A stretch of 62,834 nt of DNA. Source: a virus. A model generated the notes under the pieces. It ran no database searches and had not been told where the DNA came from. It saw only the letters and a list, made by a program, of their open reading frames with translations. The translations under genes and the position numbers were made by a program. Each line of letters starts with the position of its first letter. Within the stretch, counting starts at the first letter, position 1. Positions 1 through 62,834 of this stretch are shown piece after piece. The DNA is taken from positions 1-62,834 of the IMG/VR virus record IMGVR_UViG_3300047319_000794. One strand, given 5' to 3'.

Positions 1-136
1 CACGGATTTGTCTGGGCCGATCGCGACAACAGTGGGACGCGTCTGAACAGTCCGTGAGGCGTTCATCATCCAACTATTACGCCACCGATCAAATGAAACC
101 GATCCCATCGCGATCTCGTCGGTGAACCCCGTAGTG
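1..136. repeat. Left copy of terminal overlap (circular closure)
   Basis: These 136 bases recur at 62699-62834. Positions 11-136 match exactly (126 bases); positions 4 and 10 are G here and A at the other end. Both differences fall in third codon positions of the adaptor gene and are silent (Asp GAC/GAT, Ser TCC/TCT on the minus strand). The gene reads through without a break when the copies are merged, so this looks like an assembly overlap of a circular map with population variation, not a genuine terminal repeat. Confidence 0.85.
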
Positions 137-498
137 GTTGTGTAATTCCGGAATGACCATTCATCCCACTCCGCGAATGTCTCCGGATCAATGCCGACCG
201 TGCCCGCGCCGATGCCAAGGGGGCATGTGGCCTGACCGGCAAGGGGCACGAACTGCGCGCCAGCGGTGGGAGAGCCGAGAGGCGCGCTTGTGCTCAGTCG
301 GAGGATGTTGCTCGCCCGCATCCAGTCCCACTGCTGGCAGTCCATCTGCACGTCGGTCCAGGCGTCATTGATCCACCCGACAACCCGCCCCCAACTGCCC
401 GTCGCGCCCACGGTCGAGGGCAACGCCGTGACGACTGATTGCCGCTCACAGATGCCGCATTCGACCCCCGCGCGCTGTGCGAGTTGGAGGAAGTTCAC
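1..498 (-). CDS. Head-tail adaptor (neck) protein, N-terminal part; continues at the right end of the window
   Basis: The GTG start at 498 overlaps the stop of the upstream gene (GTGA). The frame runs off the left edge and continues in the other copy at 62834-62432, giving a protein of about 254 residues across the circle junction. The N-terminal half contains NDAWTDVQMDCQQWDWMR and then the stretch around GIDPETFAEWDEWSFRNY. This is the pattern of the conserved protein that follows the capsid genes in podovirus-like phages and is thought to join portal and tail. The function is inferred from that resemblance and from its place just after the capsid block; no enzymatic motif is visible. Confidence 0.7.
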   Translation of the reverse strand, partial: MNFLQLAQRAGVECGICERQSVVTALPSTVGATGSWGRVVGWINDAWTDVQMDCQQWDWMRASNILRLSTSAPLGSPTAGAQFVPLAGQATCPLGIGAGTVGIDPETFAEWDEWSFRNYTTTTGFTDEIAMGSVSFDRWRNSWMMNASRTVQTRPTVVAIGPDKSV

Positions 499-1040
499 GC
501 CGCGCGCCGCGTCAATTCCATCATCCACGCCCGACCACGCGGATTTTCGTCCAGCAAGATCGTCACCGACATCGCGGCCGAGGTCTGACGCCGCATGACG
601 TTCATTTGCGAAAAATCGGCCTCCGCGTGATCCTGAACGTGCGTGATACGGGTTCGTTTTGATCCCAGCATGAGCGCCAGATACTTGCGCTTGATGACCA
701 GTTGCGTGTTCACCGGTAGATGAGTGAACACGACCCACTGACCCTTGATCAACACCTCGACCCCCGTCCCGTTGACCTGGATCGGGCCAACGGTGCGCGG
801 CGCATTCTCCTCCTGGCCCTCCTCGATCCAGATCGTGACCGGTTCCTCGGCAAACTTGAGCCGTTCCAGGTAGTCGTTGTCCTCAATCGTCTCGACCGCG
901 ATAACGTCCGGCTTGCGACCGATTGCCCCAATGGGGGGCAGTTGATCAATCGGCTCGTTCGCGCTGTTCAGTTCTCGGCCTTGTGGCATGAATACGCTCC
1001 GCATGGGTAGGTTAGGTGGCTTGTGTCGGCGGCGGGTCAT
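495..1040 (-). CDS. Conserved phage virion-block protein of unknown function
   Basis: A 181-residue protein between the capsid block and the head-tail adaptor. It contains the stretch EPVTIWIEEGQEENAPRTVG and further on VNGTGVEVLIKGQWV and VNTQLVIKRKYLALM, which I recall from uncharacterised proteins in the same place in podovirus-like genomes. The C-terminus has the motif ENPRGRAWMMEL. It has no signal peptide or membrane segment. The ATG at 1040 overlaps the stop of a possible 44-residue ORF (ATGA); a later start at 1004 is possible. Its position suggests a head-completion or minor structural role, but this is not shown by the sequence. Confidence 0.7.
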   Translation of the reverse strand: MTRRRHKPPNLPMRSVFMPQGRELNSANEPIDQLPPIGAIGRKPDVIAVETIEDNDYLERLKFAEEPVTIWIEEGQEENAPRTVGPIQVNGTGVEVLIKGQWVVFTHLPVNTQLVIKRKYLALMLGSKRTRITHVQDHAEADFSQMNVMRRQTSAAMSVTILLDENPRGRAWMMELTRRAA

Positions 1041-1171
1041 TGGTAGAGAAGGGTGTCGCGGTAATGAGGCCGCGCACAGGAAAACAGACCACGGTGTGGC
1101 TTCCTGTCTCGGTTAGGCGTTACGCGCGGCCATAAGCCTAACTCGCGACGCTTTACTCTGCACTTTTTCAT
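1037..1171 (-). CDS. Possible small basic protein, 44 aa
   Basis: An ATG at 1171 opens a 44-codon frame (MKKCRVKRREL at the start) ending in a stop that overlaps the next gene's ATG as ATGA, the coupling used throughout this genome. The product is rich in Arg and Lys and has no recognisable domain. No good ribosome site precedes it. Its start lies in one copy of a 25-base direct repeat whose other copy covers the next gene's start. It may be a real small gene or a leader region only. Confidence 0.35.
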   Translation of the reverse strand: MKKCRVKRRELGLWPRVTPNRDRKPHRGLFSCARPHYRDTLLYQ

Positions 1172-1192
1172 TGGTAAGTAGGGGTGTCGCGG
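1037..1192. repeat. 25-base direct repeat at two start-codon regions, plus an inverted repeat
   Basis: Positions 1037-1061 and 1168-1192 match at 21 of 25 bases. On the minus strand both read CCGCGACACCC, five variable bases, then TACCAATGA, so each carries a start codon. Between them GTTAGGC (1112-1118) faces GCCTAAC (1136-1142), extended by TTA/TAA with one bulged G. No T-run follows, so it is not an intrinsic terminator. The stretch 1172-1280 holds no other gene that I can support. Confidence 0.6.
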
Positions 1193-1280
1193 GTTCGCGT
1201 CTATCTGGTCCAGGACGCGGCTTTCAGTGGACCTTCGGAACGGCCAACCGAGTGCAAAAGCCGCCCCGCGACACTCTTCA

Positions 1281-1778
1281 TCAAGCGATCTGCGGCCGCG
1301 CAGGCAACGTCGAGCAGTTCTGGAACGTCGTGGCGCTAACCCCGCTCGCCGTCCATGACCCCGTTCCCGGCGTCCAGGCGGCTGCTGACGGCGCTGTCCG
1401 CACGATGGTATACGCCATGGGGCAGAAGTCGTCAGGCAACGAGGGGAACTGCGGAGCGTTCAAGAAACCGCCAACCGTGGTCGTGACGCCAACCAGCGTC
1501 GCGATGATTGGCCCCTGGCACATTTTGATCGCACCAGCCTTGTTCGTGCCGAACACAATAGCGCAACACTGAGTCGGCTGTAACGCATTGAACGCCGCAC
1601 CAGTATTCGCGTCCGTCGTCGGTGTCGCGGTAGCAGTCTGCGCGACGAGCGGCGTGATCCACTCGCCGTTGATGATGCCCGCCGTGGTGACGGTAGTCGT
1701 GTAAGTCGAGGTCGTTCCGGCGACGAAAGCCGCGTTCGCGAAGCTCCGGGTATCCGGAGAGGGGACAGGAAGTACCAT
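1281..1778 (-). CDS. Putative capsid-associated or decoration protein
   Basis: A 165-residue protein with a clear ribosome site (AAGGAAC eight bases before the ATG). It is rich in Thr, Ala, Gly and Val, with predicted beta character (VAGTTSTYTTTVTTAGI near residue 19), and has two adjacent Cys (QPTQCCAIVFG). It sits two genes downstream of the major capsid gene, where head decoration or minor head proteins often lie. No family is recognised with confidence, so the decoration role is inferred only from position and composition. Confidence 0.65.
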   Translation of the reverse strand: MVLPVPSPDTRSFANAAFVAGTTSTYTTTVTTAGIINGEWITPLVAQTATATPTTDANTGAAFNALQPTQCCAIVFGTNKAGAIKMCQGPIIATLVGVTTTVGGFLNAPQFPSLPDDFCPMAYTIVRTAPSAAAWTPGTGSWTASGVSATTFQNCSTLPARPQIA

Positions 1779-1790
1779 ATTGATTGTTCC

Positions 1791-2288
1791 TTAGACGAGA
1801 ACAGAGGGATCGAAGGGGCCGCCGCCGTTGAAGTAAACGACGCCGGCCGTATCGAGATGTGTCGTATTGCCGGTGAAAGTGCTGGCGTAATTGATGAGAA
1901 AGCCTCCCACCAGCACCTTGTTGAGCGGGAATGGCGGCCAGACCACGGTCGCCCAAGAGGTGCCTTGGGTGCCCATGGCTACCGTCACGACGGCAGCGGA
2001 ATCAGCGAAGAAGCAAAACACGTTGAACCGCGTGGCCGTGACATTCAGACCCGTCAACACCGGCATGGTAGTGCCGGCGGCAATAGTGATCGTCACTCCC
2101 TTTGCCATTGCGTAGAAGTCCGCCGCTCCGATTTTCGCTGTCACCGAACCGGCGTCGATCACAAGGCCGGCCGTATTGATGACCTGCGTCGAATACCGGT
2201 CGCCAATGGGCACCACGACGGAGCGAATGGCATTACGCCACCGCCCCTCCGTGATTGCCTCCAGAAAGTGCGTGATTGTGTCGATCAT
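1791..2288 (-). CDS. Putative minor head or decoration protein
   Basis: A 165-residue protein. The ATG at 2288 (MIDTITHFLEAITEG) is chosen over an upstream start because AAGGAGA lies just before it, immediately after the capsid gene's stop. The C-terminal two thirds is beta-rich with small residues (GVTITIAAGTTMPVLTGLNV) and looks like a compact surface domain. Direct adjacency to the capsid gene and the strong ribosome site suggest abundant synthesis, in keeping with a decoration protein. No named family is identified. Confidence 0.65.
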   Translation of the reverse strand: MIDTITHFLEAITEGRWRNAIRSVVVPIGDRYSTQVINTAGLVIDAGSVTAKIGAADFYAMAKGVTITIAAGTTMPVLTGLNVTATRFNVFCFFADSAAVVTVAMGTQGTSWATVVWPPFPLNKVLVGGFLINYASTFTGNTTHLDTAGVVYFNGGGPFDPSVLV

Positions 2289-2299
2289 GGAAGGTCTCC

Positions 2300-3370
2300 T
2301 TACAGAGCCTTCCGGCCGACATTCGCAATCGCCATCCACCCCTGGTTTTCCAGCAACACCGCCTTGTACCACTTGGCGCCACTGTAGCCGCGTTGACCAT
2401 GCGGATCAGACTTGGACTTTTCGCTCGGAAGAATGAACGTCGTGTCCAGTGCGCCGATTCCACGAATCGCGATCTGCGACCATGCGTCCTGCCCAAAAAC
2501 GATGACCGGATACACGTCAACAGCGGTCGTCGAGGTCGTGCAGTAGAGGCCCGTCGAACCCTGGGCCGCGCCGGCATTCTGGAGCGACGGCAGATCCGGC
2601 GTGGTGATGAACCGGAACCGCTCGACCGCGCCGATCTCGTTCATCATCGGCGTGCCGGACGCATATCGCTCCGCCGGAGTGAAGTTCGGCATATCGCGAA
2701 TGTCCGGCTCCAGGTCCGTGTGGCAAACCACGGTGAAACCAGGCGGCACGGCTTCCGTCGCGAAGTTTTGTGACGGCTTCAGAACGGTGTTCATCATGTC
2801 CGCGTGATTGGCCATCAGACCTTGCGCGATTTTCCGCACGAGATTGAGGGTCAACGCGCCGTTGACCGTGGCGATCGTCGTGCCGGTCCCACCAAAATAC
2901 TGATTGGTGCAAGCACGCAACGCGCCATAAATGATCATTTCGTTGACGAGATTAACGCGTTCCCCGATCTGCTTTGACATAGCCTCGGGGACGTCATCCT
3001 CATACATGTCATACGTCTGATCTGTAAATCCATACAGACAAGAATACTGCTGAATGACGACAGAATAGTCTTGTGCCGTGATGCTGTCGGGCGGCGGCGT
3101 CACGCCTTCTTGTGTCTGATGCGCCTGCACCATGACGTTGCCGCGGTCGCCGTTGGCGTCAGCGAAGAATCGGTTGATCGTGTTCGCGTCGGTGCTCGTG
3201 GCGCCATACGGAAGCCAGCGGCGTGCGACATAGGTCTTGCTGTTGTTCTGCGGCATCCGCACCTGACGCCCCATTTTACTGAGGACTTCGCGCGGCGTGG
3301 CATGACGGAGAATAGCCCCCTTGAACTTGTCAATTCGGGCTTGCTGAGAGGAATAGGTTTGCATGGGCAT
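2300..3370 (-). CDS. Major capsid protein (N4-gp56 family)
   Basis: A 356-residue protein that matches the N4-gp56-type capsid family in length and pattern. The N-terminus has FKGAILRHATPREVLSKMG, and the middle has QYSCLYGFTDQTYDMYEDD followed by QIGERVNLVNEMIIYGALR. The C-terminus has VIVFGQDAWSQIAIRG and GQRGYSGAKWYKAVLLENQ, typical of the HK97-like P-domain end of this family. It forms the icosahedral shell. It lies directly downstream of the acidic scaffold gene and upstream of two likely decoration genes. Start could be Met1 or Met3; neither has a strong ribosome site. Confidence 0.93.
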   Translation of the reverse strand: MPMQTYSSQQARIDKFKGAILRHATPREVLSKMGRQVRMPQNNSKTYVARRWLPYGATSTDANTINRFFADANGDRGNVMVQAHQTQEGVTPPPDSITAQDYSVVIQQYSCLYGFTDQTYDMYEDDVPEAMSKQIGERVNLVNEMIIYGALRACTNQYFGGTGTTIATVNGALTLNLVRKIAQGLMANHADMMNTVLKPSQNFATEAVPPGFTVVCHTDLEPDIRDMPNFTPAERYASGTPMMNEIGAVERFRFITTPDLPSLQNAGAAQGSTGLYCTTSTTAVDVYPVIVFGQDAWSQIAIRGIGALDTTFILPSEKSKSDPHGQRGYSGAKWYKAVLLENQGWMAIANVGRKAL

Positions 3371-3383
3371 CGGAGTTTAACTT

Positions 3384-4169
3384 TCAGGATGGCCCGCGAA
3401 ATCCGGCCGCGAAGGCGTCCTCGCGCGGGTTGGTTGATGGAGCGGCGGCACTGTCGCCACGGGGTTGCACCGCGTCTCGCAGCCGCTCGGCCCGGTCATC
3501 GGTGACGGGTCGCGGAGTCGATCTCGCTGGCGCTTTTGTTTCGCGTTGGAACCGGCGAATCGCGCGTGCGATGTCAGCCGGGGAATCTGTTTCGAGAAGC
3601 CGCGCCTTGTAGTTCTCGTCTTTTCCGGCGAGCCACTGGCGGAACGGCGTTTCGACGGGCGCATGACCTGGCGTTGGCGGGGAGCCAACGATCTTTTGCC
3701 AGTCTGGGTAGTCCTCCAGGAGATAGGTCATCTCCCGCTTGTTGGTCGCTTCCGCGACCTTCTTCTGGAACGTGTCGTCATCGATCGTTTGAGGCTTTGG
3801 CTGACCGGCCATCACAGCCTCGATGGCTTCACCGAGTTCCGGAAACTGGCCCTTTAGCCTGCCGAGGGCTTCTGACGCGGTCCTGGTCTGTGTGCCATCG
3901 GCCTGCGCCCGAAGTTCGTTGACAAGCTGTTGGACTTTGCCGGCGGTCCCGAACGCCTTGGAAGAGGTCTTGGCGGCGTCTTCAATTGCCTTCCTGATCT
4001 CGGCCAGTTCGGCTTTCGTGACATATTCCGGTCTTGCTTCTGTCGTATCCCCCGTCGATGGCGCGGGATCAGACTTATTTTCAACCGGTGCGGCAGTTTC
4101 CTTACCCTCGAAGCCAGCGCCGAACGCGGCATCGGCCTGCGAGGTATCACTCGTTGTCGTTTCGCTCAT
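3384..4169 (-). CDS. Putative scaffolding protein
   Basis: A 261-residue acidic, Ala/Glu-rich protein with helical segments at about 53-145, immediately upstream of the capsid gene, where scaffolds normally lie. Residues 13-22 (DAAFGAGFEG) and 250-259 (EDAFAAGFRG) carry the same short motif at both ends. Residues 154-212 (YPDWQKIVG, ETPFRQWL, ADIARAIRRFQRETK) recur in the 103-residue protein at 4433-4744, so the two genes share a domain. It is expected to guide procapsid assembly and then leave. Function is inferred from position, composition and this repeat structure. Confidence 0.75.
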   Translation of the reverse strand: MSETTTSDTSQADAAFGAGFEGKETAAPVENKSDPAPSTGDTTEARPEYVTKAELAEIRKAIEDAAKTSSKAFGTAGKVQQLVNELRAQADGTQTRTASEALGRLKGQFPELGEAIEAVMAGQPKPQTIDDDTFQKKVAEATNKREMTYLLEDYPDWQKIVGSPPTPGHAPVETPFRQWLAGKDENYKARLLETDSPADIARAIRRFQRETKAPARSTPRPVTDDRAERLRDAVQPRGDSAAAPSTNPREDAFAAGFRGPS

Positions 4170-4210
4170 TGGTTACTCCATCAGGCGGGTATGGCCTCGC
4201 GGTCGCCCCG

Positions 4211-4432
4211 TTATTCCCCGGTCATGTGGCCGGGTGTCCCGAGTTTGATGAGTTCGCTCAGGATTTTGATTTCACCGCGTATCGATGCGGTATTAGCTTC
4301 TGGCATGGGGTGATCGTTGCGACCGCGCGCACGTGCCAGTTTGTCGGTGAGATGGGCCTCAAGCCGGCGCCAGAGGGAGGACTGGCGGTCTTCGGCGGTG
4401 AGAGTGAAGGGTGGTGGGACGCTGGGGGGCAA
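4211..4432 (-). CDS. Small conserved phage protein, TTG start
   Basis: A 73-residue protein containing LWRRLEAHLTDKLARARG and then TASIRGEIKILSELIKLG, a helical pattern seen in small proteins near phage head genes. The first codon after the in-frame stop is TTG at 4432, immediately after the TAA of the preceding gene. The only later ATG would leave 31 residues and cut the conserved helix, so TTG is preferred. It lies between the 103-residue protein and the scaffold. The function is unknown. Confidence 0.6.
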   Translation of the reverse strand: MPPSVPPPFTLTAEDRQSSLWRRLEAHLTDKLARARGRNDHPMPEANTASIRGEIKILSELIKLGTPGHMTGE

Positions 4433-4744
4433 TTAGGTTTTACTGCCCGTTTCACGTTCGAACATCTTGATTGATAAGGCGAGATCAGCGGCGGACTGTG
4501 ACCGGCTCATTGTGCGCTGGTATGCTTCGGATTTCGTTTCCAGCCACTCCCGATATGGAGTGTCGCGTGGGCCACTGAACTTGTCCTTTGGCGCACCCAC
4601 GATCTCCTGCCAATCAGGATACGATTGATCCAAATCGCATTGCTCAATCCATTTGATGAAGTCTGGGAACAAAGAAAGATGCGAAACCAAACGGCTAAGA
4701 CGCTCGACTTCCTGTTCAAGAGCCCTTATCCGTTCGTCGTTCAC
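4433..4744 (-). CDS. Scaffold-related small protein, 103 aa
   Basis: The GTG at 4744 overlaps the stop of the upstream 58-codon gene (GTGA) and follows a strong purine tract (GGAGGCGGGAG). The first 30 residues look like a short coiled coil (RIRALEQEVERLSRLV). Residues 42-99 (YPDWQEIVG, DTPYREWL, ADLALSIKMFERET) align in the same order and nearly the same spacing with residues 154-212 of the scaffold. It is therefore a partial paralogue of the scaffold's C-terminal domain joined to a different N-terminus, perhaps a second assembly factor. Role unknown. Confidence 0.7.
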   Translation of the reverse strand: MNDERIRALEQEVERLSRLVSHLSLFPDFIKWIEQCDLDQSYPDWQEIVGAPKDKFSGPRDTPYREWLETKSEAYQRTMSRSQSAADLALSIKMFERETGSKT

Positions 4745-4917
4745 CTCCCGCCTCCGGAGTCCGTAATAGGCCACCATTCCGCCAGTTCCCACCCATGTTC
4801 GAAGAGTGTCACTGTGCCGAGGGCAAAGTCTGGCTTTTCGTTGAAAGTAGCCCAAGGAACGCTTAGCCAAAGCAAGTTCAACTTACGCATTTCCTCGAGG
4901 GTTTCATCTTCAGTCAT
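4741..4917 (-). CDS. Small acidic protein, 58 aa
   Basis: The ATG at 4917 overlaps the stop of the upstream gene (ATGA) and its own stop overlaps the next gene's GTG (GTGA). This double coupling is the main evidence that it is real. The product has three Trp-rich stretches (LLWLSVPWATF, FEHGWELAEWWP) and reads like a short folded domain. No family is recognised. Its position between the portal block and the scaffold block suggests a minor structural or assembly role at most. Confidence 0.6.
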   Translation of the reverse strand: MTEDETLEEMRKLNLLWLSVPWATFNEKPDFALGTVTLFEHGWELAEWWPITDSGGGR

Positions 4918-5546
4918 CGGCCCAGCATCCGCCGGTCCCCACCCTCAACCCGCGTGAAGTCATGCACCGGCTTCGGGGTATCGGGAACGGGCGCGGGGCG
5001 TTGGGCTAGGAGGTCGTCCAGTTCGCGGATGCGGGCTTCGAGGGCTAAGCGTTGATCGTCCATCATTTCGAATACGTCAGTGTTTGCCTCAATCAAAGCA
5101 AGCGCCGCATCCCGCTCATCCGTCCGCGCCTTCAATTCGTCGTGGAGGGTGGTGTTCAACGCGCGGATTGCTTCTATCGTATCGCGCATTAGAATTGTCG
5201 CATCACTGATAAACTCTACGGGCCGGTGCGCGTCCATGGCGCGGTAGAGACGTTCCGCATCATAACGGTCGGTCACCATTGGGTCGTCACTCATAGCCGC
5301 GAGTCCAGCCGCGATCATCTCCGGCGTGATGGGCGTCTCGACCCACCCCTGCCATGTTGGGGGTGGCCACACGCCCTCAGCCATCACCGTCACCGGAGGG
5401 AACAGCGCCAAAAGTTCCTTTGCTGGGGGAGGAATCTGGTCATCGTCTTCACAATCCAGTTCTTCCCTTGGCATCTCCGCGACACGAATAACCGCAGCCT
5501 TGAACTGGTCCACCCGCTTATTGCTGATCTTGTATTCCTCACTCAT
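4914..5546 (-). CDS. Uncharacterised protein with C-terminal coiled coil
   Basis: The ATG at 5546 (MSEEYKISNKRVDQF) is preferred because AAAGG precedes it and it overlaps the previous stop by eight bases. The 210-residue product has an N-terminal DNA-regulator-like helix, a middle segment with PPPTWQGWVETPITPEMIAAG, and a charged coiled-coil region near residues 130-185 (TDERDAALALIE, ALEARIRELDDLLAQ). Segments like ITPEMIAAG occur in many small phage proteins of unknown role. The mix suggests an adaptor protein. No function can be assigned. Confidence 0.6.
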   Translation of the reverse strand: MSEEYKISNKRVDQFKAAVIRVAEMPREELDCEDDDQIPPPAKELLALFPPVTVMAEGVWPPPTWQGWVETPITPEMIAAGLAAMSDDPMVTDRYDAERLYRAMDAHRPVEFISDATILMRDTIEAIRALNTTLHDELKARTDERDAALALIEANTDVFEMMDDQRLALEARIRELDDLLAQRPAPVPDTPKPVHDFTRVEGGDRRMLGR

Positions 5547-5730
5547 ATCCAGCCTTTCCATCCCGTTTCCGCGCGTCCTCAATTATGGCAATAGCAACCG
5601 GATCGCCTATTGCCAACGGCGAATCAGGGTGAACGGGGAACGCGATCATCCCGTTCTCGTCGGGCTGTCTCGCGGCGGCCTTTAGCTTCGCGGTGATATC
5701 CCGGACCATCTTGCATGTGAGCTCAGCCAT
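5539..5730 (-). CDS. Small protein downstream of portal, 63 aa
   Basis: The ATG at 5730 follows GTAGGAG, part of which is the portal stop, so translation is probably coupled to the portal gene. The product (MAELTCKMVRDITAKLKAA at the start, then PVHPDSPLAIGDPVAIAII) has no membrane segment or cysteine pattern. It overlaps the next gene by eight bases. No family is recognised. Confidence 0.55.
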   Translation of the reverse strand: MAELTCKMVRDITAKLKAAARQPDENGMIAFPVHPDSPLAIGDPVAIAIIEDARKRDGKAGYE

Positions 5731-5739
5731 GTCCCGCTC

Positions 5740-8169
5740 CTACGCTCCCGCCTGACTGGCCTGCTGCCCATTTCGCGCCCGCCCAGGCACCTGAACCTCT
5801 GGCTTCGGCTGGGGGTTGAAGTGTTTGTGCAGGTCAACCCGCTTGTCCACCGTGTGCTTGTGAACGTCAACAGCCTGGTTGGCGGCGTTCAGCCGCTGCT
5901 CGACCTGCAACTTCATGGTCGTTTCAGCGAGTTGCGCCTTCAGTTGGTTAATGGTGTTCTCCGCTTCGGCCTGAATCTCATGCAGCCGCACCGTCGCGTC
6001 AACCACCGTCGCGTGCTGATCGCTCTGAATGCGGCCCTGCTCGAGCACATTCGCCGCCTGCTTGATGCGCTCGGACGACGCCACACTCTGCTGGTCGGCG
6101 GTGGCGCCCAGTTCCGCGACCTTGAGCGCGGTGTCCGCATTGATCTTCGCCGCTGTGACCTGTGGCGCTTCAGGCGGGGGCGCCGCCTGCATTTTTGCCA
6201 GCTTCTCAGGCGTGTACTTGAAGTCCTTCGGGTTCAGGTGCTTGGACTTCGCCCACTGCTCGGCCCACAAAGCGGGGTCGAATTCGTAGATTGGATTGGC
6301 GACCAGTTGGCCCATTTGCCCGATCGTCTGGTCTTGAATGGCGCGCTCGACCAGCGCCACGCTGCCATGCGCGTTGATCTGCCACTCGCCTTTTTCCTCG
6401 TTCGGCACGTCCTGATCAAGCAACAACCACTCGTAGTAACGATGGATCAGAGGCTCAGTCACGCAATCATCGTACGAATACCCAATCGAGCGTAGCAACT
6501 GGTTCGCATTGTTGTTCTGCAACTGCGCCGCGCCGAACGTGTCCGGGGTCGTGGCGCCCGACTGCCCCTGTGAAATCAGCGGAATCGATGTCGTTTCCTC
6601 GGCCATGCGCTCACCGAGTTGGATGATGCGCTCCAGTTCCTCGGTCGTGCTGGGAAATTCAACGCTGCTGATCAGTTGTCGGACATCGCCCTCGGGTGCG
6701 TCCTCAGTGGTGAGCCATATCCGCCAGGGGTAGAGCGTCCAGTCCCGGCTACCATCGGCCGGCCGCAACCCGCGTTGGTCGATAATGATCTGCGGCCCCG
6801 CGCTCATCCCGGCATTGTTGAGCAGCGCGCGAGCGGCCCCGTTCACCACGCGCTGGGCGGCCCGCATCTGCTCGGCAACGCCTCTACCCGCCCAACTGCC
6901 GGAACGGCGCTGCCATGGCATGATGCTGTAGGGGAATTTTCCGCTGTCCAGCGGGTTGAGCACGGCCTTGACCACTCTGTCGTTGATCAGCGTCACAATC
7001 GCGTAGATGTTCTCGGTGTAGCCAGCAGCCGGTGGCTTTTTGTTCGCCGCCGCGTCGATTGCCTGCATCTCGTCCTTGGTTAGCACGCCGTAGAAAAACC
7101 AGACCTGATATTGATCCTTTGTCTTGTCTCGGCCTCGCTCCCACTCCGAACCGTTTTCCCGGACCTTGCCCGGACCTTCCTCAAGCACTGCGTCGATCTG
7201 CGCCTTGATGTAGCCGGGTTCCTTCTTTAACCCCTCGACCTTACGAGCCGAAAAGAAGTCGCACTCGAAGCAGTGGCTGCCGTCCTGAATGTCCTCGCCG
7301 CACGCCGCGTCCGGATAGAAATTCCATGGGTCCACCCATGTAACCGCCGGCTTGATCTCTTCCTTGAAGAAAACCTTGACCTTATTGTCGCCTCGCGTCA
7401 GAGCGGTGAACTTCCGCGACTTCGGAACCGGCCCCTTGATCACACCAACGCCAATCCGCGCCGCATCGAAAATGACCTTGCGCGCCTCGGCGGTGTATTT
7501 GCTCGCGACCAGCCAATCATAGATACGCGTCTCGGCCGCCTTGGCGTCGTTGCGGGCGATCTCGATGGCTTCGTTGGCGAAGTCCTTGACCTTGACCGGG
7601 ACGGGCGTTGGTGCGGCTCCAGGCCCCTGCCCTGGTTGCGTGCTGTCCGGTGACGCCGGGTCATCTGGCCCTGGTTTACGGGTCAGCGGGACGCCCATCT
7701 GGCTATGGATGACCTCGCGCTCATCCTCTTTCGCGTCGATCAACTCAGGAACCGGCATCTCGGAGAAGGAAAACGCCTTGTCATCTGCCGGCAACAGGAT
7801 TTCACCCAGTTTTGCCGCGCCAGCATCCACGTAACGCGCGGTCAGCAGTAGGAATATGGTCGATTGCTTGTCCGCGTTGTCATCCGCGCGATTGCTGGTG
7901 AGCGGACCCGACATCGTCATGGGTTTGGCCCACTTGGCATCTACCCATTCGTGCCGGTTCGCGTCGTCAATCCCGAGATAGGCTTCGTCCGCGTCGCGCC
8001 AAACGTCCTCGATGCCACTGGATTTGCGCGCCGCCACCGCTTCGTCGCGCTTCGCGGCGATCTCGATGCCGATGGTGTTGAGCGTCGCTTCGTCTGGCTC
8101 GAGGTGCGGTTGGATGAGTTGCTTTATCTCATCGGGCAGTCCGTCGAGGTCTTCGAGTGTGGCGCTCAC
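5740..8169 (-). CDS. Portal protein
   Basis: An 809-residue protein, the size of large podovirus portals. The N-terminal half includes the acidic region around VWRDADEAYLGIDDANRHEW and the sequence YVDAGAAKLGEILLPADD. The middle has YSIMPWQRRSGSWAGRGVA followed by AQRVVNGAARALLNNAGMS, which is typical of the phage portal core. The last 150 residues form an Ala/Gln-rich helical barrel (KINADTALKVAELGATADQQ). The GTG start at 8169 shares a base with the preceding stop. It forms the dodecameric DNA channel at the capsid vertex and docks the terminase. Its neighbours are terminase upstream and scaffold and capsid downstream. Confidence 0.88.
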   Translation of the reverse strand: MSATLEDLDGLPDEIKQLIQPHLEPDEATLNTIGIEIAAKRDEAVAARKSSGIEDVWRDADEAYLGIDDANRHEWVDAKWAKPMTMSGPLTSNRADDNADKQSTIFLLLTARYVDAGAAKLGEILLPADDKAFSFSEMPVPELIDAKEDEREVIHSQMGVPLTRKPGPDDPASPDSTQPGQGPGAAPTPVPVKVKDFANEAIEIARNDAKAAETRIYDWLVASKYTAEARKVIFDAARIGVGVIKGPVPKSRKFTALTRGDNKVKVFFKEEIKPAVTWVDPWNFYPDAACGEDIQDGSHCFECDFFSARKVEGLKKEPGYIKAQIDAVLEEGPGKVRENGSEWERGRDKTKDQYQVWFFYGVLTKDEMQAIDAAANKKPPAAGYTENIYAIVTLINDRVVKAVLNPLDSGKFPYSIMPWQRRSGSWAGRGVAEQMRAAQRVVNGAARALLNNAGMSAGPQIIIDQRGLRPADGSRDWTLYPWRIWLTTEDAPEGDVRQLISSVEFPSTTEELERIIQLGERMAEETTSIPLISQGQSGATTPDTFGAAQLQNNNANQLLRSIGYSYDDCVTEPLIHRYYEWLLLDQDVPNEEKGEWQINAHGSVALVERAIQDQTIGQMGQLVANPIYEFDPALWAEQWAKSKHLNPKDFKYTPEKLAKMQAAPPPEAPQVTAAKINADTALKVAELGATADQQSVASSERIKQAANVLEQGRIQSDQHATVVDATVRLHEIQAEAENTINQLKAQLAETTMKLQVEQRLNAANQAVDVHKHTVDKRVDLHKHFNPQPKPEVQVPGRARNGQQASQAGA

Positions 8170-8414
8170 TACGCGGCGGCGCCCATGAGACGGCTGGAGC
8201 GTGTTATGGGATTGGCCTGGGTGGCGTTGCCTAGGTTGTTAAAGTTGGGATTAATGGCTGGATCGTTAAACATATTAGCCAGTTCCCCGTTCAACCGCGC
8301 GACTTCGGCGGTCAACGCGATAACCTCGGCGCGTAATTGGAGATTCTCGCGGATTTCACCCGTCAACTTGTCGGTGACGGCCTGATACATCGCATGGGGG
8401 ACGGGATCGGTCAT
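8169..8414 (-). CDS. Small coiled-coil protein upstream of portal
   Basis: An 81-residue protein with a heptad-like helix at residues 9-48 (LTGEIRENLQLRAEVIALTA) and a polar, Asn-rich tail. The ATG overlaps the previous stop (ATGA). The stop TAG overlaps the portal GTG. Such small helical proteins are common beside portal genes, but no function is known here. Confidence 0.55.
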   Translation of the reverse strand: MTDPVPHAMYQAVTDKLTGEIRENLQLRAEVIALTAEVARLNGELANMFNDPAINPNFNNLGNATQANPITRSSRLMGAAA

Positions 8415-8608
8415 GCGTTACGTTCCCCGAGCCACCGCTTCGTTTGGTCGTATACCCTGGATACTACCGGCGAACGGCCGCCCCCGAAATCTACCATGAT
8501 GACGCATTCACGACAGACTGCGGGTTCCTCGATATATACCCAAGGGAACGCTTTACCGGCCCGCGAACGATACACGCGAGCAGTCGAAATTGCTTCGCTA
8601 TCGGTCAT
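8411..8608 (-). CDS. Small protein, 65 aa, with CxxC motif
   Basis: The ATG at 8608 (MTDSEAISTARVYRS) overlaps the stop of the upstream fibre-like gene (ATGA), and the gene's own stop overlaps the next ATG. It contains one Cys pair (AVCRECVIMVDFGGG), not enough for a full zinc ribbon. No family is recognised. Confidence 0.5.
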   Translation of the reverse strand: MTDSEAISTARVYRSRAGKAFPWVYIEEPAVCRECVIMVDFGGGRSPVVSRVYDQTKRWLGERNA

Positions 8609-9204
8609 GGCCACGTCGCGATGGCCACGCGGCACCACGTATTCGTGGCCGTGCAAACGTAGAGGAACCCTGTGTCCCATGCGATCGTCCCCGCCGTGCC
8701 AGCGGCAGCGGCGGAGGCCGGTGTGGCCGTCGCCACCACCAGAGTCCCGCTGGAGGTCAGCACGCCGCTCACGGTCGCTGTGGTGGCTGCCAAGGTGGTG
8801 ACTGTCTCAGTCGTGACCGTGGAAGTGGTCGCTACCAGAGTAGTGGCCGTGGTCGTGCCGCTGAACGTATTGTTCCCGGTGAACGTCTGCGTCGCGCTCA
8901 GCGTGGCGTTACCAGCGGCGGACACAGCGACCAGTGTGGTCCCGTTACTCTGGTAACGCGTGTACGGCGCGACATTCAGACGGAAGACCGCGTTCAGGTC
9001 CGCGATCATCTCGGCCGTTGGCGATGCGATCTGCCCAGCAGTCAGGTCGATCGGCACCCAGATACCATCTGGCCCGCTGCCATTCGTGTGCTGCAAGCCG
9101 ACAGGCGAGCCGGTGATCGGGTCCGCTAGCACATTGTAATTCGCCGCTCGCTGGCCGCGCACGAAGCCGTTCACCGTCGAGCGGAAGGATTGGAATATGG
9201 TCAT
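8605..9204 (-). CDS. Putative tail or head fibre protein
   Basis: A 199-residue protein. Its centre is a long low-complexity Thr/Val/Ala tract (TTTATTLVATTSTVTTETV) of the type that forms trimeric fibre shafts. The C-terminus (AGTAGTIAWDTGFLYVCTA, then WCRVAIATW) matches the small terminal domain found at the end of many phage fibre proteins. The N-terminus (MTIFQSFRSTVNGFVRGQRA) may attach to the virion. It lies between large terminase and portal, away from the other fibres, so it may be a head fibre or whisker. It is inferred to be structural; the receptor is unknown. Confidence 0.65.
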   Translation of the reverse strand: MTIFQSFRSTVNGFVRGQRAANYNVLADPITGSPVGLQHTNGSGPDGIWVPIDLTAGQIASPTAEMIADLNAVFRLNVAPYTRYQSNGTTLVAVSAAGNATLSATQTFTGNNTFSGTTTATTLVATTSTVTTETVTTLAATTATVSGVLTSSGTLVVATATPASAAAAGTAGTIAWDTGFLYVCTATNTWCRVAIATWP

Positions 9205-9261
9205 GAGGTCTTCCGTTTCATGCCGAAGCGGCGCAGGATTGGTGGCTCAAGGGAGGCCGAA

Positions 9262-9567
9262 ATGTTTGAGATGATCGAGCGGGTGGCGCGGGCGATACAC
9301 AAAGCAATCGACGAAGATACCTGGGTAGGTGAATTTGCACCCGGAGAGGTCGTTGTCGATGGCAACGTCGATTTCATGGCCCTTGCCCGTGCCGCGATCG
9401 AGGCCATGCGCGAACCCGAAGACATGATGTTTATGAAGGGCGGGAACACTCCGCCGTCAAACCAAGGCCGCGACCACTTAGGGAAAGCACGCTCCATGAA
9501 ACGGATCGGTGATCTTGCCGCGAAGGAATGTTGGGAAACGATGGTCGACGCGGCGTTGAAGTCCTAA
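9262..9567 (+). CDS. Opposite-strand small phage protein (moron-like)
   Basis: A rightward gene inside the leftward block. AAGGGAGG stands five bases before the ATG at 9262, which makes this a convincing start. The 101-residue product has the pattern MIERVARAIHKAIDE ... FMALARAAIEAMREP ... KECWETMVDAAL, which I recognise from small phage proteins of unknown function. Its TAA (9565-9567) overlaps the terminase TAG on the other strand (9564-9566). No clear promoter is visible in the 57 bases upstream. Confidence 0.7.
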   Translation: MFEMIERVARAIHKAIDEDTWVGEFAPGEVVVDGNVDFMALARAAIEAMREPEDMMFMKGGNTPPSNQGRDHLGKARSMKRIGDLAAKECWETMVDAALKS

Positions 9568-10895
9568 CCCAGCAACCCCATCCCACGTGTCGGCTGGCGG
9601 AAAGCGGAGACGTGGGGGGTGAAAACCTCGCGGTCTGGATCCTGAGACCCCTGGACGCCGGTGCCGAACGCGTCCGCGCCATGGCAGGACTCGTCTTCAA
9701 CGGGAGAGGCACGCCAAACGCCCATGTGTTCATTCCATTGCCGACGATATGCTCGCAACCGCTTCAAGCCGACCTCACAACCCTTTGAGTCGAAGAATGA
9801 CCGAGGCAGGATCATACGCGTTGCCGAAACCCGATCGGCGGGATTAGCGGCCGGCACCGTCTTGATCGGCTTGACATTTAATCCCTGCAACGTGGCCCGT
9901 CGCGATTTTCCTGTACCCAACTCTTGCACTTCAATATCGTGCGGCAGAAAATGGCGGCCATAAACATATGGCTTCTGGTGAATAATCTTCGCGTAGTAGT
10001 CAAGACCGTTCCGGTTGTCCTCGTAATACTCCAGCCACCGCCACTCGCCGCCTGGGCTACGCTGGAACCACCAGATGGAGGTGTAAGCGTCCATCCCTAA
10101 ATCCCAGCACGTGTAGACGGGAAGCTTTGGGTCATAGGTGACGCGGGTAATGCGATCCTGCTTCAGTGCGTCATCAAGCCAGCGGCCGTAGTATGAGCCA
10201 GAGTTTGGGGCGTTGAAGCTGCACTCGAGCTCCTGCGCGAACTCTTCCTCGTCGAGTGTTTCGCGGAGGCGCTGCACCTGGGCCGTATCGAGCGCGCCAG
10301 TCTCTTGCCAGGGAAGTAGGTATCGTGAGGAGTTATCGTCATGGCCGGCGGCGTCATAAGCGGCGGCAAGGCGCCCGTTGCCCTTCGGTGTGCCGATCTT
10401 GATACGAGACCCGCTGTAGTCCGCCAACATTGGCTCGACAACCATGTCGAGCCCGGAGGCAATGACGTCGTCGGCCTCGTCCTCGACCACCTCGTCTGCG
10501 TAGCCACCACGCCAGCTATCAGGCTTGTCCATTCCGCCACATTGATAGATGCCACCATTGGGCAGTTCGACGCGGAGCACGGACTTGAACGCCACCGCGC
10601 CGGGGATCATCTCGGCGGCCCGCGCGACCTTGTCCCACAACCCCGTTCGCTGCCACATTACCTGCGCCGGCAAAACATGAACAACGCGCGGTGGATCCGC
10701 TTTCAGGTTGCGGCGGCGTTCGGGGATGTGGGATCGATCCTCGGTAAGCGCCTTTTTCAACCCGCGCCACACGAACGCGGTGGACTTGCCAGCCCGACGA
10801 TGCACGACCGCGACCATGGATCGCTTACGGTCTTCGATGAGAGGGATCTGCCACTCGCGCGGGGCAAACGGCAGGATTATCCGGTTAATGGGCAA
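9564..10895 (-). CDS. terL: Terminase large subunit
   Basis: A 443-residue packaging motor. The ATPase half has the Walker A motif HRRAGKST at residues 32-39 and an acidic Walker B-like stretch (EVVEDEADDV). The C-terminal nuclease half has CWDLGMDAYTSIWWF, DRVSATRMIL and EDESCHGADAFGTGV, which supply the acidic metal ligands of an RNase H-like nuclease. The first in-frame start is TTG at 10895; no ATG precedes Walker A. It overlaps the upstream gene by 19 bases. It translocates and cuts genomic DNA at the portal together with the small subunit encoded at 11794-12249. Confidence 0.92.
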   Translation of the reverse strand: MPINRIILPFAPREWQIPLIEDRKRSMVAVVHRRAGKSTAFVWRGLKKALTEDRSHIPERRRNLKADPPRVVHVLPAQVMWQRTGLWDKVARAAEMIPGAVAFKSVLRVELPNGGIYQCGGMDKPDSWRGGYADEVVEDEADDVIASGLDMVVEPMLADYSGSRIKIGTPKGNGRLAAAYDAAGHDDNSSRYLLPWQETGALDTAQVQRLRETLDEEEFAQELECSFNAPNSGSYYGRWLDDALKQDRITRVTYDPKLPVYTCWDLGMDAYTSIWWFQRSPGGEWRWLEYYEDNRNGLDYYAKIIHQKPYVYGRHFLPHDIEVQELGTGKSRRATLQGLNVKPIKTVPAANPADRVSATRMILPRSFFDSKGCEVGLKRLRAYRRQWNEHMGVWRASPVEDESCHGADAFGTGVQGSQDPDREVFTPHVSAFRQPTRGMGLLG

Positions 10896-11143
10896 GTAGC
10901 AGGCTCGGTGGCATCGGCGCGGATGGCGTCGATCATGGCCGCAAACCCAACCCCCATCAAAGTGGCGGACGGCGCCTGCATCTCATTCTCCAACGACCTC
11001 GATCCCGCGAACATCATCGCGTCATCGCCCACACGCATCTCCGCCAGCACTTCCAACACCACACTCTCGTCATCCCAGTCGCCACGCATCCGAGCGCGGC
11101 GCAGGACTTCGGTGAGGCGGGCGAGTGTGGTCGTTTCGGTCAT
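10877..11143 (-). CDS. Small protein between terminase subunits, 88 aa
   Basis: The ATG at 11143 (MTETTTLARLTEVLRRARM) overlaps a stop codon in another frame. The product is helical, acidic in the middle (DWDDESVVLEVLAEMRVGD) and ends with AAMIDAIRADATEPA, the kind of short tail seen in small phage proteins that travel with terminase genes. It overlaps the terminase start by 19 bases. No function is known. Confidence 0.55.
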   Translation of the reverse strand: MTETTTLARLTEVLRRARMRGDWDDESVVLEVLAEMRVGDDAMMFAGSRSLENEMQAPSATLMGVGFAAMIDAIRADATEPATCPLTG

Positions 11144-11174
11144 TCTGGTTGCGCCCAATCTAATATATTATAGT

Positions 11175-11540
11175 TCACCATCGGCACGCGTGTCCGGAGT
11201 TGAGGGCAATTATCCCCATACCGCACAGGAATAAAACGACCATCAGACCCCCCCAGAAGCACCAGAATTTCACATTGTCCCTGGCCTGGTCGCGATCGAT
11301 CCTGGCGTGTTCGGCCAGTTCGAACTCCGACCATTTGATCTTGGGGATGATAAGGTCTTTGACCTTTTGGAAATCAGTTATACCGTCATCATTCACAACA
11401 ATGCGAGTGTTCCAGGCTGTGCCAATCTCGTTCGGCAATAAGCTGGATATCTGATCATAATACCGCCATACGGGGCAGAACGTGTAAAATTCCCGCACGC
11501 GCGGTTCCAGTTCGGGCGCGATGTTCACAAAGCCTGTCAC
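11175..11540 (-). CDS. Small C-tail membrane protein, 121 aa
   Basis: The GTG at 11540 overlaps the upstream stop (GTGA). The soluble N-terminal part has no recognised motif. Residues 90-113 (VKFWCFWGGLMVVLFLCGMG) form one strongly hydrophobic segment near the C-terminus, so it is likely a tail-anchored inner-membrane protein. It sits in the packaging block between the two terminase genes. Function unknown. Confidence 0.55.
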   Translation of the reverse strand: MTGFVNIAPELEPRVREFYTFCPVWRYYDQISSLLPNEIGTAWNTRIVVNDDGITDFQKVKDLIIPKIKWSEFELAEHARIDRDQARDNVKFWCFWGGLMVVLFLCGMGIIALNSGHACRW

Positions 11541-11794
11541 GCCTCTTTCGCCTTCGTCGCGCGGCCGCCGCTCGTCGCGGCTTGGTCTGGCTTCGTAGAA
11601 GCGCGTCGTTCAGCCTGCTGCATCAATGGCGAGTCAGAGGGGGTGAACTTCCGCTCCTCGGCCTTCTGTGGCGGATCGTGCGGCACCAAATCCAACTCCC
11701 GCGCGATGTTCAACGCAACGTCATGATCAGACAATCCGCCAGCCGCGCGGCTATGGCCGAGGATATGGGCAATGCGTTCGACGATGTCTGGCAT
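11537..11794 (-). CDS. Small protein next to terminase small subunit, 85 aa
   Basis: The ATG at 11794 (MPDIVERIAHILGHSRAAGG) shares its A with the preceding stop (TGATG). The N-terminal half is a compact helical segment with SDHDVALNIARELDLVP. The C-terminal part is charged and disordered (ATSGGRATKAKEA). Small proteins of this shape commonly accompany terminase genes. No role can be assigned. Confidence 0.55.
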   Translation of the reverse strand: MPDIVERIAHILGHSRAAGGLSDHDVALNIARELDLVPHDPPQKAEERKFTPSDSPLMQQAERRASTKPDQAATSGGRATKAKEA

Positions 11795-12249
11795 CACTTG
11801 GACTCCTCGGGTTTGGCCCATTGGTAGACGTTGATGGTGGGATCTGTTGGGTTCCCGTTTTTATCGAGGTTCTGGAGGCTCTGTGTGTCGCGCCACTTCG
11901 ATGGTTGCCGGTTCTTCAGCCACCATGATGCGGCCTGAGTGTCTGGAGGGTAGTGCTTCGTGATTGGCGTAACAAGCACCTCACCCTGAAATGCCGTTAT
12001 GTGGACTTCAGGATGCGAATAACCCAGCGCCCGATGATAAAGCTTCTCAGCTACACGCCCGTCCGCATGTTCTTTCCCACGCGCGCGAGCCTCGGAAAAC
12101 TCGGGATGGACTTTGTCCCATTCGTAAATTGTATCGACATGAACCTCGAAGAACGTCGCCATTTCCTCATCGGTCAACCCAAGCAATGTCAGGCGACGAG
12201 CCTGCTTCGGGTAATCATCCTGGTATTTTGTAGGCCTTCCGCCGGACAC
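11794..12249 (-). CDS. terS: Terminase small subunit
   Basis: A 151-residue protein with the classical pattern GRPTKYQDDYPKQARRLTLL ... GLTDEEMATFFEV ... TIYEWDKVHPEFSEA, a helix-turn-helix that binds the packaging site. It continues with GKEHADGRVAEKLYHRALGY and ends in a tail that may contact the large subunit. The start is GTG at 12249 with GAGGT six bases upstream. It lies two small genes upstream of the large subunit and directs DNA selection for packaging. Confidence 0.9.
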   Translation of the reverse strand: MSGGRPTKYQDDYPKQARRLTLLGLTDEEMATFFEVHVDTIYEWDKVHPEFSEARARGKEHADGRVAEKLYHRALGYSHPEVHITAFQGEVLVTPITKHYPPDTQAASWWLKNRQPSKWRDTQSLQNLDKNGNPTDPTINVYQWAKPEESK

Positions 12250-12252
12250 GCA

Positions 12253-12492
12253 CTACCTCACTGCCTGATTGATCAACCCAACCCGCTTAGCCTTCTTGCG
12301 CGCGGGTAACTTGCCTGGTTTGTCGGTCGCGACGAATTCCTTGGCCACGGATTGCGGCATGCCACCGACACCACCTTTGTGAGATGCGGCAGCGTAAACC
12401 AAGCGTCTCTGGGCCTGTGAAACTGGCGGCATCTTGCCTCCCGTGGATTTTCCGATGCGCTCGGGAACGGAGGTGGAGGTGAACTCAGGCAT
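12253..12492 (-). CDS. Conserved small phage protein (SQAQRR ... GKLP type)
   Basis: The ATG at 12492 (MPEFTSTSVPERIGKSTGG) overlaps the upstream stop by eight bases. The 79-residue product contains PPVSQAQRRLVYAAASHKGG, then PQSVAKEFVATDKPGKLP, a pattern found in many small phage proteins, often near packaging genes. It ends with a basic tail (ARKKAKRVG). It resembles the small basic DUF3008-like proteins. Function unknown. Confidence 0.65.
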   Translation of the reverse strand: MPEFTSTSVPERIGKSTGGKMPPVSQAQRRLVYAAASHKGGVGGMPQSVAKEFVATDKPGKLPARKKAKRVGLINQAVR

Positions 12493-12721
12493 TGAGGAAC
12501 TGCTTAATCGCGATGGCAGCCGCTCCCGTCGTTCGATAGTACCGGTTTCGCTCCAATGCTTCACGTTTAACCTGGACAACAAGCTCATCAGGTTCAACGC
12601 CCGCCGAAATCGCGGTCCGCAGGTGTTCGTTTGTTTGAAAGTGAATGTTCCAAATACGCAGATGGTCTAGCGCATGCCGCATCCGGTCGATCTCGGCCAC
12701 TGTGTAGGCGCGCTCAGGCAT
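12485..12721 (-). CDS. Small helical phage protein, 78 aa
   Basis: The ATG at 12721 shares a base with the upstream stop (TGATG). The product begins MPERAYTVAEIDRMRHALDH, an opening that recurs in small phage proteins, and continues as amphipathic helices to LNA. No domain with a known function is visible. It is coupled to both neighbours. Confidence 0.6.
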   Translation of the reverse strand: MPERAYTVAEIDRMRHALDHLRIWNIHFQTNEHLRTAISAGVEPDELVVQVKREALERNRYYRTTGAAAIAIKQFLNA

Positions 12722-12888
12722 CAGAGGAAAAACACTGTTAAGATCGTCACAAATATTGACGCGATGGAAATCGCAATCGCGGTGTAAGAAATGGCGTTAA
12801 TCTGGCGCGTAAATTGTTTCGACCGTTCGTTTGCAGCCTGGACGTCCGCCACCCACTCCGGGCCTATCGGTGATTGATATTCTTTCAC
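12721..12888 (-). CDS. Small membrane protein, 55 aa
   Basis: The GTG at 12888 overlaps the stop of the proline-rich gene (GTGA), and the gene's own TGA overlaps the next ATG. Residues 1-33 are soluble (PIGPEWVADVQAANERSKQF). Residues 34-55 form a single hydrophobic helix (AIAISIASIFVTILTVFFL) at the very C-terminus. It could be a tail-anchored accessory protein. It lies in the packaging block, far from the lysis genes, so holin function is unlikely. Confidence 0.6.
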   Translation of the reverse strand: MKEYQSPIGPEWVADVQAANERSKQFTRQINAISYTAIAISIASIFVTILTVFFL

Positions 12889-13343
12889 GGCCCTGGCGCT
12901 CCCATCGGCCCAGGCGGGCCGCCCATGGCACCAGCACCGCCCTGGAACCCAGCCGCGAAGTTGCTCTCAGCGGAGCCGCCGCCCGCGCTACTCTGTGCCG
13001 CCTTCAGGATGTCAGCCGCCATTTTCAGCGCCTCCCCCAACGAACTCGCCGTCTGCGGCGCCGGGCCTTCGCCGGACGACCCCATGGCGGCCACGTCGTC
13101 AGAGGACATATCGCCTTCGTCTCCGGTATCGCCTTCCTCGGGTTCGTCGCCTGCGTAGAGGGTGAAACTCCCGTCCGCGCCCATCGTCACTGTGAGGACC
13201 ACATTATCATCGCTGTCCGACGTATCGTCAGGCGGAGGTGGAGCGCCTGCCGCGGCACCTCCGACACCAGGAGGCGGCATACCCATTCCTCCGCCGGGAG
13301 GGGCGGCGCCTGGGGGCGGCATCGGGGGCGGGGGAAGGGCCAT
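12885..13343 (-). CDS. Pro/Gly-rich acidic protein with AGF motif
   Basis: A 152-residue protein with a Pro/Gly-rich N-terminus, an acidic middle (residues 38-90), a helix (SSLGEALKMAADILKAAQ) and a Gly-rich end. AAAGGAACC provides the ribosome site. Residues 126-135 (ESNFAAGFQG) match the short motif at both ends of the scaffold (DAAFGAGFEG, EDAFAAGFRG). A shared peptide suggests a common partner such as the capsid or portal. Otherwise no domain is recognised. Confidence 0.6.
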   Translation of the reverse strand: MALPPPPMPPPGAAPPGGGMGMPPPGVGGAAAGAPPPPDDTSDSDDNVVLTVTMGADGSFTLYAGDEPEEGDTGDEGDMSSDDVAAMGSSGEGPAPQTASSLGEALKMAADILKAAQSSAGGGSAESNFAAGFQGGAGAMGGPPGPMGAPGP

Positions 13344-13344
13344 G

Positions 13345-13488
13345 TCAGTTTGGTTCCTTTGATGCTTCAGCGCATTCAGCCGCGAGGCGGTCCAGGATTT
13401 CTTCCAGCCTCGACCGGCCAGCCGGCGATGCGGTCTTACTCAGCATCAGGGCGATGGCGACCAGAAGCTCTCGCTCGATGTCGGTCAT
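13345..13488 (-). CDS. Small helical protein, 47 aa
   Basis: The ATG at 13488 overlaps the NusG-like gene's stop (ATGA). The product (MTDIERELLVAIALMLSKTA, then RSRLEEILDRLAAECAEAS) is almost wholly helical and acidic. It is flanked by a 1-base gap to the next gene's ATG. Tight coupling and good codon pattern support it. Function unknown. Confidence 0.55.
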   Translation of the reverse strand: MTDIERELLVAIALMLSKTASPAGRSRLEEILDRLAAECAEASKEPN

Positions 13489-14051
13489 GCGACCAACTCC
13501 ACCTGATCACGGGTAAACGGAACCTCGGATGAGCGCCCAAACAGATTGAGCAGGATCCAAACCCGTTCGCGGGTGGTGCGCTGCACAATGCCTGAGAATT
13601 GCGAAAACGGACCTTCTTCCACCCGCACCATGTCTTTCCTACGGACCTCGCGCGGCTCTGGCGGGTGAAACACACCCCCTGGGCCACATTGGGCCATGAG
13701 CCCATCGATCAAGCCATCGGGTAGCACCAGCGGCTTGCGGGTCGTGGGGCTTGTCAGCACCTGTGCCAGTTCCTGGCCGCCTGCGTCGCGTACCACGAGC
13801 CAAGGGTAGGCCGTCACGAACAGGTAACGGGGGAAAAGCGGCCGGTTCAGACGTTCGCGCTCGACTTTTCGATGCTTTGGGGGGGCTTCGAGGGGGAGCC
13901 ATGCAATGTGACCTTCCTCACGAATCCGGTGCAATGCTTGTCGTTCCCGGAGCGGTTTCGCATAGACCACGAACCATGGCTCGGAAATGTTCGCACACGT
14001 CTCATCACCCGAATTTTGGGCAGATGGTCCGGTCACTTGTGCGTCTGGCAT
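13485..14051 (-). CDS. NusG-family transcription antitermination protein
   Basis: A 188-residue protein with a NusG-type NGN domain at about 25-115 (EPWFVVYAKPLRERQALHRI, then PLFPRYLFVTAYPWLVVRD). A KOW domain follows at 135-186 (RKDMVRVEEGPFSQFSGIV, ERVWILLNLFGRSSEVPF). The ATG at 14051 is chosen because it overlaps the preceding gene modestly and has GGAG upstream; a longer form would add a shadow sequence. Phage or plasmid NusG paralogues act like RfaH, keeping RNA polymerase processive across long operons. It stands ahead of the whole packaging and virion block, which fits control of late transcription. Confidence 0.85.
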   Translation of the reverse strand: MPDAQVTGPSAQNSGDETCANISEPWFVVYAKPLRERQALHRIREEGHIAWLPLEAPPKHRKVERERLNRPLFPRYLFVTAYPWLVVRDAGGQELAQVLTSPTTRKPLVLPDGLIDGLMAQCGPGGVFHPPEPREVRRKDMVRVEEGPFSQFSGIVQRTTRERVWILLNLFGRSSEVPFTRDQVELVA

Positions 14052-14263
14052 ACTGCTGGCTCCGGTGTCAAGGGGTTCCGCTCGATCGTCGCGCCACATC
14101 GCACGCAAATGTCGCATACGTAGGTTTGCCGCCTGTGCATCTCCAGTGCCCCCCGAGACATGGCGGATACGGTTTTGTAGGCGGTTAGATCAGGCGGCCC
14201 GAGGTCGTATCGCGCCTCGAAGCGGCAGCCGAACCATTTGCCGAAGCGGGGACAGTCGGTCAT
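14033..14263 (-). CDS. Small zinc-finger protein, 76 aa
   Basis: A 76-residue protein with Cys pairs at CPRFGKWFGCRFEARYD near the start and VCDICVRCGATIERN near the end. This pattern, with a leading CPRFGKW motif, is one I recognise from small phage proteins. The two CxxC groups probably bind zinc. It overlaps the upstream gene by ATGA and the NusG-like gene by 19 bases. It may act with the antiterminator next door, but that is conjecture. Confidence 0.7.
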   Translation of the reverse strand: MTDCPRFGKWFGCRFEARYDLGPPDLTAYKTVSAMSRGALEMHRRQTYVCDICVRCGATIERNPLTPEPAVCQTHK

Positions 14264-15519
14264 TTCACCATCTCCAAATCCTCGGCCGGCATCAGCGGCG
14301 CCCCGATCGCGTCCGCGATAAGGCCATCTGCCACATGGTCGAAATATTCCTGCCCCTCCCGCCGCTCCTCGGGGGGGACATCCTCCTGGACCCCGGCTAT
14401 CGTGAAATCCGCCAGATCGTGTGCATCACGGCCAGGGACCACTATTTTGATATTATATCCATTCCAAATGAAATCGCGTAGGCCTCTAAAGTGGAGTTTG
14501 ACCACCTGACCGGATGCGCGAACGTGTTGCCGAACGATATGGAATATCCGCTTTTTTACGCCGGTTTGCGTAATTGTTATATCTCGGTCGGAGAAGAACC
14601 CCGGCGTGTCCAGCACGTCGACCACGAATGGCATAACGACATTGCCTTTGGTCGCGGTGACGCGGATCATCGAGCCTGTCGCGGCTTGTACCCAGAAGTT
14701 CATGGTGAAACAAAACAGCCAGCGGATGAGGTCGGCGCGCTTCGAGGCTTCCAGATCGTCTCCGAAGTCGGGCAATCCCCACCGTTGATGCTTTACGACT
14801 GTAAAATTAGCGCCCTTCCGCGCCGCCCCTTCCCCTTTTTTGTGGCGAATGATCTGCTCCTCGGTTTTCAGCATTCTCAGAGGGGTGATCGTGCCGTCGT
14901 CATCCACGTGAACGAGATATTGTTGGATCGCTCCATGCCCGGAACCTTCCATTTTCTTGTCCGTCACATCGTCAAAGTAGCTGGTGCATCGGTAAATCGT
15001 GCCACCGTTGCGCCGCTCGCAGTCATGGCCAGGACGATCCAGTTTGGTCATCCACGAGAACCGGACCGGCACGGTGGGCAAGCCATCTTTCCCGATGATG
15101 ATCTTGCTTTTACGTTCGGGAATAATGAACGACACCGCGCCGAACATAGGTAAGCGGTTCACCACACCGGGCTCCAATCTGTCCGCGTGCGCTTGTGTAT
15201 CCAGTCGTGTGATGAACGCTCCTACACGGCGATAGGTACGATACGCCTCGGGATCGGCTTTACGAAGCCGCTTGATGTAAATCAGATAATCCGCGAGACC
15301 ATCGAGCAGATCCCGCTTTAATTCGGTGAGATTGGGGCCACGCGGCGGCTTTGGCTCACGCCGGATAACTGGCGCCGGGAGGGGCGGATCGTTTACCGGG
15401 GTGAGCGGCGGCAACGTGACGGGGATGATGTGCGGGTAGTCCGGCCGGACGAATGATGTGTGGCGATAGCCGGCACATATGGCGCGGACCAACAAAGCGA
15501 AGTCACCCAGGAAGCTCAT
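14260..15519 (-). CDS. Conserved phage protein of unknown function, 419 aa
   Basis: A 419-residue protein. After a Pro-rich N-terminus it has a long beta-rich domain with VPVRFSWMTKLDRPGHDCER, YRCTSYFDDVTDKKMEGSG, KHQRWGLPDFGDD and LHFRGLRDFIWNGYNIKI. I recognise this as a conserved phage protein of unknown function, and cannot name a fold. The sequence FWVQAATGSMIRVTATKGNV precedes a segment rich in aromatic residues. It lies between a small zinc-finger gene and a KOW-like gene in the regulatory block ahead of packaging. The ATG overlaps the upstream stop (ATGA). Confidence 0.7.
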   Translation of the reverse strand: MSFLGDFALLVRAICAGYRHTSFVRPDYPHIIPVTLPPLTPVNDPPLPAPVIRREPKPPRGPNLTELKRDLLDGLADYLIYIKRLRKADPEAYRTYRRVGAFITRLDTQAHADRLEPGVVNRLPMFGAVSFIIPERKSKIIIGKDGLPTVPVRFSWMTKLDRPGHDCERRNGGTIYRCTSYFDDVTDKKMEGSGHGAIQQYLVHVDDDGTITPLRMLKTEEQIIRHKKGEGAARKGANFTVVKHQRWGLPDFGDDLEASKRADLIRWLFCFTMNFWVQAATGSMIRVTATKGNVVMPFVVDVLDTPGFFSDRDITITQTGVKKRIFHIVRQHVRASGQVVKLHFRGLRDFIWNGYNIKIVVPGRDAHDLADFTIAGVQEDVPPEERREGQEYFDHVADGLIADAIGAPLMPAEDLEMVK

Positions 15520-15698
15520 GGTTCAACCCTCTCCAAATCCTCCGCCCGCAGCGTCGTTTCCCCCTCGATGCCACGCCACCGCACCACCACGCCGGTATCG
15601 ATCCGGAGGACGGTCCCGGTGCGTGTGCCGATGTCTGGGAAGCGGTCGGGGTCGCGGAGGCGGATTGTGGTGAGAGGTGTTAGGGCGATCACCGCCAT
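15516..15698 (-). CDS. Small KOW-like beta protein, 60 aa
   Basis: The last 60 codons of a long frame, starting at an ATG (15698) with GGAG upstream. The product contains GTRTGTVLRIDTGVVVRWRG then GETTLRAEDLERVEP. This is the strand-loop-strand pattern of small KOW/SH3-like phage proteins. It overlaps the 419-residue gene by ATGA. The longer upstream frame has shadow-like composition, so the short form is preferred. Confidence 0.6.
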   Translation of the reverse strand: MAVIALTPLTTIRLRDPDRFPDIGTRTGTVLRIDTGVVVRWRGIEGETTLRAEDLERVEP

Positions 15699-15799
15699 GA
15701 GAGGTACTCCGCCGGGATTCCCGCGAGTAGCTTCTGGCATACCACGCCCACGGGCATTCCCTCTGGCGCCCAGAACGTGACCGGGCCATCGTGGAACAT
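15689..15799 (-). CDS. Possible small protein, 36 aa (weakly DUF3820-like)
   Basis: A 36-codon frame from ATG 15799 that overlaps the next gene's start by ten bases. The product reads MFHDGPVTFWAPEGMPVGVV then LLAGIPAEYLSWR. The closing pattern (L..IP..YL.W) is reminiscent of DUF3820 proteins. No strong ribosome site is visible. This would be the first leftward gene after the opposite-strand regulator. Confidence 0.4.
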   Translation of the reverse strand: MFHDGPVTFWAPEGMPVGVVCQKLLAGIPAEYLSWR

Positions 15800-15862
15800 G
15801 GCGGAGCATTACGCGGCCGGCGACGACGATTGCACCGACGTTTCGACCGTGCAGGAGGTATC

Positions 15863-16120
15863 GTGACAACCCCCGCGCTTCGCCTCCGAGCCGCCCTGGA
15901 CGCTCTCGGCTGGTCGCAACGTGAGCTCGCCCGCCGCTTGGTGCTGGACGAGCGCACGGTGCGTCGCTGGGCCTTGGGCGAGTATCAGTGCCCCGAGCCT
16001 GTCCTGAGGTGGTTGGAGGACGGCGCGAACACAATCGCCGCCGTGACCGCCGCGTGGCTCTCAGAGGCGCCCCGGCCTGGACGCGCAAACGCATCGCGCC
16101 GAGGCCCACACACCGCGTAG
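15863..16120 (+). CDS. HTH DNA-binding regulator on the opposite strand
   Basis: An 85-residue rightward gene with AGGAGG six bases before the GTG at 15863. The protein has a helix-turn-helix of the XRE type (LRAALDALGWSQRELARRLV, then DERTVRRWALGEYQCPEPV), a form common in small phage DNA-binding proteins. It sits back to back with the 36-residue leftward gene, about 63 bases apart, so it may regulate the late block beginning there. It converges on the CoiA-like gene with a 36-base gap. Its target is unknown. Confidence 0.8.
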   Translation: MTTPALRLRAALDALGWSQRELARRLVLDERTVRRWALGEYQCPEPVLRWLEDGANTIAAVTAAWLSEAPRPGRANASRRGPHTA

Positions 16121-16156
16121 CGGGCTCTGGCGGGAGGGATGGGGCGGGTTCGGGGG

Positions 16157-17194
16157 TCACGTGCGTTCCGGCGCCTCGCGGTGTTCTCGGCATGCCCATT
16201 GTGGCACCTTTGGCGGAAGGCCGTATCCGAATGGAGAATACGTTTTGTCACAGACGTGACAGCGTTGGGAAGTGCCATTGGCATCATCGCGGGCGAGCCA
16301 GCGCACCTTGGCAGCGACGTCTACTTCGGCACGCTTACGTTCGCTCTCTTCGCGTTCAGATGCTCTCCGTGCTGCCTGCTTACGCTCAAACAACACGCGT
16401 TCCGCGGCTTCCTTCTCCCGCGTCTCAGCAAGTCTGGATTCTCTCTCGACCTCTGTCTCCGCGTCGATCCTGGCACGCTCTTCCGCGCGTTTCTTTTCCG
16501 CCGCTGCCATTTCCGTGCGTCGAACCGCTTCCCGTTCGGCGGCCAGCCTGTGTTGTTCTACGACCTCGGCCGCGAAATCGGCGTCCAGTCGATCCTTATC
16601 AGCGTGGTATAACCAGTTCCGCCGAGCCGATCTCAAAACCAGCGCGGTAAGCGCGGTCTCATCGCTCACGACGTCGCGGTCACATCCAGACAGGTCAATC
16701 TCGATTGTCGTCACGCGGCCGGCTACGAGCGCCGCGATTTTATCGGGCGGGCATCTGTGCCGGTAGAAGATCTCAATCGCGAGTCTGCCGTTGGCCGTTT
16801 CTACCATGACGTCCGGGCGACGCCTGATGTCACCCAACCATAACTCGGCCGCGATCGGCGTATAGTCAGTTCGTTTTGGCGCGATAGCCTGCCTCGTCCG
16901 GTCGCCGTATCGCGCCATCAGGGCTGGGGTCACGATACTGGAATTCCCGAGGATGATATCCTTGGCCTTTCGGTGGATTGCCGTCTCATAAGCAGCCGCG
17001 CAGGCGGCAGTGGCTCCGATCGCGTCTGGCATGTGCTGAAAATGCCATGCGCGGTCGGTTTCCCCTTGATGCGCCACGAGTGGCCGTTCGCAGGCTGGGC
17101 AGCGACAACCACAGGCGGCTCCGCGCAGCACATTCTTGGCTGATACCATAAGCTCAGCAGTATCAAGCCCGTAGGGGATAGACAGGTCAGGCAC
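16157..17194 (-). CDS. CoiA-like nuclease with zinc ribbon and coiled coil
   Basis: A 345-residue protein from GTG 17194, which overlaps the preceding stop by eight bases. Residues 28-60 form a zinc site (CGCRCPACERPLVAHQG, AWHFQHM). Residues 70-170 match the CoiA-like restriction-endonuclease fold: ETAIHRKAKDII, then RRPDVMVETANGRLAIEIF, and TTIEIDLSG. The middle is a long charged coiled coil. The C-terminus has a second Cys motif (CHVCDKTYSPF). CoiA-type proteins act on DNA in recombination or repair. Its place beside the helicase and origin region suggests DNA processing in replication. Confidence 0.75.
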   Translation of the reverse strand: MPDLSIPYGLDTAELMVSAKNVLRGAACGCRCPACERPLVAHQGETDRAWHFQHMPDAIGATAACAAAYETAIHRKAKDIILGNSSIVTPALMARYGDRTRQAIAPKRTDYTPIAAELWLGDIRRRPDVMVETANGRLAIEIFYRHRCPPDKIAALVAGRVTTIEIDLSGCDRDVVSDETALTALVLRSARRNWLYHADKDRLDADFAAEVVEQHRLAAEREAVRRTEMAAAEKKRAEERARIDAETEVERESRLAETREKEAAERVLFERKQAARRASEREESERKRAEVDVAAKVRWLARDDANGTSQRCHVCDKTYSPFGYGLPPKVPQWACREHREAPERT

Positions 17195-17432
17195 GCCGCA
17201 AACATAACCCCGCGTAAGCACTCCCGACGCGTGTGTGTCGTCTGGCGAACCCATGCCTGGTCAACGCCTGCCCAAACGCCTTCTTGGAACAACATTCCAC
17301 ACCCAAGGTTTCGGCGGTCCATTCCTCCCAAGAGGCAAAAAGGTCTTGAGCATATGTCAATGCCAGCCTTTTCATCTCGACGTGTTCATTAATCCAGCCA
17401 TCGAGGACATCAGGGGTATGCATATCGATCAT
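17187..17432 (-). CDS. Stand-alone D5-helicase C-terminal domain paralogue, 81 aa
   Basis: An 81-residue protein alignable with residues 433-479 of the helicase at 17678-19144: FASWEEW and KAFGQALTRHGF here match FRSWTAW and KAFSRVMERHGF there, followed by HTR and a Gly-x-L end in both. In D5/P4-type primases this winged-helix domain binds DNA, possibly origin DNA. Here it is separate, immediately beside the repeat-rich region. It could compete with the full protein or help recruit it. Weak ribosome site; ATG 17432. Confidence 0.75.
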   Translation of the reverse strand: MIDMHTPDVLDGWINEHVEMKRLALTYAQDLFASWEEWTAETLGVECCSKKAFGQALTRHGFARRHTRVGSAYAGLCLRRA

Positions 17433-17460
17433 TCGTCACAATAACCACAATCACTGCTTC

Positions 17461-17640
17461 TCGTCAACCCGCATATACGCGCTCGTGACGGAGGTGACGC
17501 ACCGGGACATTAGTCCGTTCGCATGTGCGGGCGCGTATGCGCGCGTAGTATACTTAATGACGCAGGTGACGCGATTCCCGCGCGGGCGCGCTCGCGCCCA
17601 GGAACGGGGTAACGTCCTAGTCCGTCACCTCCGTCACAGA
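17461..17640. other. Candidate replication origin with iterons
   Basis: This stretch lies in a 245-base gene-free interval between the stand-alone D5 domain and the D5 helicase. It holds GTGACGGAGGTGACG at 17485-17499 and its perfect reverse complement at 17623-17637. A third copy in direct orientation, TGACGCAGGTGACGC, lies at 17558-17572 (14 of 15 bases). TAGTCCGT occurs twice (17511-17518, 17618-17625). GC-rich alternating tracts (17531-17546, 17579-17599) lie between. Such repeats next to an initiator-type helicase are typical of plasmid and phage origins. This is an inference, not proof. Confidence 0.55.
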
Positions 17641-17677
17641 CTATTCCTAACTCATTGTAATAATGGCTACGTTTTGA

Positions 17678-19144
17678 TTATACGCCGAGGTCCAGAGACT
17701 TCGTGAGCAACCTAATACCCAGGATCGGCGTGCCATCCCTGGTATGCTTACCCGCTGAAAAACCATGTCTTTCCATAACGCGGGAGAATGCCTTATGCGA
17801 ACCGGCGCGTTCTCCGCCCTTTATCGCCCAAGCTGTCCACGACCTGAACAACGCGGCGCTCATGGCCTGATGCTGTTTGCCGATTTCACAGCAGTCCACG
17901 ATCCAAAGGGCGGTTGCGTCCTCCGAATCAAAATAATCGTCGGTCGCCTTGCTGACGATCTCCGGAGCGGAAAGACGGATATCTCGCCACTCCGCGCAAC
18001 CCTCGATCATCCACGCGAGGATGGCGGGAGCCTCGAGCCATAGTTTCTCGGATAAGCCTGGATCGCGCTCGCTCGGCGGTATGGTGATCGTGAATGGCGT
18101 CAGATTGAGTCTGGCCCGGATCGCGGCGTCGACCGACTTCAGTGACGGTTTATGGTTGCCGGCGATCGCCAACTTGAAATATGGCGTGAACGTGAACGGA
18201 TCCTGGCGCATGAAGTTCGCGGTAATCGGGTCGCCGCCCGTCACCGACTTGATCCTCGCCTCGGCCCATGGCACGCCTTCTTCCGTCTCCTGTGACACCA
18301 CGAGCCGCGCACCTTGCAGGCGAGCCAGCACCGTTAAGTGCTTACCTTTCCCGTCCTCTGTGAATGTATCGGGGCTGGCCGTCATGGCATAGTCGCCCAT
18401 GATGCGGAGTATGGTGTTCAGGAACACGCCCTTGCCGTTGCGCCCGGTGCCGTAGAGGAACCACATGGCATGTTCGCGGGTGAGCCCGGTAAGCCAATAG
18501 CCGGCGATGCGCTTTAAATAGGCCTCCAACTCCGGGTCGTTCCCCGTAACGCGGGCCAGAAAGATGCGCCATTGTGAGCAGTCTCGATCTGTTGAGGGTG
18601 CTACGGCCGTGGACTTGGTCATCAGGTGCCTGGGGTCGTGCGGGCCTATCTCGCCTGTCTGGAGGTTCACCACTCCTCCAGGAGTGTTCAGCATCCACGG
18701 ATCAGAGTCCCATTGGTCCGCAAGCGCGGTGTGCTGCCGATCGGCTCTGACCAATTTCTCTATCCCCACGACCGTCTTGGCGGATGAAAGGATCGCGCGG
18801 ACCTTGGGATCCTCCGCCTCAGCGCTGATAACCCTCATGCTGCGTCGCACCAGGTCAAACACACGAAGCGTGTCGTCCTTCTTCCACAGCTTGCCATCCC
18901 AGATCATCCAGCGGTTCCACGCCGCGACGAACCGCAGCGCGGGGGCGAATGTCTCGGTGAACCTTAGCCCCAGCGCATCATCGGTGAACCCAGGCGGCAT
19001 GATGATGTCCGCCGCATGGATGTCGTGCCCGTTGATCTCCTGAATGACGGGCTGCTTGACCAGGGCGCGTGCAGGCGGTTCCCATGGCTCGCGCTTCCGG
19101 CGCCTCGGTTTAGCTGGCTTGGAGAAGGGATTCGCGTCATCCAC
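17678..19144 (-). CDS. D5/P4-type SF3 replicative helicase
   Basis: A 488-residue protein from GTG 19144, which overlaps the upstream stop by eight bases. Residues 60-225 match the D5_N region (WNRWMIWDGKLWKKDD, WMLNTPGGVVNLQTG). The SF3 ATPase has Walker A GTGRNGKG at 232-239, then GARLVVSQETEEG and FKLAIAGNHKPSLKSVD. Residues 433-479 are a winged-helix tail. No primase (AEP or TOPRIM) domain precedes it, unlike full-length P4 alpha. It probably unwinds the origin while priming is left to the host or to a partner. It lies directly upstream, in transcription order, of the iteron region. Confidence 0.88.
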   Translation of the reverse strand: MDDANPFSKPAKPRRRKREPWEPPARALVKQPVIQEINGHDIHAADIIMPPGFTDDALGLRFTETFAPALRFVAAWNRWMIWDGKLWKKDDTLRVFDLVRRSMRVISAEAEDPKVRAILSSAKTVVGIEKLVRADRQHTALADQWDSDPWMLNTPGGVVNLQTGEIGPHDPRHLMTKSTAVAPSTDRDCSQWRIFLARVTGNDPELEAYLKRIAGYWLTGLTREHAMWFLYGTGRNGKGVFLNTILRIMGDYAMTASPDTFTEDGKGKHLTVLARLQGARLVVSQETEEGVPWAEARIKSVTGGDPITANFMRQDPFTFTPYFKLAIAGNHKPSLKSVDAAIRARLNLTPFTITIPPSERDPGLSEKLWLEAPAILAWMIEGCAEWRDIRLSAPEIVSKATDDYFDSEDATALWIVDCCEIGKQHQAMSAALFRSWTAWAIKGGERAGSHKAFSRVMERHGFSAGKHTRDGTPILGIRLLTKSLDLGV

Positions 19145-19391
19145 ATTGCGCCTCGACTTCCGCCGCCGCGTCGGCCAGTTCTGAGAGCGTCCAGTCTATC
19201 AGAGCGTCGAGATGTTCTTCTGGCAACAGGGAGGCGCCTAGGCGGCAGGCATAGGCCATGATGTCAGCATGTGCGTCCGCGAAGGCATACAAGCCGATGC
19301 CTACGAAGTGGGCGCGGATATCGATAAGATGCTGAATCTTCGGCACGGAGTGGGCGTGGAACGCGTCCGCGAAGTCTGATGGGGGAAGCAT
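19137..19391 (-). CDS. Small protein between regulator and helicase, 84 aa
   Basis: An 84-residue protein with GGAG upstream of the ATG at 19391. It is helical with His and Asp residues (HAHSVPKIQHLIDIRAHF, YAFADAHADIMAYA) and an acidic C-terminus. It overlaps the helicase GTG by eight bases, so the two are probably made together. It could be a helicase loader or inhibitor, but no family supports this. Confidence 0.6.
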   Translation of the reverse strand: MLPPSDFADAFHAHSVPKIQHLIDIRAHFVGIGLYAFADAHADIMAYACRLGASLLPEEHLDALIDWTLSELADAAAEVEAQCG

Positions 19392-19395
19392 TGCG

Positions 19396-19563
19396 CTACT
19401 CCGCGCCGGCAGGTTCTTCCTTCTTGCGGCAGAGTCTGTCCAGGGTGACCTCGGTATACCATTCGCGCAGACTCATGCCGCGCTGAGCCGCGTCAGCCTT
19501 GGCGGCTCGTTTCAACTCAGGGCATAGTTCGAAGAACACACCAGCCTTATTCGACTCTGACAT
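19396..19563 (-). CDS. Ribbon-helix-helix (Arc-like) regulator
   Basis: The ATG at 19563 (MSESNKAGVFFELCPELKRA) gives 55 residues. It is preferred over the ATG at 19584 because the promoter's start point would fall at about the latter, while the former has a GAAGGTTGGGG ribosome region. The pattern of a beta strand followed by PELKRAAKADAAQRG and SLREWYTEVTLDRL is typical of small RHH DNA-binding proteins. Two palindromes overlap its promoter, which fits autoregulation. It heads the helicase operon. Confidence 0.75.
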   Translation of the reverse strand: MSESNKAGVFFELCPELKRAAKADAAQRGMSLREWYTEVTLDRLCRKKEEPAGAE

Positions 19564-19581
19564 TTTGAACGCCCCAACCTT

Positions 19582-19617
19582 CATATGTTTATATGCTAAC
19601 GGTCACAAAACCGTCAA
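19582..19617 (-). promoter_or_regulatory. Leftward promoter with overlapping palindromes
   Basis: On the minus strand TTGACG (19612-19617) is followed, 18 bases on, by TATAAA (19588-19593), a good sigma-70-like promoter. ACGGT and ACCGT half-sites lie in the spacer and -35 side (AACGGT starting at 19599, ACCGT ending at 19614), and CATAT-GTTT-ATATG covers 19582-19595 on the -10 side. These would suit binding by the ribbon-helix-helix protein encoded just downstream. The mRNA would begin near 19581. Confidence 0.65.
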
Positions 19618-19678
19618 CCAGAGCTCCGCATCTCGCGCAGCGCCGCGAGGGACTGCTGGCGGGCGAGGGGGAAGGAGG

Positions 19679-20659
19679 TCATGCTGTGGCGACCTGGGCG
19701 AAGAGGCCGGCGTCTTTGGTCACACGCCGCTCGGCCATGGCGCAGTATTCAGGATTGAGTTCGATCAACGTGGCGTGGCGCCCCAGGCGATCAGCGACAA
19801 GGCCTACAGTGCCCGCGCCGCCGAAGGGATCGAGCACCGTGTCGCCGGAGGCCGAACCCGCCAGGATGCACCGCTCGGCCAGTGCGAGCGGGAAGGTGGC
19901 GAAGTGGGCTTCAGGCAGTGATGAGGTCGCTATGGTCCAGACGGAGCGGCAGTTGGCGCCGAGCGCCATTTGTTCAGCCTTTGACAACGCATCCCAGCGG
20001 TCATTGAATCCGGCGTGACGTCTGCTGTGGCCTCGTTGCTTGTCCGATCGCCTCACAGCCTTCATCGCGCCGTTGGTTTTGGTTCCGCCGTTCGCGCGCG
20101 TGCTGCCCGTCTGGTTTTCTATGTCCTGAGAGAGCCTGGATATCGAACTCTCTGCCAGGGGCTCACGAACAGATTTCGCATCCCAGTAGTACCGCGCGCT
20201 CTTCGTCAGCAAAAACACATACTCATGCGCCGAAGTGGGCCGATCCGTCACGCTCTCGGGCATTGGGTTAGGCTTCGACCAGATGATGTCGCGGCGGAGC
20301 CACCACCCGTCAGCACGGAGGGCGAACGCGGCCATCCAGGGGATACCGATCAGGTCTTTATACTTCATATCCTTGCCCATTCGTGGCGGTGATCTGCGAT
20401 TGCATGGCCAGTTGCTGGCATAGGAGTCTCCCAAATTCAGGAACAGCACCCCGTCATCCCGCAGCACGCGCCGAACCTCGCGGAACACCGCGACCAGTTC
20501 GGCTATGTATTCGTCAGGCGATGCCTCGATGCCTATCTGTCTGTCGATGCCATAATCGCGCAATCCAAAATACGGCGGACTAGTCACGCAGCATTGCACG
20601 CTACCCGCGTCCAGAGTCCGCAGCACGTCCCGACAATCCCCATGCAGGATCGTGATCAC
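19679..20659 (-). CDS. Beta-class DNA methyltransferase
   Basis: A 326-residue enzyme from GTG 20659. Catalytic motif IV is TSPPYFGLRDYG at 26-37, and the SAM-binding motif I is DPFGGAGTVG at 277-286. This order (IV before I) defines the beta class. TSPPY is found in both N4-cytosine and N6-adenine enzymes, so the base cannot be told from sequence. The target-recognition region is at about 130-250, and no recognition sequence can be predicted. No matching endonuclease is present, so it is an orphan enzyme that probably protects phage DNA from host restriction. It lies two genes from the Mom-like gene. Confidence 0.9.
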   Translation of the reverse strand: MITILHGDCRDVLRTLDAGSVQCCVTSPPYFGLRDYGIDRQIGIEASPDEYIAELVAVFREVRRVLRDDGVLFLNLGDSYASNWPCNRRSPPRMGKDMKYKDLIGIPWMAAFALRADGWWLRRDIIWSKPNPMPESVTDRPTSAHEYVFLLTKSARYYWDAKSVREPLAESSISRLSQDIENQTGSTRANGGTKTNGAMKAVRRSDKQRGHSRRHAGFNDRWDALSKAEQMALGANCRSVWTIATSSLPEAHFATFPLALAERCILAGSASGDTVLDPFGGAGTVGLVADRLGRHATLIELNPEYCAMAERRVTKDAGLFAQVATA

Positions 20660-20895
20660 CCGTGTCCCGCCTCGCTTGACGAAACGCGGACGGTCTCAAC
20701 GGCCACCGCCGCACCATTCGGTTTCGCCGCCAACACTTTGTGCCGCACAGCGCGCACGGCAACAGTAGCGTCAACGCCCTGGTCATCCTTTAGTTGGCCA
20801 GCCAGTTCATTAGCCAGCGTTTGAGCGCGGGCAAGAATCGCGTATTTGTCCTTCTCGGGAAGCGCGGCGGTGATTTCAATTACCAAACGATCCAT
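20656..20895 (-). CDS. Small helical protein, 79 aa
   Basis: A 79-residue protein with AAGGAAA before the ATG at 20895. It begins MDRLVIEITAALPEKDKYAI and continues as a helix with ATVAVRAVRHKVLAAKP. Its stop overlaps the methyltransferase GTG. No cysteines or membrane segment. It may be a regulator or partner of the modification enzymes on either side, but nothing in the sequence shows this. Confidence 0.6.
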   Translation of the reverse strand: MDRLVIEITAALPEKDKYAILARAQTLANELAGQLKDDQGVDATVAVRAVRHKVLAAKPNGAAVAVETVRVSSSEAGHG

Positions 20896-20920
20896 GTTGA
20901 TTTCCTTCAGGTTGCTTGAG

Positions 20921-21592
20921 TTAAGCCGCGCGTCTCGCCCGCTTCATGTGCAAGATCGGAGGTGGTTCATCTTTCCAGGATAGTATGGGCCAACCGCACA
21001 TCCTTCTCAGGCGCTTTCTCTCCCGCGCATCGCCGGTCGGGAGCCAGTATTTTACCTTTACCGTTCGAGGAACATGACGGAGGTCAACCGCACTAACGTC
21101 TGCTTTGCGAAATGCGTCTCGGGAATGAAGGGCCTTACCTTTAATAACACCAAACAGACTATCGGTGTCAGGCGCTACAATGGTTTCATAATCGAATCTT
21201 GGCGTGTCTTTGTCCATGTCCGTCCACCCCGCATAATGAAAGTTGGCGGCACGGTAGACGATCCCCATATGGCCACGTCCGGTGTCGGCGTAGGACACAA
21301 CAATCATAGGAGGCAGCGTAGACAATGCCCTGGCAAGGAACCAGGATTCGGTGTTTCTTGGCATTTCATCTGACACCCACAGGCGATTGAGTTCGATCAC
21401 GCTTTCAGGATGCGATGGACACGCGCCTAGTCGTAAATGATGGGATGCTGGAATGCCGAACGTCACTACACCTACGGTTTTCTCTTCTGTCTCAAGCCCG
21501 TATGCGTAACTGATGGACGGACGTCGATGTAGGTAGTGATAACCGACCACTAAACGAGAAGCCTCGTGATTACTGATTGGCATGACCCTCAT
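20921..21592 (-). CDS. Mom-like DNA adenine modification protein
   Basis: A 223-residue protein, close to the length of phage Mu Mom. The ATG at 21592 overlaps the upstream stop (ATGA). It contains GYHYLHRRPSISYAYGL, VGVVTFGIPASHHLRLG, VIELNRLWVSDEMPRNTESW, ALSTLPPMIVVSYADTG and GIVYRAANFHYAGWT, the GNAT-like core I recognise from Mom-family proteins. Mom converts adenine in phage DNA to a bulky N6 derivative that resists host restriction enzymes. The target bases and chemistry here are untested. Neighbours are the methyltransferase and the GcrA-like gene. Confidence 0.82.
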   Translation of the reverse strand: MRVMPISNHEASRLVVGYHYLHRRPSISYAYGLETEEKTVGVVTFGIPASHHLRLGACPSHPESVIELNRLWVSDEMPRNTESWFLARALSTLPPMIVVSYADTGRGHMGIVYRAANFHYAGWTDMDKDTPRFDYETIVAPDTDSLFGVIKGKALHSRDAFRKADVSAVDLRHVPRTVKVKYWLPTGDARERKRLRRMCGWPILSWKDEPPPILHMKRARRAA

Positions 21593-22440
21593 GCCGCGCG
21601 TCTCGCCCGCAGCAGTCCGGCATGCTCGGCGCAGAACGTGCCGGCGGTTGGCTCGGCGCACGTCAACGGCCAGCGGCATCGCCCGGCTTCATGCGACACG
21701 GTGCCCGATGCGGCGCGTGTGAACGTACGAAAATTGAAAACCGAACCGCCACGTCCGGATACGTCGCGTGTGCCGCGTGTGTTAGGAGCGGAGATGACGA
21801 AGTCCCGGTAAGCGCGCAGCAAGGGTTCGGGTTTCGCCACGGGAGCCTTCGCGGCCTTGTGCGACCGGCGCTGCACCTCGGAACCATTCCGGTCAGCCAA
21901 TCCAAGCATCAATCGCCTGGTTTTTAACGCGGTCGCGCCCACACCATAGCGCGCCATGATGTCAATGGCATGTTCTTTTCCTTGCCACGCGCGAATGAAA
22001 TCCGCATCGCCTTCTGGCGTCGCCCACCCATTGGTCCCTGAGTATCCAATCGGACGGTTTCCGCGAGGCGCGAGTTTCATCTTTATCCGCCGGTGCCGGA
22101 CTGATTCCGTGTTGACGTTAAAGTATTCCTCGATTTCACGGCCAGGAACATTAGCATCCCAGGCTTTTTGAAAGAGGTCGTGACCGTCCTGCGATTTCCA
22201 GTCCGGCGCATCTCCCGCGTGGATATCGGTGATCGACGGACGCGTGGGGGATGTGTTGCGTGGTGCGCCTCGACTGATCGTTTGTTGAAGTCGGGTTCCA
22301 ACGTTCGCGCGTCGCCAGGAGATGCACTGGCCTTTCGTGATGCCGATTTGGTCCGCGATCCAACTATCCGGCTTTCGTGCCGCGAAATTGTCTCGGATGA
22401 ATGCGAAATTCTCAGGTGTGTGCCACGTTGGTCTCAACAT
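21589..22440 (-). CDS. GcrA-like transcription regulator
   Basis: The ATG at 22440 (MLRPTWHTPENFAFIRDNFA) overlaps the previous stop by seven bases. The 283-residue protein has three successive helix-turn-helix-like segments at about 5-45, 85-125 and 135-190. The C-terminus has CRWPLTCAEPTAGTFCAEH, which matches the C-terminal zinc motif of GcrA, a sigma-70-associated cell-cycle regulator of alphaproteobacteria that senses adenine methylation. In a phage it may redirect host transcription or read its own DNA modification. This also indicates an alphaproteobacterial host. Confidence 0.72.
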   Translation of the reverse strand: MLRPTWHTPENFAFIRDNFAARKPDSWIADQIGITKGQCISWRRANVGTRLQQTISRGAPRNTSPTRPSITDIHAGDAPDWKSQDGHDLFQKAWDANVPGREIEEYFNVNTESVRHRRIKMKLAPRGNRPIGYSGTNGWATPEGDADFIRAWQGKEHAIDIMARYGVGATALKTRRLMLGLADRNGSEVQRRSHKAAKAPVAKPEPLLRAYRDFVISAPNTRGTRDVSGRGGSVFNFRTFTRAASGTVSHEAGRCRWPLTCAEPTAGTFCAEHAGLLRARRAA

Positions 22441-22610
22441 ACTGCAAGCCTTTCTGTCCAAATCCGAACTTGTTCCACCGCATGCCGCGCTCGTTCACGG
22501 TCGGACACGCTCGGCACGATCTTGCCGCTCCACCAGTCCGCGGCATGTCGCCAGCGCGCGACCTGATGCTCGGGGTTGTTCAGGAGGGCGGCGGCTTCTG
22601 CGTGGCCCAT
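22434..22610 (-). CDS. Small helical protein, 58 aa
   Basis: The ATG at 22610 shares a base with the upstream stop (TGATG), and its stop overlaps the GcrA-like ATG. The product (MGHAEAAALLNNPEHQVARW, then DWWSGKIVPSVSDRERARH) is helical with several Trp. Coupling on both sides is good evidence for expression. No family is recognised. Confidence 0.6.
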   Translation of the reverse strand: MGHAEAAALLNNPEHQVARWRHAADWWSGKIVPSVSDRERARHAVEQVRIWTERLAVC

Positions 22611-22786
22611 CAGCCGAACCTCCCCTTTGGCGCCCAGTCTGGGTCATCCGTAGGCAGCTTCAAAAAATCAGGCGGCGTCCATGTCGGATCCGGCTCGCAT
22701 TCCGGGCCGTCCGCGAGGAACTCGAACGGCTCCGGCGGCGGCTCTTTCGCTGGTGCGAACAGATTGTGCTGGGTGGGGCGGGTCAT
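22610..22786 (-). CDS. Small Pro-rich acidic protein, 58 aa
   Basis: The ATG at 22786 overlaps the radical SAM gene's stop (ATGA). The product (MTRPTQHNLFAPAKEPPPEP, then PDPTWTPPDFLKLPTDDPDW) is Pro/Asp-rich and probably unfolded by itself. Such small acidic proteins sometimes mimic DNA or act as adaptors. No family is recognised. Confidence 0.6.
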   Translation of the reverse strand: MTRPTQHNLFAPAKEPPPEPFEFLADGPECEPDPTWTPPDFLKLPTDDPDWAPKGRFG

Positions 22787-23802
22787 GCCGCGCGTCCGAA
22801 CAGGTCGGCCGGATCGCGCTTCTTGGCGTTATTATCGAACGCCTCGAACGGCATCAGTTCGTAATAGCGTTTGATCGCCCATTTCGCGAACTCCCACAAC
22901 GGTTTATGGCCAACGCGTCCATTGTAGCCACCGAGAGGAAGCAGCCGCCTCTTGTCGCCGTAGACCATAGGGAATGGCCTGATGCCGAGCGCGATCATGC
23001 GGTTGAACCGGTAGAGGACGCTTTCCCAGGTTTCGTTCTTCCAATATCCGACGAGCATATAGGCCATGAGGTGGCGAGGCGGGATGCCTGCGGCCTCCAA
23101 CATATCGACGCCACGAAAGAACACAGCCTCGTCCTTGAGGTTGTCCCAGGCCGTGTAGAGACGCTTGTCTTTGAAGGAGTCGTCCCGGTAATCGACTGTC
23201 GCGATCGCCGCCGCTGCTGTTGGCGTCAGGTGCCGCACGTTGATCCCCTGGCTTAGACAGACCTTGAATTTGCCGGTGCGGATTTCCTCAATCCTCTCGC
23301 GCCAGGATTCTTCCGGCTGGCCGAAGAAATCGTTGTCGAGAAGGTGCAACGTTTTCGGGTGGTCGCCACCGCGCCAGATGTCCGCGATTGTGTTGGTTGA
23401 TCGCGGTTTTCCCTCCTTTGCCGGCACGACACAGAATTTGCACGAGAGGCGGCATCCGCGTTCCGTGAAGCCGAGCGACGGCGTGAACTCGGGGTAGATC
23501 GAATAGTCGTAGTGCTCGTATTCCGAGATTTCCATCAGGTTCTCGACCGTTTGGCTGTTGGTGGTGCCCGTTCCTCCAAGGATGGCGTTAGGCCACTCCG
23601 TCATGAACCTCTGCGTTTTGGCGGAACTGAATTTGAAAATCGCGGAACCGTAGATGACGTCGTAATCCGGCTCCCACAGGTCGCGATGAGCCTGATGCGT
23701 GAAATACACCTCATCGCCGCGCGCCTTGTGCCAGTGCGACAGTTTCATCAGCGCGAGGTTCGGCATCTTTCCGTCGATCTGGGTGAGTCGAACGGCGCTC
23801 AT
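22783..23802 (-). CDS. Phage radical SAM enzyme
   Basis: A 339-residue protein from ATG 23802, which overlaps the upstream stop. Cys117, Cys121 and Cys124 (GCRLSCKFCVVPAK) form the CxxxCxxC [4Fe-4S] site of radical SAM enzymes. The N-terminal 110 residues (VRLTQIDGKMPNLALMKLSH, then VYFTHQAH and DVIYGSAIFKF) resemble a cobalamin-binding-like fold seen in some family members. TLHLLDNDFFGQ and AYMLVGYWKNETWE lie in the barrel. It performs radical chemistry on an unknown substrate. Context with Mom-like, methyltransferase and GcrA-like genes suggests nucleic-acid or cofactor modification. Confidence 0.85.
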   Translation of the reverse strand: MSAVRLTQIDGKMPNLALMKLSHWHKARGDEVYFTHQAHRDLWEPDYDVIYGSAIFKFSSAKTQRFMTEWPNAILGGTGTTNSQTVENLMEISEYEHYDYSIYPEFTPSLGFTERGCRLSCKFCVVPAKEGKPRSTNTIADIWRGGDHPKTLHLLDNDFFGQPEESWRERIEEIRTGKFKVCLSQGINVRHLTPTAAAAIATVDYRDDSFKDKRLYTAWDNLKDEAVFFRGVDMLEAAGIPPRHLMAYMLVGYWKNETWESVLYRFNRMIALGIRPFPMVYGDKRRLLPLGGYNGRVGHKPLWEFAKWAIKRYYELMPFEAFDNNAKKRDPADLFGRAA

Positions 23803-24134
23803 CGGCGGTTGATCCTGGTCAACTTGTCGCACCACTCACACTTTGTGCGGGTGCGTTCGTCCAACCGTTTCATCTGCTCGTTGTAGGTGGCGTGAGCCTC
23901 ATGAAATCGATGATCACGAGATGTGAGCACCGATAGCACCCACATCGGATTCAACTTTTCATGACAGTCGCCGCAACCAACTTCGGCTTTCTTGTCGTCG
24001 ATGACGAACCGATCATGAGAGCACAGATCATATTGTCCGACCTCATAAGCGAATAGCAAAGTGCGGTCCTCCGGAAGCGGTTTTTTGAACCGAACCGGTA
24101 GGCGCTTGACGTGATCGGGGAGGTCATCGCTCAC
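23799..24134 (-). CDS. Small zinc-binding protein, 111 aa
   Basis: From GTG 24134 (GTGA overlap with the RusA gene). The protein has four conserved Cys groups: DLCSHDRFVIDD, VGCGDCHEKLNPMWVL and RTKCEWCDKLTRI. The pattern resembles a conserved small phage zinc protein with the GCGDC...LNPMWVL core, which I recall but cannot name. It sits between RusA and the radical SAM gene in the early block. Confidence 0.7.
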   Translation of the reverse strand: MSDDLPDHVKRLPVRFKKPLPEDRTLLFAYEVGQYDLCSHDRFVIDDKKAEVGCGDCHEKLNPMWVLSVLTSRDHRFHEAHATYNEQMKRLDERTRTKCEWCDKLTRINRR

Positions 24135-24622
24135 TTCCACAATTCCAGTCCGTGAGCCTTCTTAACGCTCAATCCACCCGGTTTCGGTGCCGGTCTCCCG
24201 CGATAACTCACGACCTTCGCTGGCTTCCGCACACCATCCATCTCAGGCAGCGGCCAGAACGCCAGCATGCAATCGTCTCGATGCGCCGGAATGATGGTTA
24301 CGCGGTTCTGGTTTCCATCGTTGCTGATCAGATGCGTGCTCTGACAAAGATCGAGCAACGGCTTGAGGAAGTTGTCGGTATCCATGCGCGTGATCGGAAC
24401 CTCGACCGCAACGTTAAACCGGCACACGATCTCCGGCACGCCAACGATCTGCGTCTTGAGCAACCATCCGGCCCGGTCACGCCACTCCTTGTATTCTGGC
24501 GTGAGGTTCCGCTTGCCCTTCTTCGTAAGGCGGCGCTGAAACATGCGGTTGGCCGATGGCGGACGCGGAACCGTCACGACCACCGTTGGGCCGGTGAAGG
24601 TCCGCGCCTCGGGGGCGCTCAT
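24131..24622 (-). CDS. rusA: RusA-like Holliday junction resolvase
   Basis: A 163-residue protein. RusA features are PPSANRMFQRR at 21-31, TPEYKEWRDRAGWLL at 41-55, and the catalytic cluster DTDNFLKPLLDLC at 81-93 with a further Asp in NDGN at 101-104. This supplies the acidic and Lys residues that bind metal in RusA. The C-terminal 40 residues are extra and basic (RGRPAPKPGGLSVKKAHG). It resolves branched DNA before packaging or during recombination with the Sak4-like protein. Start and stop overlap its neighbours. Confidence 0.85.
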   Translation of the reverse strand: MSAPEARTFTGPTVVVTVPRPPSANRMFQRRLTKKGKRNLTPEYKEWRDRAGWLLKTQIVGVPEIVCRFNVAVEVPITRMDTDNFLKPLLDLCQSTHLISNDGNQNRVTIIPAHRDDCMLAFWPLPEMDGVRKPAKVVSYRGRPAPKPGGLSVKKAHGLELWK

Positions 24623-24927
24623 GCCGCATCACCCAATAGCCGTTTCAAACGCTCAATCTCTTCCATCCTCTCGTGCGCCACCTGACCAGGAGACTTTCCC
24701 TCGCGGCGTCGCATGGTCAGAACAAACCATCCTTCATCCGCGCGGTGGACATTCCATTCGACATAGTTAATACCGCCGTCTTTATGGAACTGATCCACGA
24801 TACCTTCAGCGAAAACGCGAACCGCTGATCCTGCGAACGTCACCTCCATGCCACGCTCATCGGCATGCAATTCCTTCAGATGGACCTCCGGTGGCGCGTA
24901 TTCACAGGAAGTTAGATGGAGGCTCAT
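24619..24927 (-). CDS. Small early protein, 102 aa
   Basis: A 102-residue protein. The N-terminal two thirds is beta-rich (GMEVTFAGSAVRVFAEGIVD, NYVEWNVHRADEGWFVLTM), followed by a charged helix. It has one Cys. Coupled to the 63-residue gene upstream by ATGA. No family is recognised; it may be a host-takeover protein, as is usual in this early position. Confidence 0.6.
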   Translation of the reverse strand: MSLHLTSCEYAPPEVHLKELHADERGMEVTFAGSAVRVFAEGIVDQFHKDGGINYVEWNVHRADEGWFVLTMRRREGKSPGQVAHERMEEIERLKRLLGDAA

Positions 24928-25115
24928 GCGACCCTCCCCAGTGTCGCCGCGCGCCCGGTCTCGGAGAACCAGATTTCAAGTTTCGCCAATGCCTTTCTGT
25001 GCGCTGCGTCGCCGTTTTTCAGCGTCCTGGAGTGGTCTGAGTCCCACTGCTTCACCAACGCGTCCGGAGATGCACCGATTGCAACGGCGCTCTTGGATTT
25101 GGCTTTACTGCTCAT
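24924..25115 (-). CDS. Small helical early protein, 63 aa
   Basis: A 63-residue basic, helical protein (MSSKAKSKSAVAIGASPDAL, then HRKALAKLEIWFSETGRA) with starts and stops overlapping both neighbours (ATGA). No cysteine or membrane segment. Function unknown. Confidence 0.55.
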   Translation of the reverse strand: MSSKAKSKSAVAIGASPDALVKQWDSDHSRTLKNGDAAHRKALAKLEIWFSETGRAATLGRVA

Positions 25116-25489
25116 GCGACCATATCCTCAGGGTACACAGGCAACGGCAGCAACAGCGCCGGATCCTGGAACGCTTTCCACTGCCGTCGCGCGCCGACAA
25201 CAAGCCGGAGCATCGGGAGGCATGCTTCGGCATGATCCTGAAAGTCCTCAACCTGTCCACCATAGATGTAGCCTTGGCAGTTTGCGCTGAGCCAATCCGT
25301 GATGACGTGACAATGCTCACACGTCTTGGCGCTGAATCCGCGCCCGTTACTCACGCCAGAGGCGTACCAATAGCGATCTCCTGTCGCGATAAAACGCCCG
25401 CACTCGCCACAAGCATGAGATTTTCGGGCAAGCCGTTGACGCTCGCGCCAACCAATCGTCGGCCCATCGCCAAAGTCGATCATGCACAT
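25112..25489 (-). CDS. Zinc-ribbon protein of a conserved phage family, 125 aa
   Basis: A 125-residue protein beginning MCMIDFGDGPTIGWRERQRL and continuing KSHACGECGRFIATGDRYWY, then AKTCEHCHVITDWLSANC and GQVEDFQDHAEACL. The two CxxC pairs form a zinc ribbon. I recognise the MCMIDF...ARKSH.CGECG core as a family common in phages and prophages, with no known function. GAGGGAG precedes the ATG. Confidence 0.78.
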   Translation of the reverse strand: MCMIDFGDGPTIGWRERQRLARKSHACGECGRFIATGDRYWYASGVSNGRGFSAKTCEHCHVITDWLSANCQGYIYGGQVEDFQDHAEACLPMLRLVVGARRQWKAFQDPALLLPLPVYPEDMVA

Positions 25490-25493
25490 CGCG

Positions 25494-25895
25494 TCAACTC
25501 CCTCTACGCAACATCACCCGTGCCGCCCGTCGTTCCAAAGGAATCCCCGGCGATCCTGGGGGTTGATAAAGAGCGCCGGGGATTGAGTTTGGTAGTCGGG
25601 AGGAAACGTGTCCGATAACGCCAGGACGATATGGCGACGGGCCGCGCGAGGGGCGCGCGACCAATGAGGAACCGCCCCGCCCGACGCCCAAAACGTCCGC
25701 CAGCGGAGCGGTTGACGCTGGCCCGGTCCAAAAGGCCGCGTTTGGGAAATCACGCCGGCAGCCGTTTGCTTCAGCTTCGCGCGCCGGCTCACATCCTGTC
25801 GCACGCAACGGACAGGCACGTCCTCCAATAGACATCCTGGCCAATGCCGCCTGGATCGGTTGGAGCGAGGCTTGGGGGCAAAGGGGCTTGTTCAT
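25494..25895 (-). CDS. Uncertain coding frame, 133 aa or 104 aa in the alternative frame
   Basis: The ATG at 25895 is coupled to the 25-residue gene (TGATG), which favours this frame (MNKPLCPQASLQPIQAALAR at the start). But a second open frame, 25514-25828, reads more like a protein (WRTFWASGGAVPHWSRAP, HIVLALSDTFPPDY). Both are open and the codon use does not settle it. The region clearly codes for something, as the interval would otherwise be a 400-base gap in a tight block. A frameshift or a decayed gene is also possible. Confidence 0.35.
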   Translation of the reverse strand: MNKPLCPQASLQPIQAALARMSIGGRACPLRATGCEPAREAEANGCRRDFPNAAFWTGPASTAPLADVLGVGRGGSSLVARPSRGPSPYRPGVIGHVSSRLPNSIPGALYQPPGSPGIPLERRAARVMLRRGS

Positions 25896-25972
25896 CACAG
25901 CCGCCACATCACGACGGGATACGCGACGCACAGCAGCAGCCACGCGGCGGCGATGAGGGCGACGGTCATCAT
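25895..25972 (-). CDS. Micro membrane protein, 25 aa
   Basis: The ATG at 25972 overlaps the stop of the next gene upstream (ATGA), and the stop at 25895 overlaps a following ATG (TGATG). The product is a single membrane segment (VALIAAAWLLLCVAYPVVM). Coupling on both sides is the only support. Such short membrane peptides are common in early phage regions. Confidence 0.5.
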   Translation of the reverse strand: MMTVALIAAAWLLLCVAYPVVMWRL

Positions 25973-26169
25973 GCGAACACCATCAGCGCCGCGTTACCGG
26001 GAACGACCATCACGTCCGCATCGTCAACACCGTACCGGAGGCGCACGAGGCCGCACGGCAATATCTCGATCTCGATCAGGTCTGTGGTGAGGTCATGCCG
26101 CAGGGTCACCACATCGCCCACGCGCAACTGGCAAGCGAACCGAAGCTCGAGCATTGTGATCGGAGGCAT
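25969..26169 (-). CDS. Small early protein, SH3-like beta pattern
   Basis: The frame is open from GTG 26241. I place the start at ATG 26169, with ATG 26154 as another choice; none has a good ribosome site. The folded part (MLELRFACQLRVGDVVTLRH, then IEIEILPCGLVRLRYG and VMVVPGNAALMVFA) looks like a compact beta barrel. It is the first leftward gene after the small RNA region and is coupled to the 25-residue gene. Function unknown. Confidence 0.55.
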   Translation of the reverse strand: MPPITMLELRFACQLRVGDVVTLRHDLTTDLIEIEILPCGLVRLRYGVDDADVMVVPGNAALMVFA

Positions 26170-26268
26170 CGGCGCGGGGATGAGGCAGGCGGGCAGCGGG
26201 GTCACGACACCACCGCAACGGCTATGTATGCTACCGTACACGCATTAAAAAAATTCGTTGATGGGGAC

Positions 26269-26297
26269 TTGGAATTTTGTTCGGTAGCGAATATAAT
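26269..26297 (+). promoter_or_regulatory. Rightward sigma-70-like promoter of the small RNA
   Basis: TTGGAA (26269-26274), a 17-base spacer and a perfect TATAAT (26292-26297). The inverted repeat TTCG-GTAG-CGAA (26280-26291) abuts the -10 box and may be a control site. Transcription would start near 26304. No rightward protein gene follows before a strong terminator. Confidence 0.7.
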
Positions 26298-26303
26298 ACA
26301 ACA

Positions 26304-26381
26304 CGCAGCCTCGGAGTTATCCCCCGAAGCTCGCGTTGAAACCCCAACCTCAGCCGCGCTCTTCGGAGCGCGGCCTTTTTC
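26304..26381 (+). ncRNA. Candidate small structured RNA (~78 nt)
   Basis: The transcript from the promoter at 26269-26297 would end at the terminator at 26353-26381. A first hairpin pairs CGC, AGC and TCGG (26304-26314) with CCGA, GCT and GCG (26324-26335), with single-base bulges. A short unpaired stretch with CCCCAACCT (26342-26350) follows, then the terminator hairpin. There is no ORF of note. This layout, promoter, two hairpins, single-stranded linker, intrinsic terminator, is that of a bacterial or phage antisense RNA. The surrounding 26170-26576 has no protein gene I can support. Confidence 0.6.
26353..26381 (+). terminator. Rho-independent terminator with UUCG loop
   Basis: GCCGCGCTC (26353-26361), loop TTCG, GAGCGCGGC (26366-26374), then CTTTTTCTT. 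A perfect nine-base stem capped by a stable UUCG tetraloop and followed by a T-run only on the plus strand. It is the clearest terminator in the window. Confidence 0.9.
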
Positions 26382-26576
26382 TTGACCGATAGTATGGGGA
26401 TTCGCAAGGCACGCGTCAACACCGGGTCCGAATGTTTCGAAACCGGTGGGGCGTATTCCGAGAGCGATATTCTTGGTCATGACGTTGAAACCCTTTATCC
26501 CGCCGCGTTTGGTCGCGGTTCGGGTAGACTAGGCGTCACCGGGAGGCGGGCGGTCCGCGCGGGAGGACGGGGAAGG

Positions 26577-26669
26577 TCATGTCAGCACCGTGATCGCGAC
26601 CCACATGACGAACGCAGCCGTCGACGCGAGGAGAAGGGCGAAGGCGAACGCGGGGAGGAGGAGTTTCAT
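26577..26669 (-). CDS. Micro membrane protein after the Cro-like gene, 30 aa
   Basis: The ATG at 26669 overlaps the Cro-like gene's stop (ATGA). The product (MKLLLPAFAFALLLASTAAF, then VMWVAITVLT) is almost fully hydrophobic. It could be an inner-membrane peptide or a cleaved signal. The support is the coupling and the clear hydrophobic pattern. Two 14-codon frames and one longer frame that follow it are not convincing. Confidence 0.5.
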   Translation of the reverse strand: MKLLLPAFAFALLLASTAAFVMWVAITVLT

Positions 26670-26869
26670 GCGTCGACCTTATCGGGCGGGACAAAGTCGC
26701 CAGCCCGCACCGCGCCGTCTGTTACCTCTTCTATCCGCGCCACGGCGATCACGCCAGGCCTGCGGCGACCATTCACCCAACCGTGCACCGTGGTGACGCC
26801 TTCCCCTATACTGGCCGCGAAAGCCGTTAGGGTCAGATTGTTGGCCTTGAGGTATTCAGCGATCGTCAT
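26666..26869 (-). CDS. Cro/CI-like HTH repressor
   Basis: A 67-residue protein from ATG 26869 (GAAGGT seven bases upstream). It has an XRE/Cro helix-turn-helix: MTIAEYLKANNLTLTAFAAS, then IGEGVTTVHGWVNGRRRPG and VARIEEVTDGAV. This is the length and pattern of small Cro-type proteins. It is the first leftward gene, facing the rightward early operon across a region with three repeated operators, which it probably binds. A Cro-like switch without an integrase may set replication mode or timing and not lysogeny. Confidence 0.85.
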   Translation of the reverse strand: MTIAEYLKANNLTLTAFAASIGEGVTTVHGWVNGRRRPGVIAVARIEEVTDGAVRAGDFVPPDKVDA

Positions 26870-26878
26870 GGGCGCACC

Positions 26879-26967
26879 TTCGCACCATGCGAATTTCACG
26901 TCAAGCCTATTTTCTTCGCGAAATGCGGAAATTTCCTGTTGACCTACCATTCGCGCTATGCGAAGGT
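26879..26967. promoter_or_regulatory. Divergent control region with three operators
   Basis: Three 15-base inverted repeats TTCGC-N5-GCGAA: 26879-26893 and 26950-26964 are perfect, 26915-26929 has one mismatch (GCGGA). Their centres are 36 and 35 bases apart. TTGACG read leftward (26899-26904) and TTGACC read rightward (26939-26944) are each followed by the outer operator and then GAAGGT at the same spacing, so the two arms are a 30-base inverted pair. TTGAC fits a -35 box; no good -10 is seen. The Cro-like protein is the likely ligand. Confidence 0.75.
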
Positions 26968-26993
26968 TGCTCCAACACCAACGGAGCCGCCCG

Positions 26994-27299
26994 ATGCTCT
27001 ATCTCTCCTCCCCTGAAGCCGCCCCCGCCGCCTCGTCGTGCGCCGCGCCAAAGCCGCTGACCCTCGTGTGCGATCGCTGCGAGGACGGCACGCGCTGGAC
27101 CTCGCGGCATGGCGGGAATGACCCCGATGTGTGGCCAATAGGGCGCTGCGAGACGTGCGACGGCACCGGCCTCGTCCCGATCCATTGCGAGGCGTGCTGG
27201 GAGCCGGCCGTCCGCGTGTTCGAGGGCAACCCGCTGTGCATGGCGCACTTCGAGGAATGGTCGGCGGACGCGCTGAGTATGGCGGAGGATTGCCCGTGA
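26994..27299 (+). CDS. Small zinc-finger protein, first gene of the rightward operon
   Basis: From ATG 26994 with GGAG upstream; 101 residues. The protein has four Cys pairs: LVCDRCEDGTRW, GRCETCDGTGLVPIHCEACW. This is a DnaJ-like or zinc-ribbon pattern (CETCDGTG resembles the CxxCxGxG motif). It is the first product of the rightward operon under the divergent operators, so it is probably made at once after infection. Ends in GTGA overlap with the next gene. Confidence 0.72.
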   Translation: MLYLSSPEAAPAASSCAAPKPLTLVCDRCEDGTRWTSRHGGNDPDVWPIGRCETCDGTGLVPIHCEACWEPAVRVFEGNPLCMAHFEEWSADALSMAEDCP

Positions 27300-27517
27300 A
27301 CACCCTATCCAAATTCCAAACGGCCACCATCATCTCGCAATTGTCCGAGATCGAGCGGTTCGTCACCCAGATGCAATCTCTCAATTCCGAGGCAGCGCGG
27401 GAGATGTGTCGCGGGTATGCGTTCACCAGGATTCGCGACATTCGGCAGGCGTTGCTCGGTGTCGCTCTGACGGACATCGAGGTCGAGGCGCCGGTTCTCG
27501 CGGAAGTGGGGGAATGA
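27296..27517 (+). CDS. Small early protein, 73 aa
   Basis: The GTG at 27296 overlaps the previous stop (GTGA). The 73-residue product is helical (VNTLSKFQTATIISQLSEIE, then AREMCRGYAFTRIRDIRQAL) with an acidic C-terminus. Longer upstream readings are in shadow sequence. No family is recognised. Confidence 0.6.
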   Translation: MNTLSKFQTATIISQLSEIERFVTQMQSLNSEAAREMCRGYAFTRIRDIRQALLGVALTDIEVEAPVLAEVGE

Positions 27518-27717
27518 GACGCTCGATGATCTTTGCCGCAGAAGGTGAGGTGAGCGAGCATGACTTAGACGGAGAGATTGAGGACGGCGAGGACTGCGGC
27601 CGATGGGACAACAGCCAGTTCGTTGATCAATGCTCGAAGGCGGGCAGCGAAGAATGCGATTGGATTTGCCCATACGGTTACGTGGCGACCGTAAAAAGAA
27701 GGAGACGCACATCATGA
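27514..27717 (+). CDS. Small acidic Cys-containing protein, 67 aa
   Basis: The ATG at 27514 overlaps the previous stop (ATGA). The product is strongly acidic (EVSEHDLDGEIEDGEDCGRW) with scattered Cys (ECDWICPYGYV) and a basic tail. It may be a DNA-mimic or inhibitor protein of the early type. No family is recognised. Confidence 0.55.
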   Translation: MRRSMIFAAEGEVSEHDLDGEIEDGEDCGRWDNSQFVDQCSKAGSEECDWICPYGYVATVKRRRRTS

Positions 27718-27896
27718 CCCGCCCCGACCTCGAAGACGCCATCTACGAAACTCTGATGGACACCTGCGACATGGACATCGGCTTCCGCGACTACGCCCGC
27801 GCGATCGTCATGATGCTGGAGACGAAGGGCGTTGTGCGGTGCGAGGCAGATGCGGAGATGGTGGCTGAGCGGATTGCGATCGAGGGGTTGCGGTAA
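27714..27896 (+). CDS. Small helical protein, 60 aa
   Basis: The ATG at 27714 overlaps the previous stop, with GAAGGAG upstream. The product (MTRPDLEDAIYETLMDTCDM, then YARAIVMMLETKG) is helical and acidic. It lies just before the recombination ATPase. No family is recognised. Confidence 0.6.
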   Translation: MTRPDLEDAIYETLMDTCDMDIGFRDYARAIVMMLETKGVVRCEADAEMVAERIAIEGLR

Positions 27897-27950
27897 TGGG
27901 AAGTCGAGCCGGCTCGATGAAACGATTGTAAAATACAAGGAGAAAGTGTG

Positions 27951-28880
27951 ATGCCTGATGGTATGCAAACGAAACCGCGGCGCGGAAAACTTCTCGCGGT
28001 GGCACCTGAGATGGTCGAACCGAAAAAGCCGAAAGTCCTGATCTATGGGCCGCCCGGTGTCGGTAAGACATGGGCCGCGCTGGATTTTCCCGGCGTATAC
28101 TATTTCGACCACGAACGCGGTGCTGATCTGAACCACTACCGTACCAAGCTGCAAAGCGCGGGTGGCGTCTATTTCGGGCCGGATCAAGGCAGCCTGGATA
28201 TGGAAACTGTGATCGGTCAGGTGCAGGCGTTGGCGACGGAGCCCCACGAACACAAGACCATGGTGTTCGACAGCATCACGAAACTGTTCAACACCGCGAT
28301 TTCCGAGGAATCGGATAGGATCATCGGCAAGGGGTTCAAGGATGAATTTGGGGCCTCGAAAAAGCCGGTGGTGCGTCAGATGGCGCGGCTTGTTCGTTGG
28401 GTAAACGCCGCCGACATGAACGCGGTTTTCATCTGTCATCAAAAAGAGCTTTGGGGCAAAGACGACAAAGGCCAGCGTGAGGCAATTGGCTGGACGTTCG
28501 ATGGATGGGAAAAGCTGGAATACGAACTGCACCTTATCCTTCGCATCAGCAAGATCGGTAATGGCGAGTCGTCCAAACGATGGGCGCATATCGGCAAATC
28601 GCGCCTGACCGGTTTTCCCGAAGGCCAGCGCTTCGATTGGTCCTATGCCGACTTTGCTGAGCGGTATGGCCGCGACGTGATCGAGCGCGAGACAAAGCAA
28701 ATGATCCTCGCGACGGAAGAACAGGTGGCGGAAGTCAATCGCCTTCTCGAAACCGTAAAGGTATCCGACGATTTCGCGGAGAAATGCTTCAAAAAAGCCG
28801 GTGTCGAGGATTGGCCGGAGATGGAATCGGATACCATCGCCAAAGTTGTCGAGGCGCTAAAAGCCAAGCTGGCCGCTTAA
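27951..28880 (+). CDS. Sak4-like RecA-fold ATPase
   Basis: A 309-residue protein from ATG 27951 with AAGGAG eight bases upstream. Walker A is GPPGVGKT at 33-40, preceded by PKVLIYGP. Walker B is TMVFDSIT at 103-110. A sensor-like motif with FICHQKELW follows. This matches Sak4-type phage single-strand annealing or RecA-like proteins, which pair with an SSB. The C-terminal helical part (ETKQMILATEEQVAEVNRLL) is an added domain. The SSB-like gene is next, as in other Sak4 modules. It probably drives recombination-dependent replication or repair. Confidence 0.85.
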   Translation: MPDGMQTKPRRGKLLAVAPEMVEPKKPKVLIYGPPGVGKTWAALDFPGVYYFDHERGADLNHYRTKLQSAGGVYFGPDQGSLDMETVIGQVQALATEPHEHKTMVFDSITKLFNTAISEESDRIIGKGFKDEFGASKKPVVRQMARLVRWVNAADMNAVFICHQKELWGKDDKGQREAIGWTFDGWEKLEYELHLILRISKIGNGESSKRWAHIGKSRLTGFPEGQRFDWSYADFAERYGRDVIERETKQMILATEEQVAEVNRLLETVKVSDDFAEKCFKKAGVEDWPEMESDTIAKVVEALKAKLAA

Positions 28881-28900
28881 TCTAACAGAGGAACTATACC

Positions 28901-29365
28901 ATGAAGTTCAAGCCCGTTTCCGAACAGGAAGCTGATGCTCAGTCCGCCAATCTATGGCCGGATGGGGAATACGATTTCGAGGTCAAGGTGGCCGAGGAAA
29001 AAGAGGCCAAGAGCGGCAATGACATGTTCGCGCTGGAACTCTGGATCTTCGATGATGGAGGCGGAAGGAAGAACGTTTTCGATTATCTTGTGCTGAGTGA
29101 GAAATCAGCCTGGAAGCTGCGGCACTTCGCATCGTCTTGCGGCATGATTCTTCAATACGAAGGCGGCGCGATGATGGCAGGCGAAATGGAAGGCCGCACC
29201 GGTCGCTGTACGATTGGCACACAACCGGCAAAAGATGGTTACGCGGCGAAGAATGTCGTGCGCGGGTATGTGAAGGCATCTGGAGCCGCACCAGTTACGC
29301 AGCGGCCGCCAGCGCAGAGGGTAAAAGCTCCGGCGGGTGACATCGACGACGAAATTCCATTTTGA
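28901..29365 (+). CDS. SSB-like protein (DUF669 type)
   Basis: A 154-residue protein with a strong ribosome site (GAGGAAC). It has an OB-like beta core (YDFEVKVAEEKEAKSGNDMF, ALELWIFDDGGGRKNVFDYL) and ends in the acidic tail DIDDEIPF. Such a tail recruits other replication proteins to SSB. The DUF669-type core beside a Sak4-like gene is a known phage pairing. It coats single-stranded DNA during recombination and replication. Confidence 0.82.
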   Translation: MKFKPVSEQEADAQSANLWPDGEYDFEVKVAEEKEAKSGNDMFALELWIFDDGGGRKNVFDYLVLSEKSAWKLRHFASSCGMILQYEGGAMMAGEMEGRTGRCTIGTQPAKDGYAAKNVVRGYVKASGAAPVTQRPPAQRVKAPAGDIDDEIPF

Positions 29366-29520
29366 TGTCCCCCCCCGGCCCGCCGCTCCGGCGCTTCCTG
29401 GCCTCCGTCGCGATCGGTGTCGTGCTCGCCTGCGCCTATTGGTGGGGGATGGAGAATATCCCCGTCGCGATGCTGGCGGAGGCCGACGCGGCGGCGCCTT
29501 ATGACGCGAGGGGAAGGTGA
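29365..29520 (+). CDS. Small membrane protein, 51 aa
   Basis: The ATG at 29365 shares a base with the SSB gene's stop, and its own stop overlaps the next ATG (both TGATG). The protein has one membrane helix (FLASVAIGVVLACAYWWGM) and a short acidic tail. It may work with the two-helix protein that follows. Function unknown. Confidence 0.6.
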   Translation: MSPPGPPLRRFLASVAIGVVLACAYWWGMENIPVAMLAEADAAAPYDARGR

Positions 29521-30041
29521 TGCTTTGGTTCGTTCTGGTAATTCCAGCATTCTGTTTCATAGTGAAAGACGTGTGGACCGGAATTATGAAGCCGGATGGC
29601 TTCATTGATTGTATGATTTCGGTGTTTTTCACGATATTATTCACGGGGATCATCGCGGGTGTCTGCGCGGGTTGCGCGGCTTTGACGGGGTTGCTGTTCG
29701 CATCTCATCCCGTTCAAGTCAGTGACAAACTCCTTATAGCGATACGCGATAAGGACGGCGTCACGGGGGAATTCTTTCTCGGATCTGGCGTGATCAAAAG
29801 CGACCAATACTATTTCTATTACGAGCGGATGGAGAATGGAGGGTTTCGCCCCGGCAGGATAATATCCGATAGTAGCGTGCATGTTTACGAGGATGCCCGC
29901 TCCGATGCGAAATTGATCGAATTTGAATGGGTTGTTGATAATCCTCTCGCGTCATTGATAGCCTTTCCAGTCAACGCTGGAGGCTATTCATATGAGTTCC
30001 ATGTCCCAAAGGGAACAATCAGGACGGGATATTCGATGTGA
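29520..30041 (+). CDS. Membrane protein, 173 aa
   Basis: The ATG at 29520 overlaps the previous stop. Two membrane helices lie in the first 65 residues (MLWFVLVIPAFCFIVKDVW; SVFFTILFTGIIAGVCAGCA). A soluble beta-rich domain follows (YYFYYERMENGGFRPGRIIS). GC content is lower than in its neighbours. Its role may be at the cell membrane during early infection, such as superinfection exclusion; this is conjecture. Confidence 0.6.
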   Translation: MLWFVLVIPAFCFIVKDVWTGIMKPDGFIDCMISVFFTILFTGIIAGVCAGCAALTGLLFASHPVQVSDKLLIAIRDKDGVTGEFFLGSGVIKSDQYYFYYERMENGGFRPGRIISDSSVHVYEDARSDAKLIEFEWVVDNPLASLIAFPVNAGGYSYEFHVPKGTIRTGYSM

Positions 30042-30142
30042 CCAGTCCGGCAGTCACCAAATTACTCAGCGCCGCCGACGAGATTCTGGCAATGTTCGCG
30101 GATCGGTGTCGGGACGCTTTCGCGATGGCGGGGCGGGGATGA
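30038..30142 (+). CDS. Micro protein, 34 aa
   Basis: The GTG at 30038 overlaps the previous stop (GTGA) and its stop overlaps the next ATG. The product (VTSPAVTKLLSAADEILAMF, then DRCRDAFAMAGRG) is one amphipathic helix. It is supported only by coupling. Confidence 0.45.
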   Translation: MTSPAVTKLLSAADEILAMFADRCRDAFAMAGRG

Positions 30143-30495
30143 TGCCGCAACGCATCCAACGCCGCCGCGCGAAAGGCTGGCGCATGCCGGAAGGTGCTAT
30201 TTGCATCGACCGCTCCACGCCATGGGGGAATCCGTTCGTCGTGGGCCACGACGGGACTGTGGCGGAGTGCGTCAAGCTGCATCGGCTCCTGCTGAACGGA
30301 TTTATCTGCCTGTCTTGTAAGGCATCGATCGACGTGCAACAGAACCATCTTGAATACGCGAAGGCCCACATCGGGGATCTGATCGGGCATGACCTGGCGT
30401 GCTGGTGCCGGATTGGAGCGGCGTGCCACGGGGATAATTTGCTTGAGGCGGCGAAGAGGGCGGCAGAGACGGCCGCCCCAACCTCGGAGACCTGA
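30142..30495 (+). CDS. DUF4326-family protein
   Basis: A 117-residue protein from ATG 30142 (ATG 30139 also possible). It contains KGWRMPEGAICIDRSTPWGN and ends with HDLACWCRIGAACHGDNLLE. These are the two hallmark blocks of DUF4326. The family is widespread in phages; its function is unknown. There is a Cys pair (FICLSCKASID) in the middle. Confidence 0.82.
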   Translation: MPQRIQRRRAKGWRMPEGAICIDRSTPWGNPFVVGHDGTVAECVKLHRLLLNGFICLSCKASIDVQQNHLEYAKAHIGDLIGHDLACWCRIGAACHGDNLLEAAKRAAETAAPTSET

Positions 30496-30499
30496 CGCA

Positions 30500-30649
30500 A
30501 TGGCTGAGTGGATCACACTCATGACGAACTGGGTCTATTCGCTAACCATAATTGTCCTCCTTATGGCAGCATGGGTCATATTTTTGACGGTCGAAATCTT
30601 CAGGATGAAATGGTGGCCCCCAAAAGCAAAAACCCCGCCAGTTTCCTGA
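30500..30649 (+). CDS. Small membrane protein, last gene of the rightward operon
   Basis: ATG 30500 with GGAGACC upstream; 49 residues with one membrane helix (SLTIIVLLMAAWVIFLTVEI). Its stop codon lies inside the leftward terminator at 30627-30653. Function unknown. Confidence 0.6.
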   Translation: MAEWITLMTNWVYSLTIIVLLMAAWVIFLTVEIFRMKWWPPKAKTPPVS

Positions 30650-30653
30650 CGGG
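30627..30653 (-). terminator. Leftward intrinsic terminator at the convergent junction
   Basis: On the minus strand CCCCGTCAG, loop GAAA, CTGGCGGGG (30653 to 30632, one mismatch), then TTTTT (30631-30627) and further T. It terminates the long leftward gene set just after the 118-residue gene, inside the 3' end of the converging rightward gene. On the plus strand the stem lacks a T-run. Confidence 0.8.
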
Positions 30654-30685
30654 GCCATTGCGAATATACGAATAAATTATGCGCG

Positions 30686-31042
30686 TTACGGCGCGGGCGG
30701 CGCGGCCAGCGCATCCAGTGCCGTCTTAACCGCGTTCAGCCGGTCAACGCCCGCCTGCATAGCTGCGAGCGAAGCGTCTGATGGCACCTGACCGGGTTGC
30801 GGGATAGCTGCCTGGAGTTCTGCCGCGATGGCAGTGATATCGGTCTGGATGGCGTCGAGGGCGGCGGCGGTGGCGGCATTAGCGGCATCGACCTTGTCTT
30901 GGTTCGTCTGGGACATGGTTTTCAGTTCCTTGAGTTGTTGTTGCAACGCAGCGAATCGGTCGTCTTCATGCTTCTGTAACGCCGCGAAACTGCTGTCTAT
31001 GTGGCGTTGTAGCGGTGTCCAGGGCCAAGGGAGATCGCTCAT
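30686..31042 (-). CDS. Coiled-coil protein after the lysis genes, 118 aa
   Basis: A 118-residue protein, soluble, with a long helix (HIDSSFAALQKHEDDRFAAL, then QLKELKTMSQTNQDKVDAAN). It is the last gene before the leftward terminator. Small coiled-coil proteins at this spot are frequent in phages with no known role. Confidence 0.65.
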   Translation of the reverse strand: MSDLPWPWTPLQRHIDSSFAALQKHEDDRFAALQQQLKELKTMSQTNQDKVDAANAATAAALDAIQTDITAIAAELQAAIPQPGQVPSDASLAAMQAGVDRLNAVKTALDALAAPPAP

Positions 31043-31085
31043 GTTTGCTACTATGCGCCCAGGATGGCCAGAATGGCAACGAGGA

Positions 31086-31355
31086 TCATGGCCTCACAAG
31101 CGCCGCTGGAATTGGCGCTGATGCCCGCGCCGGACATAGAAGTAGAACGCCATCGCCAAAAGACGGATTCCCCGTGCTGTTGCGGCGCAGCGTGCCAACG
31201 GTAGTATTGCATGCTGCCGCTTGAAGTGCCTGCGCTTCCAGATCATGGATCTGCTCTACATCCATTTTGATGTTGGCGAAATACCCCGACGCGGTGGAGA
31301 TTTGCTGGCCGCACCCGGCGAGCAGGAGCAGGCTGAGAAGCGTGGCGTGGTTCAT
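31086..31355 (-). CDS. Small lipoprotein, possible outer spanin
   Basis: An 89-residue protein with a lipobox (LLSLLLLAGCGQQ), so Cys15 would be lipidated and the protein placed in the outer membrane. It is coupled to the holin gene by ATGA. In Gram-negative phages, a short lipoprotein beside holin and endolysin is usually the outer spanin (Rz1-like). The typical Pro-rich Rz1 body is absent, so this assignment is tentative. It may work with the inner-membrane protein at 32381-32851 or 32848-33174. Confidence 0.6.
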   Translation of the reverse strand: MNHATLLSLLLLAGCGQQISTASGYFANIKMDVEQIHDLEAQALQAAACNTTVGTLRRNSTGNPSFGDGVLLLCPARASAPIPAALVRP

Positions 31356-31696
31356 AGCTGGCTGCCCGTTGTCGTGGTGACGGTAGCAGGTGGTGCGTTG
31401 ACGGTGGTCGTGGTCGGCGGAGTCTGTGTGGCGATTGTCGTCTTGTCCTGCGACCCCTTTGAACTCCCAAAATAGAAAGCCATCGGCATCAGCGACGTGG
31501 CGATTACGGTGCCGGCGATGGCGCCCTGGAGCGCGTTGAGATCCTTGATCAACATGACGCCCATTACAGTGAGCGCGGCGATCGTCATGCCATACATGGC
31601 AACGATGAACTGAGGGGAACGAAGGGAATCGTTCACGGCCTGAGTTTTTTCGGCCGATGTGGTCACCACTGGTGCTGTCGTTGTCGTCTCGCTCAT
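31352..31696 (-). CDS. Holin-like protein
   Basis: A 114-residue protein with two hydrophobic segments (FIVAMYGMTIAALTVMGVML; ALQGAIAGTVIATSLMPMAF) and a Thr-rich tail. The segment ending in FYFGSSKGSQDK is a pattern I recognise from phage holin-like proteins. It is coupled to the endolysin by ATGA. It would form the inner-membrane lesion that times lysis. Confidence 0.75.
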   Translation of the reverse strand: MSETTTTAPVVTTSAEKTQAVNDSLRSPQFIVAMYGMTIAALTVMGVMLIKDLNALQGAIAGTVIATSLMPMAFYFGSSKGSQDKTTIATQTPPTTTTVNAPPATVTTTTGSQL

Positions 31697-32211
31697 ACGT
31701 TGGTTCCCTTCACGGCTTCAACCGCCGCGTCATAATTCGCTGGCCACCTGTCCGGCCCCGGCTTTCCCGGCCGCCAGAGGGCCGCGTAATAGTGCCAGGC
31801 AGCATCCTGCATTCCGACCAACGGCAGTCGCGCCGGATCCGTCCAGAGCAACAGCCGCGCGAACGCCACCGCGAGGTGATCGCCTTTGACGGTCGCCATG
31901 AGACCCCAGGCATTTGTTGCGTTGCTCGGGATGCCGGAGGCCAGACACGCCGCCGAGGCCATCTTGGTCGAAGCGGGATGCGTCAGGACGCTTTTGACGC
32001 CACCCCCTCTCTCGAATTGCCAGAAGCCGTGCGCGGGCCCGTTGCCACCTTGGACACGAGCGGACCACGCTGATTCCTGGCCGGCGATGGCGAACATCAA
32101 CACGCGCGCCCGATCATCGGATGGAATGTGCCACCCCGGCAGAGCGGCGCACCACGCGAGGCCGGGGTCAAGAGTCGCGGCAAGGAATTCGGCCGCTGTC
32201 GTTTCGCTCAT
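31693..32211 (-). CDS. Endolysin (lysozyme/transglycosylase-like)
   Basis: A 172-residue protein with AIAGQESAWSAR at 41-52 (probable catalytic Glu46) and HGFWQFERGGG at 61-71, the arrangement of lysozyme-like glycosidases in the GH19/GH24/lytic transglycosylase superfamily. No signal peptide is visible, so it needs the holin for release. It is followed by the holin and lipoprotein genes in a coupled lysis cassette. It cleaves the peptidoglycan glycan chain. Confidence 0.8.
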   Translation of the reverse strand: MSETTAAEFLAATLDPGLAWCAALPGWHIPSDDRARVLMFAIAGQESAWSARVQGGNGPAHGFWQFERGGGVKSVLTHPASTKMASAACLASGIPSNATNAWGLMATVKGDHLAVAFARLLLWTDPARLPLVGMQDAAWHYYAALWRPGKPGPDRWPANYDAAVEAVKGTNV

Positions 32212-32215
32212 ATCA

Positions 32216-32371
32216 TCACCCGCGAACCAGCAACACGATCAAGACGATGAGCAAAATCAGCCCAAGCCCACCTCCGCCGTAGGCGAAATGCGGGCCGCCG
32301 CCCCAGTATCCATATCCCCCTATTCCGCCAAACAAAATCAGGAGGACGACCAGCAACAAAATCAGATTCAT
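32216..32371 (-). CDS. Small DUF3309-like membrane protein, 51 aa
   Basis: From ATG 32371. The protein has two Leu-rich membrane segments (NLILLLVVLLILFGGIGG; GLGLILLIVLIVLLV) around a Gly/Tyr-rich loop (YGYWGGGPHFAYGGGG). This matches the DUF3309 type in shape, a small bacterial membrane protein. It lies just before the endolysin and may be an accessory holin or antiholin. Confidence 0.65.
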   Translation of the reverse strand: MNLILLLVVLLILFGGIGGYGYWGGGPHFAYGGGGLGLILLIVLIVLLVRG

Positions 32372-32380
32372 TTTCACACC

Positions 32381-32851
32381 CTATGGAATTTCTATTTCCA
32401 CCCTGTGGCCGGGATCCGGCCATTCGGTCGTGGCGAATGGCGCGCAATAATGCATCGCCCGGTAGATATACGTCCATTTCCCAGACGGAATGCCAGATAC
32501 GTCAACCCAGACGTCGAAGATGCCAGACGTGCTGCCTAACCCTCGCCCACTCAGAACGCCACCCAGCGGGAGATAGACCGTGTGTTCTGGTGGAATGATT
32601 TTCCTGGTCAGCATCAGCGCCCCGATTCTTGAACACCATTTCACATCGGCTGATCGGTAAGTCAGGATCAACCAGGTATGGTCTACGGGTGTCTTTTTAA
32701 TCGTCCAGTTCAGCAATACTGGCGTTTCTGGCCGCACATATGCCGCGAAACTCTCCCACGCCAGGATCATCGTCAAGGTGACCAGCACCCCAGACAAAGC
32801 GACGCGCATGGCGCGTCCAGGATATCGTTTGATCCAGTCAAGACAAGTCAT
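32381..32851 (-). CDS. Inner-membrane anchored protein, 156 aa
   Basis: From ATG 32851 (ATGA overlap with the next gene upstream). One N-terminal membrane helix (ALSGVLVTLTMILAWESF) is followed by a beta-rich periplasmic domain (LNWTIKKTPVDHTWLILTY; FDVWVDVSGIPSGKWTYIYR). The layout could suit an inner spanin or an exclusion factor, but the domain is not coiled-coil, as i-spanins usually are. Function uncertain. Confidence 0.6.
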   Translation of the reverse strand: MTCLDWIKRYPGRAMRVALSGVLVTLTMILAWESFAAYVRPETPVLLNWTIKKTPVDHTWLILTYRSADVKWCSRIGALMLTRKIIPPEHTVYLPLGGVLSGRGLGSTSGIFDVWVDVSGIPSGKWTYIYRAMHYCAPFATTEWPDPGHRVEIEIP

Positions 32852-33174
32852 AGTTTGGATCTGATCCATTTCAGTGCCTCCGGTAGCCAGAGGCTTACGA
32901 CAACGGTTCCGAACGCGGATATGATCCACACCACCACGGCCGCGCGTTTTTCCTGCCACCGCTTACGTCTGATTTCCACCCGGCGTGCCCGCGCGAAGCG
33001 TTCCGTGAGTTCCCGCTTGTCATCCGGATCCAGGAGGTCAACCCCCGAAAACTCGATGCAATCGAGCAATGCCTCTGTTTTCGCGTCGATCGTGCGGCGG
33101 TCGTGGCGACCTACTTCGCGCGGCATCGGCGGGCTGCCCCGTCGATCATTCCCATCCCAGCCATTGCCAGACAT
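32848..33174 (-). CDS. Small C-tail membrane protein of the lysis block, 108 aa
   Basis: From ATG 33174 (another ATG at 33219 is possible). It has MPREVGRHDRRTIDAKTEA, a charged helix (DPDDKRELTERFARARRVE), and one membrane helix near the end (AAVVVWIISAFGTVVVSLWL). I recognise the RHDRRTIDAKTEALL pattern from small phage membrane proteins near lysis genes. It could be a holin accessory or inner spanin. Confidence 0.6.
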   Translation of the reverse strand: MSGNGWDGNDRRGSPPMPREVGRHDRRTIDAKTEALLDCIEFSGVDLLDPDDKRELTERFARARRVEIRRKRWQEKRAAVVVWIISAFGTVVVSLWLPEALKWIRSKL

Positions 33175-33226
33175 GACCTGTAAAGACCTACCACGCGGCT
33201 CGCTATCAGCCCCCGTCATTAAACTG

Positions 33227-33255
33227 TTGGATGCGATGACCCATTTGTGTATGAT
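33227..33255 (+). promoter_or_regulatory. Rightward promoter of the moron at 33275
   Basis: TTGGAT (33227-33232), a 17-base spacer and TATGAT (33250-33255), a good sigma-70-like promoter. AGGAGA follows at 33263-33268, before the ATG at 33275. It faces against the main leftward direction. Confidence 0.7.
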
Positions 33256-33274
33256 GCCTCATCAGGAGATCGTC

Positions 33275-33523
33275 ATGCCGCGTTGGGTAGCCTGGCCGGA
33301 GCGCATCTGCTTATTCCTTTGCGTGCCCGAGGGACTTTTTTTTCTCGCCGTGGTCCTGGCTTCTGATAGTCGCTATCTACATGATAAGCTATGGATTTTC
33401 GTGGGCTTGTTCGTCTGGACTGTCTTGCCGCTTTGGGCGATCCTACGAGCGGCCGATTACCTGTTCTGGGCTGGCCCCGCGCGTCGGCGTAAGGCATACA
33501 CCAACATTCGGTTCATGCCATGA
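33275..33523 (+). CDS. Opposite-strand membrane protein, 82 aa
   Basis: An 82-residue protein with its own promoter and a near-perfect ribosome site. It has two membrane helices (ICLFLCVPEGLFFLAVVLA; LWIFVGLFVWTVLPLWAIL). It stands rightward inside the leftward late block, between lysis genes and a tailspike. Such morons often give the infected cell protection from other phages, but no direct sign of that is seen. It is coupled to the next gene by ATGA. Confidence 0.7.
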   Translation: MPRWVAWPERICLFLCVPEGLFFLAVVLASDSRYLHDKLWIFVGLFVWTVLPLWAILRAADYLFWAGPARRRKAYTNIRFMP

Positions 33524-33699
33524 CTGCTTTGCAGGTTGTATCTTTTATAGTCATCGGCGCGTTATTTGTCGGGATTGGCGTGAAGATTCTTAAAAAGTGC
33601 ATGACCTTGGATAACAATTATGTGCTTATCCTGATCAGTTTGGTTTTTGAAATCTCTGGGTTTTTGTTTATCCTGGGCGCCATTTTGCCTCACAACTAA
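33520..33699 (+). CDS. Opposite-strand membrane protein, 59 aa
   Basis: From ATG 33520 (ATGA overlap); 59 residues with two membrane helices (VVSFIVIGALFVGIGVKIL; VLILISLVFEISGFLFILG). It is clearly less GC-rich than the flanking genes, a sign of separate origin. Its TAA (33697-33699) overlaps the tailspike's TAG on the other strand (33696-33698). Forms a moron pair with the gene at 33275. Confidence 0.7.
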   Translation: MTALQVVSFIVIGALFVGIGVKILKKCMTLDNNYVLILISLVFEISGFLFILGAILPHN

Positions 33700-34781
33700 C
33701 CCTGCGTGCTGCCACTATTGGCGAGTAGCTGGATACCACGGGCGTTGCAGAGTTTGGCGATCTGATTGTTCCGCGCGGGCGACAGTTCGATCAGGCTGTG
33801 CGCGGCGCCGGTGGACAGCAGTTGGCCACCCATGAGGACGGAGTCAACAGCCTGTAGGGTCACGTCCTCGCCAGTGTTGCCCGTTGCGTGCAGCCCGATC
33901 ACGCTATGGTTCCGGCCGGCGAGGTCCACCCCCCGGCCGCTGTCGTAAGCAAAGACCCCAATAAGCCGGTTCCTGACGCATGTGTCGGTGAGCCGGATCG
34001 CGGCGGCACTCTGGCCAGCCTGCCACTCGCCGCCTGTGACGCTCGATTCCATGACGCCATCGAACACCAAGCCGCCCCATTCCGCGCTTGAGAAGCTGGA
34101 CGCCGCGACATGAGCGAAAGCGTAATCCTGAATCAGCAACCCACCGCGCTGGCCATTGCTCGAGCAACCAACCAGCCGCGCGCCCTCTGCTTGGTGCAAC
34201 GCTTGACCTTCCGAGGTGCCGTGGATTTCAATCCCCCACTCCGTCCCGTTTTGAACCTTGATACGCGCCCCTTCAAAGTCGCCGCAGTCGACGGCATATA
34301 ACCCGTGTGCGCAATATTCCGCCGTGAGATCGACCACACTCGCGTCGTTGTGTCGTTCAAGGTAAATCGCGGACCACCAGTTTTTTGCCCATAGGTCGCG
34401 ATATATCCCCTTGCCAATTTCATCCCCGACAGGCCCGCGCACGGCGATCCCAATGCCTGCGTGGCCGTTGCTTGGATATGCTGGTCCATTGCACATCTCC
34501 AGCGACGAAACCTCTATCCATGCCTCCCTGGCGAACGGCGCGGTATACAGGAAAATGCCCGCGTTGGGGATCGAGGTACTAATCCGCGTCGCGCCCGCTC
34601 CCGCGCCTTTGACCGTGACCCGAGACCTGCCGCCCGTGGTCAGTTCCAGGTCGTTCACGACCCAATCGCCCGGTGGAAAGAATAGCCCAGGCGCTCCGTT
34701 CGCGAGGACGTCACGGAGCACCGTCGTGCAGTCGATGCCTTCCCAGGCGCCGGCCTCGCGCACGTTAGCAAGATCGCTCAT
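33696..34781 (-). CDS. Beta-helix tailspike-like protein, 361 aa
   Basis: A 361-residue protein with a pectate-lyase-type beta-helix pattern: short strands each turning at Gly/Asn-rich corners (GLFFPPGDWVVNDLELTTGG, IEVSSLEMCNGPAY, GVMESSVTGGEWQAG). It lacks the usual virion-attachment N-terminus. Unlike its neighbours it has no signal peptide. Its start overlaps the upstream gene (ATGA). It may bind or cleave surface polysaccharide. The ending SGSTQG is short. Confidence 0.75.
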   Translation of the reverse strand: MSDLANVREAGAWEGIDCTTVLRDVLANGAPGLFFPPGDWVVNDLELTTGGRSRVTVKGAGAGATRISTSIPNAGIFLYTAPFAREAWIEVSSLEMCNGPAYPSNGHAGIGIAVRGPVGDEIGKGIYRDLWAKNWWSAIYLERHNDASVVDLTAEYCAHGLYAVDCGDFEGARIKVQNGTEWGIEIHGTSEGQALHQAEGARLVGCSSNGQRGGLLIQDYAFAHVAASSFSSAEWGGLVFDGVMESSVTGGEWQAGQSAAAIRLTDTCVRNRLIGVFAYDSGRGVDLAGRNHSVIGLHATGNTGEDVTLQAVDSVLMGGQLLSTGAAHSLIELSPARNNQIAKLCNARGIQLLANSGSTQG

Positions 34782-37684
34782 ACTAACACGATATAGAAAC
34801 GCCAGTCCGACAGAACCGCGGTCGGCCCCGTCGCGCGAAGCTGAATATAATCGAACCCTGGCGTTGATGGCAGAGCACTCGTTCCGACCTTCAGCGTTGC
34901 GGTGCCATCGCTATTGGATGTGATCGCATATCGGCCGACCGGTGCCCAAGGAATATACCAACTGAGATACATAGGGTTCTGAATAATCGACCACGTCGTG
35001 CCTGCCCCGAACGGGTTCGGTGGGACTGAGACCCCGGAACCATAGGGCGTAATGGTGGCGATGGTCGTGCCAGCGGCGAGACCGTTGGCGACCCGGATGT
35101 CGTCATTGCCGGGGTCTTGCTGTGTGTCAGTGAAATTATTAAAGGAGTCGCCATCGTATATATTGGACAAGAACCCCGGCCTGGACGCGGGAGGTGTTGC
35201 CGTGCCTGGGTCAGTGAAACTCAACGCGAACGCGCCAGTGAGGGTTGTCGATCCAGTTTCATTAACCGTTGATCCAGGGCTGACCGGATAGTTGGTTTCC
35301 TTTTTCCATTCTCCAGGCGGGTCCGGTGAAGGGGGTATGAATGCGGGCACGGGCGCTAAGTACCAACTATTGGTCGTCAGATTGACGATGGGAGTGGCGT
35401 TATTAACCGGGTTAGTGACGCCGTAGATTCCAACACCCCAGGCCGTTTCCCAATGATTGCCGGACGGCGTCATTATGTCGAATCGGCAATTGGAGATCGT
35501 AACGTCGGTTATCCGGTCAGGTAAATACCCCACAGTGGGAAATACGTTGGAGCATATGGCAATAGCCCATGGCCCCTGAGCGTTTGGACCCTTTTGTATG
35601 TCGCAACCGTCAATGGTGCCAATACCGCCCTCCGCCACATCTATCTGAGCGGAAGCGGAGCCGCGTTCAGAATCGTATATACGGGAATTTGTGATGCTGA
35701 ATTTGTATGCACGAGTTTTGACGTTATGCCCCTGCATGGTCCCCCACATCAAGCAATTATCCATGATAAAGTTGGCGCAGTCGCCACAATATACGGCGTG
35801 GGTGTTGCCCGCTGAAACGGTTTCCGTCCCCGCTCCATAATGCTCGCAGTTGGTCATGACGGTATTGATACTGCCGTCTCCGCTCTGCAATCCCTGGTCG
35901 CAGTCGTGGATGTAGCAATTATCTTCCCATATATCACCCCACGATTCGGCATTTTTCCGAATACCGGAAACGCCATGGAATACGTCTCCATGAACGAAAC
36001 TTATTTCAAGTCCGGTGATAATCACGTCGCCGTGCTGGATATTGAAAAACCCTTTTCCGGCCTCGCTCCCACTGTTCAAGACTGACCCTATCAGCCCGCC
36101 GACGCGAGGACGCGGGCCGGTAGTGTCAGAATTTTGAATCTTAAAGGGACCGAACCAACCCGCGTTGGAGAACGCCAGATCATCCGCATAATAATCCGGG
36201 TCTGCGTTGTATACGATGTTGATCGTCGCTCCGGCAACGGAACCACTCACGGGGAAACTGTTGAAGCGGGGTTCAAGGTCAGCGATATGCTCAAAGCCAT
36301 TGGCGCCGTGTGCCGCGACCATGCCCTGTCCGACCCAGTAAGTGGGGCCGACCTTGTGCGCGACATTGACCGCGAACGTGTTCGTGCAACGCGTCCCCGC
36401 GTTATCCATGGCTGTGATCGTCAGTTGATAAGCCGAGCGTCCGTGCATCCAACCATCGGTCGCGGAGAGCATTCCAGTTGCTGTTATCGCACCGGTCGTG
36501 GGGTCGCATGTGAACGGCAGTACCGGGGTGCCAAACAGGCCAAGTGTTTCGGGGTAGTCGTCCGGCGTTGAGCACGTCCAATGCGTTGCCGTCATACCCG
36601 ATACAGATGGCGTCCCGATCGACTGCGTCATTAGGTAGTTGTCCAGGCTGGAACTGGGCGTGAAGCTGAGATTCCCAGAAGGTAGGTTGGTTCCAGCACC
36701 AACCGTAATGGAGAACGGAAATGAAGTGCTCAACGCACCATCGGTGACAAGCGCGACAAGGTTTTTTACGCCCGCGGATAATGTGGTCAAATTCTTTAGT
36801 TGTGCGAGAGAGGGATCGATACTCCCGTTTGGGTTGATGAAAAAGGCCCCGCCTGGGTTGGTCGTGAGACTAAGAACCCCGGTGAAATCTTCATCGTAAT
36901 ATTTGAAGGTGCCGAGGACTGTCGAGGCTGGCGTGTTGTCGTAGACCGTCAACGCTGGGATAAATTGAACCACGGGCGGCTGCTCATGGACAACCCAAAG
37001 CGGTTGCTGCGCACTCGTGTCCCCCCCTACCGTTATCGTGACGAGGTAAGCGCCGACGATCGCAGTCAGATCGGTGACAGCGGATTTGGTGACAATCTGA
37101 GCCCCGCGAGATGGCTCCGATCCGAATACTACAATGTCGAAATGACCAGACGGGTCATTCAACGTAACCGCACCAGTCCCCTGCACATAGACTCGGTCGG
37201 GAAACTGGGCGGGAAGGGATGGTTGATTGTCGGTCAGAACATTACCACCAATCCAGGCGTAATTTTGGCCAGGGGCCAGAACTGTCACCGGGATGGTTTG
37301 ACTGTAACTACCACTGCCGTCAGTGGCCGTAATCGTTGACGAATATACTCCCGCATCCGCTCCGGCATAGCCGTAGCAAGGCATCGTCAGCATGTTGTTT
37401 GTCATGGACGCCAGCGGCTGCCCCGTCGGAATATAGATCGCACCGTCAACGGAGAATGTGACAATGCCAGACAGCCCGCGAACAAAGCCAGACCCCATAC
37501 TCCATCCGCATTGAACATTATCCTGCGTTATCGTGATGCTGGAGGGGAAATAGATGCCAGGAGGGAAGTCGCTTCCGCCGCCGCTTGCTGGAGCAACGCC
37601 GGCACGCGGGAAGCGCGCATATGCTGATGAGGGCACAAGCAACGATGACAACGCTGAACCAAGCAGCAGGCGACGTCGCATCAT
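34778..37684 (-). CDS. Large secreted-type fibre/beta-helix protein, 968 aa
   Basis: From ATG 37684 (ATGA overlap). The N-terminus has a signal peptide: MMRRRLLLGSALSSLL, then VPSSAYA before RFPRAG. The next 500 residues carry repeated Ig- or cadherin-like domains (FSVDGAIYIPTGQPLAS, ATDGSGSYSQTIPVTVLAPG, TDGALSTSFPFSITVGAG). The rest is a beta-helix (VMTNCEHYGAGTETVSAGN). It reads as a cell-surface or tail adhesin. A cleavable signal is very unusual for a phage virion protein; four other genes nearby share it. Confidence 0.72.
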   Translation of the reverse strand: MMRRRLLLGSALSSLLVPSSAYARFPRAGVAPASGGGSDFPPGIYFPSSITITQDNVQCGWSMGSGFVRGLSGIVTFSVDGAIYIPTGQPLASMTNNMLTMPCYGYAGADAGVYSSTITATDGSGSYSQTIPVTVLAPGQNYAWIGGNVLTDNQPSLPAQFPDRVYVQGTGAVTLNDPSGHFDIVVFGSEPSRGAQIVTKSAVTDLTAIVGAYLVTITVGGDTSAQQPLWVVHEQPPVVQFIPALTVYDNTPASTVLGTFKYYDEDFTGVLSLTTNPGGAFFINPNGSIDPSLAQLKNLTTLSAGVKNLVALVTDGALSTSFPFSITVGAGTNLPSGNLSFTPSSSLDNYLMTQSIGTPSVSGMTATHWTCSTPDDYPETLGLFGTPVLPFTCDPTTGAITATGMLSATDGWMHGRSAYQLTITAMDNAGTRCTNTFAVNVAHKVGPTYWVGQGMVAAHGANGFEHIADLEPRFNSFPVSGSVAGATINIVYNADPDYYADDLAFSNAGWFGPFKIQNSDTTGPRPRVGGLIGSVLNSGSEAGKGFFNIQHGDVIITGLEISFVHGDVFHGVSGIRKNAESWGDIWEDNCYIHDCDQGLQSGDGSINTVMTNCEHYGAGTETVSAGNTHAVYCGDCANFIMDNCLMWGTMQGHNVKTRAYKFSITNSRIYDSERGSASAQIDVAEGGIGTIDGCDIQKGPNAQGPWAIAICSNVFPTVGYLPDRITDVTISNCRFDIMTPSGNHWETAWGVGIYGVTNPVNNATPIVNLTTNSWYLAPVPAFIPPSPDPPGEWKKETNYPVSPGSTVNETGSTTLTGAFALSFTDPGTATPPASRPGFLSNIYDGDSFNNFTDTQQDPGNDDIRVANGLAAGTTIATITPYGSGVSVPPNPFGAGTTWSIIQNPMYLSWYIPWAPVGRYAITSNSDGTATLKVGTSALPSTPGFDYIQLRATGPTAVLSDWRFYIVLV

Positions 37685-40494
37685 GGCAGAAACTCCTGCG
37701 CCCCAATATCGTAACGCCCCGACTGGGGACGCGTCGTGTTGAAGATGTCTTTTATGTTTGTGTAGCCGGAGGGGTAACCGGCACTGGCCGCAGCCGCCGC
37801 ACCGTAAATGTCCGCGCTCGTGTTCTTGACCCGCAAATCGAGGCTTCCCCCTATCGACGGGTTGACGAACTGATTGGCGGTAGTCAGACCGCCGCATGTG
37901 CTTGAATTACCAGGGGGGCCGCACGTTGTGCCAAGGCCTGGCATCGCCGCCGATGTGACGGACTGCGATGTCCCTGATATAGTGTACGTGGCAACACCAC
38001 CACCCGAGGCGAGATCCGTGGCGTTGTTTGATGTCGAGGTAAAAGACGGCGTGCTACCGGTTCCCAAAGCCCATGCGCGCGCGAAGCCGAAACAACCTGT
38101 GTTCTGGATATGCTGGGGAGTAAACTGACCGAATGCGGAGATGCACGTCGAGTTCGTTGTTCCCGGTGCCGCAATAAGCGTCGCGTTGACAAGGATGCTC
38201 TCGAACTTTCCGGTGAAACCGTAAGACTGCGCGGTGTTTCCTCCGTAGATAATCGTCGTATCAACGACCGAACATCCGCCATCGCAGTTGATCGTTCCAG
38301 GCCCCGCGTCGGATTGAATGATGTCCTGACTAAATACCAGACCATTCGCGTGCATGGCGCTAGGCAAGCCCCCAGTAATTCCAGCGATCGAAATCCACTG
38401 CGTGGAGTGGCACTGCACTCGCGACAGGATCGCGTAGTTGTCTCCGACTCCTATGCAACTGCCCGTATAGGCGGTTGACCCAGAGCCCGTGTTCGCCGTG
38501 TTGGAAAAGAGGGTGACACCTTTCGTTGAATCAACGCGAAGTGGCCCCGCTGAACCTGTGACGTTATCGACAAAACTATCGCCAGGAGCGGCGGTGATAG
38601 TTGAGATGAAAAGCCCATTACTACCACCATTGCAAGACGTTTGAGCAACGTTGCTAATAGCGGTCCCCCAGCTATTGCGGCACCATGGATTGATGTCTCC
38701 TTGCAGATCCATGTGATGATCCCAGGGGATTGGGTCTAATTCACTGTTTTGGCCCCCTTGATAAAGCTGCCTCGCCTGCCCTCCATACCAGAGATTGATG
38801 TTCACATTGTAGAATTGGCCTGTTTCAGACTGGCCATTGCTCCAATACTCATGCGTCCACGGGGTCGCCCCCGAGGTGTAAGTCAGCGTGCCATAGTAGT
38901 TCCAGGTGCAAGTCCCATCCGTAATGCCTGATCCCGTGCCCGTTGGTCCACCACTACTCGCGGACGTGCAGGTGAAAGGAGAGGAGGGGGATGCGGTCAT
39001 AATGTATGACTTCCCGCCGTTCACCACGATCGCCGAATTATAATAGGGCGCGTTCGCCTGCCAAGGATAATCGTCTATCATCAGGTCGGACAATACCACG
39101 TAGTCAATTTGTTTCAGACAGGTCCATGTTATACCATTGTCCGAGACCGTCGTGGCGCCCGACCACCCGCCAGGCGTGGAGCCGTCCAATCCGCCGCCCG
39201 TGGCCGCTGGAACCGCACACGATGCGAACCCAGCCGGCTGACTGCCTCCTGTCGTCCCCCCAGAGCCGGTGACTGCCCACAGGTAAAGCGGCTGACCGCT
39301 GGTGTAGCCGCCTCCTGGCGTGTGTCCAGGCCCCGCGACGACCCGCGTGGCTGCTGCCTGTGACGTGCCTGCTGTCCAGGGCGGCGCATTGGCGACGTTG
39401 CGTACCATGGGAGCCAGCGGCCCCGGCGTTGGGGCCGCTCCGCCAGAGTCGTCCCACGCCACGTAGCTTGACCCAATGATCCCTTCCAGCGTCGAGTTCG
39501 TGGTAAAATTGAAGGTCGCTTTGTCCAGGTTGAAACTCTCAAAAATCGGATACCAGATAAGGCCGGGCAACCCCACCGCGACCCCGGTAAAGTCAGAGAC
39601 ATTGAAACCTGATCCTGGCAGTTTAGGCGAGGATGTGTTGCTCCCATTGAATAATGGCCCGCCCAGATAACCCGAGGTGCCAGTGATGTTGGGAGTGAAC
39701 CATACCTGTTGCGGATCGGAGTCGAGATCCACGAAAGCCGCCGCCGTCACACCATTAACCACGGTGCCCGTCGATGCCGCGTGATTTGAATTGTTATAGT
39801 AAATTCCCCCACTACCACCAAACGAACTCAATCCCGTCGAGAACGCGGTCGATCCGGGATAGTCCGTCGTGTTGGTGAGGGTATTTATCGTCCCTACGAC
39901 AGTGGGTCCGGAGGCCCATCCGAATGCTGGGCCGCCGATCGCCGCGCCCGGTGTAAATGTATAATAAAATTTTCCACTGAATTTTCCATTGTTAGCACGG
40001 CAGTTTTGCCGCGATGAGACGCCGGTTCCAGTCAACGTAACGCCGCCGCCGCTGATCGTTACCCCTGCATTGCAGTCGCCGGAAAGAAACAGGGTAGGCC
40101 CAACGGAAGGACTTGTGATCGTGTCAGGAGGAGAGGTCGCGGATGCTGTGTTTGACCCGGTGCCTGTTACCGTGATCATGCACGCGGCTCCCGCCGATGA
40201 AGGCGGCGTGAACAACGCACTCCACGTATTGCCGCCTCCAGTCGCGAAGCTGGACACGGTAGATGCGCCTGAACAACCGCCCCCCCACGTCGCACTCGTC
40301 AGACCGGAGGGAGCGGCAACAGTGTAGGTGCCAGAGCCCGCGATCGGAGACCCGCCCGCCACTCCGTCAGCCAATGCCGTGAAATGCAAGGTTGGCGAGG
40401 GAGGAGAGACGCTACCAGTGCTGCCATGCGGAAATCGCGCTTCCGCGGAACTCATGAGACAGAGGCAAAAGAGAAGCGCAAGTGCCTTTATCAT
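37681..40494 (-). CDS. Large secreted-type fibre/beta-helix protein, 937 aa
   Basis: From ATG 40494 with GAGGGG upstream. The signal peptide (MIKALALLFCLCLMSSAEA before RFPHGS) is strong and its cleavage context resembles that of the next gene. The early part has Gly/Ser/Thr-rich Ig-like strands (SGTYTVAAPSGLTSATWGG). The middle has a concanavalin-like fold, and the C-terminal third is beta-helical (GTINCDGGCSVVDTTIIYGG). It ends with YDIGAQEFLP. It could be an exported depolymerase or adhesin. Confidence 0.72.
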   Translation of the reverse strand: MIKALALLFCLCLMSSAEARFPHGSTGSVSPPSPTLHFTALADGVAGGSPIAGSGTYTVAAPSGLTSATWGGGCSGASTVSSFATGGGNTWSALFTPPSSAGAACMITVTGTGSNTASATSPPDTITSPSVGPTLFLSGDCNAGVTISGGGVTLTGTGVSSRQNCRANNGKFSGKFYYTFTPGAAIGGPAFGWASGPTVVGTINTLTNTTDYPGSTAFSTGLSSFGGSGGIYYNNSNHAASTGTVVNGVTAAAFVDLDSDPQQVWFTPNITGTSGYLGGPLFNGSNTSSPKLPGSGFNVSDFTGVAVGLPGLIWYPIFESFNLDKATFNFTTNSTLEGIIGSSYVAWDDSGGAAPTPGPLAPMVRNVANAPPWTAGTSQAAATRVVAGPGHTPGGGYTSGQPLYLWAVTGSGGTTGGSQPAGFASCAVPAATGGGLDGSTPGGWSGATTVSDNGITWTCLKQIDYVVLSDLMIDDYPWQANAPYYNSAIVVNGGKSYIMTASPSSPFTCTSASSGGPTGTGSGITDGTCTWNYYGTLTYTSGATPWTHEYWSNGQSETGQFYNVNINLWYGGQARQLYQGGQNSELDPIPWDHHMDLQGDINPWCRNSWGTAISNVAQTSCNGGSNGLFISTITAAPGDSFVDNVTGSAGPLRVDSTKGVTLFSNTANTGSGSTAYTGSCIGVGDNYAILSRVQCHSTQWISIAGITGGLPSAMHANGLVFSQDIIQSDAGPGTINCDGGCSVVDTTIIYGGNTAQSYGFTGKFESILVNATLIAAPGTTNSTCISAFGQFTPQHIQNTGCFGFARAWALGTGSTPSFTSTSNNATDLASGGGVATYTISGTSQSVTSAAMPGLGTTCGPPGNSSTCGGLTTANQFVNPSIGGSLDLRVKNTSADIYGAAAAASAGYPSGYTNIKDIFNTTRPQSGRYDIGAQEFLP

Positions 40495-40507
40495 TCTCAG
40501 CGACCCC

Positions 40508-41533
40508 TCATGGCAGGAATGATATGCTTTGCACGCACATATTCAATGGCGCTGATGTGGTAGAATAAGTCGGCTGCGTCGCAGATGGTGTGGCAAAAAC
40601 TCTGGATGCCATCGCCGCACCTAAAGAATTTCCGAAAGAAGAATCTATGGTCACATCCAAAGAAAACGAACTATCGATGCTGACGGTCCCCCCGGCTGCG
40701 GTGTTGTTTGCTAAATATGCGAGGACAAGGGCGTTGTTCCCCCCTGGCGTAAGGGAATAGCCTACCTGCTGACTGTTGGTGGTGTCATTGCAGCCGCTGT
40801 TGTTTGTGGCGCCTTGATCGAAAGTTGGTGTCCCCGCCTCTCCCCAAACTTCGACGGCAAATCCAATATAAGAAGTGCTGGCAGACGGAACCGCGGTGAA
40901 TGTATGCGATGCGCCTGTCGTCGGAGATATTTTGTATTTACTCGTCATTGCAGCTCCGGTTGACCCTATTGATCCAAACGAAATCAGATCGGAGTAACTG
41001 TTGCTCTGGTTATCTGAGATAACGGGGGCATTGCCAAACCAGCCAACAGTGATGAAAATCAACTTGGCCCCGGTAGAGTTAACCGCTGCCGTCGTGCATC
41101 CGGAAGACGAAGAAGAACTGACGCAGGCTTTCTTATCGATTAGAGTCCAAACAGCGGGGCTGCTGATCGTCACACTTCCAGACGAATTACTCGTCGGAAT
41201 GTTCGTCGTGATGGTAACTGTCCCGGCGCATGCGCCGGTTGGTGTCGGCACGACGATGCCTGTAATCGATCCGCCCGACACACTGGCGACCGAGGTAACG
41301 GAACCGGACCCTGTGCAGGTGGAGTTCCAGGAGTAAGTCCAACCGCTCGTGGATGGATCGGGGCCGGTATAAGTGCCGGTGCATGTGATAGTTGAACTGG
41401 TCGACCCCGTGCCGGGGCAGGAGAAAGATACCGTGCCGCTAGCGGTGGCATGCACAGTGCCAGGCCCTGGACCAATGCCGCCTTGGGCGAAGGCCGACCC
41501 GGCAAGCAGTAGCCAAAGAAGAAAGGCTCTCAT
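40508..41533 (-). CDS. Secreted-type fibre protein, 341 aa
   Basis: From ATG 41533 (TGATG overlap). The signal peptide is MRAFLLWLLLAGSAFA before QGG. A Thr/Ser/Cys-rich region with an Ig-like pattern follows (SFSCPGTGSTSSTITCTGTY), and then a beta-sandwich that looks like a lectin fold (VGYSLTPGGNNALVLAYLA). Several Cys pairs suggest disulfides formed in the periplasm, which fits export. Confidence 0.68.
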   Translation of the reverse strand: MRAFLLWLLLAGSAFAQGGIGPGPGTVHATASGTVSFSCPGTGSTSSTITCTGTYTGPDPSTSGWTYSWNSTCTGSGSVTSVASVSGGSITGIVVPTPTGACAGTVTITTNIPTSNSSGSVTISSPAVWTLIDKKACVSSSSSSGCTTAAVNSTGAKLIFITVGWFGNAPVISDNQSNSYSDLISFGSIGSTGAAMTSKYKISPTTGASHTFTAVPSASTSYIGFAVEVWGEAGTPTFDQGATNNSGCNDTTNSQQVGYSLTPGGNNALVLAYLANNTAAGGTVSIDSSFSLDVTIDSSFGNSLGAAMASRVFATPSATQPTYSTTSAPLNMCVQSISFLP

Positions 41534-42786
41534 CAGCGGATCACCCGCCAGTTGAGTGTGATCGCACCAGGGGTCACCGAGGAATTGGTGTTGTTGCAGA
41601 CCTTAAAGTTGACGTTGTTCGAGGATGGATATGCGATGATTGTCAGCATTCCCGCTACCAATGGTACATATCCCGTGACGGCGGTCGGGTCACCGTTGAA
41701 GCCCCATGAGATGGTGTCTGTTGTTGCCGTGCCCGTCGCCGTGGTCGTGACAGCGGTCGCACATGCCGCGGAGGATATCGAGCTCGTGCCCATCGCGGAC
41801 GTGCCGTTGGCCACGGTAGTGCTGCCATTCGTACTGACTGCCTGGACGCAATCGATCGACGTGCCGTTCGGCTGCAACTGCCAAAATCCGCCAGCGGGGA
41901 TCGTAGTTGAACATCCACCCCCAGAGTTGATGCTCTGACCACTGCTGTTCGTCACGGTCGCGGCGCTTCCGGCGTAGTTGACAACCAACAGGGTTTGCTT
42001 GGCGTCGAACAGGCCGCTGCTGATAGCCGGGATGGTCAGGCCACCGCTGGATATCCAGATCGTGCCGCCCATGTCCGCCGTCGTGACGGTGGGAGACGCG
42101 GCGGCGCGCGTGGAGGCCACCGGCGTCAATGTGGCGTTGGTCCCCGAACCTCCGACCAACAGTGACCCAATTGGAGTAGTTACCGTGGTAACGCCGGTAA
42201 TGGTATGCGTGCCATCAGTCAGGTTCCACGAGCTACCACCGCCGCTCGAACTCGTGCCGCAAGAGAAGCCCGTGCCGCCTGTGTAGTTCAAGTGGTTGCC
42301 GCCTGTGTCAACACACCCCGGCACCGACACGGCTGTTGGTGCGGCCGAACCGCCTGTGACGTTGGCGACAACGGTATTCGCCGCCTGTGCCACATGGGCA
42401 CCGAGAGGGATGCCCGTGAAGTTGGTGCCAACCATGGACTGAAGTCCGGTCCATGTGTTCGCGTGCGAAAGGTTGAGTTCGAAGTTCAACGATCCCGAGG
42501 TCGTTACCGGGCCGCCGGTCGGCGTGAGCGTGCTTCCCGTGCTTGTGCCGCCAACGCTCGTGACGGTGCCAGAGCCACCGCCGCCGCCCGTGCCGAACGG
42601 CCCGACCACGCCGCCGCCGCTACTCTTGCCAAAGAACCCCGCCGACGTGCTCCACATCTGCCCATTCGCAGGCGATCCCGGCGGCGACCCTTTTGGGATA
42701 AGGATAAGACTGTCCATCGGCACGTCGGCCGCCATCGCGTTACCGGCCAGGACGCAGGCCAAGAACCCCCACAGAAATGTTTTCAT
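41533..42786 (-). CDS. Secreted-type tail-fibre protein, 417 aa
   Basis: From ATG 42786 (TAATG overlap). The signal peptide is MKTFLWGFLACVLAGNAMA before ADVPMD. The shaft is Gly/Thr/Val-rich (GSGTVTSVGGTSTGSTLTP). The C-terminus (ISWGFNGDPTAVTGYVPL, then GAITLNWRVIR) matches the terminal domain of many phage fibres. So a typical fibre has a Sec signal where its virion-attachment domain would be expected. Confidence 0.72.
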   Translation of the reverse strand: MKTFLWGFLACVLAGNAMAADVPMDSLILIPKGSPPGSPANGQMWSTSAGFFGKSSGGGVVGPFGTGGGGGSGTVTSVGGTSTGSTLTPTGGPVTTSGSLNFELNLSHANTWTGLQSMVGTNFTGIPLGAHVAQAANTVVANVTGGSAAPTAVSVPGCVDTGGNHLNYTGGTGFSCGTSSSGGGSSWNLTDGTHTITGVTTVTTPIGSLLVGGSGTNATLTPVASTRAAASPTVTTADMGGTIWISSGGLTIPAISSGLFDAKQTLLVVNYAGSAATVTNSSGQSINSGGGCSTTIPAGGFWQLQPNGTSIDCVQAVSTNGSTTVANGTSAMGTSSISSAACATAVTTTATGTATTDTISWGFNGDPTAVTGYVPLVAGMLTIIAYPSSNNVNFKVCNNTNSSVTPGAITLNWRVIR

Positions 42787-43037
42787 TATGCTGGTCCTAT
42801 CCAGAGCGGGCCATTCGCGGCGCCATTGCCATTGATCCAAGGCACGCCGCCACCGGGGTCGGTTGTCCCCCAGGAAATTGACGTAAGGAGAGTCAATATC
42901 TGGGCTGGCGTAAGTGCCGCCAGAATTACCGACGCGGGGATATGAAACGCGCCCGTATTACTGGGGATTGCCACGGGAATCATCAGATTCCCAGCATAGC
43001 CAGTCGAGGTCGACGCGGATATCTTTGTGTCAGCCAT
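42786..43037 (-). CDS. Small tail-fibre-like protein, 83 aa
   Basis: An 83-residue protein beginning MADTKISASTSTGYAGNLMI, a start typical of short tail fibre or fibre-connector proteins, and ending with GNGAANGPLWIGPA. No signal peptide. It lies between two fibre genes and may help assemble or attach them. Confidence 0.6.
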   Translation of the reverse strand: MADTKISASTSTGYAGNLMIPVAIPSNTGAFHIPASVILAALTPAQILTLLTSISWGTTDPGGGVPWINGNGAANGPLWIGPA

Positions 43038-43042
43038 TTACG

Positions 43043-43546
43043 TCATCCCCAATCAACAGTTGACGAGTCTTCGAACAGCCAATTTCCTGATGCATCTTCC
43101 ATCTCCATATTCGACACGCCGCCGCCGCCGGTTGCGCCAATTAAACCGTGTGTCGCCAATGCCGCTTGAAGCGACAAAACGCGACTGGCCAGTTGAGATA
43201 GCGTCACCGAACCCGTGTCGAAAACGCTGGCTTTGTCAGATGTCCCGGTCATCGCGGTCCATCCCGTGTCCCGCGCCGCGACCACCTGATCCACGCCGAC
43301 AATTAAACTGGTATCGGTGGCCACGCTCCCGCCGGATACGTTCAGATTGCCCGAAGCGAGTGTGAGTTGCGGGCTTCCAACCAACGCGCTGCCGGTTGAG
43401 TCGATAACCACGAGTTGGTCCTGGCTTCCGGCGACTGTCGGCAGCAACGAGAAGCCTGCCGCGATGGAAACGAACTCCGCGCGCATCTGGGCAGAGAGAG
43501 CGGACGAGTTGGTTGTCGGCTTACCGGTCGGCGTGTAGTAGGCCAT
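43043..43546 (-). CDS. Fibre attachment protein, 167 aa
   Basis: The N-terminus (MAYYTPTGKPTTNSSALSAQ, then RAEFVSIAAGFSLLPTVAG) is the same domain as at the start of the tailspike at 55378-58353. The rest has beta character and a trimer-like helix (TLSQLASRVLSLQAALATHG). The C-terminus (EDASGNWLFEDSSTVDWG) repeats a motif of the stabilisation protein at 58350-60722. It probably is a short virion-attached adaptor for a fibre. Confidence 0.7.
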   Translation of the reverse strand: MAYYTPTGKPTTNSSALSAQMRAEFVSIAAGFSLLPTVAGSQDQLVVIDSTGSALVGSPQLTLASGNLNVSGGSVATDTSLIVGVDQVVAARDTGWTAMTGTSDKASVFDTGSVTLSQLASRVLSLQAALATHGLIGATGGGGVSNMEMEDASGNWLFEDSSTVDWG

Positions 43547-43555
43547 CCCCGTCTC

Positions 43556-43927
43556 CTACCGCGTCAGTCCGTAGCCGGAGAAAGGGTGCGAACTGTCGCT
43601 GCTGACCACCGACACGGGCGCGATCGAAGGCGCGAGTATCCACGTGACGCCAGCCGCGATGCAGGTTGTATCGCCTGACGAATTCGTGCCCGAGGCCGTG
43701 CCGATTTCATTGATGCACAGTTCCGCGCCTGCCCCGGTCGGGTTATGGATGACGCCGCCCGCCGATCTGTGCCCATTGGCGATCGCGGTGACAGCCGCGC
43801 CGCCGGTCGTGACGGTTTTTACGTCCAGCGTTACGATTTGAAGTGGGCCGGGGAACGTCGTGACGTTCTGTCCCCATGCGCCGGACACGCAAAGGACCGC
43901 CGCCAGAAAGGCCAGTGTGAATTTCAT
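43556..43927 (-). CDS. Small secreted-type protein, 123 aa
   Basis: AAGGACAC precedes the ATG at 43927. The signal peptide is MKFTLAFLAAVLCVSGAWG before QNV. The mature part is a compact beta domain with three Cys (GAELCINEIGTASG, DTTCIAAGVTWIL) that resembles the receptor-type small fibre domain found beside tail genes. It is the first of the five signal-bearing genes in transcription order. Confidence 0.68.
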   Translation of the reverse strand: MKFTLAFLAAVLCVSGAWGQNVTTFPGPLQIVTLDVKTVTTGGAAVTAIANGHRSAGGVIHNPTGAGAELCINEIGTASGTNSSGDTTCIAAGVTWILAPSIAPVSVVSSDSSHPFSGYGLTR

Positions 43928-43963
43928 GTGTTGGTGTCCTTATTGGGGCGGAGCGGGGAGGTG

Positions 43964-46900
43964 TTAGGGAACGACCGGCGGATAGTTGCTCAGGTCGGGA
44001 TTGAGATGGCTTTGCACGCGCTTCGCGGCACGCGCCGTGTCGATTTGTTTCGTGATGAGCGGTATCGCGATGTTGCCGAGGCCGCCCGTTAGTTTGGCGG
44101 CGACCGCGTGAGCAGTGCCAATCATACCCTTCCGCATCATCTCCATCATAAGTTGGGTCGTATCGGACCCCTTCGTCCTGGCGAGTTCGTCAGCCGACGC
44201 CGAGCGCGCAAGGCGTTCGTGCAACTGCATCAGATGATCCCATGTCGCCTGCGGGATGTCCTTTGCCGGCGCGTATGGGTTCGGCCCGTTGCGCTCCATC
44301 CAAAGGCTTTTCATGTACTGATCGAACTTGCCGAAAGTGATGACACGATCCGGGCCATTCGTAATCTTGGTTGAAATGTTCTGAAGCCGTTCCGCCGCAT
44401 TGATTGGGATGGACGCTTCACGATATTGATCCATCATGGTCCGGTAGTCCGGGGCGCCCGACGTAATCGCGCCGTCAGTCACATTAATCAAATCCCTGAA
44501 CTCGTCGCGGACATGGGCGAGATCAGTATCAGTCGCCATGTCCTTTACCTTGCGGCCCATTTCCTGGCGGATGCCGTAAAGCTCCTTCGCGCCCATATCG
44601 ATAGGGTTACCCTTCTTGTCGGTCATATCTTCAAGAAATGGCTTAAACGCATTCTTCAAATATGAGTTTGACTTGTCGATCGGATCAGAAAACACATCGT
44701 TGATATGCGCGACAATATCAGCGGTGTTAACCGGCTGGCCGTTGGGGTCATCGCCAAATACGGTCTTTTCGGCGTTCTTCCAATTCGTCTCGCGGATATC
44801 TTTCATTGTCCCGACTTGCTCTCGGGGCGGCACAACCTGATCAATCCAGGCGTGGTACAGTTCGTTATTCGCTTTTTCGTGATCGTTGAAACCCTCGCGG
44901 AATTCCTGGCGCAAACCCTTGGCGTCTCGCGAAACGGTTGGGTTGAGTTCGATTTCCGCCTTGGTCTGGGTGGCGCCGGGAATGATGTCCCGCGCATCGC
45001 CGGGTTGCGGCGTCTTCATCAGGTCCGCGAGTTCCATGTCGGCCTGCTGGCCTTTGATCTCGCGGGCGGAGCGGCCGAACAAGGTGCCGCCCGTCATGTC
45101 GCGGGAGGAGGCGGCGGCGCCTGCTGCCTGAGGCTCGAATGGCCCCGTCGTCACGTCCGGTTCGCCGCCGTAAATGCCTGGTAGACGGCGCGTGGGCGAT
45201 TGCACGACCTCTGCTGGAGCCTCTGTCGGCTGGCCTACCTGCCTCAATGCGCGGTCTTGTGCCGCTACGCCCGCATCATAATCTGCGACCCTGATTCCAT
45301 CTCCAGCTTTGTAGGGTAGGTTGTGATTCGGATCATAGATCATGAAAACTACATCGGGACGACCACCATTGAAATTACGATAAGTGTTGAAATCCCAACC
45401 CTCGGGGGCATAGGCGTCGTTCCATGCCAACCGCGCAACCGCCTTGAATCCATTGTTGCCGTAAATTCCAGGCAATACGGTATCAAAAGCGTCGAGTCTT
45501 CGCCCCCCTTCCTGGGTAGCGAGATCAAGAATTGGTGATACTACTCCCTTCGGGCCATCTGGCTTGCGGTACACAGAGACAATGTCATCGCCATGCAACG
45601 CGAAACCAGCGCCACGATCAGGCGTGACGAATAACCGCATCTGATTATATTCATCAGTCGGATAGACTGCGACAGAAGCGCCGAATTTGTTGCCTTGCTT
45701 ACTCTCAGCGATATTCTGAGCGAACGTCTCTCCCGTACCGTCGCCGCCTATCTCGTGGAAGACGGGGACGGAGGCATCGCTGGCCGTGGACTGGTAGACG
45801 GCTCGGACCCCAGGGCTCCCGCCGCCTCCAACATCTCCAACATCTGTTCGCGTGTAACCTGGGGGTGCTGCGCCAGCATATGCGCCAGAAAGGCCTGGTT
45901 GTTCATTAACGGGTTCAAGGGGCTGGCCACGATTAAAACTCCTTCCGGCATCTCTTACCATATCAAAATCTGGAATGCCAGCCGCCCGACCTCCCGCTGC
46001 ATTCTCCGCCACCACGCGCCGATAAGCCTCGCTGGGGTCCGTGAGGCCGTCCCTCGCCGCCACCTCCCCAACGGTGACAGGCCTGTAGGGGCCGGTGCCA
46101 GTGACGTTCTTGGCGGCGGCAATGGCGCTGTCTACGTTGTTTGCCGCCAACACGGATTCCACGCCTTGGCCGCGCGTTGGCAGCGGGTTCGTCAGTCCGG
46201 AAAAGTCCGTGATGGTAGGGTCAGGGGCGGGGATGGCCGAGGTGGCCGGTTCGGGGTTGCGTAGGGTCTCCGCCCTGTCCGCGCGAAGGTCGCGGGCTAC
46301 CTCAAGAGGCGTTTGTGGAACGCGCGCGGTGGGTGAGGCGGAGGGTGAGACATCCGGCGACATTGTTTTGAGAAGCGTTGTCGCGTGCGCGGCCTCGGGC
46401 GCCATCGGAAGAGTGCTCAGCAATGCCAAAGCGTCCCGGCCGCCCTTCTCCCCGAAGACCTCCATCAGCGATTGCGACAACGCCGCCATACCGCCGCCCA
46501 CCACGCCCCCACCCTGTCTCATGAGCCCGGTGATAAGTGGTTGCCCCTGGATATCCGTGCCGGCGGCGGCCCCCTCCCTGAACCCTGTATCGACGGCCCC
46601 GCCAATGCGGCCAAGCGCGGACCCGATGGACTCCGCGACGGGTTTCATTCCCTCGGCGCCTGTGCCTACGTAATCATCTGACGGCGCGGTGGACTGAGAC
46701 CTCGCCCCCATTGCCACAGGCGCCCCGCCGGGTTCCGCTGGGGGTGCGTATTCTGTCGGCCCCGTGGGTTCAGTATCCTTCGTCAACGTGGCTGGCGCCA
46801 GAAACCCCACTATCTCGGGATCTTTGTATCCTTCCTTCCGCGCTCCATTGAGGTCGAAGCCGGTTTGTTTCGCCAGGAACGTCGCGATCTCGCCGTCCGA

Positions 46901-46984
46901 ATACCCCTCCTTACGAGCCCCGATCACGTCAAAGCCTGGGACAGCGGGCGTGCTGGCGGCAGCAGTGTCGACAGAACCGCTCAT
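43964..46984 (-). CDS. Large internal virion (ejection) protein, 1006 aa
   Basis: A 1006-residue protein. Residues 18-38 and 43-63 are a tandem repeat (FDVIGARKEGYSDGEIA; FDLNGARKEGYKDPEIV). A middle region near residues 450-560 (FALHGDDIVSVYRKP, LDAFDTVLPGIYGNNGFKAV, PDVVFMIYDPN) looks like a GNAT-type fold of the kind seen inside long phage polyvalent proteins. The last 300 residues are helical and charged. It probably sits in the capsid and enters the host with DNA. Its start overlaps the upstream gene's stop. Confidence 0.72.
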   Translation of the reverse strand: MSGSVDTAAASTPAVPGFDVIGARKEGYSDGEIATFLAKQTGFDLNGARKEGYKDPEIVGFLAPATLTKDTEPTGPTEYAPPAEPGGAPVAMGARSQSTAPSDDYVGTGAEGMKPVAESIGSALGRIGGAVDTGFREGAAAGTDIQGQPLITGLMRQGGGVVGGGMAALSQSLMEVFGEKGGRDALALLSTLPMAPEAAHATTLLKTMSPDVSPSASPTARVPQTPLEVARDLRADRAETLRNPEPATSAIPAPDPTITDFSGLTNPLPTRGQGVESVLAANNVDSAIAAAKNVTGTGPYRPVTVGEVAARDGLTDPSEAYRRVVAENAAGGRAAGIPDFDMVRDAGRSFNRGQPLEPVNEQPGLSGAYAGAAPPGYTRTDVGDVGGGGSPGVRAVYQSTASDASVPVFHEIGGDGTGETFAQNIAESKQGNKFGASVAVYPTDEYNQMRLFVTPDRGAGFALHGDDIVSVYRKPDGPKGVVSPILDLATQEGGRRLDAFDTVLPGIYGNNGFKAVARLAWNDAYAPEGWDFNTYRNFNGGRPDVVFMIYDPNHNLPYKAGDGIRVADYDAGVAAQDRALRQVGQPTEAPAEVVQSPTRRLPGIYGGEPDVTTGPFEPQAAGAAASSRDMTGGTLFGRSAREIKGQQADMELADLMKTPQPGDARDIIPGATQTKAEIELNPTVSRDAKGLRQEFREGFNDHEKANNELYHAWIDQVVPPREQVGTMKDIRETNWKNAEKTVFGDDPNGQPVNTADIVAHINDVFSDPIDKSNSYLKNAFKPFLEDMTDKKGNPIDMGAKELYGIRQEMGRKVKDMATDTDLAHVRDEFRDLINVTDGAITSGAPDYRTMMDQYREASIPINAAERLQNISTKITNGPDRVITFGKFDQYMKSLWMERNGPNPYAPAKDIPQATWDHLMQLHERLARSASADELARTKGSDTTQLMMEMMRKGMIGTAHAVAAKLTGGLGNIAIPLITKQIDTARAAKRVQSHLNPDLSNYPPVVP

Positions 46985-48519
46985 TGCGGCATGAACGCAG
47001 AGAGAGGCTTACGCGTGGGAGTTGGACCGGTGCCGCCATACATCTGTTGCGGCGTCAGATAGCTGCCGGGGGCAGAAGCCGTATCTGAGGCGCCCCCGGA
47101 ATCATCGGAGGACGTTGTTTTTTTAGGCTTCCCATCCGGTCCCATATTTATTAGCCTGTCATAGATTTCCTGCCCCCTCGGACTGAGCAATTCCGCCTTC
47201 GGAAGCCCCGCTTGGCTCAAGACTTTGTTGACATTGTATTCCGCTGTAGCAAATTTATCCCCCATAAGTTGGGCAAAGTTCTTCATAGCGGCTACCTGAT
47301 CAGCCAACGAACCATTGAGAGGGAACGCCTCATACCAATGGTTGATCGCATCCTGTGTTCCAGCATTTCCGGCGTAAATCCTGTTCCCTTCTTCCGCCAT
47401 GGCATACGCAGTCATTTGCAAGGCGTTAACAAGCGGATATTGCCCGGTGTTTTTTGCGATCTTATTTGGGAATATATTAACCCAGTTACCACCTTGAGAA
47501 TTTCCGAGTTGTTGCGCTATTTTCAGAAAATGGTCGGCATGCCCGAGGGATGTTTCCATGGCTTGTATGGGTAGGTAGTTGTTGCCTCCGGGGACAATGG
47601 ATTTCTGGGTTTCTTTAACGGTGTCGTAGATCGTATCATTGAAGTCCGGATTCTTTTTCAAAACGGACGCAACCAACTTCGGTCCGCCTTCCATCATGGC
47701 GGCACGCGCGGTCAGTACAGGTAGCTTATAGTGGGCAATCGCGTCTGCCATCGCGTCGAGGTCTTCCGGAGCCCCAAGCTTACCGGATATGACCTGAAAC
47801 TGCTTCGCGGTCTCTATGTTCTTCTCATTATCAGACGCATTAGCCCAAAGAGGATCAGTGTCCAGGCTACTTCTGATGGAATATTTCAAATCCTCGTCTG
47901 AACCCATTGGGGATCGGCCATATCCCTTCCGCACGAGAGGGTTGGTCAGGTCTGGGCCACCCCCTGTCGCATTTCCCGTGGTGGAAGCAGAAGAAGATGA
48001 GCCTCCTCCGGATAGGGGAGTATCCGCGTCTGTAAACGAGCCAGAATCAACGAAGGCAGGAGACGCTTGGCCCGACGCAGCACCCGTCCTGGCAGGCGAA
48101 GGTGACGCCTGCCGTGCGTTTCTCGCGGGAAGGCCGCCTGTTTCGCGCAACAGCTTAATTTCAGGGGTGTCCGCGTCGTTCGCAAGCGCCGCCGCTTCTC
48201 GAAGTTTGGCTATTTCAGCGGCCACACCAATTGCTGACGTTTGGGCGGTGGCACCACTTCGTAGATTCTTCATCTCAGACGTAGAAGCCGCTTCCTGTTG
48301 CTGGGCGACCAGCCTCGCCAGGTCTTGCGCCGCGCCTGACCTCATCTTCTCCAAATTGACGGATGCCGCCCGGTTTAAATCGTTCTGCTGTCCGGTGAAC
48401 TGCTGCTGCCCCTGCTGCAACGTGTTCAGCGTGTCCGCGCGCTGGAGTTCCTTGATCCCCGCGCCGGCCGTATCCGCGACCGCGCCGCCGAGGCTTGAGA
48501 AGGCATTCATCAGTGACAT
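46981..48519 (-). CDS. Internal virion protein, 512 aa
   Basis: A 512-residue Ala/Gln-rich helical protein (GGAVADTAGAGIKELQRADT, then TLQQGQQQFTGQQNDLNRAA). The middle is polar and the C-terminal half has NKIAKNTGQYPLVNALQMTA. Size, composition and position in the ejection block suggest an internal core or injected protein, as in podoviruses with gp14/15/16-type proteins. Coupled by TAATG and ATGA to its neighbours. Confidence 0.65.
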   Translation of the reverse strand: MSLMNAFSSLGGAVADTAGAGIKELQRADTLNTLQQGQQQFTGQQNDLNRAASVNLEKMRSGAAQDLARLVAQQQEAASTSEMKNLRSGATAQTSAIGVAAEIAKLREAAALANDADTPEIKLLRETGGLPARNARQASPSPARTGAASGQASPAFVDSGSFTDADTPLSGGGSSSSASTTGNATGGGPDLTNPLVRKGYGRSPMGSDEDLKYSIRSSLDTDPLWANASDNEKNIETAKQFQVISGKLGAPEDLDAMADAIAHYKLPVLTARAAMMEGGPKLVASVLKKNPDFNDTIYDTVKETQKSIVPGGNNYLPIQAMETSLGHADHFLKIAQQLGNSQGGNWVNIFPNKIAKNTGQYPLVNALQMTAYAMAEEGNRIYAGNAGTQDAINHWYEAFPLNGSLADQVAAMKNFAQLMGDKFATAEYNVNKVLSQAGLPKAELLSPRGQEIYDRLINMGPDGKPKKTTSSDDSGGASDTASAPGSYLTPQQMYGGTGPTPTRKPLSAFMPQ

Positions 48520-49151
48520 TAAATCACTCCAAACCGGCTCGCCAACTGGTTCGCGATCAAACTCCGCCGCGCGATCTCGTTCGCGGTGTCTTTCGGCCGC
48601 TCGTAGTGCTGCGAGATCGCCGCCGCGCGTGCCATCGGATCATCGGGCGCGGCCTGGATCATTTTCCAAGCGGACGCTTCAGGTCCAGACAACTCGTGCA
48701 TGATAAAGTCGAGATTTTCATCCAGGGTGCCGTGCTCCGGTGCATGCCCAAACTTCTGCACATATCCCGCCAGCCGATCGCCATTCCATTGTAAGAGCCC
48801 ATGCGAGGCACCCGCATCCCCCGCGCCAGTTTGCGGGTTGGCGCCCGACTCTTTCACCGCGTTGGCCGCGAAACCGATAGCGTCGGCAGGCTTCATGCCG
48901 CGCGCCACAAGGCCTTCGACGACCAGCTTGGCGCGTGCGGCGGTGGCGTCATCGACCGATCCGGAGTTGCTGCCGGCGGTCGGTTCCAGTGCGGCAGCAG
49001 GAGCAGCGGGCGTCGGCTCCGTTGCCACCACGGGAGCCGCCGGACGGCTCAGCAATGGCGTGCGATCCTCCAACGCCAGGTCCGTCATGGCTTTCCCGGC
49101 ATACGTTCCGAGGCTGCCTATGCCGGCGCCGATTCCGCTCATCAAGCTCAT
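48519..49151 (-). CDS. Virion-associated lysozyme
   Basis: A 210-residue protein. A Gly/Ala-rich N-terminal segment and a Pro/Ala linker are followed by a phage-tail-lysozyme-type domain at about 75-205: FAANAVKESGANPQTGAGD with probable catalytic Glu101, then ASHGLLQWNGDRLAGY and LDFIMHELSG. It would make a local hole in peptidoglycan at DNA entry. The lysis endolysin is a separate gene at 31693. Confidence 0.82.
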   Translation of the reverse strand: MSLMSGIGAGIGSLGTYAGKAMTDLALEDRTPLLSRPAAPVVATEPTPAAPAAALEPTAGSNSGSVDDATAARAKLVVEGLVARGMKPADAIGFAANAVKESGANPQTGAGDAGASHGLLQWNGDRLAGYVQKFGHAPEHGTLDENLDFIMHELSGPEASAWKMIQAAPDDPMARAAAISQHYERPKDTANEIARRSLIANQLASRFGVI

Positions 49152-49633
49152 TGGCCCTTGGCACCCGCCATGAAGTCGCCGGTGTCCCTCTCAAGAAAAC
49201 CGTGCATCGCATCATACCGCGCCTCGGCTTCATCCTCGCTGTTATACGATGGAAACTTGTTGAGCCCCACGCTTACGGCTGCCTTGATCGCCTCGTCCGG
49301 TTCCAGTTGTTTCCCGTTCCACACAGTTGGGATGTTGTAAATCTTGCCGTTACTCTCAAACGACATCTGCAACAAACTGGAAATCGACCCATCGGGATGC
49401 ACGATTTTGCCAGGGCCGTTCAGGTTTTGAAGATGCGTATTGTAGAGGAACTTTTCCTCAGGTGTCAGGCTCATCGCGGCATCCGCCTCCGCCATGTGAT
49501 TAGCGCGAGGCCCAGCCTGAATGCGACTGAAATCCGGATTAACAGGAGGCGGCGGTGGCGCGGGTTGACTTATCAACGGCCCGTATCCCATGGGCGCCAA
49601 TGGATCAGTGACAGCGGCATTTAGAAGGCTCAC
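49148..49633 (-). CDS. Conserved internal virion protein, 161 aa
   Basis: A 161-residue protein. The domain at 55-150 (LTPEEKFLYNTHLQNLNGPG, IYNIPTVWNGKQLEPDEAI, SYNSEDEAEARYDAMHGF) is one I recognise from phage internal and structural proteins, often fused to larger polypeptides. Here it stands alone after a Pro-rich N-terminus. Function unknown. Its place is between two ejection-block genes. Confidence 0.7.
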   Translation of the reverse strand: MSLLNAAVTDPLAPMGYGPLISQPAPPPPPVNPDFSRIQAGPRANHMAEADAAMSLTPEEKFLYNTHLQNLNGPGKIVHPDGSISSLLQMSFESNGKIYNIPTVWNGKQLEPDEAIKAAVSVGLNKFPSYNSEDEAEARYDAMHGFLERDTGDFMAGAKGQ

Positions 49634-50217
49634 GCCGCTGGCATTCCCATGAGCGGCGTCCTCGCGCCAGGGGGCGGCGGAGGCGGTACGTTCGGATGCG
49701 ACGTGACGCCGGCTTTGAGGTTCATTTTTGCCTGAATCGCCGGGTTCTGTACGGCCGCGTGTGCGCGCTGCGTCGCCTGCACCAGCATTTTTGGCGTGAT
49801 CCCAAGGCCTGCATAGAGCGTGTTCGTGAAGACATGCGCCGCGCGGTCGAGTTCCGGTTTGCCCACCGCGACGAGTTTGATGCGGTCGATATAGTCCAGT
49901 GCCGTGAACATCAGCGTGTAGGCCGCCAGAACCATCGCGTTCAGCGGCATTACGTCCAAATTATTGCCTCTCTGCCTCGCGAGATCTTCCGCATGCTTGC
50001 GAAGCATCAGAGCCAGGTTGACTGCGCCCTTGGCCGCGTCGGAGATTGGATCCTTGCTCAGTTTCAGAGATGCGAGAATGCCGTCAGGCCCTTTGTCCAA
50101 TCCGGCCTGCGTGCCTGCCACGACAACGCGCAAATAGGCATCCCGAATCTCCGGGGTGAGTTGGCTTTCGATCTGGTCTACGGCGGCTCGAAGGAGTGGG
50201 TTTTTGAGGTCGCTCAC
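49630..50217 (-). CDS. Putative internal virion protein, 195 aa
   Basis: A 195-residue helical protein (LLRAAVDQIESQLTPEIRD, then MPLNAMVLAAYTLMFTALDY) with a Pro-rich, flexible C-terminus. It is coupled at both ends by ATGA. The pattern resembles small ejection-block proteins of unknown role in podoviruses. Confidence 0.65.
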   Translation of the reverse strand: MSDLKNPLLRAAVDQIESQLTPEIRDAYLRVVVAGTQAGLDKGPDGILASLKLSKDPISDAAKGAVNLALMLRKHAEDLARQRGNNLDVMPLNAMVLAAYTLMFTALDYIDRIKLVAVGKPELDRAAHVFTNTLYAGLGITPKMLVQATQRAHAAVQNPAIQAKMNLKAGVTSHPNVPPPPPPGARTPLMGMPAA

Positions 50218-51413
50218 GCCACCGCCCCCGTCACCGGCTGCACACGCGGCTGGTTCAACAGACCAAGTTGCGGCGTAGCCGTGATCCCTGGCGGCGTCAC
50301 ACCCGGCGGCGTCAACGGTGCGGGAGCGCCAGTCACTTGCGGCAGCGCCGTCGCCTTCGGGGCCGCAAGGTTGGCAGCTTGCAAGTTGGTCAACCCAGCC
50401 TGTGCGTTGTTGTTCGCGGCCTGTGCGTTGTAAGCCGTGATCTGCGCTGGCGTGATGGTATCGGTCAGACCCTTCAGGAACGATGCGCCAGACTGAATGA
50501 CACCGAGCGCGACCATTGGATGCTTCTCGCCGTAGCCGATGATCGAGTCGAGCAAGCCGCCGACACCTGTTGATTTTTCATCGGGTAACGACACAATCTT
50601 GCCGGTCGCCGCATCGACATTGGCAGTGACATTCTGGCCGGTTATCGGGTCCGTGGTGCCGAGGTTGTTGGGCGGCTGCGGCGGGGTGCCGATCATGTCG
50701 CCTGTGTCGGTCGGAAGCGGGTTCGGCGCTGGATTCGCAGGGGGCGTCAATGGATTTGGTGCCGGGTTCACAGGGGTCGTCGGTTCAACTGGGACCGGAT
50801 TTGCATTCGCTTGCGCGCCGGCAACGGTAAGGCCGCTCGTATCTTCCGATTGCGAACTCGCCGTGATCAAATCATTCGGCACCTGATCGAGCGTGGCGCC
50901 CGTCGTGGTCGGACCCTGAAGCGCGGCCATGGTGTCAACGATGTCTGGCGTTGTTCCCGCCGCCGCCGTCGCGCCGCCTTGCAATGCCCCTGTCGCGACG
51001 TCCAGTGTGGCGCCTCCGGCGGTCGGGCCTTGTAGCGCATCAATCGTGCCGCCGAGCGCAGACGGCCCCTGCAAGGCCCCCGCACCTGCGGTAGCGTCAA
51101 GCGTCGCACCACCCAACGTCGGACCCTCGAGCGCGCCGGCCGCACCACCAGCGGCATCCGCTGCCGCGCTCGCCCCGAACGCCCCCACCGCGCCGGCGAG
51201 CGACCCAATGCCGCCCACGATACCGAGCCCCATCCCGACCTTGGAGAGCGTCTGGTTGCCTGTGACGGCGCCGATCACGGATAACCCCACGCCAACTGCC
51301 GTCGTCACCTCGAATACCGTGGTCAATGTCACGCCTATGGCGGCCACTGTCGCCGCGTCGGCAGCGGCAAATGCGGCGGTTATTCCAGCAACGAGGCCCG
51401 CGCCAGCACCCAT
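50214..51413 (-). CDS. Gly/Ala-rich internal protein with repeats, 399 aa
   Basis: A 399-residue protein. The first 90 residues are hydrophobic and Gly/Ala-rich (ADAATVAAIGVTLTTVFEV; VGLSVIGAVTGNQTLSKVG), able to enter a membrane. Then comes a repeat of the type ALQGPT-GGATLD, four or five times between about residues 92 and 190. The rest is Pro/Asn-rich with a hydrophobic end. It probably forms part of the injected channel. Confidence 0.6.
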   Translation of the reverse strand: MGAGAGLVAGITAAFAAADAATVAAIGVTLTTVFEVTTAVGVGLSVIGAVTGNQTLSKVGMGLGIVGGIGSLAGAVGAFGASAAADAAGGAAGALEGPTLGGATLDATAGAGALQGPSALGGTIDALQGPTAGGATLDVATGALQGGATAAAGTTPDIVDTMAALQGPTTTGATLDQVPNDLITASSQSEDTSGLTVAGAQANANPVPVEPTTPVNPAPNPLTPPANPAPNPLPTDTGDMIGTPPQPPNNLGTTDPITGQNVTANVDAATGKIVSLPDEKSTGVGGLLDSIIGYGEKHPMVALGVIQSGASFLKGLTDTITPAQITAYNAQAANNNAQAGLTNLQAANLAAPKATALPQVTGAPAPLTPPGVTPPGITATPQLGLLNQPRVQPVTGAVA

Positions 51414-52496
51414 TCAGGCCTCCTGCAACTGAAGTCTGTGGAGATTGCCCCACGGCTGCGCGCCCAAACGGCGTGCCAGCACACCCATTTTCGGCCCCGA
51501 GCCGCGCACGCCCTCACGCATGATTACCTCGTAAACCCCACGAGCGCGGAGCAGATTGATCGACATACTCTGAAGCTTTTCCCCGAGGTTCATCCCCAAC
51601 GCGTCCCGCGACGAGAAGAACAGCGTCTGCGTGGCGCTGATCCGGTTCTCCGCTTCGAGTGATGGCCCAACGATTGTTGCGAGATATGCCAGCATCCGGC
51701 CATTCGAACGCGCCGTGACGCACTGGACGAAGCCGCCGTTTTCCAGTTGAAACATCATCGGAATGTTCTTGCGCTTCCATTCATCTTCCGGCTCCCCCAC
51801 CGCGAGGCAATGTTCGCTGAACAAGTGCTGGCCGTCGCGGTAGAATGTCTCCGCGCGCTCTTCCTGAATCGTGATGCCGCGCTCATCCAGCGGGCCGTGC
51901 CGGACTTTCCCAGCCAGCAATCCGAACCTGATCCGTCTAACGCACGCGGTCTCGGCAAGATGGAGACGCGACGCATAAGCCGCCATGTATTCCTGTTGTG
52001 CCGCGAGGTTCACTTGGAGGTTGATCGGCGCTAACCGTTCCCACCAGGTGTGATTGTGTTTCTCGCCAAGGCAATGCTCGAACAACCGCGCGCACGTGTC
52101 CTCATCAGCAAGATTGGCGTACGAAACCGAAAGAGCGTCTGGGATGTGCCTCTCGATCTGGTCGAGTTTGCGATTGATCCGTCCGATCCGGTTCGCGAGC
52201 GTGGCGCGGTCGAATGGAAGGCCGGTCGCCATCAGGCTTTCAATGACCTCGATGACCGGCCGGCGGACGATGGCGATACGAACGTCCGGCCGGATGTCGC
52301 GCACGAGACGCCAAAAATAGGCGCCGGCGGTTTCCACGGATCCAACGCGCTCCTGGCTGAACCATGCCTGAACGTCATCGACGCCGCGCACGTGCAGAGC
52401 TTCATCATGCGCGCATGTGTGACCGCCGTAGGTCAGGAAGACCGAGAGCCAGTAGGTCCGGGACCGCGGAAGTGCGAATATGACGAACGGCGTCAC
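51414..52496 (-). CDS. Sulfotransferase-like / GNAT fusion protein, 360 aa
   Basis: A 360-residue protein with two parts. The N-terminal 215 residues start FVIFALPRSRTYWLSVFLTY and continue to a PAPS-type phosphate loop region, with IAIVRRPVIEVIESLMATG (a sulfotransferase 3'-phosphate-binding pattern). The C-terminal 110 residues (GRMLAYLATIVGPSLEAEN, GEKLQSMSINLLRARGVYEV) have the GNAT N-acetyltransferase pattern common in phage virion-block proteins. Both could modify small molecules, cell-surface sugars or a virion protein. Substrates unknown. Confidence 0.72.
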   Translation of the reverse strand: MTPFVIFALPRSRTYWLSVFLTYGGHTCAHDEALHVRGVDDVQAWFSQERVGSVETAGAYFWRLVRDIRPDVRIAIVRRPVIEVIESLMATGLPFDRATLANRIGRINRKLDQIERHIPDALSVSYANLADEDTCARLFEHCLGEKHNHTWWERLAPINLQVNLAAQQEYMAAYASRLHLAETACVRRIRFGLLAGKVRHGPLDERGITIQEERAETFYRDGQHLFSEHCLAVGEPEDEWKRKNIPMMFQLENGGFVQCVTARSNGRMLAYLATIVGPSLEAENRISATQTLFFSSRDALGMNLGEKLQSMSINLLRARGVYEVIMREGVRGSGPKMGVLARRLGAQPWGNLHRLQLQEA

Positions 52497-55381
52497 AAAT
52501 TCGCCCCAGCCGCCTGGATTGCCTGGATTGCCTGTTGAAGTGTCGCGGCCCCGCTGTTCACTTGATTAAGCCAATATTGCATCCCCGGCTGATCTGGCAC
52601 GCGGTGCAGATAGGTCATATACGCTTGCCCTAGCTGACCTTCCGGTGATTGCCGGATTGAGTCCGCCGCCGCCGCCGCATTGGGGAACGAACCATTCGCG
52701 ATCTGACCGAGATAGTATTGCAAATCGGCGGCTGACGGTTGGCGACCTAGCTGCTGCTGGAATGCGTTGGTAATCACACCAGTGTTCGCGTGGGTTACCG
52801 CTTCCGGCGAATTTCGGATTGCATTAACCGCTTGATCGTAGGTCACAGCCCCGCTGTTGATCTGGTTGTTCCAATATTGCATGCCAGCAGCATCCGGCGA
52901 GCGGCCGAGATTAGTCTGGAAGACCGACGTCAGTTGGTTTGTATAGTCTGTCGTCGGCTGTGCTGGTTGGGTTGGCTGCGTCGGCTGTGTAGGCTGTGTC
53001 GGTTGAACCGGCTGGTTCGGTTGCGTCGTGACCGGCTGATTGATCAGGCCGCCCTTGTTCCTGCTCGCCGCATAAGTTTGCGCCTCTGGCGACTGAGCGA
53101 TTGAATTGGCGAGAGAGGCGGCCGTCTGACCATTGGCGATCTGGCCCATATAATAGGTAAGATCGGCTTGCGTTGGTAAGCGCCCAAGATCGTTGTAAAA
53201 TGCCGTCGTGATCGTGTTTGTGTTCGCCGTCCGGTAAGCCTGTGCATCGGCCGATTGGGCGATGGCATTAGCCTGCGCCTGGGGGGTCGATCCATTCGCA
53301 ATCTGACCGAGGTAGTATTGCAAATCGGCGGCGGTTGGCTGACGACCGAGGTTTTGCTGGAATGCCTGGTTGATGGCGTTCGTGTTCTGCGTCGTGAGCG
53401 TAGCCTGGTGCTGCTGTGCCTCGGGCGACGCGGCGATGGCGGCTTTGATCTGGTCGATTGTTTGGCCGCTTGAAAGCCAGCCTTGCAGATCGCTGTCGGA
53501 TGGCGCTCGGCCGAGGGTTTGCTGATAGAGGTTTGTGATTGTGTTCGTGTTCGCGACGTTCAACGCCGCCTTGTGCTGCTGCGCTTCCGGTGAATTGGTG
53601 ATGCTCTGACGAATCTGGTCGAGCGTCTGACCGCTCGCAATCGCAGCGAGGTCGCCCTGAAGGTCGCCGGCGGATGGTGCGCGACCGAGGGTCTGTTGAT
53701 AGAAGTCTTTGATCGCCTGACTGTTCGCGGCTGTGTCACTGGAACCCGCGGCAGGCTGTCCGAAAGTCAAAGTCGATTGAATGTCCGGATTACCAGCGAT
53801 CGAACTGAACGCCGCCAGTCCCGCATTCAACGTCGCCACGGTGTTGTTCATCGCGTCCGCCTGCTGCTGCGTGTTCAGGTTCGGACTCGTCATGATGGCC
53901 TGGATGTTGGCCAATGCCTGGTTGTAAAGCTGCGCCGCGCCCTGCGATGTCTGCAACAGCGTCTTGTTGTTGTTCGTGAGGTTCGTGATTGCGAGTTGCG
54001 TATCTTTGTTGATCGCGCCATTGGTCTGAATGTTCTGTAGCGCGGCGGCGTTCACCATGGCCTGCACCGTGACGGCGTTCTGGTTGTTCGCCCCCGCGAT
54101 AAGCTGTTGGGTCTGGGTCTGCTGTTGCGTGACAGACAGAGTCGTATCGCTCTGGATCCGCGCGATTGCCTGCGCACTCACATTGTTTACCGCCGCCAGC
54201 GCCGCCGTGGCGTCTGCCGAGCGCTGCTGAATGGTCTTTTGCGTGTCTGCGGACAGATCGCCCAGGTAAGTTTGCAACGCGGTCTGCGAGGATTGCACCG
54301 CCAGCGTGGTAAGGTCTTGCTTGTCCTGGACGCTGAGATTTGTGTTGGCGTTCAATTGCGCGATGATTTGCGCGGACTGTGTCGCCTTGTCCTGGATCGT
54401 CAGATTGGTATTCGCATTCAGTTGCGCGATGATCTGCGCCGAAGCAGCCTGCTTGTCCGTGGCCGAAAGCGTCGTGCTGGCCTGGATCTGGGCAATCGCC
54501 TGCGCGGAAGCGTTTGCCTTATCGGTGTTTGTCCAAGTTGTTTGTTGCTGGATTTGCGCCAGGATTTGATTGGTCTGGTCCTGCTTATCCTGCGCGCTCA
54601 GTGTGGTGTCGGATTGAATGCGCGCGATTGTCTGGGCAGACGTGGTTTGGATCGTCGCTACGTCCTTCGACCCCGCGATCTGCGCCAACGTGTTTTGCAG
54701 CGTGTTCGATGCACCAGCCGCCGCCTGCCCCGCCGTATTCGCCGCTGCCGCGTTGAATTGTGCGTTCTGCGTGCCGGTCTGCGAATTCGCCAGCGAGGCC
54801 GTGTTCTGTGCCGTTGCCAGGTCCGCCGCGGCCTTGTTCTGCGCCGTGACGGTGTTCGTCATCGCCTGGTTGTAGGTGTTCGCGTCCGCCGTCGCGATAG
54901 GCGTGGCGGCGTTGTAGAGCGCGCTCTGGCCTGCCGAGATGCCCATCGTGGAATTGATCAACCCACGCTGCTGCATCTGGTTGCGCGCGTTCGATTCCGC
55001 CTGCTGCATCAGCGGCGAGCCGGCGGCAATGATGTGCTGGATCTGATCGCTGACTGTCTGATTGGGCGCTACCGTGAACGGCGCCGCTGTATAGCCACTC
55101 GCATCGGCCTTGGTCGCCGTCGCGGTGGCCGGGTTGTATGTCGCGACTGGCGGTGCGCCGCCTCCTGGCACGGCTGTAGGTGGCGATATGGTGGGCGGTG
55201 TAGTCGTGGATATCGGCGCGTTGAGCAGACCAGTAGGAGCCTGCGTGGGCGGCGGCGCAGGTGTCCCGGTTACCTGCGCCAGTGGTGGTGGCGCAGCAGT
55301 CGGGGCCGTCCCCGGCGGCTGGAACAGCGGCGGGATCGAGGGTGTGTTCAGGCCAGGAACCTGAGAGAGGGTGCCGCTCAT
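52493..55381 (-). CDS. Large DUF4214-repeat virion protein, 962 aa
   Basis: From ATG 55381 (ATGA overlap). Residues 1-130 are Pro-rich. The middle has 22-residue helical repeats (IAQLNANTNLTIQDKATQS; IAQLNANTNLSVQDKQD). From about 560 to the end there are seven DUF4214-type units (YQQTLGRAPSAGDLQG; FQQNLGRQPTAADLQYYLGQ; FQTNLGRSPDAAGMQYW), broken by a TQP linker. DUF4214 occurs in S-layer and RTX proteins, where it probably mediates assembly or anchoring. Here it is probably an internal or tail protein delivered at entry. Confidence 0.72.
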   Translation of the reverse strand: MSGTLSQVPGLNTPSIPPLFQPPGTAPTAAPPPLAQVTGTPAPPPTQAPTGLLNAPISTTTPPTISPPTAVPGGGAPPVATYNPATATATKADASGYTAAPFTVAPNQTVSDQIQHIIAAGSPLMQQAESNARNQMQQRGLINSTMGISAGQSALYNAATPIATADANTYNQAMTNTVTAQNKAAADLATAQNTASLANSQTGTQNAQFNAAAANTAGQAAAGASNTLQNTLAQIAGSKDVATIQTTSAQTIARIQSDTTLSAQDKQDQTNQILAQIQQQTTWTNTDKANASAQAIAQIQASTTLSATDKQAASAQIIAQLNANTNLTIQDKATQSAQIIAQLNANTNLSVQDKQDLTTLAVQSSQTALQTYLGDLSADTQKTIQQRSADATAALAAVNNVSAQAIARIQSDTTLSVTQQQTQTQQLIAGANNQNAVTVQAMVNAAALQNIQTNGAINKDTQLAITNLTNNNKTLLQTSQGAAQLYNQALANIQAIMTSPNLNTQQQADAMNNTVATLNAGLAAFSSIAGNPDIQSTLTFGQPAAGSSDTAANSQAIKDFYQQTLGRAPSAGDLQGDLAAIASGQTLDQIRQSITNSPEAQQHKAALNVANTNTITNLYQQTLGRAPSDSDLQGWLSSGQTIDQIKAAIAASPEAQQHQATLTTQNTNAINQAFQQNLGRQPTAADLQYYLGQIANGSTPQAQANAIAQSADAQAYRTANTNTITTAFYNDLGRLPTQADLTYYMGQIANGQTAASLANSIAQSPEAQTYAASRNKGGLINQPVTTQPNQPVQPTQPTQPTQPTQPAQPTTDYTNQLTSVFQTNLGRSPDAAGMQYWNNQINSGAVTYDQAVNAIRNSPEAVTHANTGVITNAFQQQLGRQPSAADLQYYLGQIANGSFPNAAAAADSIRQSPEGQLGQAYMTYLHRVPDQPGMQYWLNQVNSGAATLQQAIQAIQAAGANL

Positions 55382-58353
55382 GGAATGGTACCATGGAGGG
55401 TGCCATCCACGTAGACTTGTACATTGCTTCCGTTCCACTGGAACGCGATGGAATTTGCCGTGTTATAACGAATGCCTAAAGCCGGGACATTAACGAAGTC
55501 AAACGGTGGAACCCCCCCGTTGTTAGCAACCACCTTGGCAGTCCCCGTCCCCGCATCGTGTATGACACTCGAATTCGTGCAAGGACCACACTCGTTGCCA
55601 ACGATCGTATAACGACCACTCACACCAGACGTGACATTGATTGCCCACTGCATGGTCGGCGTCAGTTGATTGTCCCCGATCGTATTGCCACTGATGACAA
55701 AGTCGTTGACGCCGCCTATGACGATGCCATCTTGCGTCCCGCTCATATCGAGGCCGGTATTGAGGATGGTGTTTCCCGTTATGGTGAACCCGTTTCCATC
55801 TTCCAGACCAATGCCGACACCATACTGATTAATGATCGTATTGCCTGTGGCGGTTATATTATTCCCAAAAAGAATGAGGCCGCTGGCAAACGCCCCGCCT
55901 CCTTGCCCGATATGATTACCCGCTACAATGACAGACGCATCAGCGTCAGTGTTCGGATAAATCTGGATCTGCCCGCCGCCGCTAAGCAAATAGCAATGGC
56001 AACCGGAAACCGTATTCCCACTTATCGTCGCCCCAGAGCCTGATGCGCCAATCCCGTCGTTATTCGTATTTGTCACGACGTTATTGTCTATCTGAAGTCG
56101 GTTGTGACTGCCTGGGATGCCCCATATCCCGTAGCACCGAAGAGTGGAAAGAATACCAAACCCCACGACCGTGCAATGATCCACGCGACTGTCAGACCCA
56201 GAAACTCCGATATTGATTTCACCGGCACAATTTATCACCTGGACCCCGGTAACACGAGAATGTGTTCCAGAGACTAATATCTCCGCATACCCGGTTATGT
56301 TGGCGGACCCATTCCCGTCAAACGTCATCCCCTCAACCAGGCAACCCATACCACTCAACTGCAACACGGTCCTCTGTTGCGGCGTGGAGCCGCCCATGGA
56401 TGCCCCTCGCTGAATAACCGTGCCCCACCCCGGCGCTGAAATATGCACATTATCCTTTGTCGAGACGATACCCGTGGTAATCACATAGGTCGTATTAGGC
56501 GATAAGCGGACCTCGCCTCCCGTTGAGGGTAAAGCGTCGATCGCGGCCTGGATCGATCCGCCGGGAGGCACCCCGTAGACGATATTACCGGCGGTCAGCG
56601 TGCCAGGTAAACTCACACCAGCGGCGCTTGCCGTCAGGTAACCGGCCCCCACCACGCCGGAACCGTTCGTTGCCGAGAACATAATGCCACCCGACCCGGT
56701 GATCATGTCGATCTCGCCAAAAGTCGATTGATTGCGCCCGATCGTCAACCCGACATCGCTGAAACCCGTGCTGATGCCCGCGAGATTACCGTTCGGGCCT
56801 GGTCCTATCAAAACCCGGCCATTGATCTGGAACGACGTGTCATTGTTCCATGCGGTAACGACACCGGCTGGTGTCTGATAGATCAACGCGGCGAGAAAGT
56901 TAGAATAGAGCAGCACCCGTTGGTTCTTGCCCATAGCCGTGCCGTTGCCGGTAAAATCAATCCCCATGTCCGAGCGCAACCTGATACCCGCGCCCGTGGC
57001 CGGATCGGCCAAAGACCCCTTGGAAAAGTCGATACCGGCGTTACCGATTACCGCGTCGGACCCAAAGACAGTATTGATCGTCGGGGCGCCGACATAAATA
57101 CCGGTGCCCAGCGTCATTGCGTTGGCAACACCGGTTTGCCATGTAATGGTGCCATCCACGAAGCTGCCGCTGGTGGGCCATGTCGGCATGGATGACCCAG
57201 TCGTGCCAGCGTTCTGCGCTATATAGCACGTTGACACCCCAGCTGATGGCGTTCCCAGGACAATTGTTCCGATATCGAAAGCGTGATTGGAGGACCAGGT
57301 GTTCGTCGGATTGTTCTTCGCCGCGATGAACAGACCTGTACGATTGGCCAGCGTATAATCATAGTATGACTGAGGACTGTCTGGACCGTTGGCCAGAATA
57401 TCGAGCTCCGCACCGTTGGAAGCGAATGCGCCGGGAGCGAGGCCGGTGTTATCCTGCGATTGCACCGCGATGCCCCAGGTGGAATTTTGACCTGTTTTAA
57501 CCACAGTGAATGCACCAGCCACATCCTGGCTGACAAAAGGGTTATTTCCTTGGCTAAGAAGGTTAGCCTGAAAAGCCACTGTCGATCCGTTACTTCCCGC
57601 ATGAGACGTGGCCTGCGTATAGAATGCCGGCATGGCCGCGTAGCCGCCCCACGCCTCCACGGTGAAGCCGGACGACAGGTTCTCCAGAAACACGCGAACC
57701 CCGCTGTAGAGCGGCGCGCCAGTGGTGACCTTGCGTTGAAAATTGATGGTGGAACCAAGGAAATCGAGCGTCGGCAGATTTTCCAGGGTCGGCGTCGAGA
57801 CGCCTGTCGCAGACGCTGGCATAACCCCGGTCACGTTAACATCATTAAGAAATGAAGTTCCTGTAACGTGCAATGATCCACCGGTTATCTGATTGGTCGC
57901 GGTGATCGTGGTTCCAGCGGTTAAAGCGCCTGTGAAAGAACCGCTTCCAGAGACGCTTAAATTCCCCGACGTAATCGCCACACCGCCTAAGATAGAAACT
58001 TGCCCCCCAGACCCATCCTGAATGCCGTTGACGTGAATGCTATTATCGAACAACGAGGTTCCCGTGACGTGCAGCGAGCCCAATGTGGCGATTCCGCTTA
58101 CGTTTATCGAACTATCGAACGTAGCGGCCCCTGTCACATGCAGTGTGTCGAATGTTGGTGATCCAAAGTCTGGCGATGATGTTACCGTTAAGGCCGTTCC
58201 CGTGGAATTGACCACGACGATTTTGTTCGCATTACCAGCGAAATTCGGCAGCAACGCAAACCCAGCGGCAATCGCCGCGAACTCAGCACGAATCGTAGCA
58301 GACAGGCCAGCAGCAGAGGTGCCGGGGTTTCCCGTGGGAGAATAATAACTCAT
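55378..58353 (-). CDS. Tailspike with pectate-lyase-like beta helix, 991 aa
   Basis: A 991-residue protein. Residues 1-55 are the attachment domain (MSYYSPTGNPGTSAAGLSAT, IRAEFAAIAAGFALLPNFAG) shared with the protein at 43043. A shaft of repeated LHVTGT and GI units follows to about 180, and then a large beta domain. From about 590 (GGSIQAAIDALPSTGGEVRL) a right-handed parallel beta helix of the pectate lyase 3 type runs to the end (FTITGNTILNTGLDMSGTQD). It should bind and probably cleave host capsular or O-antigen polysaccharide. Confidence 0.85.
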   Translation of the reverse strand: MSYYSPTGNPGTSAAGLSATIRAEFAAIAAGFALLPNFAGNANKIVVVNSTGTALTVTSSPDFGSPTFDTLHVTGAATFDSSINVSGIATLGSLHVTGTSLFDNSIHVNGIQDGSGGQVSILGGVAITSGNLSVSGSGSFTGALTAGTTITATNQITGGSLHVTGTSFLNDVNVTGVMPASATGVSTPTLENLPTLDFLGSTINFQRKVTTGAPLYSGVRVFLENLSSGFTVEAWGGYAAMPAFYTQATSHAGSNGSTVAFQANLLSQGNNPFVSQDVAGAFTVVKTGQNSTWGIAVQSQDNTGLAPGAFASNGAELDILANGPDSPQSYYDYTLANRTGLFIAAKNNPTNTWSSNHAFDIGTIVLGTPSAGVSTCYIAQNAGTTGSSMPTWPTSGSFVDGTITWQTGVANAMTLGTGIYVGAPTINTVFGSDAVIGNAGIDFSKGSLADPATGAGIRLRSDMGIDFTGNGTAMGKNQRVLLYSNFLAALIYQTPAGVVTAWNNDTSFQINGRVLIGPGPNGNLAGISTGFSDVGLTIGRNQSTFGEIDMITGSGGIMFSATNGSGVVGAGYLTASAAGVSLPGTLTAGNIVYGVPPGGSIQAAIDALPSTGGEVRLSPNTTYVITTGIVSTKDNVHISAPGWGTVIQRGASMGGSTPQQRTVLQLSGMGCLVEGMTFDGNGSANITGYAEILVSGTHSRVTGVQVINCAGEINIGVSGSDSRVDHCTVVGFGILSTLRCYGIWGIPGSHNRLQIDNNVVTNTNNDGIGASGSGATISGNTVSGCHCYLLSGGGQIQIYPNTDADASVIVAGNHIGQGGGAFASGLILFGNNITATGNTIINQYGVGIGLEDGNGFTITGNTILNTGLDMSGTQDGIVIGGVNDFVISGNTIGDNQLTPTMQWAINVTSGVSGRYTIVGNECGPCTNSSVIHDAGTGTAKVVANNGGVPPFDFVNVPALGIRYNTANSIAFQWNGSNVQVYVDGTLHGTIP

Positions 58354-60722
58354 ACGCGCATTCCCCTTCTGGGTGTGTAATGGTGAATGATCGAATCAAT
58401 CGTATACGCCGTCATGTAGTTCGTGGCTGATGATATAGCGACCTGGATGTTCTCCGCTGTCCCAACCTCTGAAACGTCAGTCGGCATCAATTGTAACCCA
58501 TCCCAAACGAACTCATCCCACGTGAAACTATCCCAATATGCACGTTGACTCAGATTGAGCGCCGCTGCTACCGCGAACGGTTGCTGCACGAACGGATTGG
58601 CATAAGCGATGTTGTAGCCATATTGGATCGCCGCGTATCCTTCGCCCTGGACCTCAATCGACGCGGCTCGGAACCGCTTCAGCACACGCGGGGATTTGAT
58701 CGGATCCCATGAGGTGACGAAATAGGCGCCGATGTCGCGGCCGTCGAAGCTGGTGCCCTTTTCAAACTGGTAGACGTATCCGTTATCATCCGTGGAGCCG
58801 AAATAGATCGCCTCGCTACCATCGAGGAGGTTGGTCTCGTCCGTCACATTCACGGGATTAGGGAATTGCTGAGGTATGGCGCCAAGATATTGCTGATTGA
58901 CGACTGTGCAGTAGAGCGCGAACCCGTCGCTGAAGAACAGACGGTATTGGCTTTTTTCGTGGCTTATGGTCGATGCTGTGACCTTACTGCGTTCCCGTTG
59001 GATGAACGGCAGAATATTCTTGGTTAACGTGTTCGATGAGAAATTGCCGAAGTTCAATGTCGCGCGTAACGTGACGACCCCCAGCGTGTCCAGCATGCAG
59101 ACATCAAACAGGTTCTGCACGGTATACGGTAATGCGCCGACGCCTGTGTTGAGAACAACAAAATTGAAGGTGGTCGTGTCGGTCCCGTAGAGAACCGCCG
59201 TGTTGCTTTTCAGCAGGACCGCGAGTGTCGCTGTGCTCTGGTCACCCGGTAGCGTCTGCATCGCGTTGACGACGTCGCCCGTCGCGATCTCCCATGCCCC
59301 GTCCGTCGCCAACCACTTGAACGGCAGGCCAGGGGCGCTGCCGAGAATGGAACTGCCTTGCGAGACAACCAGGTAGTTCTTGTGCGCCGTGATATGGCTC
59401 GGCACATCGGGCATCAATCCCGTGCTGATCGGAACCAACGTGTCGCCGTCGAACTCGAACGCCTTGTTGACCCCGTCGCACCCATAAGCGCGGCGCGTCT
59501 GGATGTCCCCGCTGAAGTTGGTTTTGACGAATTCGAACCGTCCGCCAGGGGCGAGCGTGATCGCGGTTTGAACGCCTGACAGCGTAACTGTTGCCGTGCT
59601 GGTCGTGTGAGCCGCGCCGGCCGTGAAATTCCCGCCTGCCGGGTTGGTTATGACGAACTGGCCAACCGCCGTCCCGGTCCATGCCCCGGACTGCCACATG
59701 ACACGCTTGATCGTGGCCGTGACGCCGCCCTGAGTGAGTATGTCGCCATCGAGCGGGACCGCCGTTCCTCCGGCTGTGAAGCTGACGAGGTTGTAGAGGG
59801 GTACCAGAGTCCAACCGGTATCCGATGCCTTGTAAATCGCGACGGCGGTATTCCCGACATCGGCACGGAACGCGAAGAGGCTATCGGCGCGGCCAAAGAA
59901 ATCGGTCGTCACACCATCCCATGCGATCGTGTCTCCGTCCTCCCAAAGCCAGTTCCCAGAGCCATCCTCCATCTGGAGATTGCCTTCCAGGACCGCCGGC
60001 AGGCTCATCGCCAGAACCCCGAGGATCTTACCAGACCCCGGCACGGCGCCGATCAGTGCCCTGTAGACGTCAGCCGCCAATGCTTTGTAGATCGCCTTGG
60101 TCTGGGCATCGAGGAAGACGGTCAATTCCGTCGCAGTGCCAATAAGGACTGATCCCGACGTCGTGTCGTCCCATGCGATCGTGTCGCCGTTCTCCCAGAG
60201 CCAGTCTCCGGAGCCGTCCTCCAACGTCACATTCCCCGCGATCGCCGGCCCCGACGTCGTCAGATCGTGCGTTTCATCGAAAATCCCCGTGACTTGCGTC
60301 ACGACGATATAACCGAGGTTTGAATCCCAGACGAAATTGTCCCAGAAACTGGCGTCCCAGTTTGTCGAGTTAGTGGAGACAACAGCAATAACAGTGCCCG
60401 TCGCGCCGCTCACGGCCTGCGTGACCACGTCACCGAGTTCCGGGGTATTGATGAACCCCTCAAGCTGAATGATCGTGAAGATGGCATCCGAGGGCGCCGC
60501 GCGACCGTCAACGCGCTCGTAGCCGGTGCAGCGGGCGTAACCGCCGCTCTGGGCGCACTCGAAGTTCAGCGCGTCGATGAGGACGCCAGATTGGAGCCGT
60601 AGGCTCGGGGTCGTGAGGTCCAATCCCCCCGGCCATGTTTGGCCCATGGAGGTGGACCCGCCGCCCAACTGGACCGCTTCATACTTGACCGGCGGAAGCT
60701 GGATTTTGGCTTGGGCGTTCAA
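58350..60722 (-). CDS. Stabilisation / tail-hub protein, 790 aa
   Basis: A 790-residue protein from TTG 60722 (no ATG fits the conserved N-terminus). It begins with QLPPVKYEAVQLGGG and WPGGLDLTTPSLRLQSGVL, then GGYARCTGYERVDGR, a pattern of podovirus DNA-stabilisation or tail-hub proteins. Two EDGSG-W units (VTLEDGSGDWLWENGD; LQMEDGSGNWLWEDGD) and two WD-x3-WD-x3-W units (WDASFWDNFVWD; WDSFTWDEFVWD) lie in it. It is likely to seal the portal and join it to the spike, which is next. Confidence 0.78.
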   Translation of the reverse strand: MNAQAKIQLPPVKYEAVQLGGGSTSMGQTWPGGLDLTTPSLRLQSGVLIDALNFECAQSGGYARCTGYERVDGRAAPSDAIFTIIQLEGFINTPELGDVVTQAVSGATGTVIAVVSTNSTNWDASFWDNFVWDSNLGYIVVTQVTGIFDETHDLTTSGPAIAGNVTLEDGSGDWLWENGDTIAWDDTTSGSVLIGTATELTVFLDAQTKAIYKALAADVYRALIGAVPGSGKILGVLAMSLPAVLEGNLQMEDGSGNWLWEDGDTIAWDGVTTDFFGRADSLFAFRADVGNTAVAIYKASDTGWTLVPLYNLVSFTAGGTAVPLDGDILTQGGVTATIKRVMWQSGAWTGTAVGQFVITNPAGGNFTAGAAHTTSTATVTLSGVQTAITLAPGGRFEFVKTNFSGDIQTRRAYGCDGVNKAFEFDGDTLVPISTGLMPDVPSHITAHKNYLVVSQGSSILGSAPGLPFKWLATDGAWEIATGDVVNAMQTLPGDQSTATLAVLLKSNTAVLYGTDTTTFNFVVLNTGVGALPYTVQNLFDVCMLDTLGVVTLRATLNFGNFSSNTLTKNILPFIQRERSKVTASTISHEKSQYRLFFSDGFALYCTVVNQQYLGAIPQQFPNPVNVTDETNLLDGSEAIYFGSTDDNGYVYQFEKGTSFDGRDIGAYFVTSWDPIKSPRVLKRFRAASIEVQGEGYAAIQYGYNIAYANPFVQQPFAVAAALNLSQRAYWDSFTWDEFVWDGLQLMPTDVSEVGTAENIQVAISSATNYMTAYTIDSIIHHYTPRRGMRV

Positions 60723-60756
60723 TGGTCGGTCCCACTATCGGAGACCGACCGGATTG

Positions 60757-60981
60757 TTAGGCCGGTTGCGTTGTCCTCGTCCTGAACGGCTCGGGCACCT
60801 CTAATTCGTGCTCCGCCGTCCACTCCGCCGGCCGCTCGCCTCCGTAGGCAAGATCGAGGTATGTCTCGCGGTCGAGCGGGACGTTTTTGGACAGCATCCA
60901 TCTAAGGACTCCGTCCTGTCCACTCAGGCGCGTTAATTCCTCCCGCAAGTTCGGTGATTGCGGTCCTGGCTGTAGGGGCAT
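60757..60981 (-). CDS. Small conserved phage protein, 74 aa
   Basis: A 74-residue protein with SKNVPLDRETYLDLAYGG then PAEWTAEHELEVPEPF, a pattern I recognise from small acidic phage proteins encoded near the stabilisation protein. It overlaps the upstream gene by about 80 bases from its ATG at 60981. A shorter form from ATG 60897 would avoid this but lose the preceding LRW. Function unknown. Confidence 0.65.
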   Translation of the reverse strand: MPLQPGPQSPNLREELTRLSGQDGVLRWMLSKNVPLDRETYLDLAYGGERPAEWTAEHELEVPEPFRTRTTQPA

Positions 60982-61969
60982 CTATTTGTCCTTGCCGATA
61001 TTGGTCCCAAATCCCGTTTACCGAGTTCACGAGATTAGCATTTCTCTTCTGCTCTGGCGAGAACAAACCCCGGACGCCCTCCCACGTGATGGACTGCATT
61101 TGGCGGGGTAGGATCCCCGCCTGAGCGGCGGCGCGACGGTAGGCCTCGGCATAGAGGCCATACAGGCCCCGACTACCGGTCGCGGCTGCGGAGGAAGCGG
61201 GAGACATCCCCAGTCCAGCCTCTACTATTGGATCATTTCCTCCGAGGGGTCGCATATGGCCCGCCGCGATGGCATGGGTGTCGATAGTCACATCACCATT
61301 GGGCGAGTTGGGAGAGATAATGTTGTTGTTTGCGGCGAGAGTCGCTGCGGCCGATCGTGGCGAGATGCCGTATTGTTCCGACATACGATTAGCAATCGTA
61401 TTCGCCCCCTCATACCATTGCTGAGCACGGGCTCTGATTTCAGGAGGAATTGAGTCGTGGAGCGCGAGAAGATTGTCCTTCAAATGACTGATGAATCCCT
61501 CGGAAACCGCAGCGGCGTCTGGCATTCCCTCAGTTCTGATATCGGGATAAGTTCTGATCAGATTCGCGTTCTTCTGAAACGCCGCTGGTGAATTCTGGCT
61601 GCTTTCCAGGCCAACCATCAGATCCGCGTTAAGGTGCGGATTATCGCTGCCAACGGCTGTTGGAACTCTGGTCGATATGCGATCAGCGAGACCGGGGACG
61701 GCTTCACCTATCGGGGCATTGAGCAACCCCTTAGGCTTCAAACCACCCTCGAAATTATACCCAAGCTGCTGAACCGCCTCGTGCATACCCTTCAGCGTGG
61801 GAAGGTTCGTCACGGGATCCCACATCCCTTGCGCCGCCGATTGCGCCCGTTGGTTCTCGATCCACTGATCAATGGCGTCCTTGGTCGAGGTGTAAGCCTG
61901 CGCCGGCCCGACTGACGCCGCATCCTCTGGAGCCAATGCCTGAATCGGTGTATTCATCAGCGAAGCCAT
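60902..61969 (-). CDS. Conserved phage protein of the DUF7178 type, 355 aa
   Basis: A 355-residue protein. Residues 180-330 contain PPEIRARAQQWYEGANTI, SEQYGISPRSAAATLAANNN, DVTIDTHAIAAGHMRPLGG, and YAEAYRRAAAQAGILPRQMQ with SITWEGVRGLFSPEQK. This is a domain common in phage proteins near the head-tail block, without a proven function. The N-terminus shares a GLLNAPIGE stretch with linkers of other virion proteins here. A role in the head or tail is likely. Confidence 0.72.
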   Translation of the reverse strand: MASLMNTPIQALAPEDAASVGPAQAYTSTKDAIDQWIENQRAQSAAQGMWDPVTNLPTLKGMHEAVQQLGYNFEGGLKPKGLLNAPIGEAVPGLADRISTRVPTAVGSDNPHLNADLMVGLESSQNSPAAFQKNANLIRTYPDIRTEGMPDAAAVSEGFISHLKDNLLALHDSIPPEIRARAQQWYEGANTIANRMSEQYGISPRSAAATLAANNNIISPNSPNGDVTIDTHAIAAGHMRPLGGNDPIVEAGLGMSPASSAAATGSRGLYGLYAEAYRRAAAQAGILPRQMQSITWEGVRGLFSPEQKRNANLVNSVNGIWDQYRQGQIDAPTARTAITELAGGINAPEWTGRSP

Positions 61970-61983
61970 AGAAGGACCGCACC

Positions 61984-62241
61984 ATGAACCCGCGCAACCA
62001 ACTTTTCCACGCCATCCAGGCCACGCTTGGCGGCCACACCGAGACCGACGTTATCGCCGCGCTGATATCCTCGCTCGTAGTCGCGATCGGCGTTCAGGCC
62101 CCTAACTTGCAGGAAGCCATCTACGCGATTGAGGACATGCCCGAGGTCATGAAGCCAATCCTGCACCAAGAATGGCCTAAACTGCGGCGCCATCGCGGGG
62201 CCATGAACCTGCGGGCTGCTGTGGAGAAGGCGGCGGAGTAG
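61984..62241 (+). CDS. Opposite-strand conserved small phage protein, 85 aa
   Basis: A rightward gene among leftward ones. AGAAGGA lies eight bases before the ATG at 61984. The product (MNPRNQLFHAIQATLGGHTE, then VIAALISSLVVAIGVQAPNL and KPILHQEWPKLRRHRG) matches a small phage family I recall, usually transcribed alone. It starts 15 bases from the divergent DUF7178-type gene and ends three bases before the facing 63-residue gene. Function unknown. Confidence 0.7.
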   Translation: MNPRNQLFHAIQATLGGHTETDVIAALISSLVVAIGVQAPNLQEAIYAIEDMPEVMKPILHQEWPKLRRHRGAMNLRAAVEKAAE

Positions 62242-62243
62242 GA

Positions 62244-62435
62244 TCAAGGCGCGAACCGCCGATATTGCCACCACCAGTCCACCCCGCCATCCAAGTAATG
62301 GTGCTTGTGAATGTGACGCTTCCAGATGCAGCGCAGCCACACATGCCCTCCATCAAACGTGAAGCGCGGGCGCCATGCGAATGTCCTGATCCATGGCCCT
62401 TTGGGATCACCGAACATCGGCGCGTCACGACTCAC
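62244..62435 (-). CDS. Small aromatic-rich phage protein, 63 aa
   Basis: The GTG at 62435 overlaps the adaptor gene's stop (GTGA). The product (PWIRTFAWRPRFTFDGGHVW, then LDGGVDWWWQYRRF) is rich in Trp and Arg. I recognise its WIR.FAWRP...VWL pattern from small phage proteins of unknown function. It follows the head-tail adaptor and converges on the rightward gene at 61984. Confidence 0.7.
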   Translation of the reverse strand: MSRDAPMFGDPKGPWIRTFAWRPRFTFDGGHVWLRCIWKRHIHKHHYLDGGVDWWWQYRRFAP

Positions 62436-62834
62436 GCCAAAGCCCCCGCCCGCCGGAACCTCGGCGCATACTGCGCCTCCAGCTGCGCGAACATGCCGTT
62501 GTTCTCGTAGGTGCCGCGTTGCAGGACTTCGCTTGCTGAGTCGTAGTAACCGTATTTGATCATCGTCCGATACACGATCAGCATGTGATACCGCGTCGGC
62601 AACCCAACGGGGATATCGGTGTCTTCGACCATGGAGACAGGCGCTACGAAGTAATCGCCCGTGACGGTGTAAAGGCCATTCGACGGCGACCCCAGGTTCA
62701 CAGATTTATCTGGGCCGATCGCGACAACAGTGGGACGCGTCTGAACAGTCCGTGAGGCGTTCATCATCCAACTATTACGCCACCGATCAAATGAAACCGA
62801 TCCCATCGCGATCTCGTCGGTGAACCCCGTAGTG
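62432..62834 (-). CDS. Head-tail adaptor (neck) protein, C-terminal part; begins at 498 on the left
   Basis: The C-terminal part of the roughly 254-residue adaptor whose N-terminal part is 1-498. Residues visible here include MGSVSFDRWRNSWMMNASRT, then GLYTVTGDYFVAPVSMVEDT and DIPVGLPTRYHMLIVYRTM, ending FAQLEAQYAPRFRRAGALA. The frame crosses the overlap without interruption. It should be read as one gene with the left-hand entry. Confidence 0.7.
   Translation of the reverse strand, partial: TTGFTDEIAMGSVSFDRWRNSWMMNASRTVQTRPTVVAIGPDKSVNLGSPSNGLYTVTGDYFVAPVSMVEDTDIPVGLPTRYHMLIVYRTMIKYGYYDSASEVLQRGTYENNGMFAQLEAQYAPRFRRAGALA
62699..62834. repeat. Right copy of terminal overlap (circular closure)
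   Basis: The partner of 1-136. It differs at 62702 and 62708 (A instead of G), both silent in the adaptor gene. The last 126 bases are identical to 11-136. Confidence 0.85.

Follow-up and report, generated by a model that had tools for sequence, protein, structure and literature searches.

Predicted exported, cysteine-rich proteins of receptor-binding type in the late genes of a tailed phage, and their possible addition to the virion outside the cytoplasm

In the textbook account, tailed phages assemble in the cytoplasm, where reducing conditions disfavour disulfide bonds in fibres. We know of no tailed phage that has been established to complete its tail outside this compartment, and the open-access literature searched yielded no case of such completion and no report of tail fibres exported by Sec or Tat, an absence which is not proof of novelty. 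Isolated P22 tailspikes can be added to finished particles in vitro, and a virion capture step is therefore feasible. Receptor-binding proteins usually evolve by keeping a constant attachment end while the outer end is swapped. The nearest published matter consists of lambda Lom, which is exported and encoded in the tail-fibre region (PMC12309495), and a statement that phage DGR proteins have no signal peptides (PMC6199706).

Here we describe a cassette of five genes, named Z, A, B, C and D (Table 1), in a 62.8-kb IMG/VR virus record (the window, that is, the whole stretch of 62,834 nucleotides that was analysed), which codes almost wholly on the minus strand. None of 50,697 cultured or named phage records (INPHARED) is a near match to it. 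The late run of the window descends from ~62 kb to 31 kb. Within it the cassette genes abut or overlap, internal-virion-type genes precede them and lysis-type genes come after, which is a position of tail-type genes among late genes, and the relatives of the cassette likewise adjoin internal virion, terminase or portal genes. Elsewhere in the window, genes for a Mom-like DNA modification protein (20921-21679), a DNA methyltransferase (19679-20659) and a radical SAM protein (22783-23835) are clustered, which suggests modified genomic DNA. Among the internal-virion-type genes, 51414-52496 encodes a 360-aa protein that matches a PHROG 'hydrolase' family (E 5e-12) and whose start, FALPRSRTYWLSVFL, is reminiscent of sulfotransferases.

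Table 1. Features of the window discussed in the text (aa, amino acids; signal peptides and cleavage sites are predicted)
Feature	Position	Strand	Remarks
Major head protein, portal/adaptor, large terminase	2-11 kb
Primase and DNA-modification genes	17-24 kb
Probable lysis genes, directly after the cassette	31086..32211	-	functions of these and of the next three rows inferred from sequence; phrog_3108 (unknown function)
Lipoprotein gene	31086-31355	-
Two-TM holin-like gene	31352-31696	-
Muralytic-like gene	31693-32211	-
Leaderless 361-aa protein	33696..34781	-	7 Cys (odd); last of the coupled run
Gene D, 968 aa	34778..37684	-	leader MMRRRLLLGSALSSLLVPSSAYA, cleaved before R; tag RFPRAG; 14 mature Cys
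Gene C, 937 aa	37681..40494	-	leader MIKALALLFCLCLMSSAEA, cleaved before R; tag RFPHG; 18 mature Cys
Gene B, 341 aa	40508..41533	-	leader, QGGIGPGPGT tag, then variable domain
B mature N-terminal tag	41456..41485	-	QGGIGPGPGT
B signal peptide	41486..41533	-	MRAFLLWLLLAGSAFA, cleaved before Q
Gene A, 417 aa	41533..42786	-	leader, variable fibre-like body, conserved C-terminal domain
A C-terminal domain, ~95 aa	41536..41820	-	two invariant Cys
A signal peptide	42730..42786	-	MKTFLWGFLACVLAGNAMA, cleaved before A
Leaderless 83-aa protein	42786..43037	-	no cysteine; overlaps the start of A
Leaderless 167-aa tail protein between exported genes	43043..43546	-	phrog_1219 tail needle, E 1.9e-5
Gene Z, 123 aa	43556..43927	-	open reading frame; leader (score 4.51) and ~100-aa domain with two invariant cysteines
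Z signal peptide	43871..43927	-	MKFTLAFLAAVLCVSGAWG, cleaved before Q
Leaderless 991-aa protein	55378..58353	-

An earlier note on this DNA had credited five open reading frames with Sec-type leaders; all five are present on the minus strand at the positions of Table 1, and all score as leaders. Calls were made with a simple rule-based scorer of n-, h- and c-regions (threshold 3.2), which gave 2.5-5.1 for ten known E. coli leaders, nine of them above the threshold, and no leader for four of five cytosolic or membrane controls, the remaining one, LacY, reaching 1.9. The window proteins scored 3.95-4.51, and each of the five has the n-, h- and c-regions of a leader and small residues at -3 and -1; the leader of D (MMRRRLLLG...) is also Tat-like, all five being of Sec type. 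Among the other longest minus-strand reading frames of the window, taken from their first start, only a membrane-like one of 53 aa (32216-32377) scored, and one more (142 aa) was called when internal starts were also tried. False calls arose in 4 of 586 antisense reading frames of at least 100 aa (0.7%) and in 0.8-2.1% of trials with shuffled N-termini of the five proteins, and none of 2361 internal stretches of these proteins passed.

Z and A represent two unrecognised families among the five window proteins. The Z family is found in 41 IMG/VR contigs as 28 distinct sequences, of which 27 have a leader (for example MKLTLAFLAAVLCASSAWA in L002), the remaining one being cut by the contig end, and 26 of the 27 leader-bearing members have an even mature cysteine count. 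Its conserved domain sits C-terminally on bodies of 113 to 579 aa; an AF2 model of Z is all-beta (pLDDT 84.5), and a fold search with this model returned weak jelly-roll/cupin-type neighbours only and no clear neighbour in the PDB. The C-terminal domain of A is present in 37 IMG/VR viral contigs, with 56-83% identity and both cysteines invariant over 35 aligned sequences, in proteins of 203 to 2516 aa that all differ outside it apart from the leader, which was found in 33 of 36 distinct sequences, the other three being cut by contig ends. It gave no meaningful sequence match in Pfam, PHROGs or the PDB, and none in INPHARED. Its AF2 model (pLDDT 91) has a trimer-domain-like fold with phage tailspikes as top PDB neighbours, which are weak (E 0.06-0.4), and three matches at E < 0.001 (to 6e-4) among predicted viral structures are uncharacterised phage proteins. 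The leader has thus been kept through sequence drift and body replacement, in every A or Z homologue whose start is present and on bodies of 113-2516 aa; because the loci were gathered by homology to A and Z, these frequencies do not describe phages at large.

Outside the viral contigs, a pattern scan of species genomes gave one match to the A domain and an HMM search of 297 Acidobacteriota genomes gave three, one of which is a prophage with A-B-C directly before terminase and portal genes. A distant match (G236, E 5.7e-6) that sits among housekeeping genes was set aside. In a Bryobacterales genome (L043, 5029-11735), an A-B-C module has neighbours that resemble sugar-nucleotide/polysaccharide genes and not obvious phage genes; this module may be a phage remnant or may be in cellular use.

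Gene B follows directly after A in most loci, and its 25 proteins can be aligned only across the leader and a Q..[FWGM]PGPG motif at the predicted mature N-terminus, in which PGPG is the sole invariant stretch. When these proteins are aligned on PGPG, which does not depend on the scorer, 19 of the 25 have Ala and 4 have Gly immediately before the mature start. The bodies behind the tag are unrelated (Laminin_G_3 in four, Gly_rich_2 in three, ArabFuran in three, DUF7483 in one), and neither B nor C of the window itself matches a Pfam or PHROG family. In other phages, genes adjoining Z encode proteins whose mature part opens with a QP...GPGP-like sequence; this gene lies before Z, not after it, in L064, L080, L082 and L088-L092. 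A Tat-like leader also occurs in gp70 of EBPR siphovirus 2, a named metagenomic phage (L048, 3806-4969), the gene for which lies directly before a lysozyme gene and whose product matches the B protein of L008, with its DUF7483-type body.

In C and D the conserved mature end is of another kind. The earlier note had read their common A-RFP context as a sign that a leader was copied from one gene to the other; the context is real, but the leaders differ in DNA and protein, only the mature RFP tag is common to both, and copying was therefore rejected. Since RFP starts the mature protein and (A)RFPxG recurs in the relatives in L007 and L009, we regard it as a conserved N-terminal tag. The first 137 aa of C are 49% identical in L007, and pattern scans of viral contigs gave no relatives of C and D. 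The body of D contains beta-helix and cadherin-like regions.

The way in which these proteins change is informative as to their type. In L007, the nearest relative, the products of A, 43043 and 33696 are 87-96% identical to those of the window (88% over the first 126 aa of 33696), whereas conservation stops after the first 123 aa in B and the first 137 in C. A constant N-terminus with a swapped C-terminus is thus seen for B and C, and the alignment of the B family agrees. A Tat-exported protein of L057 has homologues, over its residues 48-858, among the tail proteins of 494 phage records, and the seven cultured-phage relatives that were inspected are leaderless; lectin-type B bodies are likewise found leaderless in cultured Pelagibacter, cyano- and Gordonia phages, several of them annotated as tail or virion proteins. 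Because both kinds of body occur without leaders in tail or virion proteins of cultured phages, leaders have been placed on ordinary tail-type bodies. INPHARED, searched at the DNA and the protein level, held no match to Z, A, C or D of the window, nor to other A and Z domains. Together, we consider it well supported that the bodies are of receptor-binding type.

The mature parts of the five proteins contain 2, 6, 8, 18 and 14 cysteines, all even numbers, and the neighbouring leaderless genes 43043, 42786, 43964 and 46981-51413 encode none. Counts were then made for complete reading frames of 100 aa or more that lie on the cassette strand, in the window and in the A/Z loci. Of the leader-bearing proteins with any cysteine, 115 of 128 had an even mature count (one-sided binomial P 7e-22), compared with 134 of 288 leaderless ones; because the leaderless set has some spurious reading frames and the proteins are partly related, the P value is indicative only. 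Cysteine makes up 1.81% of the leader-bearing and 0.90% of the leaderless set, and among proteins of at least 200 aa with at least four cysteines the count is even in 87/93 and 53/91, respectively. Exported proteins of up to 2400 aa with up to 72 cysteines, which is unusually cysteine-rich for a phage, are encoded in L012, L041, L037 and others. Moreover, a Tat leader stands in place of the Sec leader in B of L017 (MDRRRFLKTAAGLF...ARA, cleaved before QGGMGPGPGT) and L029, and in the gene adjoining Z in L057, L059, L064, L078, L090 and L091. Two unrelated export systems thus serve the same proteins, which argues that membrane crossing is what selection keeps. Leader conservation, the interchange of Sec and Tat and the even cysteine counts strongly support predicted export into an oxidising compartment, and agree with the earlier reading that fibre-like and beta-helix proteins would be exported.

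The most likely reading, to which we give a probability of roughly one half, is that the five are exported receptor-binding proteins which carry disulfide bonds and are added to the virion at lysis or otherwise outside the cytoplasm. The cassette would then encode proteins of tail-fibre/tailspike type, made late as preproteins that cross the inner membrane by Sec, sometimes by Tat, have the leader removed and become disulfide-bonded in the periplasm. The short conserved mature N-termini, Q..PGPG in B and RFPxG in C and D, would be exposed by cleavage, and we infer that they probably dock on a partner that does not vary; the conserved C-terminal domain makes A a candidate shaft. Lysis would mix cytoplasm and periplasm, and virions would capture the set, so that the receptor-binding organ would be completed outside the cytoplasm. 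Attachment to the virion, taken on its own, could in our judgement fall either way. Leaderless tail-type genes (43043, 42786 and 33696) are interleaved with the exported genes, which speaks against a place in the virion, and adsorption may be served by another organ than the exported set, since the window also encodes the leaderless 991-aa protein, which is probably a fibre of the conventional, cytoplasmic kind. The 43043 protein shares its first 55 aa (58% identity) with the N-terminus of this 991-aa protein and consists of hardly more than that common end and a short tail; speculatively, it could be a virion-side adaptor.

It is very improbable that the hydrophobic N-termini are membrane or virion anchors or start-site artefacts and not export signals: Tat leaders substitute for Sec leaders, Ala or Gly precedes the mature Q in 23 of the 25 B proteins aligned on PGPG, cysteine counts are even in 115/128, and the same starts are kept in close relatives. 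The cassette could also be a lysogenic-conversion or superinfection-exclusion block, encoding envelope proteins that block receptors in lysogeny or early infection, a role that has been proposed for Lom-type genes next to the lambda tail genes. An exported product of the tail region does have a precedent in lambda Lom (PMC12309495), and yet we consider this reading improbable, given that the five genes are embedded in one tightly coupled late run, that no integrase or repressor was recognised among the scanned subset of window genes, and that the five showed no recognisable beta-barrel, lipobox or other anchor and gave no Pfam match to the eight-strand Lom/Ail beta-barrel family; Lom-like or lipoprotein anchoring was accordingly rejected. 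The main rival is a tentative but more serious one, namely that the proteins, although exported and disulfide-bonded, stay off the virion altogether and act as secreted or cell-surface adhesins and polysaccharide-active proteins on the dying cell, on its debris or on neighbouring cells (by loosening slime, by masking receptors on the debris or by making cells clump). The export and cysteine evidence fits it equally well, beta-helix and lectin-like bodies suit polysaccharide binding, the conventional leaderless fibre is also encoded, and the A-B-C module beside sugar-nucleotide genes in one bacterial genome makes a cell-surface role possible. A free protein, however, needs neither a mature N-terminal tag nor a conserved C-terminal domain on unrelated bodies, the constant-end/swapped-end change is typical of virion receptor-binding proteins, and tail proteins homologous to the L057 body are found in 494 phage records. 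Among the functions that the earlier note had offered, addition to virions after lysis may fit best, because tail receptor-binding-type domains, conserved attachment-type ends and swapped outer ends occur together; secreted adhesins or depolymerases are possible, and periplasmic decoys found no positive support.

Strongly conserved export leaders recur on fibre-like proteins in tens of phage contigs of soil type, an Acidobacteriota prophage among them; either some phages finish their receptor-binding organ within the periplasm or upon lysis, or they secrete whole sets of adhesins during lysis. Somewhat less confidently than for the five proteins themselves, we suggest that widespread uncultured tailed phages may complete the virion outside the cytoplasm through Sec/Tat export, periplasmic oxidation and tag capture at lysis; if true, double-stranded DNA tailed phages would have a way of assembling that has not been described before. 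Such exported proteins would be misfiled by gene callers and host-range tools, and fibres of this kind, if made leaderless in the cytoplasm, would probably fail to fold correctly. The class can be searched for with families A and Z and with the tags of B and C/D.

Like A and B, T-even gp37 and gp38 are encoded side by side: the long tail fibre gp37 keeps its C-terminal region conserved, and the small tip adhesin gp38 that comes after it joins a conserved end for attachment to a binding end that varies and is sometimes rich in glycine. Unlike the cassette proteins, gp37 and gp38 are made and assembled in the cytoplasm without leaders; Pfam and PHROG searches gave no sequence homology of the cassette to either, and docking of B on A is a candidate arrangement only. 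The tailspikes of P22, Sf6, LKA1 and phi297 and Klebsiella depolymerases, which are the top PDB neighbours of the C-terminal beta domain of A, have a beta-helix body like that of D, but they are without signal peptides, and their structural matches are weak with no sequence match to A or Z. Tail proteins of the RcapMu gp58 type are the homologues of the Tat-exported L057 body; the inspected relatives lack leaders, and the five window proteins do not match this family. Lambda Lom is a single outer-membrane beta-barrel expressed in lysogeny, whereas the cassette encodes several fibre-like proteins that are multidomain and rich in cysteine and in which no barrel was recognised. The virion proteins pIII and pVIII of filamentous phages are exported by Sec before assembly, but these phages leave by extrusion through the membrane, whereas the carriers of the cassette are tailed double-stranded DNA phages.
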